Shown here: piece after piece, positions 1 through 64,000 of the stretch | Layout of the letters: each line of letters begins with the position of its first letter | How positions within the stretch are numbered: the stretch's first letter is position 1 | Source of the DNA: Neocallimastix lanati (nom. inval.) | Taxonomy: Eukaryota > Neocallimastigomycota > Neocallimastigomycetes > Neocallimastigales > Neocallimastigaceae | Direction: 5' to 3' | DNA: 64,000 nt | NCBI GenBank assembly: GCA_016946835.1 | Contig: JACVTC010000061.1 | Span: forward strand, 124,001 to 188,000 | Notes under the pieces: model-generated | Told to the model about the DNA's origin: nothing | Database searches by the model: none | What the model saw: the letters and a program-made list of their open reading frames with translations, nothing else | Translations under genes and position numbers: made by a program

Positions 1-519
1 ATATTAAATAATAAATAATAAATAATTAAATAATAAATATATAAAAAAAAAAAAAAGTATTTATTATTTATTAATAAATAATAAATAATAAAATAAATAA
101 TTGAATATAGATTTATAATGAATATATTTATTTCATTAATATAATAATATTATATGTATATATATATTTTTTTATATTTTTTTTATATTATATATTACAT
201 TATATTACATTTAATATATAATATATAATATATATTATTTATTATATATTATATACTATGTATATATATTATATATTACTTTTTATATATTTTATATATT
301 ATATTATATATTACATTTGATATTATATTATTTGGTGTTACAATATATTATATGTAATCCTATTTATATATATTGTATTCTATGGTATTATATATAATTG
401 AATGTATTTTATTATATGGTATTTATATATTTTATATATTTTAATATATTATAATGTATTATAAGTGTTCACATGGTAAAAATAAATTTTTTTTATGAAT
501 TTTTTTTTTTTTTTTTGAA
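1..519. other. AT-rich non-coding stretch
   Basis: Almost pure A/T with short TATA and TAATAAATA repeats. No codon-biased reading frame and no RNA gene is visible. The only events are homopolymer runs and ATATAT tracts. Confidence 0.7.
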
Positions 520-945
520 ACTGGGATTAATGAATGAGGGGAGGGGAAGAGGAGGACAGTCCTCTCCAGTCTCTCCCATAAAGATAGCAGACACTCCATT
601 GGATTCTATGTTCTTTGCCATATTGTTTTGTTTTGGGGTGGACATGAAAAACCTCTCTCTTAGCAAGATTAATATGAAAAGTATTAGCCACTTTATAGGA
701 CAGACAGACAGACTTTTTCAAGTGATCTCTTTTAAGTATCATCACTAAGAATAACTAACTACACTAATCCTAAAATAGATCAACTGCTCTCTTCATTAGC
801 AATTGTAGCGTCTAGCTAATGGGATTTTTTTTCACCATGGGGAGCAACCATCTAACTTTATTTATAAGAAAAAACACCCTGGAAGGATAAAAATCACCCC
901 ATATAAATTTAGGAGGTAGTTGCAGAATCTTAGGTGTCATAAAAC
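520..945 (-). pseudogene. Unidentified higher-GC relic, possibly decayed coding DNA
   Basis: This island is far richer in G+C than its surroundings, which in this genome usually marks coding or formerly coding DNA. On the minus strand a frame starting near 940 (beginning MTPKILQLPPKF) runs into stops. A 72-codon open frame follows at 745-527. The frame is interrupted and no family motif is recognisable. It could be a decayed gene or transposon fragment. It does not align by eye with the transporter or xylanase genes of this window. Confidence 0.3.
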
Positions 946-3900
946 AATACAAAAAATAAATAAATAAATAAATAATTGAATAAATAAATTAATGAATAAA
1001 TAAATATTTTATTATTATTATTATTTTAATATTATTATTTTTTTTCTCATTATTTATTAAAAATAGAGAAAAAAAAAAAAGAAGGAACAAAATAAATTAA
1101 AAAAAAAATATTAAATTATTTAATACTATTTATTCTTATATTCATAATAAATAAATAAATTAATAAATAAATTAATAAATAAAATAAATAAATAAAACAA
1201 TATTTTCAATTAACAAAAATAAAAATAAAAATTAGATTAAGCTATTATTCTATTATTCTATTATATTTTATTTATTCTATTATCTATGATATATATTATA
1301 TATTATCTATTAGATTAGATATACAATAAAATATAAAAAATAAAATTAATATATATAATGAATAATTATCTATTATTCATTATTATATAATTATTTATTA
1401 TGATATAATTATTCATTATGATAATAATTATTTATTATTATATAATTATTTATTATTATATAATTATTTATTATGATATAATTATTTATTATGATATAAT
1501 TATTTATTATGATATAATAAATAATTATAAAACATATAAAATTAAATTTTGTAAATTTTTAAATTTAACCAATAGAATGAATTTTAATAAAATTGGAAAT
1601 ATCGATTGAAACAATAGCATCCTTGATTAAAAATTAAATCTAACCTATTATTTTGTATAAATTTTAATTTTAATAATTATTTAATTGTAAGGGTCGACTT
1701 CTATTGGTTTCCTATTTTTATTATTAGAGAGCATTTATTTATCTATATATTCACTTATTCATTTATTTATTTATTTATATTAGTAATATTATCTATATTA
1801 TTTATTTACTTATTTATTTATTTATTTAATTTATTAACCAATTAGTTTTATTTTTTTTAATTTAAAAAAAAGTTAATATAAATAGTTTGAATATACAATT
1901 GCATCATATATTATAATACACTTATAAAATATATCTACTAAATTAAAAATACAAAATAAATAATTAAAAAATTCTAAATAATAAAGTTTAAATGATATAA
2001 ATTAAAGTTTAATTTATATTTAATATAAACTTTATTTTATATCAAAAGTAAAGTTAAAATGATATAAATTAAAATTTAAAAAATTTTAAAGAAAACATTT
2101 TATTGGTTGAAAAATTTTATTTTATCCAAAATATAAATTAAAAAAAAAATTTTTTTTTATATTTAAAAAATTTTTATTTGTTTGTTTGTGAATTACATTT
2201 TTTTTTTCTTTTTATTTATTTTATATTTTATTTTTATATATTTTATTTTATTTTATTTTATATATTTTATTTTATATATTTTATTTTATATATATTTTAT
2301 ATTTTATTTTATATATTTTATTTTATATATTTTGAATTTTAATTTTTTAATAGTCGTTTTGTATATTTTTTAATTAGAAGGTAAAAAGAATGAAAAGATT
2401 TAAAAAAAAAAAAAAAAAAAAGCATTTATTTTCTATTTAGAATAAAAAAATTTAAAATTAAAATAAAATAAAATTTGACATTTTTAATTTAAAAAAATAA
2501 ATAAATAAATAAATAATATTTAAATAAATAAAAATTATTAAATAAAAAATTAAATAGAAGATATATTAAAAAAATTAATAATAATAATAATAATAATTAA
2601 AATTTGTTTAATAAAACTAGGATCATAATTATAATAAATTAGGTTGATAATAAATAAATAATTGAATAGATGAATAAATAATTAAATAAGTAATTAATTA
2701 ATTAATTGAATAGATGAATATAGAATTAAATAATTAATTAATTAATTAATTGAATAGATGAATATAGAATTAAATAATTAATTAATTAATTAATTAATTG
2801 AATAGATGAATATAGAATTAAATAAATGAGTATAGAATTAATAAAAAAAAAAAAAATTTAATAAAGATTTTAATTAAATTAAATTTAGGTTGATCATAAA
2901 TAAAAAATAAATCAAATCTTTATAATTAGGATGAAAATTTCAATTAATTAGGTTGATAATCAATAAAAAAATAAATCAAATCTTTATAATTAGGTTGTTA
3001 ATTTCAATTAATTAGGTTGATAATCAATATAAATAATGAAGGATTCATAGAAAATAGAAAAAGAAAAAAAAAAATTTTTTTTTTTTATTAAAATATATAA
3101 TAACCTCATGGAATAAAAAAAAAAAAATAAAAATAAAAAAGATAAGAACAATTAAGAATTCTTAAATTTTTTTTTTTTTTTTTTTTTATTTATATATATA
3201 TATATTTTGATATGTCTCAATATTATTTAAATTAATAATATAATTAATAATATAATATATAAATAATAAATATAAATATTTTATTAATTATGTTGGATAG
3301 TTTTAATAAGTAGGATTAAAATATACAATTAAATAAATGAAATTTCTTTTTCTTTTTCTTTTTTTTTCTCATATTAATTTCTTTTTTTATACATAATAGA
3401 TAATATTTATATTATATATAAAAAGATTTTATCTATCATTATTTTATTGAACTTATTATATTATATTTTATCCTATACTCTAAATTACTTAATATATATA
3501 ATGATTTTTTTTTCCCATTTTAATATAGTATATTTTATTATTAAAAAATAAAATAAAATAAAATAAAATAAAAGTAATGATAATAATAAAAATAGGTGAA
3601 TGGGTGAAAAATAGGATGGAATAAAATAGGAATGAAAAAGAGTTATTTCTTTCTCGTTTTTTTTTTTTTTTTTTTTTTTTAGGGATGATGAAACTTTTTT
3701 TTTTTTTTTTTTTTTCTCTTATATTGTTATTTTTATTGTTTCAGTAGTATAATAATACCATCTGTTAGAATTTTTTTTTTTTTTTCATTATTGTTAATTG
3801 AAAAAGTATCATTTTTTATTACTATAATTTTAAAAGTGTAATAGTGGGACTATCTGTACTTGGAATTGATTGATTTATTATTTTTTTTTTTTTTTTATTG

Positions 3901-4027
3901 ATGCTATTGTTTTAGTAGTAGTGAAGTAGTACTATCTATAGTAGGGATGGGAATGATAGATCTTTATATATATATATATATATTATATTTTATTTTTTTA
4001 TTATTTTTATATTTATTATTTTTATTA

Positions 4028-4101
<74 letters not shown>

Positions 4102-4436
4102 GTACATTAATTTCAAGATTTATGTATAAAAAAATTATAGTTAATATATATATTATAAATCAGGTTATTAATTGATTTATCACTAATTATCAGTTGATAA
4201 TAACTTTATATAATCCATTATATATATAATGTACATCATAGAGTAGAGATGTTAAAAAAGTTTCATAGTTTATGATGGTCATTACAATATTAGAGTATTA
4301 AATATAAGATATTTTGAGATGAAAAAAAAAAAATAAAGTAATAAATAAAATATTAAATAAATTAATAAATATTATAATAAATATTATAAAATAATATATT
4401 ATTAAATAATATATTATAAGATAAATTAATTAGACA
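946..4436. repeat. Simple-sequence-rich intergenic DNA
   Basis: No gene seen. The stretch holds several short tandem arrays. About 1400-1515 repeats an 18-base TTATTATGATATAATTA-type unit. About 2640-2840 repeats a unit of roughly 45-50 bases containing GAATAGATGAATATAGAATT and AATTAATT runs. 4031-4101 is an (ATT)n microsatellite. Many A or T homopolymers of 10-24 bases are present. Open frames here are only translations of these repeats. Confidence 0.7.
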
Positions 4437-4588
4437 TTAACTTTGGAGGGTCATCCTGAGGAACTGCTGAAGGTGATGGTTTACTCTGGCTTACTTTATC
4501 GATGGTAACAGTGTGAGTTCCCTCCAGATCTCGTCTCTCCTTACTTTTCTTTCACTCATAAGAAGCTACCACCACACCAACAATGCAA

Positions 4589-4592
<4 letters not shown>
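4437..4592 (-). pseudogene. Orphan coding-like relic or lost exon (membrane-protein tail?)
   Basis: A 155-base island of balanced composition sits inside AT-only DNA. On the minus strand it reads IVGVVVASYE, a stop, then a hydrophilic stretch (RRDLEGTHTVTIDKVSQS and onward, ending QDDPPKLM). This looks like the end of a transmembrane helix followed by a cytoplasmic tail, with one stop codon. No other exon is recognisable nearby. It is probably a remnant of a single-pass membrane protein gene. That is inference from composition and residue pattern only. Confidence 0.3.
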
Positions 4593-4619
<27 letters not shown>

Positions 4620-4759
4620 CTTATTATATTAAAAACTTATATAAAGATAAAGAACTTCTCATTCATGTTCATATATTTAGTAAAAAATTGAATATTTTAT
4701 AAAGTTAGGTAAAAATAAAATAAAAATCCTTCTCAAACAGAACCAAACCAAATCTATTG

Positions 4760-4796
<37 letters not shown>

Positions 4797-5017
4797 GAGT
4801 TCAAAAGAAATAAAAAAAAAAAAATTTTTTTTTTTTTTTTTTCAATTCTATACTCTATGATTCTATATTTCAACAAATTTCTTAAACTGAAATTTATTTC
4901 CTTCCTAAGAAGGAGGGGGAAGATTAAAGGAATTTCTATCTCTATCTCTATGCCTATCGGTCACTTTCTATTTTTTTTTTTCATACTCTTTCATTTTTCA
5001 AATGATAAAATAAAAAT

Positions 5018-5061
<44 letters not shown>

Positions 5062-5427
5062 TAAAAATAAGAAAAAATAAGTTATTAAACAATAAATAAA
5101 TATTTAATAAAATTTTCATTTAACTTTTTTTTTTTTTTTTTTTTTTTTTGATTTATCAAAGTGATTCTTTCCTGACATTTCTTATCTTTTGTTGAAATAT
5201 TAAAAAAAAAAAAAAAAAAAAAGAAAAAAAAATTTAACGCTGAAAAAAAAATATATATATTTTATTATTTTATTTATTCATTATAAGCATTATATATATT
5301 TATTATTACTATCATTAATATTATTATTTTTAGTATATATTCTTATATTTTGTTATTATTAATGTTATATTTTATTCAAATAGTATTTATAACTTTATGA
5401 TCTATTTTTTTTTTTTTTTTTTTTTTT
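4593..5427. other. Non-coding, homopolymer-rich
   Basis: Contains an A run near 4760-4790, (AAAAAT)n near 5005-5070 and several T runs. No gene is seen. Confidence 0.65.
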
Positions 5428-5843
5428 TGAATGTACTATTTTAATAAAATTTATTTAAATTAAAAATTTCATTGAAAAATTATTGAATTCTTTTTTTCTT
5501 TAAATTTAAGTTTTTTCCGGGCTATCTTGACATCCCATTTCTTCAAGGATGGAGTCCCTTACATTCATGAGCATAGTATTGTGAGTAAACCTAGGCGAGG
5601 AGATAAGCCACTGCAAAAAAAAAAAAAAAGAAAGGAAAGTCTTAGTAAATTTCATGCTTTCCTAAGAGCTGATTCCAACACACAAACAAACAAACCTCAT
5701 CATTCCATTGGTTAAAGGAAGGAAGAAAAAGTTTAGAGACCCCTTAAAAACCAAATCGTCGTCGCACTACCCTTCAACTCTTAACTCATAACTCTGACAT
5801 TGAAGTTGAAATGGGGGCGAGAAAAAAATAAAACTTTGGCTTG

Positions 5844-5886
<43 letters not shown>

Positions 5887-5912
5887 CATGGAACGGATCC
5901 TCAAGTTCAAAC

Positions 5913-5943
<31 letters not shown>

Positions 5944-6293
5944 GAGAAGACCATAAGAAAAAAAAATTACTGGCAACTGACTGCTAAATACTATAATGCA
6001 ATAATGATAAACTATTTCCCTATACCTTTCATACCTTTTTTTTTTTTTTTTTTTACCTTTGAACGTTTTGAGTAGAGAATGTTCAGGTGGAAATATGGAA
6101 TACCTTCAATATCATCATTATCATCATTATCATCATCTTCATAAGTGAATCCGATGACTATTAAATAAAGTTTTACGTCTTCATTCTTTCAATTACCCTC
6201 CCACCTTACCTTTAGGGAAGGGTAGCAATGAAATTGACAAAGTGGTTAAAAATAAAAAGGATTGGAAGAACATCGATGGTACATGAATTTAGT

Positions 6294-6324
<31 letters not shown>

Positions 6325-6467
6325 ATTTCACCATAAATTTTGAGATGGATAGAATACTATAATATAATATAATAATACCAAAAAAAAATTTTTTTCACGG
6401 ACAGATGAAGAACAACCTTCTGGGTTTAATATTTAATATTTAATATTTAATATTTAATATTTAATAT

Positions 6468-6499
<32 letters not shown>

Positions 6500-6710
6500 C
6501 TAAAAATGGTAGAATGAATGATGGCAGCCACAATAATACTGAAAAGTCGTCCGTCCTAAGTTGATAGTGTAAGATGAAAGAGTACCCTCTGATCTTTGAG
6601 CAGGGAGTAACTTCGGAAATATATAAGTTGGACATAGGAACATTGGAACACCATTACAATCAATAGAAAGATCAGTAATGATAGAGACGACCAACAGCAA
6701 AAAATAAATG
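5428..6710 (-). pseudogene. Decayed copy of the 506-aa sugar transporter
   Basis: Read on the minus strand, this region still aligns with the intact transporters. The 3' flank (5428-5505) matches the T5 3' flank, and the stop codon is at 5508-5506. The C-terminal coding part follows at about 5515-5690, then the segment around GVWG and the 'GP-PWVY' region. The segment corresponding to residues about 137-187 is at 6505-6705 (remnants LSIDCNGV, LCPTYI, RGTLSS). Frameshifts, stops and pure A or T runs of 20-36 bases are scattered through it. Residues of roughly 190-325 are missing and the N-terminal third is absent. It cannot encode a transporter. It shows that the array once reached this far left or that a copy was dispersed here. 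Confidence 0.85.
6427..6498. repeat. (TTTAATA)n then (TAG)n microsatellites
   Basis: A period-7 TTTAATA array at about 6427-6466 runs directly into a TAG array to 6498. It lies exactly where about 135 codons of the transporter relic have been lost. Confidence 0.8.
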
Positions 6711-6948
6711 ATAAAAAAAAGTATGATTTATTTATTTTTATTTTTAATAATAATAATAATTATTATTATATATTAATTTTTTTTTTAAATGGTTCATTTC
6801 TTATTATTTCTATTATTAGTTTTCTAATTAATTATAAATCATCTTCAATAGATAACTTTATTATTAATTTATTATATATAATCATCAGAATATAAACTTA
6901 AATATATATAGAATTTTATTTTATTTTATTTTTTTTTTTTTTTTTTTT

Positions 6949-7255
6949 TGATATAAATTTTTAAAGTTTTAATGCTAAATTTTTTTTTTTAATAAAAAGA
7001 TACCTTTTTTATTAATGGTATTATAATTACACACAATTAGAGAGTATAAATCAAAAAGAGTCACACAAACGCCCTCTAAAATGATTTCGTCATTCAATAA
7101 ATGCATTTGTTCAAAAATTATACCCTTGATTACAAGGCCAATCAGGCCCTTATTACTTAGGTATCAAATTATACTTCTCTACATAATAATATAAAATAAT
7201 TGATAAACTAGAACTAAAATAATATATATAAACTTTTTAATTATTATTCTTAACA
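6949..7255 (+). repeat. 5' LTR (degenerate)
   Basis: Pairs with 8653-8936. Conserved blocks occur in the same order, including TTAATGGTA, AGTATAAATCAAA, AAATGCATTTGTT, TTGATTACAA and TTATTCTTAACA. The left boundary is approximate because it abuts a poly-T run. Confidence 0.6.
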
Positions 7256-7442
7256 TTTTCCCTCCCCTCCTCCCTCCCTTCAAAGTTTAATATTCTATAT
7301 TAAAACATTGTTCAATATGTCATGTCTAAAAGTATTTGTCTTCCATGTGTGTTGTTTAGATATTTAGTAAAAAAATTTCGTTTTTCTAGGTTGTCTTGTT
7401 GGGATTTTTATATATACTTAGAGAGTTCTATTTCTCCTTTTT

Positions 7443-7485
<43 letters not shown>

Positions 7486-7488
<3 letters not shown>

Positions 7489-7640
7489 TAAATCTCTTAT
7501 AGGATGGTAATTTTTTTTTCTCTAACTAAATCTCTTATAGGATGGTAATTTTTTTTTCTCTAACTAAATCTCTTATAGGATGGTAATTTTTTTTTCTAAT
7601 TAAATCTCATATATGATGGTATTTTTTTTTTTTTTTTTTG
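7486..7640 (+). repeat. 38-bp tandem repeat, about 4 copies
   Basis: The unit starts AACTAAATCTCTTATAGGAT and ends in a T run. Copies begin at about 7486, 7524, 7562 and 7598 (the last diverged). It lies inside the decayed LTR element and is directly preceded by a T run of about 45 bases. Confidence 0.85.
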
Positions 7641-8215
7641 ATATCTATGGTCTTTGATTTTTTTGGATTGATTGTTCCATTCTTGCAACTAGAGAGGGTC
7701 CCGTTTTGGTTTGGTTATTCTGTATTTGATCATTCTATCTTAGGGTTTGATATTACGATTCATTGCTTTAACCGCATGATTCTTCTACCATCAACAAAAG
7801 TTTATTAGCTCCTTCAATTTTTTATGGCAGGGTATTCACTTTCTTGCAGTTGATGTTGATTTGGAATTTCTCTTTTTAAAGAAATTTTTTTTTTTTTTTT
7901 GTTCCTTGTGATTTTCTTCTTCAGTTTCTGCTTTCATAATTAATTAAAAAAAGAATATAAATTATATTTTAGTATATCCTATTTTTTTTTTATTTTTTTT
8001 TATTAATTAAATATTTTCCTTTTTATTCATAATTTTTCACATCCTTTTGGGTAGATGTCTTAATTTAATTGTATTTTGTATTTTTTTGCTGACAATAGCT
8101 GATTATTATTTCTCAATGAAATCATATTTCAAGGTAGGTGAGAATGTCTCTTTTAATAAGTCTACCCCTAAAACTTTTGTGTGTGTAAACTCCTCTCGCG
8201 GCGAAGCGAAGCATG

Positions 8216-8258
<43 letters not shown>

Positions 8259-8652
8259 CATTTCCTTCAGAATCATGCTTATATTTTAAAATACCCATCG
8301 TGGTGTTAGTTAATTTTATAGTTATTTCTTCTGATTAAAATAACTTCTGTGGACTTAATATTTATATATTTAGTATTTCTGGAATTTTGATTGTCAACTA
8401 AATATCTTATAATTATTGCTAAATTTTTATTATCATCTCTCTCTTTATTTTTAACTTTTTGTAATAAATGAACAATACTGGTGGATGATACACTATCATA
8501 GAATGATGGGTTTAACTCGTTAGATGATGTGTCGCTATTCTTTATACTGTAATTTTCCCATCATTGTATGGTGATTTTGTTATATAATCGTTTTATATTA
8601 ATAGGTGTTTTTTTTTTGTTGTAAATAAAAATGGTTAAATCAACGGAGACTC

Positions 8653-8936
8653 GTAATCTTTAAAATTTTAATGATAAATTTTATTAATAAAAGACACCAT
8701 TTTATTAATGGTAATATTATTATACGCAATTATATAGTATAAATCAAATATAGTAACACTAGTGCTATAAAACAATTCGCAATACATGAAATGCATTTCA
8801 TCATTTGTTGAAATTATACGTTTGATTACAAAGTTATTCAAGCCTTATTACATATGTATTAAATTATACATGTACATATTATATAATTAATTTATAACTA
8901 CACTAAATATTAAACTTTTAATTTTTATTCTTAACA
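8653..8936 (+). repeat. 3' LTR (degenerate)
   Basis: Partner of the repeat at 6949-7255. It is clearly related but with many substitutions, so the insertion is old. Confidence 0.6.
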
Positions 8937-9414
8937 TAAATAATTATTGAAATATTTAATATTTTAATTAAATTTTAATAAAATTGGATAAATTTTTATT
9001 AAAATTTATTTTAGTATAATTATTCTCTAATATACTTAATATTTAAAAAAAAAAAAATAAATATATATATATATATATATAATTGTTGAAAAAAATAATA
9101 AATATTATAATGAAAAATAATTATAATAATTTTATTTAAAAAAAAAAATATTATATTTTCAAAATAAGATTTATATATATAATTTTAGTAAAATTATCCA
9201 TTTATATTAATAATATTTTAATGAGTAATATGAATCATATATATAATTCAGAAATTTTAATTTTTTATAATATTATACCCAATAAAAACATATTAAAAGT
9301 AATCTTTTTGAATATTTTTACTTAGCATATTATATTAATACTTTAAAATATTACAATTACTATGAAAAAAAAAACCCTTAAAAAAGGTTAAATTAATAAA
9401 AAAAATTATATGAA

Positions 9415-9453
<39 letters not shown>

Positions 9454-11379
9454 TAGTTCTGAAAATTTCCCATGATATATTCATGAATATTAATATTAGA
9501 TCACATTTCTAATTAAGAAATCTTACTATAAAATTATTTATATTAAAAGTAATCTTTTAAATATTATTATTTTTATAAATATTTATAATATTTAATATTA
9601 AGAAAATTTTCCTTGAAAAAGTTTTAATATTTAAATATAAAAAAGGGAAATATATAAAATTTAATGTTATTTTTATTTTAAAAAATAAATAAATTTTATT
9701 TTATTATATTAATTTATTATATTATAATCATCCATTATATAGAATTTCAAATTTATTGATATAAATAATTTTTTTTGAAATAATATAATTAAATTTAATA
9801 TAATTGGATAAAATTTTATTGAATTTTTTTATAATAAAATTTTGTTATAAAAATATAAAAATATAAATTACAAATAAATATTGATTTTATATAATTTTAT
9901 TTTAAAAACTAAAATATTAATATATAAATATTAATTTATGAATATTAATGATAATAATAAATTATATATAAAATATTAATATATAAATATTAATGTATGA
10001 ATATTAATATTATAATAAATAATTATAATAATAATAATATTATTATAAAAAACATTATTATTTTATCTAAAAACTATTTATATTTAAGTTTAGTGAATAT
10101 TTGTTTATGAATATTTATATATATATATATATATTTTTATAAAAAGAAATTCAATTATATTTATCTTATATTATTAAGTAAAACTTGTCATTTCAATACG
10201 GTTATTAAAAATATTGTATATCATATACTTTATAAATATTTTATACCTCATTTTTTAATTTATTCAATAATTTTATTATTGTTAATAAGATAATAATTTT
10301 ACATTTGGAAAATTTATTTAAATTTTATAAATTAACTATAAAAAAATTTATATAAAAAATCATAAAAAAAAAAAAAAAAAAAAAAGTGTTGAAAATTTCC
10401 CATATTAATTCAGAAATTTTAATTTTATATTATATTTTATAAAAAAATAAAATTTTAAGCATATTAAAAGTAATCTTTTAAATATTATTTATATAAATAT
10501 TTAGAGTATTTAATTTAAGAAAAATTTACTTGGAAAAGTTTTAATATTTAAATATAAAATATAAAATAGGTATATAAATTTAATATTATTGTTACTTTAC
10601 AAAATATAAAATTTATTTTATAAAACATTGCAAAATTTATTTGTATATATTTTAAAAATTTTCAATTTTAATTTATATAATATTAAATACAATAAAAACA
10701 TATTAAAAGTAATCTTTTTCAGTATTTTTACTTAGCATATTATATTAATACTTAAAAAAATTGAATTTTTATGGCATTGAAAATGGTTAATTTAATAAAA
10801 ATTTATATAATAAATTAAAATAAAAAAAAAAATTAGTTCTGAAAATTTCCCATATATAAATGATATATTAATGAATATTAATATTAAAATACATTTCTAA
10901 TTCAGAATTTTTAATATATTATTACATATTTTATAAAAAATAAAATTTAAGCATATTAAAAGTAATCTTTTAAATATTATTATTTATATAAATATTTATA
11001 ATATTTAATATTAATGAAAATTTTCCATGGAATGGTTTTATTATTTAAACATAAATTAATGATAAATATAAATTTTAATATTATTTCTATTTTAAATTAA
11101 AAAAATAAATTTTATTTTATAATTAATTTTAATTTATATAATATTATATATAATAGAAGCATATTAAAAGTAATTTTTTTGGAGTATTTTTACTTTGCAT
11201 ATTATATTAATATTTTGATATATTATTTGTTATTACTTTGAAAAAAATCCTTGAAAAAGGTTAAAATATTAGATTCAAAAAAAAAAAGTTTTTTTATATA
11301 CATTGATAAAAAGTTATATAATTATTATAAAAAATAAATTAATTACTAATATTAATAATTTTAATTTAGAAATATAATT
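8937..11379 (+). promoter_or_regulatory. Array of conserved non-coding units upstream of T1
   Basis: No gene lies here. The stretch contains about six copies of the core CATATTAAAAGTAATCTTTT (or a close variant), near 9287, 9540, 10459, 10697, 10952 and 11158. Some copies continue to TTTTTACTTAGCATATTATA. Interspersed are copies of GAAAATTTCCCAT and of TTCAGAAATTTTAAT. The same units, in the same order, precede the other transporter copies. They could be promoter/enhancer modules or simply passengers of the segmental duplications. Function is inference. Confidence 0.55.
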
Positions 11380-11549
11380 AAAAATATTTTTTAATTTGAC
11401 ATTTTTATATAAAATATTTAAAATAAATTTTAATATAAAAGAACGAAATTTTTTTTTTTTTATTTTTTTTCTTCATTATAATTATATAATAATTATAAAA
11501 TTAATTTAAGATAAAAATAATAAATATAAATTTGTAAATAAAATATAAT
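11380..11549 (+). promoter_or_regulatory. Conserved proximal promoter/leader of T1
   Basis: The last 120-170 bases before the start codon are shared by all six intact transporters. They contain AAAAGAACGAAATTTT, a poly-pyrimidine stretch ending TTCTTCATT, a palindromic ATTATAATTATATAATAATTATAA-like element, and an A-rich leader ending AAATAAAATATAAT before ATG. The order and spacing are kept, so this is probably the core promoter and 5' untranslated leader. Confidence 0.6.
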
Positions 11550-13070
11550 ATGAATTCTTTTCAATTTTTAGTGGCCGTGACCGCTTCGTTAGGTGGTCTT
11601 CTTTTCGGTTATGAATGTGGTGTCATGAATGTTGTCCTTGTAATGGATGCTTTCCGTATTTTCTTCAAGTTCCATAATTGGAATGGTGATGCCCTTGATG
11701 AAAATGGTAAAGAAATTACTAATGATTCTCAAGAAAAATGGTATCGTGATTTAAAAGAAGCTGATAATAAAGCTACCCTCGAAGGTGTTATCACTTCAAG
11801 TTTCGTTCTCGGTGCTCTTTGTGGTGCTCTCATGGCTACTTATCTTGGTGAAAGATTCGGTCGTCAAAGAACCATCATGATCGGTGCTTGTATCTTCACT
11901 TGTGGTGCTATCATTCAAGGTTTATCTGTTCGTTCTTGGATTATGATTGCTATTGGTCGTCTTATCACTGGTCTTTCTATTGGATGTAATGGTGTCCTTT
12001 GTCCAACATACATTTCTGAAGTTGCTCCAGCTAAGATCAGAGGTACTCTTTCATCTTGCTACCAACTTATGACTACTTTCGGTATTATTGTTGCTGCCAT
12101 CATTAATTCTATCGTTTGGTATTATACTAATATTAAACCAGAAGGATTAGGAGTGAAAAGATCAGATAAATGGGCAGAAGTTCCTAATTTCGAATGGAGA
12201 TTTGCACTTTTATTCCAAGTAGTTCCAGGTCTTGGTCTTGCTATTCTTATGAGTTTCCTTCCAAAATCTCCAAGATGGTTATGTTCTAAAGATCGTGATG
12301 AAGAAGCTGCTGAAGTTTTAGCTAAACTTAATGCTACTTCTACTTCTGATTCTCTTGTTCAAGAAGAACTTAAAGCTATTCAAGAAGATGTTGCCGCTAC
12401 TCGTGCTGCCGGTTCTTCTTCTGTCGGTGAACTTTTCAGTCCTGTTATTCGTCGTCGTACTTTCATTACTTTCTTAATGCAACTTTTCCAACAATGGACT
12501 GGTATTAATGTCATTATGTATTATCAATCTCAAATTTATGGTGAAATTGGATTTACTAAATTCATGTCCACTGTTGTTCTTCCAATCATTAACAACTTTG
12601 TCAATTTCATTTCAACCTTCCCAGGTATGTGGGGTATTGAAAAATTAGGACGTAAAACTTTATTAGTTATTGGATCACTTATGATGATGGTATTCCATAT
12701 TTCTACTTGGGCTTTCTCTACTCAAACCTACAAAGGAAAGTTATGGCAATATTTAGCAGTTGCTAGTATTTTCCTTATGGTCTTTTCTTTCGCTTGGACT
12801 TGGGGACCAGTTCCATGGGTTTATCAAGCTGAAGTTTTCCCACTTCGTGTCAGAGTTAAGGGTAGTGCTGTTGGTACAGTCTCTAACTTCCTTAACAATT
12901 GGATTATTGCATTTGTTGGACCAGCTCTTATGAAAGCATGGAGTACTAAGACTTTCCTTCTTTTTGCAGCTGCTTGTTTCCTCGCCTGGGTTTATTCTCA
13001 ATTCTATGTTATTGAATGTAAGGGACTCAATCTTGAAGAAATGGATGCCAAGATGGCCGGAAAAGCTTAA
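11550..13070 (+). CDS. Sugar transporter T1 (MFS, sugar porter family)
   Basis: 506-residue, intronless, 12-helix major facilitator protein, the usual length for hexose/xylose porters of the plasma membrane. Family marks: GERFGRQR at 100-107 (loop 2-3), GRLITGLSIG at 136-145, PKSPRW at 238-243 (family PESPRW), QQWTGIN at 314-320 (QQxxGxN of helix 7, sugar binding), GRKT at 367-370, and GPVPWVYQAEVFPLRVR at 419-435. The C-terminal PETKG motif appears as IECKGLNLEEMD (488-499). A hydrophilic loop at 41-75 is likely exofacial. The substrate cannot be told from sequence; glucose or xylose is likely. First gene of a tandem array, with Ile135, Val202 and Lys207. Codon use is much richer in C-ending codons than the flanks. 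Confidence 0.93.
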   Translation: MNSFQFLVAVTASLGGLLFGYECGVMNVVLVMDAFRIFFKFHNWNGDALDENGKEITNDSQEKWYRDLKEADNKATLEGVITSSFVLGALCGALMATYLGERFGRQRTIMIGACIFTCGAIIQGLSVRSWIMIAIGRLITGLSIGCNGVLCPTYISEVAPAKIRGTLSSCYQLMTTFGIIVAAIINSIVWYYTNIKPEGLGVKRSDKWAEVPNFEWRFALLFQVVPGLGLAILMSFLPKSPRWLCSKDRDEEAAEVLAKLNATSTSDSLVQEELKAIQEDVAATRAAGSSSVGELFSPVIRRRTFITFLMQLFQQWTGINVIMYYQSQIYGEIGFTKFMSTVVLPIINNFVNFISTFPGMWGIEKLGRKTLLVIGSLMMMVFHISTWAFSTQTYKGKLWQYLAVASIFLMVFSFAWTWGPVPWVYQAEVFPLRVRVKGSAVGTVSNFLNNWIIAFVGPALMKAWSTKTFLLFAAACFLAWVYSQFYVIECKGLNLEEMDAKMAGKA

Positions 13071-13460
13071 ATTTACTGAAAAGAATTCATAAATTTCAAT
13101 GAAATTTTTAATAAATAAATTTCATTAAAATAATTAATTCAAAAAATTAATTTAAAAATTAAAATTAAAAAAAAATATAAAATTAAATAAAAATTTAAAA
13201 AAAAAATATAAAAATATAAAAAATATTTAAATGTATATATATATAATACATATATTTATATATATATATATAGTATAAAACAAAGCTAATCAAATATACA
13301 AAAAAACAAAATCGACTAAAAATTGAAAACTGTTCATTTTTTTAAAAAAAAAATTGATAATAACTAATATATAATTTTTTATATAATAGTTTTATCATAA
13401 ATATAGAATATAAAACTTAAACTTAACTTAAACTTAACTAAATAAATAATAAACAATTGA
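13071..13460 (+). promoter_or_regulatory. Conserved 3' block of T1
   Basis: Shared by all six transporters. It has GAATTCATAAATTTC and an AAATTTCATTAAAATAATTAA segment, then ATAT runs, then AAAATTGAAAACTGTTCATT before T/A runs. It ends in an array of TTAAACTTAAC-type repeats (about 13410-13440). It is probably the 3' untranslated region and termination zone. Confidence 0.55.
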
Positions 13461-16400
13461 AAAAAAAAAATTTAAATAAGTATTCTTTTTTATTTTTATA
13501 ATTTTATATTATTATACTTTTTATATTTTTATTAAGGTATACAAATAATATATAAGAATATATATATATATTTAATTACATTTTCATTTTTATTTTTTAA
13601 TTAATATTTTCATTAGTTGTTGTTTTATTTGTAAATAATTTACAATTATATGATAATTAAATTTTTTATATTCCTTTAAATATTAAAAAAATATAAAATA
13701 GAAAGATGGATTAATAGAAAGTAACAGATTCTATTAAAAATTAAAAAAAAATATACATAAGTATTCTTTTTATTTTTATAATTTTTTATTATTATTATTT
13801 TATATTTTTATTAAGGTATACAAGTTATATATAAGAATATATATATATATATATAATTACATTTTCATTTTTTTTAGTTAAAATTTTCAATAGATTGTTT
13901 TATTTGTAAATAATTTTTTTCATATGACTTTAATTATTAGAAAAAATTATAAAATAGAAACATGGATTAATAGAAAGTAACAGATTCAACTAATAATTAA
14001 AGATTATAATTATAAAAAATTATTTTTTATTATATTTTTAAAAATTATATTGAATTTTCTCTGTATTTGTATAATTATTTAATATCATAACAATAGAATA
14101 ATTAAAATTTCGAATAAATACTAAAATATATATTAATGATAAAAGGCATAATTCAGTTTTTTATTTATAATTTTAATAATAATATTATTATTATATTTGT
14201 TTTAATTTATTTTTAAACTGTTAATTTTCTTATCATTTCTCTTATTATTTATTATGAAATATCTTATATAAAAAACTTTTTTTATTTATTATATAATCAT
14301 TAATATATTAATTTAAATATATATAGAATTTCAATTATAATACTTTTTAATTAAAATTTAATATAATTGGATAATTTATTACAAAAATTTATTTTTAATA
14401 TAATTGATATAAAAAAAAAAAATATAAAACTCAAATAATAATAAATATTAAAATTCATGAACTACACATATATTTTATTTAAAAAAAAATATATATTTGT
14501 TTAAAAAAAAATAAATATTATAATGAAAAATAATTATAATAATTTTATTAAAAATAAAATATTATATTTTCAAAATAAGATTATATAAATAATTTTAGTA
14601 AAATTATCCATATATATTAATAATATTTTAATGAGTAATAATATTTGATCATATATATAATTCAGAAATTTTAATTTTTTATAATATTATACCCAATATA
14701 AACATATTAAAAGTAATCTTTTTGAATATTTTTACTTAGCATATTATATTAATACTTTAAAATATTACAATTACTATGAAAAAAAAACCCTTGAAAAAGG
14801 TTAAATTAATATAAAATTGTATGAAAAATTAAAAAAAAAAATTAGTTCTGAAAATTTCCCATGATATATTCATGAATATTAATATTAGATCACATTTCTA
14901 ATTATGAAATTTTAATATAAAATTATTTATATTAAAAGTAATCTTTTAAATATTATTATTTTTATAAATATTTATAATATTTAATATTAAGAAAATTTTC
15001 CTTGGAAAAGTTTTAATATTTAAATATAAAACAGGAAATATATAAAATTTAATGTTATTTTTATTTTAAAAAATAAATAAATTTTATTTTATTATATTAA
15101 TTTATTATATTATAATCATCCATTTATAAACTTAAATATATATAGAATTTCAAATTCATTGATATAAATAATTTTTTTTGAAATAATTTAATTAAATTTA
15201 ATATAATTGGATAAAATTTTATTAAATTTTTTTATAATAAAATTTGGTTATAAAAATATAAAAATATAAATTACAAATAAATATTGATTTTATATAATTT
15301 TATTTTTAAAAACTAAAATATTAATATATAATCATTAATGTTATAATAAATAATAATAATAATATTATTATTATTATAAAAAACATTATTTTATCTAAAA
15401 AACTATTAACTATTTATATTTAAGTTTAGTAAATATTTATTTATGCATATTTATATATATATATTTTAATAAAAAGAAATTCAATTAGATTTATCTTATA
15501 TTATTAAGTAAAACATATCATTTAAATATGGTTATTAAAAATATTGTATATCATATACTTTATAAATATTTTATACCGCATTTTTTAATTTATTCAATAA
15601 TTTTATTATTGTTAATAAAATAATAATTTTACATTTGGTAAATTTATTTAAATTTTATAAATTAACTATAAAAAAATTTATATAAAAAATCATAAACAAA
15701 AAAAAAAAAAAAAAAAAGTGTTGAAAATTTCCCATAATAATTCAGAAATTTTAATTTTATTATTAAAAATAAAATTTTAAGCATATTAAAAGTAATCTTT
15801 TAAATATTATTTATATAAATATTTAGAGTATTTAATATTAGAAATTTTTCCTTGGAAAAGTTTTAATATTTAAATATAAAATATAAAATATAAAATATGT
15901 ATATAAATTTAATATTATTGTTACTTTACAAAATATAAAATTTATTTTATAAAACATTGCAAAATTTATTTGTATATATTTTAAAAATTTTTAATTTTAA
16001 TTTATATAATATTAAATACAATAAAAACATAATAAAAGTAATCTTTTTGAGTATTTTTACTTAGCATATTATATTAATACTTTAAAATATTAAATTACTA
16101 TGGCAAAAAAAATCATTGAAAAAGGTTAAATTAGTAAAAAATTTTATAAAACATTAGAAAAAAAAAAAAAAAAAAAAATTAGTTTTGAAAATTTCTCATA
16201 TATAAATGATATATTAATGAATATTAATATTAGATTTCATTTCTAATTCAGAATTTTTAATATATTATTACATATTTTATAAAAAATAAAATTTAAGAAT
16301 ATTAAAAGATATCTTTTAAATATTATTATTTATATAAATATTTATAATATTTAATATTAATGAAAATTTTCCATGGAATGGTTTTATTATTTAAACATAA

Positions 16401-16727
16401 ATTAATGATAAATATAAATTTTAATATTATTTCTATTTTAAATTAAAAAAATAAATTTTATTTTATAATTAATTTTAATTTATATAATATTATATATAAT
16501 AGAAGCATATTAAAAGTAATTTTTTTGGAGTATTTTTACTTTGCATATTATATTAATATTTTGATATATTATTTGTTATTACTTTGAAAAAAATTCTTGA
16601 AAAAGGTTAAATATTAGATTCAAAAAAAAAAAAAATAGTTTTTTTATATACATTGATAAAAAGTTATATAATTATTATATAAAATAAATTAATTACTTAT
16701 ATTAATAATTATATTTTAGAAATATAA
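13461..16727 (+). repeat. T1-T2 spacer, duplicated as the T3-T4 spacer
   Basis: No gene is seen. The spacer is nearly identical, base for base, to the DNA between T3 and T4 (about 22640-25860) except for one substituted patch. It carries about six copies of the CATATTAAAAGTAATCTTTT unit (near 14701, 14931, 15780, 16027, 16292 variant, 16504). It also carries two related segments with GGATTAATAGAAAGTAACAG (near 13708 and 13962). Confidence 0.8.
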
Positions 16728-16897
16728 TTAAAAATATTTTTTAATTTGACATTTTTATATAAAATATTTAAAATAAATTTTAATATAAAAGAACGAAATT
16801 TTCTTTAAATTTTTTTTTCTTCATTATAATTATATAATAATTATAAAATTAATTTAAGATAAAAATAATAAATATAAATTTGTAAATAAAATATAAT
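16728..16897 (+). promoter_or_regulatory. Conserved proximal promoter/leader of T2
   Basis: Same block as before T1: AAAAGAACGAAATTTTCTTT, TTCTTCATTATAATTATATA and an A-rich leader to the ATG. Confidence 0.6.
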
Positions 16898-18418
16898 ATG
16901 AATTCTTTTCAATTTTTAGTGGCCGTGACCGCTTCTTTAGGTGGTCTTCTTTTCGGTTATGAATGTGGTGTCATGAATGTTGTCCTTGTAATGGATGCTT
17001 TCCGTATTTTCTTCAAGTTCCATAATTGGAATGGTGATGCCCTTGATGAAAATGGTAAAGAAATTACTAATGATTCTCAAGAAAAATGGTATCGTGATTT
17101 AAAAGAAGCTGATAATAAAGCTACCCTCGAAGGTGTTATCACTTCAAGTTTCGTTCTCGGTGCTCTTTGTGGTGCTCTCATGGCTACTTATCTTGGTGAA
17201 AGATTCGGTCGTCAAAGAACCATCATGATCGGTGCTTGTATCTTCACTTGTGGTGCTATCATTCAAGGTTTATCTGTTCGTTCTTGGATTATGATTGCTG
17301 TTGGTCGTCTTATCACTGGTCTTTCTATTGGTTGTAATGGTGTCCTTTGTCCAACATATATTTCTGAAGTTGCTCCAGCTAAGATCAGAGGTACTCTTTC
17401 ATCTTGCTACCAACTTATGACTACTTTCGGTATTATTGTTGCTGCCATCATTAATTCTATCGTTTGGTATTATACTAATATTAAACCAGAAGGTTTAGGA
17501 GTGAAAAGATCAGATAAATGGGCAGAAGTTCCTAATTTCGAATGGAGATTTGCACTTTTATTCCAAGTAGTTCCAGGTCTTGGTCTTGCTATTCTTATGA
17601 GTTTCCTTCCAAAATCTCCAAGATGGTTATGTTCTAAAGATCGTGATGAAGAAGCTGCTGAAGTTTTAGCTAAACTTAATGCTACTTCTACTTCTGATTC
17701 TCTTGTTCAAGAAGAACTTAAAGCTATTCAAGAAGATGTTGCCGCTACTCGTGCTGCCGGTTCTTCTTCTGTCGGTGAACTTTTCAGTCCTATTATTCGT
17801 CGTCGTACTTTCATTACTTTCTTAATGCAACTTTTCCAACAATGGACTGGTATTAATGTCATTATGTATTATCAATCTCAAATTTATGGTGAAATTGGTT
17901 TTACTAAATTCATGTCCACTGTTGTTCTTCCAATCATTAACAACTTTGTCAATTTCATTTCAACCTTCCCAGGTATGTGGGGTATTGAAAAATTAGGACG
18001 TAAAACTTTATTAGTTATTGGATCACTTATGATGATGGTATTCCATATTTCTACTTGGGCTTTCTCTACTCAAACCTACAAAGGAAAGTTATGGCAATAT
18101 TTAGCAGTTGCTAGTATTTTCCTTATGGTCTTTTCTTTCGCTTGGACTTGGGGACCAGTTCCATGGGTTTATCAAGCTGAAGTTTTCCCACTTCGTGTCA
18201 GAGTTAAGGGTAGTGCAGTTGGTACAGTCTCTAACTTCCTTAACAATTGGATTATTGCGTTTGTTGGACCAGCTCTTATGAAAGCATGGAGTACTAAGAC
18301 TTTCCTTCTTTTTGCAGCTGCTTGTTTCCTCGCCTGGGTTTACTCTCAATTCTATGTTATTGAATGTAAGGGACTCAATCTTGAAGAAATGGATGCCAAG
18401 ATGGCCGGAAAAGCTTAA
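16898..18418 (+). CDS. Sugar transporter T2 (MFS, sugar porter family)
   Basis: 506 residues, intronless, differing from T1 at only two residues: Val135 in the GRxxxGxxxG helix (Ile in T1) and Ile299 (Val in T1) just before the basic RRR of the central loop/helix 7 start. All sugar-porter motifs are intact. It groups with T4 (both Val135 and shared synonymous changes), which fits a duplication of a T1-T2 block into T3-T4. Confidence 0.93.
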   Translation: MNSFQFLVAVTASLGGLLFGYECGVMNVVLVMDAFRIFFKFHNWNGDALDENGKEITNDSQEKWYRDLKEADNKATLEGVITSSFVLGALCGALMATYLGERFGRQRTIMIGACIFTCGAIIQGLSVRSWIMIAVGRLITGLSIGCNGVLCPTYISEVAPAKIRGTLSSCYQLMTTFGIIVAAIINSIVWYYTNIKPEGLGVKRSDKWAEVPNFEWRFALLFQVVPGLGLAILMSFLPKSPRWLCSKDRDEEAAEVLAKLNATSTSDSLVQEELKAIQEDVAATRAAGSSSVGELFSPIIRRRTFITFLMQLFQQWTGINVIMYYQSQIYGEIGFTKFMSTVVLPIINNFVNFISTFPGMWGIEKLGRKTLLVIGSLMMMVFHISTWAFSTQTYKGKLWQYLAVASIFLMVFSFAWTWGPVPWVYQAEVFPLRVRVKGSAVGTVSNFLNNWIIAFVGPALMKAWSTKTFLLFAAACFLAWVYSQFYVIECKGLNLEEMDAKMAGKA

Positions 18419-20609
18419 ATATTTAATGAAAAGAATTCATTAATTTCTATGAAATTGTTAATAAATAAATTTCATTAAAATAATTAATTCAAAAAAATTA
18501 ATTTAAAAATTAAAATTAAAAAAAATATAAAATTAAATAAAAATAAAAATATAAAAAATATAAAATATAAAAAATATTAAAAAATATATATAAAATATAT
18601 ATATTTATATATATATATTTATATATATAGTATAAAACAAAGCTAATCAAATGTACAAAAAATCAAAATCGACTAAAAATTGAAAACTGTTCATTTTTTT
18701 TAAAAAAAATTGATAATAACTAATATATAATATTTTATATAATAGTATTATCATAAATATAGAATATAAAACTTAAACTTAACTTAAACTTAACTTAATA
18801 AATAATAAACAATTGTAAAAATAAATATATTTATATTTTTTTTCTTGTATATTTTGTATTATTATGATTTTTTATTTTTATTAATATCTATTAGAATTAT
18901 TTTTTTTTTTAATTTTTAATTACTTTTTTATTTTTATTTTTTTTATTTTTTTAATTATATTTTCAATTGATTATTTTATTTGTGAATAATAAGGTTTTAT
19001 TATTATTAAATATTTTATAAATTAAACTTTTAATTAATAGATTAATAGAAAGTAATATTTTTTTTATTTATAAAAGATTATAATAATTATTAAGAATTAT
19101 TAATTTTTATTATATATTTTAAAATTATATTGAATTTTCAATGTAATGGTAAAATTATTTAATATCAAAACTACAGAATAATTAAATTTTTAAATAAATA
19201 TCAAAATATTAATGATAAAAAGTATGATTCAAAATTTTATTTGTATTTCTAGTAATATTATTATTATATTTATTTTAATTGTATTTATTTCTTGAACTGT
19301 TAATATCTAATTATTATTATTATTATTTTTCTTATAATTTTTCTTATAATTGTTATTATAATTTTACTTATAAATTATAAATCATCTTAAAAACTTTTTT
19401 AATATATTATATAATTATTAATATATTAATTTAAATATATAAAGAATTTCAATTATTTCGACACAAATAACTTTTTTGAAATATTTTTTTTAATTAAAAT
19501 TTAATATAATTGGATAAATTTTTATAAAAATTTATTTTTATAAAAATATAAAAATCAAATAATTATAAATATAAATATTAAAATTCATAAAGTACCAAAA
19601 ATTAATATATTAAATTAAAAAAAATATAATTATTAAAAAATAATATAACTATTAAAAAAACAATAAATATTTCAAAAAAAAATATATATATATTACTTTT
19701 ACTAAAAAGTGTTTATATATAATTTTAGTAAAATTTTCCATATATTAATTATATATTAATGAGTAATAATATTAGATTATATTTAAAATACAGAATTTTA
19801 ACATTATATAATATATATTATAAAATAAAATTTATTTAATAATATTAAATTAAATAAAAACATACTAAAAGTAATCTTTTTGAGTATTTTTAATTAGCAT
19901 ATTATATTAATACTTAAAAAAATTGAATTTTTATGGCATTGAAAATGGTTAATTTAATAAAAATTTATATAATAAATTAAAATAAAAAAAAAATTAGTTC
20001 TGAAAATTTCCCATATATAAATGATATATTAATGAATATTAATATTAGAATACATTTCTAATTCAGAAATTTTAATATAACTAATATATTTTATAAAAAA
20101 TAAAATTTAAGCATATTAAAAGTAATCTTTTAAATACTATAATTTATATAAATATTTATATTATTTAATATTAATAAAATTTTCCTTTGAAAAGTTTTAT
20201 TATTTAAATCATTTTAATATTATTTTATTTAAAAAAAATTTATTTTAAAATATTTTGTATTAGTATTTTTTTTTTTTAATGATTTAATTAAATTGTTTCA
20301 ATTTTAATTTATATAAAATTAAATATAATAGAAAAATATTAAAAGTAATCTTTTGGAAAATTTTTACTTAGCATATTATATTAATACTAGAAAATATTAA
20401 TTGCTATAATGATAGAAAAAACCTTTGAAAAATATTAAATATTAATAATAAATTCAAAATATATAATTATAAATACTGATTTAATTATATATTACTACTT
20501 TATAAATTAAAATAAAAAAAAAAATAATATTTATATTTATAATTTATAAATTTATTAAAAAATAATTATTAATTTATTGTTATGATATCGAATATTTAGA
20601 AAAAATTAT
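18419..20609 (+). promoter_or_regulatory. T2-T3 spacer: 3' block of T2 and unit array of T3
   Basis: No gene is seen. The T2 3' block, with GAAAACTGTTCATTTTTT near 18685 and TTAAACTTAAC repeats at 18772-18795, is followed by an AT-rich stretch. Then come about three copies of the CATATTAAAAGTAATCTTTT-type unit (near 19860, 20108, 20334). The distal part resembles the region before T6 more than that before T1, T2 or T4. Confidence 0.6.
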
Positions 20610-20728
20610 TTTAATATAAAAGAGTGAAATTTTCTTTAAATATTTTTTTCTTCATTATAATTATATAATAATTATAAATTTAATTTAAGATAAAAATAAT
20701 AAATATTAATTTGTAAATAAAATATAAT
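20610..20728 (+). promoter_or_regulatory. Conserved proximal promoter/leader of T3
   Basis: Same block as at the other copies, with AAAAGAGTGAAATTTTCTTT (variant also seen before T5) and the palindromic ATTATAATTATATAATAATTATAA-type element. Confidence 0.6.
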
Positions 20729-22249
20729 ATGAATTCTTTTCAATTTTTAGTGGCCGTGACCGCTTCTTTAGGTGGTCTTCTTTTCGGTTATGAATGTGGT
20801 GTCATGAATGTTGTCCTCGTAATGGATGCTTTCCGTATTTTCTTCAAGTTCCATAATTGGAATGGTGATGCCCTTGATGAAAATGGTAAAGAAATTACTA
20901 ATGATTCTCAAGAAAAATGGTATCGTGATTTAAAAGAAGCTGATAATAAAGCTACCCTCGAAGGTGTTATCACTTCAAGTTTCGTTCTCGGTGCTCTTTG
21001 TGGTGCTCTCATGGCTACTTATCTTGGTGAAAGATTCGGTCGTCAAAGAACCATCATGATCGGTGCTTGTATCTTCACTTGTGGTGCTATCATTCAAGGT
21101 TTATCTGTTCGTTCTTGGATTATGATTGCTATTGGTCGTCTTATCACCGGTCTTTCTATTGGTTGTAATGGTGTCCTTTGTCCAACATACATTTCTGAAG
21201 TTGCTCCAGCTAAGATCAGAGGTACTCTTTCATCTTGCTACCAACTTATGACTACTTTCGGTATTATTGTTGCTGCCATCATTAATTCTATCGTTTGGTA
21301 TTATACTAATATTAAACCAGAAGGATTAGGAGTGAAAAGATCAGATATTTGGGCAGAAGTTCCTAATTTCGAATGGAGATTTGCACTTTTATTCCAAGTA
21401 GTTCCAGGTCTTGGTCTTGCTATTCTTATGAGTTTCCTTCCAAAATCTCCAAGATGGTTATGTTCTAAAGATCGTGATGAAGAAGCTGCTGAAGTTTTAG
21501 CTAAACTTAATGCTACTTCTACTTCTGATTCTCTTGTTCAAGAAGAACTTAAAGCTATTCAAGAAGATGTTGCCGCTACTCGTGCTGCCGGTTCTTCTTC
21601 TGTCGGTGAACTTTTCAGTCCTGTTATTCGTCGTCGTACTTTCATTACTTTCTTAATGCAACTTTTCCAACAATGGACTGGTATTAATGTCATTATGTAT
21701 TATCAATCTCAAATTTATGGTGAAATTGGTTTTACTAAATTCATGTCCACTGTTGTTCTTCCAATTATTAACAATTTTGTCAATTTCATTTCAACCTTCC
21801 CAGGTATGTGGGGTATTGAAAAATTAGGACGTAAAACTTTATTAGTTATTGGATCACTTATGATGATGGTATTCCATATTTCTACTTGGGCTTTCTCTAC
21901 TCAAACCTACAAAGGAAAGTTATGGCAATATTTAGCAGTTGCTAGTATTTTCCTTATGGTCTTTTCTTTCGCTTGGACTTGGGGACCAGTTCCATGGGTT
22001 TATCAAGCTGAAGTTTTCCCACTTCGTGTCAGAGTTAAGGGTAGTGCTGTTGGTACAGTCTCTAACTTCCTTAACAATTGGATTATTGCGTTTGTTGGAC
22101 CAGCTCTTATGAAAGCATGGAGTACTAAGACTTTCCTTCTTTTTGCAGCTGCTTGTTTCCTCGCCTGGGTTTATTCTCAATTCTATGTTATTGAATGTAA
22201 GGGACTCAATCTTGAAGAAATGGATGCCAAGATGGCCGGAAAAGCTTAA
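20729..22249 (+). CDS. Sugar transporter T3 (MFS, sugar porter family)
   Basis: 506 residues, intronless. It is identical to T1 except Ile207 in place of Lys207 (SDIWAEV instead of SDKWAEV) in the hydrophilic segment before helix 6. This is the only charge-changing substitution confined to one of the four tandem copies. All MFS sugar-porter motifs are intact. Its downstream spacer is the twin of that after T1. Confidence 0.93.
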   Translation: MNSFQFLVAVTASLGGLLFGYECGVMNVVLVMDAFRIFFKFHNWNGDALDENGKEITNDSQEKWYRDLKEADNKATLEGVITSSFVLGALCGALMATYLGERFGRQRTIMIGACIFTCGAIIQGLSVRSWIMIAIGRLITGLSIGCNGVLCPTYISEVAPAKIRGTLSSCYQLMTTFGIIVAAIINSIVWYYTNIKPEGLGVKRSDIWAEVPNFEWRFALLFQVVPGLGLAILMSFLPKSPRWLCSKDRDEEAAEVLAKLNATSTSDSLVQEELKAIQEDVAATRAAGSSSVGELFSPVIRRRTFITFLMQLFQQWTGINVIMYYQSQIYGEIGFTKFMSTVVLPIINNFVNFISTFPGMWGIEKLGRKTLLVIGSLMMMVFHISTWAFSTQTYKGKLWQYLAVASIFLMVFSFAWTWGPVPWVYQAEVFPLRVRVKGSAVGTVSNFLNNWIIAFVGPALMKAWSTKTFLLFAAACFLAWVYSQFYVIECKGLNLEEMDAKMAGKA

Positions 22250-25200
22250 ATTTAAAGAAAAGAATTCATAAATAAATTTCAATGAAATTTTTTAATAAAT
22301 AAATTTCATTAAAATAATTAATTCAAAAAATTAATTTAAAAATTAAAATTAAAAAAAAATATAAAATTAAATAAAAATTTAAAAAAAAAAAATATAAAAA
22401 TATAAAAAATATTTAAATGTATATATATATAATACATATATTTATATATATATATAGTATAAAACAAAGCTAATCAAATATACAAAAAAACAAAATCGAC
22501 TAAAAATTGAAAACTGTTCATTTTTTTAAAAAAAAAATTGATAATAACTAATATATAATTTTTTATATAATAGTTTTATCATAAATATAGAATATAAAAC
22601 TTAAACTTAACTTAAACTTAACTAAATAAATAATAAACAATTGAAAAAAAAAAATTTAAATAAGTATTCTTTTTTATTTTTATAATTTTATATTATTATA
22701 CTTTTTATATTTTTATTAAGGTATACAAATAATATATAAGAATATATATATATATTTAATTACATTTTCATTTTTATTTTTTAATTAATATTTTCATTAG
22801 TTGTTGTTTTATTTGTAAATAATTTACAATTATATGATAATTAAATTTTTTATATTCCTTTAAATATTAAAAAAATATAAAATAGAAAGATGGATTAATA
22901 GAAAGTAACAGATTCTATTAAAAATTAAAAAAAAATATACATAAGTATTCTTTTTATTTTTATAATTTTTTATTATTATTATTTTATATTTTTATTAAGG
23001 TATACAAGTTATATATAAGAATATATATATATATATAATTACATTTTCATTTTTTTTAGTTAAAATTTTCAATAGATTGTTTTATTTGTAAATAATTTTT
23101 TTCATATGACTTTAATTATTAGAAAAAATTATAAAATAGAAACATGGATTAATAGAAAGTAACAGATTCAACTAATAACTAAAGATTATAATTATAAAAA
23201 ATTATTTTTTATTATATTTTTAAAAATTATATTGAATTTTCTCTGTATTTGTATAATTATTTAATATCATAACAATAGAATAATTAAAATTTCGAATAAA
23301 TACTAAAATATATATTAATGATAAAAGGCATAATTCAGTTTTTTATTTATAATTTTAATAATAATATTATTATTATATTTGTTTTAATTTATTTTTAAAC
23401 TGTTAATTTTCTTATCATTTCTCTTATTATTTATTATGAAATATCTTATATAAAAAACTTTTTTTATTTATTATATAATCATTAATATATTAATTTAAAT
23501 ATATATAGAATTTCAATTATAATACTTTTTAATTAAAATTTAATATAATTGGATAATTTATTACAAAAATTTATTTTTAATATAATTGATATAAAAAAAA
23601 AAAAATATAAAACTCAAATAATAATAAATATTAAAATTCATGAACTACACATATATTTTATTTAAAAAAAAATATATATTTGTTTAAAAAATAATAAATA
23701 TTATAATGAAAAATAATTATAATAATTTTATTAAAAATAAAATATTATATTTTCAAAATAAGATTATATAAATAATTTTAGTAAAATTATCCATATATAT
23801 TAATAATATTTTAATGAGTAATAATATTTGATCATATATATAATTCAGAAATTTTAATTTTTTATAATATTATACCCAATATAAACATATTAAAAGTAAT
23901 CTTTTTGAATATTTTTACTTAGCATATTATATTAATACTTTAAAATATTACAATTACTATGAAAAAAAAAACCCTTGAAAAAGGTTAAATTAATATAAAA
24001 TTGTATGAAAAATTAAAAAAAAAAATTAGTTCTGAAAATTTCCCATGATATATTCATGAATATTAATATTAGATCACATTTCTAATTATGAAATTTTAAT
24101 ATAAAATTATTTATATTAAAAGTAATCTTTTAAATATTATTATTTTTATAAATATTTATAATATTTAATATTAAGAAAATTTTCCTTGGAAAAGTTTTAA
24201 TATTTAAATATAAAACAGGAAATATATAAAATTTAATGTTATTTTTATTTTAAAAAATAAATAAATTTTATTTTATTATATTAATTTATTATATTATAAT
24301 CATCCATTTATAAACTTAAATATATATAGAATTTCAAATTCATTGATATAAATAATTTTTTTTGAAATAATTTAATTAAATTTAATATAATTGGATAAAA
24401 TTTTATTAAATTTTTTTATAATAAAATTTGGTTATAAAAATATAAAAATATAAATTACAAATAAATATTGATTTTATATAATTTTATTTTTAAAAACTAA
24501 AATATTAATATATAATCATTAATGTTATAATAAATAATAATAATAATATTATTATTATTATAAAAAACATTATTTTATCTAAAAAACTATTAACTATTTA
24601 TATTTAAGTTTAGTAAATATTTATTTATGCATATTTATATATATATATTTTAATAAAAAGAAATTCAATTAGATTTATCTTATATTATTAAGTAAAACAT
24701 ATCATTTAAATATGGTTATTAAAAATATTGTATATCATATACTTTATAAATATTTTATACCGCATTTTTTAATTTATTCAATAATTTTATTATTGTTAAT
24801 AAAATAATAATTTTACATTTGGTAAATTTATTTAAATTTTATAAATTAACTATAAAAAAATTTATATAAAAAATCATAAACAAAAAAAAAAAAAAAAAAA
24901 AGTGTTGAAAATTTCCCATAATAATTCAGAAATTTTAATTTTATTATTAAAAATAAAATTTTAAGCATATTAAAAGTAATCTTTTAAATATTATTTATAT
25001 AAATATTTAGAGTATTTAATATTAGAAATTTTTCCTTGGAAAAGTTTTAATATTTAAATATAAAATATAAAATATAAAATATGTATATAAATTTAATATT
25101 ATTGTTACTTTACAAAATATAAAATTTATTTTATAAAACATTGCAAAATTTATTTGTATATATTTTAAAAATTTTTAATTTTAATTTATATAATATTAAA

Positions 25201-25865
25201 TACAATAAAAACATAATAAAAGTAATCTTTTTGAGTATTTTTACTTAGCATATTATATTAATACTTTAAAATATTACAATTACTATGAAAAAAAAACCCT
25301 TGAAAAAGGTTAAATTAATATAAAATTGTATGAAAAATTAAAAAAAAAAATTAGTTCTGAAAATTTCCCATGATATATTCATGAATATTAATATTAGATC
25401 ACATTTCTAATTATGAAATTTTAATATAAAATTATTTATATTAAAAGTAATCTTTTAAATATTATTATTTTTATAAATATTTATAATATTTAATATTAAG
25501 AAAATTTTCCATGGAATGGTTTTATTATTTAAACATAAATTAATGATAAATATAAATTTTAATATTATTTCTATTTTAAATTAAAAAAATAAATTTTATT
25601 TTATAATTAATTTTAATTTATATAATATTATATATAATAGAAGCATATTAAAAGTAATTTTTTTGGAGTATTTTTACTTTGCATATTATATTAATATTTT
25701 GATATATTATTTGTTATTACTTTGAAAAAAATTCTTGAAAAAGGTTAAATATTAGATTCAAAAAAAAAAAAAATAGTTTTTTTATATACATTGATAAAAA
25801 GTTATATAATTATTATATAAAATAAATTAATTACTTATATTAATAATTATATTTTAGAAATATAA
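22250..25865 (+). repeat. T3-T4 spacer, twin of the T1-T2 spacer
   Basis: No gene is seen. It follows the T1-T2 spacer almost base for base from the T3 stop to about 25270, including runs and ATAT tracts. Between about 25272 and 25503 it instead carries a second copy of its own segment 23945-24185. It then rejoins the T2-type promoter-distal sequence. Unit copies lie near 23884, 24114, 24963, 25209, 25437 and 25643; TTAAACTTAAC repeats lie at 22601-22623. Confidence 0.8.
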
Positions 25866-26035
25866 TTAAAAATATTTTTTAATTTGACATTTTTATATAA
25901 AATATTTAAAATAAATTTTAATATAAAAGAACGAAATTTTCTTTAAATTTTTTTTTCTTCATTATAATTATATAATAATTATAAAATTAATTTAAGATAA
26001 AAATAATAAATATAAATTTGTAAATAAAATATAAT
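25866..26035 (+). promoter_or_regulatory. Conserved proximal promoter/leader of T4
   Basis: Same block as before T2, almost identical (AAAAGAACGAAATTTTCTTT and the following leader). Confidence 0.6.
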
Positions 26036-27556
26036 ATGAATTCTTTTCAATTTTTAGTGGCCGTGACCGCTTCTTTAGGTGGTCTTCTTTTCGGTTATGA
26101 ATGTGGTGTCATGAATGTTGTCCTTGTAATGGATGCTTTCCGTATTTTCTTCAAGTTCCATAATTGGAATGGTGATGCCCTTGATGAAAATGGTAAAGAA
26201 ATTACTAATGATTCTCAAGAAAAATGGTATCGTGATTTAAAAGAAGCTGATAATAAAGCTACCCTCGAAGGTGTTATCACTTCAAGTTTCGTTCTCGGTG
26301 CTCTTTGTGGTGCTCTCATGGCTACTTATCTTGGTGAAAGATTCGGTCGTCAAAGAACCATCATGATCGGTGCTTGTATCTTCACTTGTGGTGCTATCAT
26401 TCAAGGTTTATCTGTTCGTTCTTGGATTATGATTGCTGTTGGTCGTCTTATCACTGGTCTTTCTATTGGTTGTAATGGTGTCCTTTGTCCAACATATATT
26501 TCTGAAGTTGCTCCAGCTAAGATCAGAGGTACTCTTTCATCTTGCTACCAACTTATGACTACTTTCGGTATTATTGTTGCTGCCATCATTAATTCTATCG
26601 TTTGGTATTATACTAATATTAAACCAGAAGGTTTAGGAGTGAAAAGATCAGATAAATGGGCAGAAGTTCCTAATTTCGAATGGAGATTTGCACTTTTATT
26701 CCAAGTAGTTCCAGGTCTTGGTCTTGCTATTCTTATGAGTTTCCTTCCAAAATCTCCAAGATGGTTATGTTCTAAAGATCGTGATGAAGAAGCTGCTGAA
26801 GTTTTAGCTAAACTTAATGCTACTTCTACTTCTGATTCTCTTGTTCAAGAAGAACTTAAAGCTATTCAAGAAGATGTTGCCGCTACTCGTGCTGCCGGTT
26901 CTTCTTCTGTCGGTGAACTTTTCAGTCCTGTTATTCGTCGTCGTACTTTCATTACTTTCTTAATGCAACTTTTCCAACAATGGACTGGTATTAATGTCAT
27001 TATGTATTATCAATCTCAAATTTATGGTGAAATTGGTTTTACTAAATTCATGTCAACTGTTGTTCTTCCAATCATTAACAATTTTGTCAATTTCATTTCA
27101 ACCTTCCCAGGTATGTGGGGTATTGAAAAATTAGGACGTAAAACTTTATTAGTTATTGGATCACTTATGATGATGGTATTCCATATTTCTACCTGGGCTT
27201 TCTCTACTCAAACCTACAAAGGAAAGTTATGGCAATATTTAGCAGTTGCTAGTATTTTCCTTATGGTCTTTTCTTTTGCTTGGACTTGGGGACCAGTTCC
27301 ATGGGTTTATCAAGCTGAAGTTTTCCCACTTCGTGTCAGAGTTAAGGGTAGTGCAGTTGGTACAGTCTCTAACTTCCTTAACAATTGGATTATTGCATTT
27401 GTTGGACCAGCTCTTATGAAAGCATGGAGTACTAAGACTTTCCTTCTTTTTGCAGCTGCTTGTTTCCTCGCCTGGGTTTACTCTCAATTCTATGTTATTG
27501 AATGTAAGGGACTCAATCTTGAAGAAATGGATGCCAAGATGGCCGGAAAAGCTTAA
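26036..27556 (+). CDS. Sugar transporter T4 (MFS, sugar porter family)
   Basis: 506 residues, intronless, Val135 like T2 but Val299 like T1. Otherwise identical to T1. All motifs are intact (GERFGRQR, PKSPRW, QQWTGIN, PWVYQAEVFP). Last copy of the left tandem array. The mosaic of T1- and T2-type residues suggests conversion between copies. Confidence 0.93.
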   Translation: MNSFQFLVAVTASLGGLLFGYECGVMNVVLVMDAFRIFFKFHNWNGDALDENGKEITNDSQEKWYRDLKEADNKATLEGVITSSFVLGALCGALMATYLGERFGRQRTIMIGACIFTCGAIIQGLSVRSWIMIAVGRLITGLSIGCNGVLCPTYISEVAPAKIRGTLSSCYQLMTTFGIIVAAIINSIVWYYTNIKPEGLGVKRSDKWAEVPNFEWRFALLFQVVPGLGLAILMSFLPKSPRWLCSKDRDEEAAEVLAKLNATSTSDSLVQEELKAIQEDVAATRAAGSSSVGELFSPVIRRRTFITFLMQLFQQWTGINVIMYYQSQIYGEIGFTKFMSTVVLPIINNFVNFISTFPGMWGIEKLGRKTLLVIGSLMMMVFHISTWAFSTQTYKGKLWQYLAVASIFLMVFSFAWTWGPVPWVYQAEVFPLRVRVKGSAVGTVSNFLNNWIIAFVGPALMKAWSTKTFLLFAAACFLAWVYSQFYVIECKGLNLEEMDAKMAGKA

Positions 27557-29280
27557 ATTTAATGAAAAGAATTCATAAATTTCAATGAAATTTTAAATAA
27601 ATAAATTTCATTAAAATAATTAATTCAAAAAATTAATTAAAAAATTAAAATTAAAATAAATATAAAAATAAATAAAAATAAAAAAAAATATAAAATATAA
27701 AAAAATATTAAAATGTATATATATAAAATATATATATATTTATATATATATATATAATATAAAACAATATTAAACCAATATACAAAAAGAAAAATCGACT
27801 AAAAATTGGAAACTGTTCATTTTTTAAAAAAAAAAAAAAAATGATAATAACTAATATACATTATTTTATTAAATTGTATATAATGGTTATATCAAAAATA
27901 TAGAAGATAAACCTTAAACTTAAACTTAACTTAATAAATAATAAACAATATAAAAAATATTTATAGTTTTTTTTTTTTTTATTAATTTTATTAAAATGTG
28001 TATTTTAAGACTTAATTGTTATTATCAATTTTTTTTAATTATATTTTCAATTGATTTGTTTAATTTATAAATAATTCAGGATTATATAATTATAGAAATT
28101 AAAGTAAATTTGGTTTTAAATTATAAAAAAAAATATTAAATGAGAATAGTGATTTATGGAAAGTAATGTTTTTATTAATTTAATAAAATCATAATAATAA
28201 TGTATTGATATTATTATATATATATTATAATTCTTTGGAATTTCATAAATATTTTTAAAATAATTTAATATCGTAACTATTGAATAATTAATCTAATAAA
28301 TTTTTAAATAAATATAAAATTATTCATAATAAAAAGTATTATTTAATAATTTATTTTTATTTGTAATAATAATATTATAATAAGATTTGTTATTATCTTT
28401 TTTTTTTTTAAGGTTTATATAATTTTTCTTATTTTTTTAAATCATCTTATAGATAAAAACAGTTTGCGTTTAAATCTATATTAAATTACAATTAAACTTT
28501 ATAAAAATTTTAATTTACTTTATATATAAATATTTTTTTTTTAATTAAATTTAATATAATTGGATAAATATTTATAAAATATATAAAAATTCATTATTAA
28601 TAAATATTAATTTTTTAAATTTATTTAAAAAAATATTAATTAAAAATTGTTTTTATACTTCATTATATATATTAAATGTATTTTTTAGGAAATAAATATT
28701 ATTTATTTCATTTTTTTGGGTAGATCTACCAAAATCTTCACTGTTTAAATCGTTGTATTTATAATAATAATATTTTCGTAACGCATATTAGCAGTGCATA
28801 TCTTATTTTGTACATTACTATTTGAACATGAATTGATAAGATAATATATATCATTAGAAATATTGAAAGAATAATTATTCTAATCTATTATCAAATCTTC
28901 ATTATTAATTATATGAATGTATATATATATATATATATATATATTGTATCCCTTTTAAATTATTTTATTATTTTCTTAAAGTTAATATTAAACTTTGTTT
29001 TTTTAATGATTTTTTTTTAAAAATGAAATACAAGAAACATACATTTACATCAAGGTTAAAAATTAATAATAGAAAAATATTTAAATATTCAAATTCTATT
29101 TCTTATCTTTTATTTCAAACATAATTGATAATATATAAGTAAAACTCAAAACTTCATATTTTAACTTTTTTTTTTTTAAATAATTAATATTATTTATTTA
29201 CAATAAATGGTAATATTTTATGTAATATATATATACATTTGTATATTGTGTTAATGAGATATTTTTATTAAAAATAAAAT

Positions 29281-29317
<37 letters not shown>

Positions 29318-29626
29318 TTTATATATTTTAATATACATATATATAAGGATTTTTATATATAATATATTTTATATATTCTATCTTTTTTTTTTTTTTTTTT
29401 TTTTTTCATAAAATTTAGTTAATATTTAATTTTGCAAAAAATTAAAAAAAAAAAAAAAATAAAATAAACTTTTTTTTTTTCTTTTTCACTTGAAACAATG
29501 AAAACTATATGTTTCGGCTTTAACAAATAAAACTTTTAACACATTCGGATGGAATTTTAAATATGAATTCTTTAGAAATTATACTATAATAATAATAGTT
29601 TATATATATATAAGTAAATTTTGTAT
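27557..29626. other. T4 3' block and AT-rich non-coding DNA
   Basis: The conserved transporter 3' block (GGAAACTGTTCATTTTTT near 27810, TTAAACTTAAC repeats at about 27910-27932) is followed by AT-rich DNA. A somewhat richer patch at about 28715-28900 reads on the minus strand as a short cysteine-containing frame (around NSCSNSNVQNKICTANMRYE) flanked by stops. It might be an exon or relic, but no gene model can be built. Confidence 0.5.
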
Positions 29627-30650
29627 TTAAAATATATTTTTATTTTTATATTTCATTATATTACTAATAAAATAAATGAAAATAAAATATTTACATGACC
29701 CTGGGTTTAATTCTTCACAAGCATCTAAAATTATATTTAATAATTATTAATTTTTTAAAAATATATATATATATTTCATTTTAAATTAAAACATATTATA
29801 TATTTAAATATATATATATTCCTATTATTATAAAATGTATTTTATTATTATTTTATTATAAATAATATACCTATCCAATCTGAATATACATCAATAGGAT
29901 GACTTAATGCTATAATAAAAAAAGGTATTATTATAGCAAATTTTATATAAATAAATTAATATTAAAATTTTAATTTAACAAAATAAACAAAAAAAAAAAA
30001 AAAATATTAAGATGTCATAGTAATAAATTATTTAATATTAAAGTTAATATAATAATACATATTCAAATAAAATTTTGAATAATTACAATTAATTGGACTT
30101 TGATAATTTGCACCACAAATACGACATTTTAATTCTCCTACTTTGGTTTCATGAATCCTGTATTTATTTTTATTGTTATAAGCATAATTTCACAATTAAT
30201 ATGCATATTAATTTATTTATTTATTTTATGACAATTGAATTTATTCATCATCATTAATATTTTTAATGTTCAATAATAAAATAGTAAAAATAAATAAATA
30301 AAATGAAGAAAAATAAAATAAAATATACATATATATATACAAAAAGAGAATAATTGTATTTTAAATATATGGTTATAATTATTATATTTAGATAAATAAA
30401 TTAAATAATAAAATAAGCAAATATAAAAAAATATATATATATATATAAATATACATATTTTATAAATAATATTATTTATAGTAATACTGTTAATATTTTA
30501 TATTTAAATTTGTATATATATATATATATAATTTTCTTACATTTTAACACTTATAGATTTTTCGTGATTACAGAAAAGACAGTTAAATTGAGTATCAAGA
30601 ACTGGTCTTTTTCTTACGACTTGCTTTCTCTTAGCCTTTCTCTTACCCAT
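29627..30650 (-). CDS. ELF1: Transcription elongation factor Elf1/ELOF1 (4 exons)
   Basis: Small zinc-ribbon protein that associates with elongating RNA polymerase II. Assembled from exons 30650-30541, 30157-30087, 29909-29871 and 29724-29627. All junctions are GT..AG (GTAAGA, GTAATT and GTATAT donors) and keep phase. The protein opens MGKRKAKRK, as the family does. The zinc ligands are Cys24, Cys27 (CLFC), Cys48 and Cys51 (CRIC). The conserved ending is [18 protein letters not shown] at residues 63-80. The family usually ends soon after DACE. Here the frame runs on to about residue 105 with an AT-encoded tail, so a further short exon or a different last splice is possible. An A run of about 48 bases lies just upstream of the start. 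Confidence 0.85.
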
Positions 30651-30671
30651 TTTTTTTTTTTTACAACTTTA

Positions 30672-30732
<61 letters not shown>

Positions 30733-31489
30733 TAAATAATATTTTTTACACTTTTATATTTTTTTTTCCTTTTCATAATCTTTTATTTTTTTTATTCTAT
30801 TTTGTTTAATTAATTAAAGTTTTTTGAAATTAAAAAAAAAAAAAAAATTGTCCATCCAATTTTATAAATTATTGAAGCTTTGCCACATTTCAATTTGTAT
30901 AAGTATTATTTATCTATTAATCAATTCCACATAAATAATAGATGATAAATTTTAATTTGCCACAAACAATACTATTAGTAGAATGGAATAAAAAAAAAAT
31001 TAAAAAATTAAAAATTAAAAAATGATTTAATAATAATAAAAATTATTTCAATATATTTTATAAATAATAAAAAAATAATATATTAAAGTTAATTTAATAT
31101 ATATTATATAATATTCCATATAAATATTTTTTTCAATATTTGAATATATTATTATTTAACTTTAAATTATATATTATAATTATTATTATTTCATTTTTTA
31201 TTTTTTTTTTGATGATTATGTAATTATGCTATTTTTATGTATTCCTGTTGGAACTGTATCGTTCCACCTCATGTAGTTTTTCAATTTATTATTATTCTTT
31301 TGATATTTAATACCCTTAACACTTTTATTATAAAAAAAAAGGTCTTTTTTTATTATTATTTTCAATTCTTCACCAATAATTATATGATAGTTTTTGTGTT
31401 AAGTCAATGATTCGACACTTCAAAAAGTATAAAGATTCTTCTTATATTATTTCTCATAAATATACCAACACTTTTCATATTACTCATTG

Positions 31490-31528
<39 letters not shown>

Positions 31529-32264
31529 CACAAAAATTAACAATACGTAAACACCGTAATAAACTTCCTATGGAAATACGGAAGTTTTACAGGAAAAATG
31601 ACCATTATTCAAGATCCTCATTATATATATGAAATATGATAAAAAAAAAAAAAAAAAAAAAGTTACAATTGGTTTTGATTAATATTATAATAGAATAATA
31701 GAATCATTTATGTATTATTGAATTATAATATTTCATTAAACAAAATAATAATAATAACATTTATCCTCCCCTATAAAAATTAAGAATAAAAAAAAAAAAA
31801 AAAATTATACTTGAAAAAAAATATAGATCTTTTTAAAATATATATATACATATATATATTATTATTATTATTATTATTATTATTACTTAAATAGTTAGTT
31901 AAAATATAATTTTTTTATTATTTTTTATTTTTTTTTTATATAAAAAAGATTAAGGTTAATAATTTTTTATTATAGAGCATATAAATAATTATGGTATAAA
32001 TTTAGGTTAATAAAATGAAATAATAATAATAATAATAATAACTAAATAGTATTGTTAAAATGGTATCATTTTAAATAAATAAAATTGTTAACTGAGTGTT
32101 CATAATATTTTTTTGGTTTTTATGATAATTGAATATTTTTTTAAAGAATTATTTTATTTTATTCTATATATAGTATTATATTATATTTGCATACTGGTAA
32201 ATCAATCAATGAATTAATTATTATTATTTTTATTATATATAATATATTATTTCTATTAATAATT
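30651..32264. other. Intergenic region between ELF1 and the Swi3-like gene
   Basis: Mostly A/T runs, with an A run of about 48 bases at 30680-30730 and (ATT)n at 31858-31885. Between 31210 and 31630 composition is more balanced. Short frames exist on both strands. One on the plus strand reads HRNKLPMEIRKFYRKNDHYS at about 31533-31600. None is long enough or motif-bearing enough to call a gene. Confidence 0.5.
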
Positions 32265-34146
<1,882 letters not shown>

Positions 34147-34300
34147 TATTAAAAATTATTGATATTATTTTTTTTATTAAAATTTATTATAATATATTTA
34201 TAATGGGAATATAAAATAATTATATTTAAGAAGTAGTCTATAATGAGAAATATGGGAATAAAAAAAAGGTATATATTAAAATTTAAATAATAAATTTATT

Positions 34301-34344
<44 letters not shown>

Positions 34345-34609
34345 AAAAAACTTAAATTAAAAAAAAAAATTTATTAATATTTAATTTTTTTAAAAAAAAA
34401 AAAAAAAAATTGTCTTCTTTTTATTTATATTCTTTTTAATTAATATTATATATTATTATATATTATGATTATATTTTTCAATATATATAATTTAGACTGA
34501 TTTAAAAATAAAAAAAAAAAAAGTTTAACTATTCAATTTAATATTTTTATTTTTAATAATATATATAATATATATATATTTTACTTAACTATATTTTTAT
34601 TTTATTTTT

Positions 34610-34641
<32 letters not shown>

Positions 34642-35309
34642 ATTTTATTTTATTATCTTAAATATTGTTTAACTGAAAGTTTAACTGAAAAATATTACAC
34701 CAGTCCAATAATTATTCCTTTCAAATGAAAAAAATTCCATTTTTTTTAATATGATAAAACTAATTTTTAATTATAGATTTTATGTTTTTTTTTGATAATA
34801 TATAAAATAATAGTTTCATGAACCATGAACCATATTTCCTTATAGTTAAAGCATTATTGTATTAAGTACATTAATTGAAAATATTGCCTTTTTTTTTTTA
34901 TTTATAATTCATTAATATACCATGGATAATTTGAGATTAATAAAAAATAAATTGTTAATAATGAATTTTTCATATAATGTAATCAATTATATATATATAT
35001 ATGTATATTAAAATCCGGTAGTTCATGAATAATGAGGTTTCTAGCAAATTCATATATCTTTTTTTTTTTTTTTTTTTATAGCCGCAATTATTGCGAACTT
35101 TAATCTTTATTTATTTATTCTTATATAAAATACATGAATACTTTTAATTATAATAAAAAATAAAAAATCACGGTATTAATAAAATAAATAAATATTATTT
35201 GTCCAATTTGAACATAATAATAAATGAAATAGTAACATGAAATAAAATGCAATAATCAAAAATAAGTGTATAAATAAATTCAGAAAAAAGTTCATATGCA
35301 ACGAACCTC
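34147..35309. other. Non-coding, AT-rich upstream region of the Swi3-like gene
   Basis: Long A run at 34305-34342, (TTTTA)n at about 34600-34655. Short less AT-rich patches near 34680-34740 and 35010-35100 include the small palindrome GCAATTATTGC. No gene is seen. Confidence 0.6.
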
Positions 35310-37080
35310 ACCTCCTTATGGATTAGGGTTTGAATTGTCTATCTGAAAGAAATTATGGTCTTCTCCTTCAGAGGCATTGGCCCTGCTAGCCTGTCTTACT
35401 GCATTTTCAGCGTTGACGCTCCTGGTTAGTTTGCGCTTATACTTTCGGAATAGTAACCCTTGCTGAGTACTAGCCCGAGGCATAATTTCTGTAAAGAGTG
35501 CCGCAGATCGCACCAAGAATGGCGTTTTTTGATTAATCACCAGAAATGATTTGGTTCTTAAACAAAATATTCCATTCCTTTTTATAATTTAAATCTATTA
35601 TATCTACATCCCTTTCACCAAGAAAAAAGTCGTATAATCGGTACCACGTCACATAAATACTTACACACTCATTATTCAGAAAATTACTTAAATTACCACG
35701 ATTTTCACCAATTGAATTATTCACTAAATTAGAAGTAACGATATTATAATTTTCACTATTACTAATATTAATAATTCTATTTTCACTATCACTATTTCTA
35801 CTATTATTAATAATATTATTTCTATTGTTAATATTATTAATATTATATACTTCGTTAATACTATCAGAATCAGAACTTAGTTCTATATTATTCATATCTG
35901 TGATAACGGTGTCTACATTACTATTAGATATTGGACAATATTTAGAAATAATATAAAATATTTCATAAAGAATTTCAATATCCTTAAAATATTTCATTCG
36001 AAATTCCCGAAAAAGATAGCATTTAGAAAACCAATGTTCCAATCGAGGATTACTATTTTTTCTATAACAACAAGGACACCTTTCAGGACAGTAGTCTTCT
36101 TCAATCATTTTGGCGGCTTTGGCAACACGAGCATCGAATTTATATCCACATCTGGCACGAAGTACTCATCGAAAACCAATGCTAAGTTCAGGATATTTAT
36201 AATTTAGCTTAAGATACTCTCTGGTTTTCTCAAAATTATTATTCTTATAAGCCTTAGCTTTGATTGATTTTCCTGCCATATCTCTATCCCAGTAAAAGTT
36301 TAAAATAGCTTTTTTTATTGGAAATTTATCTAATTTGTCAGCTAAAATTTTACTTTCTTTATCTCATGCATGACATCTACAACGAGATATATCTCTAAGT
36401 AAATCAGAGATAACACATTTCGAGTTTTTCCTTTTTTTAAAACACCTTACCTGAGCAATCGCACATTTCGCTGAAAGAGGAGGAACGTTAAGTTCTTTAG
36501 AAACACAATAAAGGGAAGTAAAGCCATTCCCTTTAGAAAATCCTTCAATCCAGTATAATCCTGAATTAACTAGTGTCTGTGTACTTCTCGTTCTATCTTT
36601 GTTAGATCCAAGTAGAGGTGCATAATATGAAATTTGTCCAATTACTATAGCTGAAAATAACATTCTTTTATAAGGGATAGGAATATGAGGATTTTTAAGA
36701 AATCCTTTAATGGAATAAAGTGCATTTCTAACTTTATTATTCATTCTCTGTATGATCAGTTTCAATTCTAAATCATTTGAAAATGATTTACAATTCGCTT
36801 TAGGTAACTCTTGGTTTGAAAGATAAAAGGTAGGATTACTATTATAAAGAAATCTAGAAACTTCCCCTCGTACTACTAGATTGGCACATTTATTGATACA
36901 AAATTACATTTCATTATTTCTAGCCCATTTACTGGCAAACTTTAACAATTTCTTAAGTGGGGATCTTGTTGGAGCACATAACACAATGCCATCTGAAAAA
37001 GACCTCCGCAACGACGTTTATCACCAATAGAGATGCCATATTTATTACAATTATATATCTTTTCTTGAGACTACAGATGC
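35310..37080 (-). mobile_element. 5'-truncated, mutated LINE (non-LTR retrotransposon)
   Basis: On the minus strand, one reading frame covers the C-terminal half of a non-LTR reverse transcriptase. It starts near 37075 with NKYGISIGD, then CGGLF. A one-base deletion near 37013 follows, then ADGIVLCAPTRS, where the catalytic FADD box should be. Next come KKLLKFASKWARNNEM (stop) and VRNALYSIKGFLKNP, then ISYYAPLLGSNK and SGLYWIEGF. After that comes a stop in place of Trp at 36363, another stop in place of Trp near 36165 (GFR-stop-VLRARCGYKF), and the CCHC-like CPCC..H....C region typical of LINE C termini. The frame ends in a basic/acidic tail to 35316. Truncated at its 5' end, as LINE insertions often are. 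Not functional. Confidence 0.85.
35533..37080 (-). pseudogene. Broken reverse-transcriptase ORF of the LINE
   Basis: Pieces at 36765-36364 and 36108-35533 are the longest open parts. They are in the same frame and are separated only by stop codons, so the ORF has been broken by few mutations: one frameshift in the FADD box and three nonsense codons, two of which replace an expected Trp (TGG to TGA). The segment 36108-35533 contains a long Asn/Ser-rich insert (residues about 85-150 of that piece), unusual for the family. Confidence 0.8.
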
Positions 37081-37985
37081 TATGATAAATTTATGATTTT
37101 TATAAAATCATTTTACATTATTATTATTGTTATTAGTAAGCAGTAAATAGTACAATTTAATTATTTTTCCTTTTTTTATTTTAATTTTAATTCAGTCGAA
37201 AAGTTGTTTAAAATAATAAAAAAGAAAAAACTATTTAATAATTTTTTTTTTTTAATTTTAATTTTAATTCAATTTAAAAGTTGTTGAAAATTAATAAAAA
37301 AAAAAGTTTAAAAATAAATATATATATGTATATATTTCGTATAATATTAATAATGTAAAAAGGATTTAAAAGTATTATCTATTTTATTTATATATATAAT
37401 AAATTAAATTTAAACTTTCATATTTTAGGAAAATTGAAAATTAAGTTATTTCTATTATAATCATTATTTCTAAATTATCAATTTTATTTTAAAGACTGTT
37501 TTTTTTTTTTTTTCATAATTGTTTTTTTTCTCATAATTTTTTTTTAATGTATATTCTTTAATCTTTTAATATAAATTAATACTATTATTTCTAAGATGTA
37601 AAAATAATTTATTATTTTCTTTATATAATTGTTATTAATTATGTTTCAGTATAAAGATTACCATACTAATTTTTAGCAATCAAATAAAAATAATGATAAA
37701 TACTGATTTGCTAAATAATAAATATGAATAAACTAAAATAATAAAAATAAAATAAATAATGAATATTAAGTAATGAACTTACATAAACTATAAAAATTTA
37801 CTATCAATATAAATTTTTATTGAGAATTAATATATTCTATATTGAGAATTAATATATTCTAAAAAATTCAAAAATTTCTATAACTTTATATACTTTTTTT
37901 TTTTGGATTTAAATTTTATTATATTTTGTTTTATTTAAATTTTAAAATATTTAATATATTTTTACATCTAATACATAATAATTAA

Positions 37986-38023
<38 letters not shown>

Positions 38024-38217
38024 GAAAAATATTATGTAAATTATATATACAAAATTATAAAAACTTCAATATAAAATAAATAATCAATATAAATAAGAAT
38101 AAATATATAATTTTATATTAAAAGTATGTAAATTATTTAATAAATATTTATTAATAAATCATTTCATATTACTCCATTTTTTATATCTTTTTCAAATTTC
38201 TAACATATTTATTTAAT
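37081..38217. other. Non-coding DNA downstream of xylanase gene A
   Basis: AT-rich. A segment of about 70 bases containing TTAATTTTAATTCA, AAAAGTTGTT and AAAATAATAAAA is present twice (near 37175 and 37255), and TTGAGAATTAATATATTCTA is repeated in tandem near 37820-37860. A T run followed by an A run near 37990-38025 could form a hairpin. Confidence 0.55.
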
Positions 38218-41200
38218 TTACTGATAGGCACTCATTCCAAGACATTCTTCCATGGTAACTGAAGTGTATCCACTATTTAATAAAGTATCAATTTCAGCTT
38301 TAGCTAAGGCTAAAATACCATCAAGAGATGATCCTTCATATTTTAAGTGATTTAATGTAATAATTGGATTACCAATGGTTTGTTTAATCGCACTAACAGC
38401 ATAATCAATATCTCCTCCATTACTGTAATCCATTGGATCAACATTCCATGTGATAGCTGCAGTATAGCCAAGACCTTGAAGAGCACTCATAACAGTTTGA
38501 TTACCTCTACCAGATCCATATGGTGGACGCATGAAGGCTGGTTTCTTTCCAATAACCTTTTCAACAGCTTCGGTAATTTTATTCATTTCATCAATGATTT
38601 GATCATAACTTAATTGAGTTAAATCTTGATGAGAGAAAGTGTGAGTACCAACAATATGACCTTCACTATCCATTCTCTTAATAATTCTTGCCCATTCTGG
38701 ATCAGTACTATCCATATAGAATTTACCAAGAACAAAGAAAGTAGCCTTAACACCCTTTTCCTTTAAAAGATCTAAAATAGCATCAGCAAATTCAGTTGGA
38801 CCATCATCATAAGTCATAGCCCAATTCTTTGGATTAACACATTGAGTATAGAATTGGAATCCTGAACCCTTTGGATATTGAGATTGAGCTGGAGCTTGAG
38901 CTTGAGCTGGTTGTTGAGCTTGAATTGGTTCTTGAGCTTGAACTGGTTCTTGAGCTGGAGCTTGTTCTTGAGCTGGTGCTGGAGCAGCAGCTGGAGCTTG
39001 AGCTTGAGAATTACCAATATAAACTTTAGCATATGGGAAATCAGCGGTACCACTAGTACCTCCATTGTTACTACCTGCTTCTCCTAAAACTTTAGCTTCA
39101 TGCATAACTCCAAGTTTCATTCCAAGTTTTTCCCATTGATCAAAGTGGGCTGAAATATCAATGGTACCACAATCACGAGCTTCTTTACGAATACTGAAAT
39201 ATTGAGTGAAAGTAGTATCTCCATCAATAGAAGGTCCAGTACGAGTGTTTTTGTAAACAGTGTATTCAGCACCATCAATAACATGATCACCAAGATTAGT
39301 ATCACCAACCCATTCACCTGGACGATATTGACTGAGCCAGTTATCAACAATATAATATTCAACAAGTGGTTGTCTAGTCCAACCATAAACACCAACAAAT
39401 GAGTAATCAACATTGGCAATATTTTGTTTAACAAGTTTAAAATCAGCATACATATGACCAATTTGTTGATGAGATTGAGTAGAATCGAAAGAAAGACCAG
39501 CACGACATAAATAATCACCAGCATTCTTGAAAGAACAAGAGAAAGAACCATCAGAATAGAAAGTGGCACTATTTTCACCACTATCAGCCCAGAGTTCATA
39601 ACCTACATTACCAATGGTACTTACAGTATTACTGTAATTAGTAACACTTTCACCAGAATGACTAGCTGAACTACAGAAATCAGAGCCTGCAGCAGCAGCA
39701 ACTGGAGCTGGAGCTGGGGCTTGTTGTTGAGCTGGAGCTTGAACTTGAACTGGTTCTTGAGCTTGAACTGGTTCTTGAGCTGGAGCTTGTTCTTGAGCTG
39801 GTGCTGGAGCAGCAGCTGGAGCTTGAGCTTGAGAATTACCAATATAAACTTTAGCATATGGGAAATCAGCGGTACCACTAGTACCTCCATTGTTACTACC
39901 TGCTTCTCCTAAAACTTTAGCTTCATGCATAACTCCAAGTTTCATTCCAAGTTTTTCCCATTGATCAAAGTGTGCTGAAATATCAATGGTACCACAATCA
40001 CGAGCTTCTTTACGAATACTGAAATATTGAGTGAAAGTAGTATCTCCATCAATAGAAGGTCCAGTACGAGTGTTTTTATAAACAGTGTATTCAGCACCAT
40101 CAATAACATGATCACCAAGATTAGTATCACCAACCCATTCACCTGGACGATATTGACTGAGCCAGTTATCAACAATATAATATTCAACAAGTGGTTGTCT
40201 AGTCCAACCATAAACACCAACAAATGAGTAATCAACATTGGCAATATTTTGTTTAACAAGTTTGAAGTCAGCATACATATGACCAATTTGTTTATGAGAT
40301 TGAGTAGAATCGAAAGAAAGACCAGCACGACATAAATAATCACCAGCATTCTTGAAAGAACAAGAGAAAGAACCATCGGAATAGAAAGTGGCACTATTTT
40401 CACCACTATCAGCCCAGAGTTCATAACCTACATTTCCAATAGTGCTTACAATATTACTGTAATTAGTAACACTTTCACCAGAGTGACTAGCTGAACTACA
40501 GAAATCAGATCCAGCAGAAGCGGCAACTGGAGCTGGAGCTGGAGCTTGAGCTTGAACTGGTTCTTGAGATTGAACTGGTTCTTGAGCTGGGGCTTGTTCT
40601 TGAGCTGGTGCTGGAGCAGCAGCTGGAGCTTGAGCTTGAGAATTACCAATATAAACTTTAGCATATGGGAAATCAGCGGTACCACTAGTACCTCCATTGT
40701 TACTACCTGCTTCTCCTAAAACTTTAGCTTCATGCATAACTCCAAGTTTCATTCCAAGTTTTTCCCATTGATCAAAGTGGGCTGAAATATCAATGGTACC
40801 ACAATCACGAGCTTCTTTACGAATACTGAAATATTGAGTGAAAGTAGTATCTCCATCAATAGAAGGTCCAGTACGAGTGTTTTTATAAACAGTGTATTCA
40901 GCACCATCAATAACATGATCACCAAGATTAGTATCACCAACCCATTCACCTGGACGATATTGACTGAGCCAGTTATCAACAATATAATATTCAACAAGTG
41001 GTTGTCTGGTCCAACCATAAACACCAACAAATGAGTAATCAACATTGGCAATATTTTGTTTAACAAGTTTAAAATCAGCATACATATGACCAATTTGTTG
41101 ATGAGATTGAGTAGAATCGAAAGAAAGACCAGCACGACATAAATAATCACCAGCATTCTTGAAAGAACAAGAGAAAGAACCATCGGAATAGAAAGTGGCA

Positions 41201-41379
41201 CTATTTTCACCACTATCAGCCCAGAGTTCATAACCTACATTTCCAATAGTGCTTACAGTATTACTGTAATTGGTTACACTTTCACCAGAGTGAGAAGCTG
41301 AACTACAAAAACTTTGAGCACTGACAAGACCAGCTGCAGCAATAGATAATATACATTGAATAGTATTAAAAGATTTCAT
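38218..41379 (-). CDS. Secreted triple GH11 xylanase - CE4 deacetylase (copy A)
   Basis: 1053 residues, intronless. Signal peptide 1-21 (cut after VSA). GH11 domains at 24-247, 293-516 and 568-791. Each has the nucleophile Glu in PLVEYYIVDNW (Glu130, 399, 674) and the acid/base Glu in VLGEAG (Glu223, 492, 767). Gln/Ala/Pro/Glu/Val linkers separate the domains. The CE4 domain (about 838-1053) has TYDDGP (Asp858, Asp859), HTFSH (His913, His917), RPPYG (951-955), NVDPMD (Asp981) and a final NH (His1011), so its metal and catalytic motifs are present. The GH11 type, with RDCGTIDISAHF and MHEAKVLGEAG, is the one shared by rumen Fibrobacter and Neocallimastix xylanases, a known case of bacterial origin. 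The CE4 domain looks like fungal chitin deacetylase. Expected role: acetylxylan deacetylation and xylan cleavage outside the cell. No dockerin is seen. Confidence 0.93.
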   Translation of the reverse strand: MKSFNTIQCILSIAAAGLVSAQSFCSSASHSGESVTNYSNTVSTIGNVGYELWADSGENSATFYSDGSFSCSFKNAGDYLCRAGLSFDSTQSHQQIGHMYADFKLVKQNIANVDYSFVGVYGWTRQPLVEYYIVDNWLSQYRPGEWVGDTNLGDHVIDGAEYTVYKNTRTGPSIDGDTTFTQYFSIRKEARDCGTIDISAHFDQWEKLGMKLGVMHEAKVLGEAGSNNGGTSGTADFPYAKVYIGNSQAQAPAAAPAPAQEQAPAQEPVQSQEPVQAQAPAPAPVAASAGSDFCSSASHSGESVTNYSNIVSTIGNVGYELWADSGENSATFYSDGSFSCSFKNAGDYLCRAGLSFDSTQSHKQIGHMYADFKLVKQNIANVDYSFVGVYGWTRQPLVEYYIVDNWLSQYRPGEWVGDTNLGDHVIDGAEYTVYKNTRTGPSIDGDTTFTQYFSIRKEARDCGTIDISAHFDQWEKLGMKLGVMHEAKVLGEAGSNNGGTSGTADFPYAKVYIGNSQAQAPAAAPAPAQEQAPAQEPVQAQEPVQVQAPAQQQAPAPAPVAAAAGSDFCSSASHSGESVTNYSNTVSTIGNVGYELWADSGENSATFYSDGSFSCSFKNAGDYLCRAGLSFDSTQSHQQIGHMYADFKLVKQNIANVDYSFVGVYGWTRQPLVEYYIVDNWLSQYRPGEWVGDTNLGDHVIDGAEYTVYKNTRTGPSIDGDTTFTQYFSIRKEARDCGTIDISAHFDQWEKLGMKLGVMHEAKVLGEAGSNNGGTSGTADFPYAKVYIGNSQAQAPAAAPAPAQEQAPAQEPVQAQEPIQAQQPAQAQAPAQSQYPKGSGFQFYTQCVNPKNWAMTYDDGPTEFADAILDLLKEKGVKATFFVLGKFYMDSTDPEWARIIKRMDSEGHIVGTHTFSHQDLTQLSYDQIIDEMNKITEAVEKVIGKKPAFMRPPYGSGRGNQTVMSALQGLGYTAAITWNVDPMDYSNGGDIDYAVSAIKQTIGNPIITLNHLKYEGSSLDGILALAKAEIDTLLNSGYTSVTMEECLGMSAYQ

Positions 41380-41540
41380 TTTGTATTACCACAAATTATT
41401 TACAAATAGAATTAAAATTAAATTTACAATAAAAAGTATTTATATATATTATATATAAATATTTGTAAAATAAAAATTTTTTGCTTTCTACTAATTATTA
41501 TATTATGTAAAAAATTTATTCAACCAGTGAAAAATTATTG
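41380..41540 (-). promoter_or_regulatory. Proximal promoter of xylanase copy A
   Basis: Reading on the minus strand, TTTTTCACTGGTTGAA (41534-41519) lies about 140-157 bases before the start codon. The leader ends TTTGTGGTAATACAAA before ATG. The same 16-base element sits at the same distance before copy B, and the leader there ends TTTGTGGTATAACAAA. Confidence 0.6.
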
Positions 41541-41805
41541 AAATATTTTATAATTTTTATAAATATTTATATATAATAGTTAATTGTAATTCGAAGTAAA
41601 GATTAACAAAAAAAGTGAAATTTTACTTCTTTTATATGTTAAAAAAAAAACTCACAATACTTAAATATTAAAAGCTTTTTGTTTTGGTTTTATTAAAATT
41701 TCAATTATTAATTATTAATATAACGGTTAATTCAATATTTTATATAAAATAAAGTTTTAGATACTAATAAACTTTTTAATAAAGATTTTAGTATTTACTG
41801 GTTTT
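41541..41805. other. AT-rich upstream DNA of copy A
   Basis: No gene is seen. It contains an element AAAGATTAACAAAAAAAGTGAAATTTTACTTC that resembles the upstream DNA of copy B only loosely. Confidence 0.5.
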
Positions 41806-42289
41806 ACATTTATATATTTGCCATGTTGGTCCAGTCGGTTAGGACGATACAGGTCACTGTAGAGGGCGGGGTTCGAATCCTCGGCATGGCACCAAATAAT
41901 CGGATGAGGTTTCTATCCTGGGATATCATGAGACCACACGTGATGTCCATAAGGCTTTCCCTCAGATGATTATTTCACCCAACCCTGATACTACGCTTTG
42001 AATTGAAGCATAGACCTTGATGATTGTAAAATTTCCAATCGCCAATGATTACACCCACTAGGGAGGAGTTAATGGTTCCGTTCTGATGCTCGTGGTCATT
42101 AGAGATATATGTAGGAACGTTAGGAATGCATCTCCGGGCAGTGTGTAACGACGATTGAGAGCGGCGAAGCTGATACAGTATGCCAATAACTCATCACCTT
42201 ACAGTTAATTAATAACTGTATGGCCAAATGGGAGATGGGTACCCATATGTGCAAGTCTATGTTTTTTTTTTTTTTACATTTATATATTT
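41806..42289 (+). mobile_element. tRNA-derived SINE with target-site duplication
   Basis: The 14-base direct repeat ACATTTATATATTT flanks the element (41806-41819 and 42276-42289). The SINE itself runs 41820-42275 and ends in a T run of about 14. It is far richer in G+C than the surroundings. The head is tRNA-like with Pol III box A (around TTGGTCCAGTCGGTTAGG) and a perfect box B GGTTCGAATCC. The body of about 380 bases has no open frame. It sits in the divergent promoter region between the two xylanase genes. The duplication is intact, so insertion was recent. Confidence 0.88.
41820..41894 (+). ncRNA. tRNA-like head of the SINE, with encoded CCA
   Basis: The acceptor stem GCCATGT/GCATGGC pairs over 7 bp (one G-U). 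The D stem is GTCC/GGAC and the T arm CGGGG-TTCGAAT-CCTCG. The discriminator A is followed directly by CCA (41892-41894). The anticodon arm is not canonical: TACAG/CTGTA leaves a loop of only 4, so no anticodon can be read. It is therefore a SINE head and not a working tRNA gene. Nuclear eukaryotic tRNA genes do not normally encode CCA. Confidence 0.75.
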
Positions 42290-42676
42290 AATTTTAATTT
42301 TTTATTTATTATTATATTTTTTTTGTTTAAATCAATATAAATAATATATTACAATAAATATTACAATTATATATAATTATATACAAAATTTTTAATGTAA
42401 AAATAGAATTTGTATCAAATTATTTATTTTATTTATTTTATTATATATATATATATATTTTTTTTTTTTTGATACTTTTAAAAAAATAGTTAAATATTTT
42501 ATTTATTATTTAATTTATAAATTTTGGTATAATAGCTTTAAAATATATTATCAAATTTTAATATAAAACATTAAAAGTGAGGGAATTTTTAATTATATAT
42601 TTTATTTTGAAATTAAAATCTTTTTTAAAATAATTTTATTAAGAATTTTAAATATTTTAATTTAATGAACATAATA

Positions 42677-42717
<41 letters not shown>

Positions 42718-43307
42718 TGTTAATTATTATATGACTAGAAAGTTCCCTACGATATTTTTTATTGTCTATTAATATAAATATTAATATATACACACTTTTT
42801 CTATATAATATTTACTAAAATAAATGGACTTCTTTTCTATAATTTTTTAAATATTTTTAAATGTTTAAATAAATCAAATCTTTTCTATAATTTTTTAAAT
42901 ATTTTTAAATGTTTAAATAAATAAAATAATTATAAATACTAGAATGAATATTCTTAAATTTTAATATATATATTAATAAAAAAAATTTTTTTTTTGGTAT
43001 ACTTTTAATTTATATAATTTATATTAATAATTATTTGGAACAAACTATATTAATTATGTGTAATAATAATGATATTAATAATGATATTAATTTTTATATT
43101 AATTTTTTTTTATTTATAAATATTATTATTATTATCCCACAACAAATAAATGAATAAATAATATAAAAATAAATAAATAATATAATCATTAATTAAGTGT
43201 AAGAATATTAAAATTATATTTTTTTTCATTTTAAATTTATTAATGACAAAAAATTTATTAATTGGTAAAATAATTTATACAATTTTTATTGGTATAAATA
43301 AATTAAA

Positions 43308-43338
<31 letters not shown>

Positions 43339-44004
43339 TAAATAAAAATAAGTAATGTAATCTTAATTGGAAAAATAAATAAAAAAATATAAATATATAA
43401 ATAAATTTAAATAAAAATTATTTGTTTTATCTCATTATAATAAAATATTAAATCATTTTATGTTGAAATGATTATCATAATTAGGAACTAAATAATTATT
43501 GTAATATTTATATATTTAAATAATTTTATTTTAATATACTTCATTATTGTAATATTTATATATTAAAATAATTTTATTTTAATATACTATAAGTTTAGAG
43601 CAAAATATGACTTTTCTTTCTCTAATTTGAAGTACTATTGAATAATTATCTTAATTCATAATTGAATGTAGAAATAAACATTTTGGAGATAATAATTAAT
43701 TTATTTTTTCTTGGAATTTTTTTAATATTATGTTTATAAATTTAATATAAATCAAAATTTATATTTCGTAATGTCAACATTCTTATTTTGAGGTAATTTT
43801 TTCAAAAACAAATTTTTTTTTTTTTTTTGGTTGAAAAAAAAAGTATAATATTAATTTGTATATATATAATGTTAATCTATAGATTTATGTATGTATGGAT
43901 AATATGGATAACTTTTACTAAAAAAAAAATATTATAAATATAAATATTTATAACATATTTACTCATATATTATCTATATGCTAATAAAATAAATATCTAA
44001 ATAT

Positions 44005-44048
<44 letters not shown>

Positions 44049-44343
44049 TAATGTATTTATTAATGACAGTTTAAAATTTTAATCTGTCAATAATCGATAC
44101 AATATCTTTTTTTTTTTTTTTACAATATATAATGTTTTATTTAATTTAATTTTGAAAAACTATTGTATATTATACATATATATATTAATTGTAATATTAA
44201 TAATGAAATTAATAATGTATATATATATATTTTTTTTAAAAAAGAATAATAAATAAAATCTTAAATAAATATTTATAATATAATATAATTAATATATATT
44301 ACCTAAATTAGTTCTAATCTAACCGAATGAAATTTTATGATAT

Positions 44344-44381
<38 letters not shown>

Positions 44382-45023
44382 AAATAGGTTTTTAATATTT
44401 CATTAGAAAGAAATTTTATAATTTATTTATGTATTTTTTTTTTTAACTTTATTCCGTTTAATTAACATTAATTTTTATATTAAAATATAAAACAAGTAAA
44501 AGGGAAAAAGAAAAGAAACAAAAAACTAAAATTTAAAGAATAATTGTAATGAAGTACTTATATTTTTATATATAAATAATTTTAATTATGATATCAATTA
44601 ATTATCTGAAATCTTTATTATAAAAAATACAAGAGAATTATATAAAATATAATAATAAACAATGAATATTATATATAATGTCTATTTTTTTATTAATTTA
44701 TTTTATATAAACATAAATTAATTGTTATATAATTTATATGTACATATATTAATAATTTATATTTTATTTTCTCTTTAAAAACTTTTTATTCATTATTTTA
44801 ATATTACATTTTTCTATTATATTTAATATTATTTTCGTATACTTTTTATACTAAATATTTTCAATAGTCAATTAGTATTATAAGAATATTTTTATATATT
44901 AATTTAAAAGGGTATACCTATTAAGAAAAAAAAAAAACATTTCATTATATGAAAATAATTAATATTTTAATTTCATAAACTTTGTTTAATATATAAAAAA
45001 AAAGTTATTTTCAAATAACAGCC

Positions 45024-45059
<36 letters not shown>

Positions 45060-48035
45060 CATGATATTAATTTTTTTATAAACATTTAATGTATTTATAA
45101 AACATGAAGACTAAAAATTCCAAGAAATTTACAATTATTGTATTTAATAGAATAATTTAAAAGCTCTTGTATTCATATCAAAATTTATTATATTGAACCA
45201 ATAAATTGGATGATGATTTTATGATGATGGCCTAAAAAAAATATATCCTATTTATATATATATACATATCAAAATACAAAAATAAAATATTTATTTTTTA
45301 AATAATAATTATTTAGAATGTAATAATATTAATAATTTATAACATAATTGACATAACAATAAAAAAAAAATATTTTAATGAATATTTTAATAAACAAATA
45401 GTTATTTGTATTCTATATTATATACACATTTCAAAAAAGAAATCCTTAAAAGATTTTCTTTAGAACTGTTAATGTTTTTAATTATTAAAATTTTTGTAAT
45501 TCATACCAATAAAAAGTTTTTTTTAATTTTATTTTAACAATTTTCTTTGATATCATTACTTTTTAAATAATTTAAAATTAAAAATTTTAACATTAATATT
45601 ATAATTAATTAAATAAATATAATAACTTTTTTGGTTATTTACTTTTATATTTCATTCATTTATTTAATTTAGGATAATAATAATATAATTATTGCTATTA
45701 TTAATAAAATTATTAATATAATTATTAATATAATTATTAAACATCATTACACAGATTTAATATAGTTTGTACCAAACTATTTTTTTTTTTTTTGTTTTAT
45801 AAAATAAATTAAAAGTATACCAGCAATAAAATTAAATTAATATAAATATAATTTTATATATACATTAATATAAACATTATTAATAAGTATTAATTTTATT
45901 TTTAAATGTACTAAAAATAACTTTTGTAATTATTTATATGGTATAATTATATAAAGTTTTTTTTTGTAAACTTTATATTAATGGTTTACATATTCATTTA
46001 TACATTTATATATCTTTCCATTTTTTTTTTTTTTTTGGTATATATAAAAATTAATGGCAAAAAAAACAAATTTTTTATTATCATAATATTAATCTTTTTC
46101 CAAGAAATCTTTAAAAGCAGTATTAGGTATTGAAATAAAAATTAAAATATCATTTTACAAAACTTCAAACTTTTATTATTATTAACATCATAAATAAATA
46201 TATATAAATAAATATTTAATATTTGCGATATTTCAATAAATATTAATAAATTTTAAGACATTTTAATATAATATATAAATTAAAACATTATAAAATTGTT
46301 AACAATGGATAATTAAATATATATATAAGTGAATATATATATTCAAAATTTTGAAAATATATATTTATATATATATTTATATATATATATATATATAATA
46401 GGTACGTATTAAATATATATTCACATTTCTCAAAAATATCAATAAAAAAATATTTTATTACAATAAAATATATTTTTATTATTAAAATAAACTAATAAAT
46501 GCTTAAAGATTTATATTAAAAGATTTAATTAATATCATAAACTTTATTTTATAAAAAATATTGAAAGAGCCAACAAAACTAATCATTATATTAAAATTTG
46601 TATTGATATTTTTTTTTTTTTTGAATATTGACATTTAAAACGACAGATAAAAAAAATAAATAAAACATATATATATTATAAATATAATTTTATAAAATTA
46701 TTGAGCATAAAAGACATAAATTTTTTCTTCTTATGTTGAATTTTCACTTCAAATCCAATTATTGTAAATAATTATATATAGGTTTTTTAAATTAATTTTT
46801 AAATATTTTTTTCACTGGTTGAAAATAAATTTAATTATAACAATTAATAAATTAAAGAATTAAAGTTTTATTTTTTTTAATAAATTTATATATTGCATAT
46901 ATAAATATAAATATAATAAAAAAATTAAATATTTACATTGCAATTTTATACGCATCCTTAGTATAATTAGTAATAATATTATTAGTAATGATTATTAATA
47001 TCTGTTTTTCTTCATTTGATTTAAATCTATTTAATATATTTTGGGATATATCATTTTTAATTAATTAAATAATAAAAAGACTATAGCCAATATTAAAAAT
47101 TCTATATTAATTTTTGTTCATTGTTATAAATCTATATGATAAAAATACTTTATTCTTCATTATATATAAGTCTTTTTAGAATAGTTGTAATATAATTTAA
47201 AAATTTTTTATATAAAAAATTACATAAATTTTAATTTTAATATTAAAAAGATTTAATTTATTAAAATATCTATAATTTATATTTAAAAATTTTATTTTTT
47301 TGTGATAATAATATTAAATATTTATATTTAATTTATTTTAAAACAGGTTTAATTTATAATAGTAATTTTATTATATTTTATAACAACTAAAATATGTCCT
47401 TTAAATTTTAAAAAAAAAAAACAGAAAAACAGAGAAACAAAAAAAAAAAAAAAAAAGATTGTAATAATTTTTATTTAAATAAGATTAACTTTTGAGTAAA
47501 ATATTTGAAAAATTTTTAATATAAATAATATAATGATAATACGATTATTAATTATTATTAAAATAATATTAAAATAAAATAAAATAAAAACATATATATT
47601 ATAAATATATATATCACGATTTAATGATTTTATTTATTTTTTCTTTTTAAATATAATAATTTATAATTATATTTTTGTAGACTGTAATATTTATATATTA
47701 TTATATTTTAAGGCACATAAATATTAATATTTTTTTATTTTTGTTAACATTTTTGACAAATTAAAAGAATAATTTTCATTTTAAACTTTACATATAAAAA
47801 AAATTTATATATATATATAATATATTTGTCAACCATAAAAAAATTAATATCATAAACTTTATTAAATAAAGAAAAATTCAACAACCAACAGTAACTAACG
47901 GCATATATATATGTATAAATATATATATATTTGAAATTTTAAAAAAATATAAAAGAAGAAAATTTTCATTCTATTTTTTATACTTCACCTTATATTAATT
48001 AATTATTGTATATTAATATTTTAAAAACTTTTTAT
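42290..48035. other. Long AT-rich region between the divergent xylanase genes
   Basis: About 5.7 kb with no gene seen. A runs of 30-50 bases occur near 42680, 44010, 44350 and 45027. Segments related to the copy B upstream DNA recur. The phrase TTAATATCATAAACTTTATT is found near 46527 and 47846, followed in both by sequence ending in AGCCAAC or ACCAAC. An orphan copy of the promoter motif lies at 46806-46828. Otherwise only short A/T repeats. Confidence 0.6.
46690..46930 (+). promoter_or_regulatory. Orphan copy of the xylanase promoter region
   Basis: TTTTTCACTGGTTGAAAATA at about 46808-46827 is the same element that precedes both xylanase genes at about -150. It is preceded by a CTTC...AATTATTGTAAATAATTA segment and followed by AAATTTATATATTGCATATA, which parallel the copy B leader (TATTTATATATTGAATATAT). 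No coding sequence follows. It is either a duplicated promoter left behind or a distal regulatory copy. Confidence 0.5.
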
Positions 48036-48196
48036 AATTTTTTCACTGGTTGAAAATAATTTTAATTAAAATAAAAATTTTATAAATATATTTAAAATTT
48101 GTATAAGATAAATATTTATATATTGAATATATAAATAATTCTATTTTGTAAATTATACTTTTAAATTTACTTGTATAATATTTGTGGTATAACAAA
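48036..48196 (+). promoter_or_regulatory. Proximal promoter of xylanase copy B
   Basis: TTTTTTCACTGGTTGAAAAT at 48038-48057 lies about 140-159 bases before the ATG, matching copy A in sequence and distance. The leader ends GTGGTATAACAAA before the start codon. Confidence 0.6.
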
Positions 48197-51100
48197 ATGA
48201 AATCATTTAAATCAATTAATTTTATATTTTCTATCATTGCTGCTAGTGGTCTTGTCAGTGCTCAAAGTTTTTGTAGTTCAGCTTCTCACTCTGGTGAAAG
48301 TGTTACTAATTACAGTAATACTGTAAGCACTATTGGAAATGTAGGTTATGAACTCTGGGCTGATAGTGGTGAAAATAGTGCCACTTTCTATTCTGATGGT
48401 TCTTTCTCTTGTTCTTTCAAGAATGCTGGTGATTATTTATGTCGTGCTGGTCTTTCTTTCGATTCTACTCAATCTCATCAACAAATTGGTCATATGTATG
48501 CTGATTTCAAACTTGTCAAACAAAATATTGCCAATGTTGATTATTCATTTGTTGGTGTTTATGGTTGGACCAGACAACCACTTGTTGAATATTATATTGT
48601 TGATAACTGGCTCAGTCAATATCGTCCAGGTGAATGGGTTGGTGATACTAATCTTGGTGATCATGTTATTGATGGTGCTGAATACACTGTTTATAAAAAC
48701 ACTCGTACTGGACCTTCTATTGATGGAGATACTACTTTCACTCAATATTTCAGTATTCGTAAAGAAGCTCGTGATTGTGGTACCATTGATATTTCAGCCC
48801 ACTTTGATCAATGGGAAAAACTTGGAATGAAACTTGGAGTTATGCATGAAGCTAAAGTTTTAGGAGAAGCAGGTAGTAACAATGGAGGTACTAGTGGTAC
48901 CGCTGATTTCCCATATGCTAAAGTTTATATTGGTAATTCACAAAGTCAAGCTCCAGCTCAAGAACCAGTTCAAGCTCCAGCTCCAGCTCAACAAGCTCCA
49001 GCTCAAGAACCAGTTCAAGCTCAAGAACCAGTTCAAGCTCAAGCTCCAGCTCAAGAACCAGTTCAAGCTCAAGAACCAGTTCAAGCTCAAGCTCCAGCTC
49101 AAGAACAAGCTCCAGCTCCAGCTCCAGTTGCCGCTTCTGCTGGATCTGATTTTTGTAGTTCAGCTAATCACTCTGGTGAAAGTGTTATTAATTACAGTAA
49201 TATTGTAAGCACTATTGGAAATGTAGGTTATGAACTCTGGGCTGATAGTGGTGAAAATAGTGCCACTTTCTATTCCGATGGTTCTTTCTCTTGTTCTTTC
49301 AAGAATGCTGGTGATTATTTATGTCGTGCTGGTCTTTCTTTCGATTCTACTCAATCTCATCAACAAATTGGTCATATGTATGCTGATTTCAAACTTGTCA
49401 AACAAAATATTGCCAATGTTGATTATTCATTTGTTGGTGTTTATGGTTGGACCAGACAACCACTTGTTGAATATTATATTGTTGATAACTGGCTCAGTCA
49501 ATATCGTCCAGGTGAATGGGTTGGTGATACTAATCTTGGTGATCATGTTATTGATGGTGCTGAATACACTGTTTATAAAAACACTCGTACTGGACCTTCT
49601 ATTGATGGAGATACTACTTTCACTCAATATTTCAGTATTCGTAAAGAAGCTCGTGATTGTGGTACCATTGATATTTCAGCCCACTTTGATCAATGGGAAA
49701 AACTTGGAATGAAACTTGGAGTTATGCATGAAGCTAAAGTTTTAGGAGAAGCAGGTAGTAACAATGGAGGTACTAGTGGTACCGCTGATTTCCCATATGC
49801 TAAAGTTTATATTGGTAATTCACAAAGTCAAGCTCCAGCTCAAGAACCAGTTCAAGCTCCAGCTCCAGCTCAACAAGCTCCAGCTCAAGAACCAGTTCAA
49901 GCTCAAGAACCAGTTCAAGCTCAAGCTCCAGCTCAAGAACCAGTTCAAGCTCAAGAACCAGTTCAAGCTCAAGCTCCAGCTCAAGAACAAGCTCCAGCTC
50001 CAGCTCCAGTTGCCGCTTCTGCTGGATCTGATTTTTGTAGTTCAGCTAATCACTCTGGTGAAAGTGTTACTAATTACAGTAATACTGTAAGCACTATTGG
50101 AAATGTAGGTTATGAACTCTGGGCTGATAGTGGTGAAAATAGTGCCACTTTCTATTCCGATGGTTCTTTCTCTTGTTCTTTCAAGAATGCTGGTGATTAT
50201 TTATGTCGTGCTGGTCTTTCTTTCGATTCTACTCAATCTCATCAACAAATTGGTCATATGTATGCTGATTTCAAACTTGTCAAACAAAATATTGCCAATG
50301 TTGATTATTCATTTGTTGGTGTTTATGGTTGGACCAGACAACCACTTGTTGAATATTATATTGTTGATAACTGGCTCAGTCAATATCGTCCAGGTGAATG
50401 GGTTGGTGATACTAATCTTGGTGATCATGTTATTGATGGTGCTGAATACACTGTTTATAAAAACACTCGTACTGGACCTTCTATTGATGGAGATACTACT
50501 TTCACTCAATATTTCAGTATTCGTAAAGAAGCTCGTGATTGTGGTACCATTGATATTTCAGCCCACTTTGATCAATGGGAAAAACTTGGAATGAAACTTG
50601 GAGTTATGCATGAAGCTAAAGTTTTAGGAGAAGCAGGTAGTAACAATGGAGGTACTAGTGGTACCGCTGATTTCCCATATGCTAAAGTTTATATTGGTAA
50701 TTCTCAAGCTCAAGCTCCAGCTGCTGCTCCAGCCCCAGCTCAAGAACAAGCTCCAGCTCAAGAACCAGTTCAAGCTCAACAACCAGCTCCAGCTCCAGCT
50801 ACAGCTCAATCTCAATATCCAAAGGGTTCAGGATTCCAATTCTATACTCAATGTGTTAATCCAAAGAATTGGGCTATGACTTATGATGATGGTCCAACTG
50901 AATTTGCTGATGCTATTTTAGATCTTTTAAAGGAAAAGGGTGTTAAGGCTACTTTCTTTGTTCTTGGTAAATTCTATATGGATAGTACTGATCCAGAATG
51001 GGCAAGAATTATTAAGAGAATGGATAGTGAAGGTCATATTGTTGGTACTCACACTTTCTCTCATCAAGATTTAACTCAATTAAGTTATGATCAAATCATT

Positions 51101-51475
51101 GATGAAATGAATAAAATTACCGAAGCTGTTGAAAAGGTTATTGGAAAGAAACCAGCCTTCATGCGTCCACCATATGGATCTGGTAGAGGTAATCAAACTG
51201 TTATGAGTGCTCTTCAAGGTCTTGGCTATACTGCAGCTATCACATGGAATGTTGATCCAATGGATTACAGTAATGGAGGAGATATTGATTATGCTGTTAG
51301 TGCGATTAAACAAACCATTGGTAATCCAATTATTACATTAAATCACTTAAAATATGAAGGATCATCTCTTGATGGTATTTTAGCCTTAGCTAAAGCTGAA
51401 ATTGATACTTTATTAAACAGTGGATACACTTCAGTTACCATGGAGGAATGTCTTGGAATGAGTGCCTATCAGTAA
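48197..51475 (+). CDS. Secreted triple GH11 xylanase - CE4 deacetylase (copy B)
   Basis: 1092 residues from the ATG at 48197; the frame is open upstream to 48182, but only with a TTG codon. That start gives the signal peptide MKSFKSINFIFSIIAASGLVSA and matches copy A. GH11 domains have nucleophiles Glu131, 425 and 719 and acid/base Glu224, 518 and 812. The C-terminal CE4 domain (about 877-1092) is identical in motifs to copy A. The first two linkers are longer than in A (about 69 residues of repeated AQEPVQAQEPVQAQAP) and identical to each other. Domain-plus-linker forms an 882-base unit, so repeats 2 and 3 are nearly the same DNA. Small differences: SSANHSG and SVINYSNIV in repeat 2. Divergent partner of copy A, probably a co-regulated dosage pair. 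Confidence 0.93.
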   Translation: MKSFKSINFIFSIIAASGLVSAQSFCSSASHSGESVTNYSNTVSTIGNVGYELWADSGENSATFYSDGSFSCSFKNAGDYLCRAGLSFDSTQSHQQIGHMYADFKLVKQNIANVDYSFVGVYGWTRQPLVEYYIVDNWLSQYRPGEWVGDTNLGDHVIDGAEYTVYKNTRTGPSIDGDTTFTQYFSIRKEARDCGTIDISAHFDQWEKLGMKLGVMHEAKVLGEAGSNNGGTSGTADFPYAKVYIGNSQSQAPAQEPVQAPAPAQQAPAQEPVQAQEPVQAQAPAQEPVQAQEPVQAQAPAQEQAPAPAPVAASAGSDFCSSANHSGESVINYSNIVSTIGNVGYELWADSGENSATFYSDGSFSCSFKNAGDYLCRAGLSFDSTQSHQQIGHMYADFKLVKQNIANVDYSFVGVYGWTRQPLVEYYIVDNWLSQYRPGEWVGDTNLGDHVIDGAEYTVYKNTRTGPSIDGDTTFTQYFSIRKEARDCGTIDISAHFDQWEKLGMKLGVMHEAKVLGEAGSNNGGTSGTADFPYAKVYIGNSQSQAPAQEPVQAPAPAQQAPAQEPVQAQEPVQAQAPAQEPVQAQEPVQAQAPAQEQAPAPAPVAASAGSDFCSSANHSGESVTNYSNTVSTIGNVGYELWADSGENSATFYSDGSFSCSFKNAGDYLCRAGLSFDSTQSHQQIGHMYADFKLVKQNIANVDYSFVGVYGWTRQPLVEYYIVDNWLSQYRPGEWVGDTNLGDHVIDGAEYTVYKNTRTGPSIDGDTTFTQYFSIRKEARDCGTIDISAHFDQWEKLGMKLGVMHEAKVLGEAGSNNGGTSGTADFPYAKVYIGNSQAQAPAAAPAPAQEQAPAQEPVQAQQPAPAPATAQSQYPKGSGFQFYTQCVNPKNWAMTYDDGPTEFADAILDLLKEKGVKATFFVLGKFYMDSTDPEWARIIKRMDSEGHIVGTHTFSHQDLTQLSYDQIIDEMNKITEAVEKVIGKKPAFMRPPYGSGRGNQTVMSALQGLGYTAAITWNVDPMDYSNGGDIDYAVSAIKQTIGNPIITLNHLKYEGSSLDGILALAKAEIDTLLNSGYTSVTMEECLGMSAYQ
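48952..50690 (+). repeat. 882-base intragenic repeat unit in copy B
   Basis: Identical features recur at exactly 882-base spacing (for example domain starts near 48266, 49154 and 50036, and linkers at 48952 and 49834). Synonymous positions are also shared, so the unit is a recent duplication or is being homogenised. Confidence 0.85.
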
Positions 51476-53016
51476 ATTCAATAAAAATATATAAAGAGAT
51501 ATTTTTTAATAATATATTAATAATATAGGAAATATTCTTTTATATAATTTCTTTACTAATAATTTTATGTTAATATTATTTAGAAATTAAATTTATTTTT
51601 GTTTATATATGAAAAATTAATTATATTTTTACTTTTTGTATATATCATTTATATTTATTAAAATAATTAAAAAATACAAAAATAATAATTATAGATATTA
51701 TGTAGTTAAATAATAAACTATAATAAAATTAAACAATAATAAACTTTAAAAATTTAATTTAATAAAAAAAAAAATTATTAAATAAATATTTTTTTATTAT
51801 TTATCAACTTTTATATCAATATTATTAATTATACGAATATTATAAAACAAAATTTTCATTAAATACTTTTATTTTTATAATTTTTATTAATATCTTTTAT
51901 ATCTTAAAACAAAAAAAAGGATGTTTTAATTATAAATTTAATTTAAAGTTTTATTAAACTTATAATTTTTATATTAATATTAAAAAATTTTTTTTAAATA
52001 ATATTTCATTTAATAATTATAAGAAATTTAAAGAATATTTTATTTATACTTTTTAAGATATATATATATTTAATTTTTAACTATTTATTTTATTTTATTA
52101 AATACTTTTTATAAATTTCGAGAATATTTTATTTTATATATATATGAAGTAGAAAATGAAAAAGCCTATTAATTATTCCCTTTATGTTTTCTAAATTTTC
52201 TTATACACTTCACTTCTTTAATCATTTCTGCATTTATGCGAATCTCTCTCGGAACAAGATAAAATCATTCTTAACAGTTTATTAGGGACCTGTATCATTG
52301 ATTTTCTGAACATTCATTATAAATTATAATAAATTTTTAAAATTACATAGAAAATTATTATTATTATTATATTATTATTAATATAAAAATACCACCTATT
52401 TAAGAATTAATTGTACTTGTTAGGTCACCTTAATTTCTTATTTAACTTTTTCAATCATGTTATATGAATACTTTAAGAAAAATAAAATATATAAAAAATA
52501 AAAATAAATAGTGTGACGTGACACTAAAAATTATTTTAAATTAGATTCTAGAATTTATTTATTTAATTTTTTTGTTATTTATATAATGTATTATATTTAT
52601 TGATTTGTTTTATATACTTATATATATTTTTATTAATTAAATAAAATTATATATTTATTAAATTTATTATTATTATATTTATTATTATTATTAACTCCTA
52701 ACCCCTAGTAACATAATGAAAATTTTACTATATAAAGAGCAAAAGAATAGGTGCCCTTTTATGTTCTTTGAAAAATTATAATTATAGATTTTTATAAATT
52801 ATACAATAAAACGAAAATTAATAAATAATAAAACTTTATAAAAAAAAAGAATATAAAAAATTTTAAATTATTGTAATAAAAAAAAAAACAAAAACAAAAA
52901 AGCAAAAACAAACAAATAATCAATAAATAGGATAAATATAAGAAAACTTTAGTAAATAATATAAAAGTAATCAAAGAACAGTAAAAAAATAAAAAAAAAA
53001 AATTTAAAAATTAAAA
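51476..53016. other. Intergenic DNA with one unexplained balanced island
   Basis: AT-rich. At about 52165-52315 composition becomes balanced, with TATGCGAATCTCTCTCGGAA and TTAGGGACCTGTATCATTGA; no gene can be assigned there. A near-palindrome GTGTGACGTGACAC lies at about 52511-52524, resembling a bZIP site. The part before 53017 would be the promoter of the next gene. Confidence 0.5.
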
Positions 53017-53905
53017 ATGAAAAGTCAAAATTCAATTTTATATAGAATTATATTATTTTTCATACTTTTGAATTTAATCTCTGGTAAAAGTATTTTTGAA
53101 AACTCAAAATTTACTCCTGCTTCAAATATTACTCTTAGTTCAATAAAAAATGTAGAAATGTAAACAATTTTTAATTAATTATTATTTTACAATAATATTA
53201 AATAAAAAATGAAATTTCAAAAAAAAAAAAAAAAAAAAAAAAACTTTTTTATTTTTTATTTCTTATAATTATTTTATGTAATTTTTCTAAAATATGAAAT
53301 AATTTATTTATTATGTTTATATATTTATATGAATATTATATAGTAAAACTTCTTGCCAATCTATTTCTGATTGCTCAGAAGGTGCTTTGGAATGCAGAAA
53401 GGATAACAATGGAAATAATTCTATTTGTATTTATCCTGAATATATATGTTCTAATGCTGAAACGTGTTACCTTTTGGATAAGAGTATTGATAAAACTATT
53501 TTTGATAATACTACCCCTGTTAGCTGTACCAGTAATGATGAATGCATTTCGAATCAGTGTACTTCGGGTCAATGCCAAGTAAATTTAAATTCACCAAATG
53601 TTTTATGCACTGTTGATAATTCTAAATATCAATGTAATAAATTAACAGGTGAAGAAAAAGTCAGTAATAAAACTTCAGAAAAACAAGAGGAAAAGAATGA
53701 TGATTCATCATCTTCAAATATCACTTTATATATTATTATTGGCATTGGAATTATTGTTGGTGCAGTAATAATAGGTATTGTTATTAGAGTCTGTTATGAA
53801 AGTGCTCAATATTTGGAAGAAGATCCAGATATTAAAGAATTTAGAAAAGAAAATAAATTAAAATTAGGAGACTCAGTAGTAATTAGCACTTTAGCTTTAG
53901 CTTAA
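53017..53905 (+). CDS. Cysteine-rich single-pass membrane protein, function unknown (2 exons)
   Basis: Exon 1 53017-53159, intron GTAAAC...TATATAG, exon 2 53344-53905, giving 234 residues. An N-terminal hydrophobic signal (MKSQNSILYRIILFFILLNL) is followed by an extracellular part of about 150 residues with regularly spaced cysteines. One group is CTSNDEC..NQC..GQC, a compact disulfide-knot pattern. There are several Asn-linked glycosylation motifs (NITL, NTT, NKT). One transmembrane helix spans about 175-197 and is followed by a tail of about 37 residues. Type I topology is likely. The intron contains an A run. No known family is recognised. It could be a surface receptor or wall-associated protein. 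Confidence 0.75.
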
Positions 53906-53994
53906 TTTATAATTACAATATAATAATTGAATTTTTTTGTATTTTTTTATTTACCTTCTATGAATAATGAATGTAAAAATAAAGTTTAAAAATA

Positions 53995-54142
53995 TAATAA
54001 ATAAATAAAAATAAAAATAAAAATAAAAATAAAAATAAAAATAAAAATAAAAATAAAAATAAAAATAAAAATAAAAATAAAAATAAAAATAAAAATAAAA
54101 ATAAAAATAAAAATAAAAATAAAAATAAAAATAAAAATAAAA
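53995..54142 (+). repeat. (AAAAAT)n microsatellite
   Basis: About 24 units of a period-6 AAATAA/AAAAAT repeat, directly after the 3' end of the membrane-protein gene. Confidence 0.9.
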
Positions 54143-54309
54143 CCAGAATAGTATTTTATTATAATTGTTTATTGTATATTTTATTATTAAACAGTTTTAA
54201 TTGATAATTAAGATAAAAAAGAAAGGTTATTTATGTATATTATTTTGTAAGAAATATGGTTTTGAAAAATTGATAAAAAGAGGGGAAATGATAGTTAAAT
54301 GGATTGTTT

Positions 54310-54312
<3 letters not shown>

Positions 54313-54392
<80 letters not shown>
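54313..54392 (+). repeat. (AAAT)n microsatellite
   Basis: About 20 units of TAAA/AAAT. Confidence 0.9.
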
Positions 54393-54393
<1 letters not shown>

Positions 54394-55075
54394 CTAAAAA
54401 TAAATACATAAGAAAAATTATTTAATAAAGAATAAAAAATAAGTGAAAAATTATTAATTTATTTATTGCGTTTATTTTAAATGAAATGTTATTAAAGTTT
54501 TTAAAGAGAAGATTGATATTTAATTAAAGAAAATATTTATTTTTTTTTAAAATTAATTTATAATAAATAAAAAAAATATTTTCAATGATTTTATAATTTT
54601 TTTTCATTTAAATAAAAGTTGTATTTTCTTTTTGTTTGAAGTAAAAATATATATGAGAGCTTTTTTTTTTTTTTTTTTAATTTTTTATTTTTTATGCTAT
54701 ATATATATATTCTATTTAAATAAAAAATAAAGGTATTGAATAATTTTTTAAAATAATATAATATTATATTTATTATATTAATCTTAAATTATTACTATTA
54801 TCTATTAAATATTATTCTTAACTAAATATTATATATTTATATATTATGAATAGTTTTAAAAATAATTGTATTAAGTTCTATTCACTATAATACTCATATA
54901 CATGTATTTATTGATATTCATTAATAAAATTTTTTATTATTTTTTTTATATATAATTTTCAATATTATAATTACATATATATATAGGTGAGATTTAAAAC
55001 ATGTTAATTAGGATTTTAAGTGATTAAGTTGAAGCAACGAATTAAATATTTAATATTGTCAATTTTTTATTATAG
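54393..55075. other. AT-rich non-coding DNA
   Basis: No gene is seen. It ends in a good splice-acceptor-like TTTTTTATTATAG at 55064-55075. Confidence 0.55.
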
Positions 55076-55179
55076 GGAAAAAAGATACAGATTCGAATGA
55101 TAATTTTCATCCACATGGAGTTATCTTCGATGAATGGGAAGAGTTAGAGGCCTTTTCGTCCTCGAATCTCATAACGTAG
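55076..55179 (+). pseudogene. Orphan terminal exon or gene remnant
   Basis: After TTATTATAG, a frame of 34 codons reads KKDTDSNDNFHPHG, then VIFDEWEELEAFSSSNLIT, then TAG. Composition is balanced and codon-like, unlike the flanks, and an AATAAA lies about 75 bases on (55252). It looks like a last exon. No upstream exon can be recognised and the family is unknown, so it may be the remnant of a lost gene. Confidence 0.4.
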
Positions 55180-55269
55180 TTTTTTAATATTAATATAAAA
55201 AATAATTTCATGTATTTAAATTTCATGTATTTTTTAAAAAAAATATTATTAAATAAAGTTTATTCCTAG

Positions 55270-55313
<44 letters not shown>

Positions 55314-55320
55314 AAAAAAG

Positions 55321-55353
<33 letters not shown>

Positions 55354-55956
55354 TTTATAACATTCGTTACATTTTCAACAAGGAATTAATATTAATATAA
55401 TAATAACTATATCATAGTTCAATGGAAATATGTTCAAATAGATTATAAAGCATTAATTAATAAGGATTTATTATATGAAACATATTTATTATATATAAAA
55501 TATTTATTATATATAAAGTGTTTATTATAAACTTAATGTCTAAATAAATATTCTTTAATAAATATATTTTAATGTTATAAAATATTCCTCTAATAGGTAT
55601 ATTAAACCTGGCTTTAAAAAGAACACTTTTATTTAAAGAATTTTTTATATGAAAATTACATATTTCTATAATAAAATAGTATTTAATTTTATTTTATTAA
55701 TATTTTAGATTTCCTGTAAATTAATTAAATTATCGGCATACAGAACGATTATGATTGGATTTAAAATATATCAAATTATTATATTTAAAGTTTTTGTTTT
55801 ATGTTAAGTATTATTAAAGTATTTTAATAATAATGAAAATATTATTACCATATTTAAAATTAATGTAAAGTTCAATGTAGATTCTTTTAAAAAATTTTTT
55901 ATTTTATTTTATTATTATTATTTTTTTTTTTATAGTGAGGTGAGAGACAAAGAAAC
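55180..55956. other. AT-rich non-coding DNA upstream of the four-helix protein
   Basis: A run at 55272-55310, TATATA run at 55323-55345. The last bases before the next gene are TTTTTTTTTATAG followed by about 21 bases and the ATG. This suggests an intron in the 5' untranslated region. Confidence 0.5.
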
Positions 55957-56454
55957 ATGTTGCTTACCCTTATTATCCTTGCTGCCATTTGTCTGTTGGC
56001 AACTATATTATTATTAGATTTCATTGTAGTTATACCCAAATTTGGCTCAGAACATTTTGGAGCACCGGATGATATCAAAGATATGATGAAAAAAATTCCA
56101 GATAGACCAAGATATGTCAATGTGTTGGGGGTAATTATCATGGTTATGGCATTTATCGGATGCTTAGCAGTGTTGATATGGGCAGGAGCGGATGCTGTAA
56201 ATAAAGATATGAGTTTTGTTCAGATATTTTTGAGATTCCTTATCATATTTGATGGATATAAGTTATATGATATAATATGTTTTGACTGGATTATGCTAAC
56301 AAAAATGAAATTTCCTGAAAAACTTTATCCTGATACTAAAGGTGCAAAAGGATATGAATCTTTTGGTTTTAATGCAAAAAGTCAATTAGCAAAATTATTT
56401 ATCATATTTCCTTTAATATGCCTTATATTGGCATTCATTTTATCAAAATTATAA
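55957..56454 (+). CDS. Four-helix membrane protein, function unknown (possible bacterial origin)
   Basis: 165 residues, single open frame from ATG. Hydrophobic helices at about 2-26, 54-77, 86-105 and 143-162. Between helices 1 and 2 lies a short loop (KFGSEHFGAPDDIKDMMKK). Between helices 3 and 4 lies a loop with CFDWIMLTKMKFPEKLYPDTKGAKGYESFGFNAKS. The Trp-rich and YP-TKG-KGY pattern recalls small hypothetical membrane proteins of gut Firmicutes, so transfer from a rumen bacterium is plausible. That is memory-based and unverified. It is convergent with transporter T5. Its role is unknown. Confidence 0.7.
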   Translation: MLLTLIILAAICLLATILLLDFIVVIPKFGSEHFGAPDDIKDMMKKIPDRPRYVNVLGVIIMVMAFIGCLAVLIWAGADAVNKDMSFVQIFLRFLIIFDGYKLYDIICFDWIMLTKMKFPEKLYPDTKGAKGYESFGFNAKSQLAKLFIIFPLICLILAFILSKL

Positions 56455-57130
56455 AAAAAAATTTTTTTTTTGTTATTTCCACAAAGATATATTTGTATAA
56501 TATGCACATTACTACTACCACTACTATTTCTGGGATAGAAAACCATGATAAATAAAAGTTTTAATCATTTTCATAAGAAAATTTAGGATATTATATATAT
56601 GTGTTTGTTGGGAAATTATCATAGATTCTATTCCTCAAAATTTAACAAATATACATATATTAAATAATTAACCAAAGAAATAAACACAATAATACTTATT
56701 TTATAAATTAAGAAAAAAAATAATGAATTATATAAATACATATGTAAAAGAAAAAAAATTATAAAATAAAATTATTAATTTATATTAAATACTATAACTA
56801 TAGCATAATAAATAGTATTTATTATGTTATCATTTTATGTCAAATTATATATTATTATTATTTTTTTTTTATTTATTTTATTTTGCTATTATGTAAACAA
56901 TACTTAAACAACATAAAAACTATTATTTATTTAAGCTGACATGTTCAATATTTTCTTATAATATAAAATATTAATATTAACATATTACTATCTTTATAAT
57001 ATTTTTTTATAATTTATTGTTAATAATCCTAAAATTGAATAGTTTTTCATAATTTAATTTACACATTAAAAAGTAAATAAAATAGATTTACTTAAAATTT
57101 AATAATTAATAACTAATGAATATATGTATA

Positions 57131-57162
<32 letters not shown>

Positions 57163-57493
57163 ATTTTATTTTATTTTATTAAGTTTAAGTTAAGTTTAAG
57201 TTTAAGTTTAAGTTAAGTTAAAGTCTTACATTTTAATATTAATTAATTCATAAATTAATTAATATTAGTTTATTTTAAAAAATGAACAGTTTTCAATTTT
57301 AGTTGTTTTTTTTTTTTTTTTTAAAAAAATTTACTTTATATTATATATATATATAATATTATTTTGATACTTTTTATTTATTATTTTTTTTTTTTTAAAT
57401 TTTTAATTTATTCAAAATTTTTTGAATTAATTATTTTAATGAAATTTATTTTTTAAAAATTTCATTGAAATTTATGAATTCTTTTCATTAAAT
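56455..57493. other. Convergent intergenic region with the T5 3' block
   Basis: The right part carries, in reverse orientation, the transporter 3' block. The repeats AAGTTTAAGTTAAGTTTAAG lie at 57181-57223, AATGAACAGTTTTCAATTTT is at about 57282-57301, and the conserved AAATTTCATTGAAATTTATG is near 57460. No gene is seen elsewhere. Confidence 0.6.
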
Positions 57494-59014
57494 TTAAGCT
57501 TTTCCGGCCATCTTGGCATCCATTTCTTCAAGATTGAGTCCCTTACATTCAATTACATAGAACTGAGAGTAAATCCAGGCAAGAAGACAAGCAGCTGCAA
57601 AAAGAAGGAAAGTCTTAGTACTCCATGCTTTCATAAGAGCTGGTCCAACAAATGCAATAATCCAATTATTAAGGAAGTTAGAGACTGTACCAACAGCACT
57701 ACCCTTAACTCTGACACGAAGTGGGAAAACTTCAGCTTGATAAACCCATGGAACTGGTCCCCAAGTCCAAGCAAAAGAAAAGACCATAAGGAAAATACTA
57801 GCAACTGCTAAATATTGCCATAACTTTCCTTTGTAGGTTTGAGTAGAGAAAGCCCAGGTAGAAATATGGAATACCATCATCATAAGTGATCCAATAACTA
57901 ATAAAGTTTTACGTCCTAATTTTTCAATACCCCACATACCTGGGAAGGTTGAAATGAAATTGACAAAATTGTTAATAATTGGAAGAACAACAGTGGACAT
58001 GAATTTAGTAAATCCAATTTCACCATAAATTTGAGATTGATAATACATAATGACATTAATACCAGTCCATTGTTGGAAAAGTTGCATTAAGAAAGTAATG
58101 AAAGTACGACGACGAATAACAGGACTGAAAAGTTCACCGACAGAAGAAGAACCGGCAGCACGAGTAGCGGCAACATCTTCTTGAATAGCTTTAAGTTCTT
58201 CTTGAACAAGAGAATCAGAAGTAGAAGTAGCATTAAGTTTAGCTAAAACTTCAGCAGCTTCTTCATCACGATCTTTAGAACATAACCATCTTGGAGATTT
58301 TGGAAGGAAACTCATAAGAATAGCAAGACCAAGACCTGGAACTACTTGGAATAAAAGTGCAAATCTCCATTCGAAATTAGGAACTTCTGCCCATTTATCT
58401 GATCTTTTCTTTCCTAATCCTTCTGGTTTAATATTAGTATAATACCAAACGATAGAATTAATGATGGCTGCAACAATAATACCGAAAGTAGTCATAAGTT
58501 GGTAGCAAGATGAAAGAGTACCTCTGATCTTAGCTGGAGCAACTTCAGAAATGTATGTTGGACAAAGGACACCATTACATCCAATAGAAAGACCAGTGAT
58601 AAGACGACCAATAGCAATCATAATCCAAGAACGAACAGATAAACCTTGAATGATAGCACCACAAGTGAAGATACAAGCACCGATCATGATGGTTCTTTGA
58701 CGACCGAATCTTTCACCAAGATAAGTAGCCATGAGAGCACCACAAAGAGCACCGAGAACGAAACTTGAAGTGATAACACCTTCGAGGGTAGCTTTATTAT
58801 CAGCTTCTTTTAAATCACGATACCATTTTTCTTGAGAATCATTAGTAATTTCTTTACCATTTTCATCAAGGGCATCACCATTCCAACTATGGAACTTGAA
58901 GAAAATACGGAAAGCATCCATTACAAGGACAACATTCATGACACCACATTCATAACCGAAAAGAAGACCACCTAACGAAGCGGTCACGGCCACTAAAAAT
59001 TGAAAAGAATTCAT
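57494..59014 (-). CDS. Sugar transporter T5 (MFS, sugar porter family)
   Basis: 506 residues, intronless. It differs from T1 at Ser43 (Asn), Lys202 (Val), Leu477 (Phe) and Ile481 (Val). All of these are shared with T6 and not with T1-T4, so T5 and T6 form a sub-group. All sugar-porter motifs are intact. On the minus strand, divergent from T6 across a 2.8 kb region. Confidence 0.93.
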   Translation of the reverse strand: MNSFQFLVAVTASLGGLLFGYECGVMNVVLVMDAFRIFFKFHSWNGDALDENGKEITNDSQEKWYRDLKEADNKATLEGVITSSFVLGALCGALMATYLGERFGRQRTIMIGACIFTCGAIIQGLSVRSWIMIAIGRLITGLSIGCNGVLCPTYISEVAPAKIRGTLSSCYQLMTTFGIIVAAIINSIVWYYTNIKPEGLGKKRSDKWAEVPNFEWRFALLFQVVPGLGLAILMSFLPKSPRWLCSKDRDEEAAEVLAKLNATSTSDSLVQEELKAIQEDVAATRAAGSSSVGELFSPVIRRRTFITFLMQLFQQWTGINVIMYYQSQIYGEIGFTKFMSTVVLPIINNFVNFISTFPGMWGIEKLGRKTLLVIGSLMMMVFHISTWAFSTQTYKGKLWQYLAVASIFLMVFSFAWTWGPVPWVYQAEVFPLRVRVKGSAVGTVSNFLNNWIIAFVGPALMKAWSTKTFLLFAAACLLAWIYSQFYVIECKGLNLEEMDAKMAGKA

Positions 59015-59135
59015 AATTTATTTTATTTACAAAACTATACTTATTATTTTTATCTTAAATTAAGTTTATAATTATTATATAATTATAATGAAGAAAAAAA
59101 AAATATAATTTAAAGAAAATTTCACTCTTTTATAT
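59015..59135 (-). promoter_or_regulatory. Conserved proximal promoter/leader of T5
   Basis: Reverse complement of the block seen before the other transporters, including AAAAGAGTGAAATTTTCTTT and the ATTATAATTATATAATAATTATAA-type element. Confidence 0.6.
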
Positions 59136-60444
59136 TAAAATAGAATATAATGTACTATTAATTAATTGTAAATTAATATAAAAAATGGAAAATTAAAATA
59201 ATATAAAATAAAAACATTATTAAAGGGTTTTTCATTATTTAAATGCTATAAATTGAAAGAAAATATTATGCTCTTAGTTCAGTACAATCAATTATTTTTA
59301 ATTTAAAAACATATATATATATTTTTAAATTTAAATATTATTATTATATATATTTAAAAAAACCTCCGTTGTGTTTAATTATTGTAATATTTTAAGTATA
59401 ATTATAATATGCTAAGTAGTACTAATTTTATAGATTATTTTTAATATGCTTAATATATTATATTTAAAATAATCTCAAATATTAATATTCATAATATATA
59501 TGGGGAAAATTTAATTCTTTAAATTTAATTACTAATTAATTATATATATATTTTTTTAAATTATTGAATTTTATATAAAAATACATTGAAACTTATGACA
59601 ATAAACAAGTAAAAAATGGAAATATAAATAATATTCATATTTAATAACATTTTTTATTTATCACAAATTATTAAATTTTAATGTTCATATCTTATATACT
59701 TTGTTTTTTTTTATATTAATTTCTATATTTAATAAAAATATTGAATAAACTATAAAATGTACCTCTAATTTTTTATATTTTACATTTAAACTTTTTTAAT
59801 AAAGGTTTTTTAATGAAATAAGATAAAACTTTTTTTCAAATAAAATAAAACTTTTTTTTCAAATAAAATAAAAATTATTTAGATATAAGTTCATACTAAT
59901 AAAAAATTTTATGATTTATATATAAATTATATGAATTTATCTCTCTCTCTATATATATAAATATATTTGTATAGATAAAAATATAAAGTATTTCAAACAT
60001 ATAAAATATATTTATATATATTTTATTATATATTTAAAATATTGCTTTTAAAATTTATCTGTATATAAAGAATTAAAGAAATATAAAACATACATAAAGT
60101 TTAATTGAAGAACATTATTTATTCAAATTAACATTTTATATTAAATTAATTGTTTTCTATCCAAAATTTAGCATTAATAATAATAGCAAATGATAAAAAT
60201 AAATAATATTGATAACAAGAATGGTAATAAGTTTAATAAATAAAAAATGCAAATTATTATATGGTTATTAATTATATTTATTTAATAATACTATTTTGAA
60301 TAGTAATAATATTATTTAAAATTTATAGACTTAAAATATAATTTAAAAAAATAAATATTTATAAAATTAATATAAATACTTTTAATATTAAATTAATATA
60401 TAAACTTTTTATTTGACGTTATTTATAATTTAAAAGTATAATTT

Positions 60445-60485
<41 letters not shown>

Positions 60486-61664
60486 TTTTGCTCTTTTTTT
60501 AATATTATTATGAAAATTTTAATATTGTACCTTTTTAATTATAATTATTTAGTATTAATATAATAATAAATGTGTCATTTAAATATTTCATTTAGAATCA
60601 TTGGATAATTTTAAAAAAAATATAATTAAAAAATTTAATTATAAATTTTTTTCATTTTTGACAATATTTGTAATTTTTATATTAGAATATAATATTATAT
60701 ATAAACTATTAAATAGAATTAAAGCATATTAAAAGTAATTATTATTAAAAAAGTTTATTATTTTAATATTAAATAAAAAAGATAAAACAAAATAAAATAA
60801 AAAATTCTAAACAAATTTTTAATTTCAAATGATAAAATAAATTAATATTTAAAATTTATTATTATTATAATTATATTTTATAATATTAATTTTTATATTA
60901 TAACATTTTTTTATAATTCAAAAATTCAACTTTAATTCATAATGTATTAAATAAAATAAACATATATAAAAAGTAATCTTTGGAGTGTTATTAATTTCCA
61001 TATTATTGTAATAAAAACTAATAATTAATATTAATATTCATTATTTATAATTTTTTTTAAAATTAATTGTTAATATGCTATTAATAAAATATTTAAAAAA
61101 AATTTTTTTTAAATATAAAATTATATAAAAAATTAAAAAAAAATATTAATTTTGAAAATTTCCCATATATAAATGTTATATTAATGAATATTAATATTAG
61201 AATATATTTCTAATTCAGAAATTTTAATATAATTTATATATTTTATAAAAAATAAAATTTTAGCATATTAAAAGTAATCTTTTAAATACTATTATTTATA
61301 TAAATATTTATATTTTTTAATATTAATAAAATTTTCCTTTGAAAAGTCTTATTATTTAAATATATATACACCATTTTATATAATATTAAATATAATAAAA
61401 ACATATTAAAAGTAATCTTTTGGAGTATTTTTATATAGCATATTATATTAATACTTAAAAATATTACATATCAAAATAATAAATATCCTTGAAAAAGGTT
61501 AAATATTAATATTTAATTCAAAAAACATAATTTATATACAGATTTAATTATATATAAATATAATATAAATAAAAATTAATAATTAATATTAATACTTATA
61601 ATTAAAATTTTAATTTAAAATAATTATTTATTTGTTATTATGATATAGAATATTAGAAAAATTT
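59136..61664. promoter_or_regulatory. Divergent region between T5 and T6 with unit copies
   Basis: No gene is seen. On the T5 side there is one diverged minus-strand unit (about 59400-59460; AGCATATTAAAAATAATCTA, then ACTTAGCATATTATAA). On the T6 side there are about four plus-strand units (near 60723, 60960, 61262, 61399), with GAAAATTTCCCATATATAAA and TAATTCAGAAATTTTAATAT between them. The T6-side DNA closely resembles that before T3. Confidence 0.6.
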
Positions 61665-61787
61665 TTTAATATAAAAGATTGAAATTTTCTTTAAATTATT
61701 TTTTTTTTCTTCATTATAATTATATAATAATTATAGACTTAATTTAAGATAAAACTAATAAGTATAGTTTTGTAAATAAAATAAATT
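61665..61787 (+). promoter_or_regulatory. Conserved proximal promoter/leader of T6
   Basis: AAAAGATTGAAATTTTCTTT, TTCTTCATTATAATTATATA and an A-rich leader, as at the other copies, with several substitutions. Confidence 0.6.
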
Positions 61788-63308
61788 ATGAATTCTTTTC
61801 AGTTTTTAGTGGCCGTGACCGCTTCTTTAGGTGGTCTTCTTTTCGGTTATGAATGTGGTGTCATGAATGTTGTCCTTGTAATGGATGCTTTCCGTATTTT
61901 CTTCTCGTTCCATAGTTGGAATGGTGATGCCCTTGATGAAAATGGTAACGAAATTACTAATGATTCTCAAGAAAAATGGTATCGTAATTTAAAAGAAGCT
62001 GATAATAAAGCTACCCTTGAAGGTGTTATCACTTCAAGTTTCGTTCTCGGTGCTCTTTGTGGTGCTCTCATGGCTACTTATCTTGGTGAAAGATTCGGTC
62101 GTCAAAGAACCATCATGATCGGTGCTTGTATTTTCACTTGTGGTGCTATCATTCAAGGTTTATCTGTTCGTTCTTGGATTATGATTGCTATTGGTCGTCT
62201 TATCACTGGTCTTTCTATTGGATGTAATGGTGTCCTTTGTCCAACATACATTTCTGAAGTTGCTCCAGCTAAGATCAGAGGTACTCTTTCATCTTGCTAC
62301 CAACTTATGACTACTTTCGGTATTATTGTTGCAGCCATCATTAATTCTATCGTTTGGTATTATACTAATATTAAACCAGAAGGATTAGGAAAGAAAAGAT
62401 CAGATAAATGGGCAGAAGTTCCTAATTTCGAATGGAGATTTGCACTTTTATTCCAAGTAGTTCCAGGTCTTGGTCTTGCTATTCTTATGAGTTTCCTTCC
62501 AAAATCTCCAAGATGGTTATGTTCTAAAGATCGTGATGAAGAAGCTGCTGAAGTTTTAGCTAAACTTAATGCTACCACTACTTCTGATTCTCTTGTCCAA
62601 GAAGAACTTAAAGCTATTCAAGAAGATGTTGCCGCTACTCGTGCTGCCGGTTCTTCTTCTGTTGGTGAACTTTTCAGTCCTGTTATTCGTCGTCGTACTT
62701 TCATTACTTTCTTAATGCAACTTTTCCAACAATGGACTGGTATTAATGTCATTATGTATTATCAATCTCAAATTTATGGTGAAATTGGATTTACTAAATT
62801 CATGTCCACTGTTGTTCTTCCAATTATTAACAACTTTGTCAATTTCATTTCAACCTTCCCAGGTATGTGGGGTATTGAAAGATTAGGACGTAAAACTTTA
62901 TTAGTTATTGGATCACTTATGATGATGGTATTCCATATTTCTACTTGGGCTTTCTCTACTCAAACCTACAAAGGAAAGTTATGGCAATATTTAGCAGTTG
63001 CTAGTATTTTCCTTATGGTCTTTTCTTTTGCTTGGACTTGGGGACCAGTTCCATGGGTTTATCAAGCTGAAGTTTTCCCACTTCGTGTCAGAGTTAAGGG
63101 TAGTGCAGTTGGTACAGTTTCTAACTTTCTTAACAATTGGATTATTGCATTTGTTGGACCAGCTCTTATGAAAGCATGGAGTACTAAGACTTTCCTTCTT
63201 TTTGCAGCTGCTTGTCTTCTTGCCTGGATTTACTCTCAGTTCTATGTAATTGAATGTAAGGGACTCAATCTTGAAGAAATGGATGCCAAGATGGCCGGAA
63301 AAGCTTAA
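61788..63308 (+). CDS. Sugar transporter T6 (MFS, sugar porter family), most diverged copy
   Basis: 506 residues, intronless. It shares Ser43, Lys202, Leu477 and Ile481 with T5. It alone has Ser40 (Lys), Asn54 (Lys), Asn67 (Asp), Thr264 (Ser) and Arg365 (Lys). Most private changes fall in the hydrophilic 40-70 segment, which is likely exposed between helices 1 and 2. All catalytic and structural motifs of sugar porters are intact. Confidence 0.93.
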   Translation: MNSFQFLVAVTASLGGLLFGYECGVMNVVLVMDAFRIFFSFHSWNGDALDENGNEITNDSQEKWYRNLKEADNKATLEGVITSSFVLGALCGALMATYLGERFGRQRTIMIGACIFTCGAIIQGLSVRSWIMIAIGRLITGLSIGCNGVLCPTYISEVAPAKIRGTLSSCYQLMTTFGIIVAAIINSIVWYYTNIKPEGLGKKRSDKWAEVPNFEWRFALLFQVVPGLGLAILMSFLPKSPRWLCSKDRDEEAAEVLAKLNATTTSDSLVQEELKAIQEDVAATRAAGSSSVGELFSPVIRRRTFITFLMQLFQQWTGINVIMYYQSQIYGEIGFTKFMSTVVLPIINNFVNFISTFPGMWGIERLGRKTLLVIGSLMMMVFHISTWAFSTQTYKGKLWQYLAVASIFLMVFSFAWTWGPVPWVYQAEVFPLRVRVKGSAVGTVSNFLNNWIIAFVGPALMKAWSTKTFLLFAAACLLAWIYSQFYVIECKGLNLEEMDAKMAGKA

Positions 63309-64000
63309 ATTTAAAGAAAAGAATTCATAAATTTCAATGAAATTTTTAATAAATAAATTTCATTAAAATAATTAATTCAAGAAATTAATTTAAAAATTTA
63401 TATTAAAAAAAAATATATAAAATTAAATAAAAATAAAAAAATAAAATATAAAATATAAAAATATATTAAAATGTATATATACATAATATAAGACAAAGCT
63501 AATCAAATATACAAAAAAACAAAATTGACTAAAAATTGAAAACTATTCATTTTTTTAAAAAAACATGATAATAACCAATATATAATATTTTATAAAATTT
63601 TATATAGTGGTTATATCATAATATAGAATATAAACTTAACTTAAACTTAACATAAACTTAACATAAACTTAACTTAAATTAATAAATAATAAGCAATTAT
63701 AAAAATAAATATATATATTCTTTTTTATCTTGTATATTTTGTGTTATTATGATTTTTTATTTTTATTAATGTGTATAAAGTTATTTATATTTTATTTAAA
63801 TATATAATTTTTTTTTTTGTTTATTTTTTAATCACATTTTCAATTTTTTTTTTTTTAATATTTTTAATAGATTGTTTTATATGTAAATAATTGCGATTAT
63901 ATGATAATTAATTTTTTGTATATATTATTAAACAAATAATATATAATAAAAAGATAGATTAATTGTAAGGAATATTTTTTATTAAGTATTAAAGATTATA
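63309..64000. other. T6 3' block and AT-rich DNA to the window end
   Basis: AAATTGAAAACTATTCATTT near 63530, then an extended run of TTAAACTTAAC-type repeats at about 63630-63680, then AT-rich DNA. This DNA parallels the T2 3' flank, for example TCTTGTATATTTTG followed by TTATTATGATTTTT. The array may continue beyond the window. Confidence 0.6.

Follow-up and report, generated by a model that had tools for sequence, protein, structure and literature searches.

The analysed window, a 64,000-nucleotide stretch of Neocallimastix lanati DNA, contains six members of an eight-gene sugar-transporter cluster, which we designate the C566 cluster. T1 (Sugar_tr; 11550..13070), T2 (16898..18418), T3 (20729..22249) and T4 (26036..27556) lie on the forward strand, T5 (57494..59014) is on the reverse strand and T6 (61788..63308) is again on the forward strand, while the start codons of T7 and T8 (C566:189617 and C566:193520) fall just beyond the window end. 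The coding DNA of T1-T8 differs by only 0.4-2.3%. The genome is AT-rich and the spacer DNA has a GC content of ~9%.

Upstream of these genes a 20-bp core recurs, with up to 3 mismatches, at 26 places in the window as against 0.36 expected (100 shuffles, largest 3), bearing out the repeated element of the original prediction. A second half-site is found at 13 places as against 0.37 expected by shuffling (largest 2). At the same threshold there are 6, 6, 3, 6, 1 and 4 cores before T1 to T6, in agreement with the original counts, and 3 each before T7 and T8; hence, seven of the eight promoters have several copies, and all 32 cores are oriented in the same direction as their own gene. The copies fall into two types: the 46-bp A unit, in which the core is followed after ~6 bp by TTTTTACTTAGCATATTATA (also written as the TTACTTAGC half), and the B unit, a core without the second half, with 18 and 14 representatives respectively across T1-T8. 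The gap between core and second half, previously put at 10-20 bases, is actually 5-7 bp in 17 of the 18 A units and 12 bp in the remaining one. A direct repeat had also been claimed, and the first unit does contain two direct copies of CATATTA at a distance of 37 bp.

The basic promoter order is A (-870), B (-610) and A (-390), followed by a TATA-like box near -115. The proximal A unit lies between -370 and -434 and a TATAAAR sequence between -114 and -120 in 8/8 genes, with an extra TATAAAR in some promoters. For instance, T3 has A units at 19861..19906 (-868) and 20335..20380 (-394, proximal) flanking a B core at 20112..20131 (-617). In T1 the corresponding sites are the distal A at 10699..10744 (-851), the B core at 10952..10971 (-598) and the proximal A at 11160..11206 (-390), with the TATA-like box TATAAAAG at 11434..11441 (-116); farther upstream are an A unit at 9289..9334 (-2261), matched by both the core and half patterns, and B cores at 9539..9558 (-2011) and 10460..10479 (-1090), each matched by the core pattern. 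T2 likewise has A units at 14703..14748 (-2195), 16028..16073 (-870) and 16506..16552 (-392, proximal) and B cores at 14928..14947 (-1970), 15782..15801 (-1116) and 16298..16317 (-600, with 3 mismatches). The A units of T4 are at 23886..23931 (-2150), 25212..25257 (-824) and 25644..25690 (-392, proximal), and its B cores at 24112..24131 (-1924), 24966..24985 (-1070) and 25437..25456 (-599). All these sites are on the forward strand, as are those of T6, namely a degenerate B-like core at 60725..60744 (-1063), a degenerate A unit at 60963..61007 (-825), a B core at 61264..61283 (-524) and the proximal A at 61402..61447 (-386). T5 has a single A unit on the reverse strand (59403..59448, -434), which is the main upstream island it has in common with the other genes besides the TATA/5' region. 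The array thus extends beyond 8937-26035, to which it had been assigned: the T5 and T6 copies occupy 59403-61447 and those of T7 and T8 lie past the window. We also noted, as recognizable parts of the module, the A half-site, the core, a CCCAT box, a TTCAG box and the TATA-like box.

To see how far these sites extend, we searched the 199 Mb genome with patterns allowing mismatches. A 34-bp pattern for the A composite (28 fixed bases, up to 3 mismatches) gave 12 matches, all of them in the C566 cluster, and the 13 exact cores are likewise all in this cluster. An even spread of hits over the genome, which would speak against a link to transporters, was looked for with these patterns and not seen. 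Two one-mismatch cores were found off the cluster, on contigs C323 and C446, with the half-site absent nearby; neither contig carries any of the 85 transporter matches. Near the C446 core there is a further, loosely matching one (up to 4 mismatches). Among the promoters of 48 of the 77 further transporter matches (202,114 bases, some shared by divergent genes; the other 29 being covered by the genome-wide patterns alone), there were no forward copies of the core or the half at up to 3 mismatches (0.9 and 0.8 in shuffles) or of TTACTTAGCATA or GAAAATTTCCCAT at up to 1 mismatch (1.5 and 0.6 in shuffles). CCTTGAAAAAGGTTAAA, at up to 3 mismatches, occurred once in the 48 as against 0.8 in shuffles, and a 15-bp stretch from within the core, with up to 2 mismatches allowed, gave 13 matches as against 12.3, i.e., the chance level. 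The TTCAGAAATTTTAAT box is not private to the cluster: at up to 1 mismatch it has 5 copies in the 48 promoters as against 0.9 (largest shuffle 2), all situated 2.7-3.8 kb upstream of C746 and C500 genes. The original "every transporter gene" thus holds for all eight genes of this one locus and for not one of the 48 further promoters. On the evidence of these 48, a general promoter element of the transporter family is rejected. Moreover, since neither exact cores nor composites occur outside the cluster, their link to transporters reflects one duplication family, with no independent recurrence.

The sister cluster C746 presents a possible parallel, in that 7/8 of its genes have a single CATATTAATAGTAGACCTTG between -376 and -462, which at up to 2 mismatches has no copy in the 199 Mb outside C746. 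At up to 3 mismatches this pattern shows no excess (34 matches as against 53 for the reversed control), and in a multiple alignment the C746 site was set opposite a different block and not the site of the T cluster. As judged from sequence, the C746 site resembles the cluster site, with homology between them being uncertain. In local alignments of the T promoters against the 48 others, run without a shuffle control, the top raw scores were those of C746 promoters.

The promoters themselves bear marks of repeated duplication. T1-T4 align as blocks of 3.3-8.8 kb at 87-94% identity, and self-alignment of the T1, T2 and T4 promoters reveals an additional duplication of ~1.4 kb. The distal A and B modules align with each other above all of 200 shuffles in T3 (131 vs 60), T1 (68 vs 55) and T8 (64 vs 60); the proximal A and B of T8 do not rise above shuffles (63, with a shuffle maximum of 69). 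In T4 we identified a tract of gene conversion, at longest 25236..25510 and at shortest 25277-25499 on the forward strand, in which distal A-B sequence has replaced the proximal A-B sequence in a unit-to-unit exchange; the B core at -599 lies within it.

We then asked if the sites are conserved beyond their flanks. Between -930 and -200 of T1, T3, T6, T7 and T8, alikeness is 0.905 in site columns as against 0.733 in other columns, a difference reached by 13 of 729 circular shifts when the test is limited to columns present in T8; an earlier version counting insertion columns was not significant (200/885 shifts, or 202/885 with T5). In pairwise comparisons with gaps counted, the sites are less divergent than the flanks in 11/11 pairs (p < 0.05; the pairs overlap and are non-independent), and their share of gap columns is below that of the flanks in all 11. 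With substitutions alone, site divergence is lower at this level in 6/11 pairs: T6-T7 shows no reduction at the sites (0.202 vs 0.189 in flanks) and T6-T8 hardly any (0.047 vs 0.056). The lower divergence of the sites comes mainly from fewer indels. The strongly diverged upstream region of T5 retains the proximal unit only, and with all sites taken together its comparison to the other genes is null (260/729 shifts). The A-unit stretch of T5 is nevertheless its best local match to T8 (98 vs 77), T6 (96 vs 82) and T3 (84 vs 77), above 200/200 shuffles in each; the match to T1 scores 90, below the highest shuffle (101), and against T7 the A unit is only second-best (69, shuffle maximum 81). The earlier picture of recognizable cores in freely drifting DNA overstates the contrast: in the B module the stretch between the cores (-750 to -570) equals the cores themselves in conservation. 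These tests are biased because the sites were chosen for their likeness, and gene conversion can explain part of that likeness; both this ascertainment and the T4 tract weaken the case for selection on the sites.

Taken together, the sequence comparisons lead us to favor, with some reservation, the reading of the arrays as an upstream activating module that was duplicated, a candidate homotypic binding-site cluster comparable to a UAS, inherited with the eight-gene transporter cluster. One ancestral module appears to have duplicated to give the distal A and B, as is clearest in T3, and the further ~1.4 kb duplication seen in self-alignment raised T1, T2 and T4 to six sites. Copies of the module spread along with the genes through block duplication, and units swap sequence by gene conversion, as seen once, in T4. 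A DNA-binding protein would then read the A and B sites, with the strength of expression set by their number. Among the proposals originally made, transcription-factor sites thus fare best: the co-orientation of all 32 cores, the fixed positions of the proximal A and the TATA-like box, and the lower site divergence, with the exceptions given above, speak for putative transcription-factor sites across T1-T8. Conversely, the A composite is private to the cluster, which counts against such a role, as a typical binding site is short and serves repeatedly. A dedicated regulator that recognizes the 46-bp A unit and acts on this cluster alone, so that the eight transporters are deployed at graded levels or in a coordinated or exclusive manner, is in our view decidedly unlikely.

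The main competitor, a possible though doubtful one in our estimation, is that the units are a neutral relic of recent tandem and block duplication, alike through recency and conversion and without a regulatory role, with the cores being conspicuous merely as the least repetitive pieces in a ~9% GC background. The T4 tract, the T1-T4 blocks with the ~1.4 kb self-similarity, the near-identity of the coding DNA, the weak or absent substitution deficit in T6-T7 and T6-T8 and the privacy of the composite are all in line with it; however, conversion gives long tracts and not islands of 20-45 bp within DNA that has otherwise diverged, such as those between T5 and T8 or between A and B, and neither the paucity of gap columns at the sites in all pairs nor the positions kept in 8/8 genes fits it well. 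The same recombination signals might be read as the cores driving the unequal exchange or conversion behind gene amplification, akin to the repeat seeding duplication of the original prediction. The 5' border of the T4 tract (25236-25277) is inside or adjoining an A half-site and two block alignments begin 55 bp ahead of a distal A core (10644, 15973), but these starts are a single homologous place in duplicated promoters and so count once, and a border within a long identical stretch is expected for any homologous exchange. Other amplified clusters, including C746 and C3, lack the composite. Thus, while the units do recombine and the segment carrying them was duplicated in T1, T2 and T4, there is no sign that the core causes gene duplications, and we consider this reading very unlikely.

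The presence of every copy on the sense strand of its gene would suit a long 5' leader containing a structured or regulatory RNA, yet the sites lie upstream of the TATA-like box at -114 to -120. The whole window had no Rfam match at gathering scores and RNAalifold found no consensus pairs in 14 A units, which speaks against a structured RNA; the inverted halves once adduced come down to a 6-bp AAGTAA/TTACTT match, read directly, that means little in such DNA. We regard this reading as extremely improbable, and give as little credence to a mobile repeat, a MITE or LTR piece inserted ahead of the genes. Two weak DNA matches (C208 and C1, 66-68% identity) are situated upstream of frames resembling gag on visual inspection, but neither core nor half is present at these loci even with 4 mismatches allowed, and all the composite matches of the genome are within the cluster. 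The confinement of all 13 exact cores and 12 composites to one locus speaks against a dispersed element.

If the upstream activating module is indeed what these arrays represent, it would resemble the homotypic clusters of transcription-factor sites and fungal upstream activating sequences in having several copies of a short motif upstream of a TATA-like box, varying in number between paralogous promoters and, here, co-oriented. It differs in that the candidate site is long (a 20-bp core in a 46-bp unit) and at one locus only; recurrence at unrelated promoters is common for transcription-factor sites without being a strict requirement. Another comparable class is promoter-internal duplication in amplified families whose coding regions are homogenized by gene conversion. 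As in that class, the coding regions are close, the upstream flanks are more diverged and there is one conversion tract, and conversion of the T1-T8 coding regions may be inferred; in contrast, the duplicated segment here has separate conserved islands and no uniform repeat. Among the literature matches listed, PMC5168858 and PMC12341934 among them, we found no description of the A/B element or of another cis-element of gut-fungal transporter promoters. The locus offers a concrete, testable module within extremely AT-rich spacers, and as each of its eight promoters places between 1 and 6 cores ahead of a nearly identical protein, they constitute a natural dosage series. Should the sites prove functional, they show regulatory sites multiplying together with an amplified uptake gene; otherwise, they clearly illustrate how duplication and conversion can mimic constraint.

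Tandem Repeats Finder, which may miss arrays less than ~70% alike, gave no 200-270 bp period over 9.3-11.2, 14.7-16.6 or 19.8-20.4 kb among 150 of its 315 rows (up to ~22.4 kb), which speaks against the uniform head-to-tail copies of a satellite or minisatellite. A genuine minisatellite, a 57-62 bp array, is found between two transporter-family members on C48. It shares with the present locus the placement of repeat copies between transporter genes; however, its copies run head-to-tail, whereas neighboring A and B units are unevenly spaced, mostly 138-301 bp and in some cases farther apart, with only the islands being alike.

The eight near-identical sugar-transporter genes on contig C566 (T1-T6 within the window, with T7 and T8 following shortly after its end) belong to a family spread over a genome of 199 Mb in 762 contigs; the table in PMC12341934 puts Neocallimastix genomes at 187-201 Mb with about 18% GC. 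The T1 protein matches Pfam Sugar_tr (E 2e-118), its best solved relatives being GlcP, sugar transport proteins 10 and 6, and hexose transporter 1. Against the whole genome it yields at least 85 scored matches of 74-100% identity, a lower bound drawn from 174 first-look candidates; 75 of these lie on contigs with two or more, and several members have near-identical proteins. A single TGA stop breaks an otherwise near-complete frame in three of the 85 (C746:522109-523587, C3:319110-320624 and C190:591875-593374).

Within the window, the 20-bp promoter core CATATTAAAAGTAATCTTTT occurs with up to 3 mismatches at 26 places against 0.36 expected (100 shuffles, the largest giving 3), and the second half, or half-site, at 13 against 0.37; the copy numbers per gene in the original prediction proved correct for T1-T6. 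When 1.0-2.65 kb upstream of each gene was scanned, the eight promoters yielded 32 cores at the same threshold, every one pointing in the direction of its gene. A search at up to 4 mismatches yielded 33 units; we aligned all of these except one loose T5 match at -1041 (relative to the ATG) and, among the 32, recognized two kinds: 18 A units, in which the core is followed by the half-site, and 14 B units, in which a different AT-rich tail follows. The half-site, thought to lie 10-20 bases past the core, is instead found after 5-7 bp in 17 of the A units and after 12 bp in the other. Most B units have GAAAATTTCCCAT and TTCAGAAATTTTAAT ahead of the core, and related blocks around TTCAGAAATTTTAAT and CCTTGAAAAAGGTTAA are common to both kinds. 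When distal A is aligned locally with B, the score tops every one of 200 shuffles in T3 (131 against 60, mostly through the pre-core stretch), in T1 (68 against 55) and, barely, in T8 (64 against 60), so that the two would most simply be duplicates of one module; the proximal A of T8 aligned with B does not rise above 200 shuffles (63 against 69).

The basic arrangement, A-B-A, is seen upstream of T3, T7 and T8 at about -870, -610 and -390. T6 has this order plus a loose B, with its distal A decaying, T5 has kept the proximal A alone, and T1, T2 and T4 have A-B-B-A-B-A arrays that are self-similar at a distance of ~1.4 kb (9253-10050 against 10664-11455, 72%). All eight genes have a TATAAAR box at -114 to -120, some promoters having further ones elsewhere; between about -90 and -40 the sequence hardly varies.

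An even spread over the genome, which the original prediction held to speak against a link with transporters, is not what pattern searches returned: all 13 exact cores, 12 of the 14 one-mismatch cores and all 12 matches to the A composite (a 34-bp pattern in which 28 bases are fixed, at up to 3 mismatches; control 0) fall inside the C566 cluster, as do 17 of the 21 matches to the half extended to 24 bases (control 7). At up to 2 mismatches the core is found at 157 places against 59 for its reversed control, and many of the core matches listed are one other sequence, TATATTAAAAGTAATATTTT. The latter recurs on several contigs as same-direction pairs ~7-8 kb apart (e.g., C31:520433 and 527659), the spacing expected for the two LTRs of a retrotransposon. 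The module was predicted before every transporter gene; this holds for all eight genes of the cluster but fails for the 48 other family members whose promoters were searched, ahead of which neither core nor half has a single copy at up to 3 mismatches. The TTCAGAAATTTTAAT box is not private, with five occurrences against 0.9 expected before those 48, the excess sitting 2.7-3.8 kb upstream of some members on C746 and C500.

C746 carries a sister cluster of eight genes; one is broken by a stop, and the other seven are 95-96% identical in protein. A single copy of CATATTAATAGTAGACCTTG lies at -376 to -462 in seven of its eight promoters; at up to 2 mismatches the genome holds six exact copies and one with one mismatch, all in C746 promoters, and at up to 3 there is no excess (34 places against 53 for the control). 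This site and the core have in common the 13-mer CATATTAAWAGTA, which has no exact occurrence, and five with one mismatch, on either strand of the other 40 promoters (170,139 bases). Local pairwise alignments, run with no shuffle control, cover both the core and the TATA-like region when T6 or T8 is paired with certain C746 promoters, but the multiple alignment sets the C746 site against the CCTTGAAAAAGG block. The C746 site may represent the single-copy ancestor of the T1-T8 array.

The coding regions of T1-T8 are 0.4-2.3% apart. Their upstream flanks show 1.7-19.6% substitution and many indels in nine pairs without T5, and differ by 38-45% when T5 is set against T6 or T8; T5 has the most divergent promoter, largely without recognizable likeness to the others. 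Despite this, its coding DNA is nearer to T1 (1.05%) than that of T6 is (1.91%), which suggests homogenization of the coding regions, i.e. gene conversion. In T4, distal A-B sequence sits in the proximal place (25236-25510; tract of 223-275 bp): 77 of 78 informative columns inside the tract are distal-type, gap columns being counted singly, and 143 of 145 outside it are proximal-type, two matching neither. We read this as a clear short gene conversion between two promoter units.

Taking the units, their duplication, one conversion event and the confinement of the composite to the C566 cluster as observed, we consider it somewhat probable that the units form an upstream activating module of repeated putative binding sites, with proteins that would bind at the A and B sites and a role for these sites in expression. 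This is favored by their position upstream of the TATA-like box, their fixed direction, the T5 island that outlasted the change of its flanks and the variation in number among paralogues. The main rival, that they are a neutral relic of duplication, strikes us as rather unlikely but credible; the T4 tract speaks for it, in that the likeness of the units is partly owed to conversion. On the predicted greater conservation of the core over its flanks the results are mixed, all site-versus-flank tests being biased towards constraint because the sites were picked for likeness: with gaps counted, sites are less divergent in 11 of 11 (overlapping) pairs, and 13 of 729 circular shifts reach the observed value (15 of 729 on substitutions only), but by substitutions alone 6 of the 11 pairs reach p<0.05, T5 against the rest gives 260 of 729 shifts, and an earlier form of the test gave 200 of 885 (202 of 885 with T5). 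T6-T7 shows no lower substitution at sites (0.202 against 0.189 in flanks). Conservation of the B module between the cores (-750 to -570) matches that of the cores themselves, and hence the conserved unit extends beyond the core.

Promoter modules duplicated within amplified transporter families are of a kind already known; a non-exhaustive literature search found no description of this module's sequence. Two neighboring genes of the window, at 38218-41379 (reverse strand; three GH11 xylanase domains and a C-terminal polysaccharide deacetylase by Pfam) and 48197-51475 (forward strand; the same make-up, judged by sequence), have no core nearby at up to 3 mismatches, and thus the module is not common to them. 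Both have proline/alanine/glutamine-rich linkers, and they run in opposite directions. On C48, the spacer between two divergent transporter-family members holds a 57-62 bp minisatellite of 43 copies (up to 3 mismatches), the direction of which flips inside the spacer, with 33 copies running one way and 10 the other.
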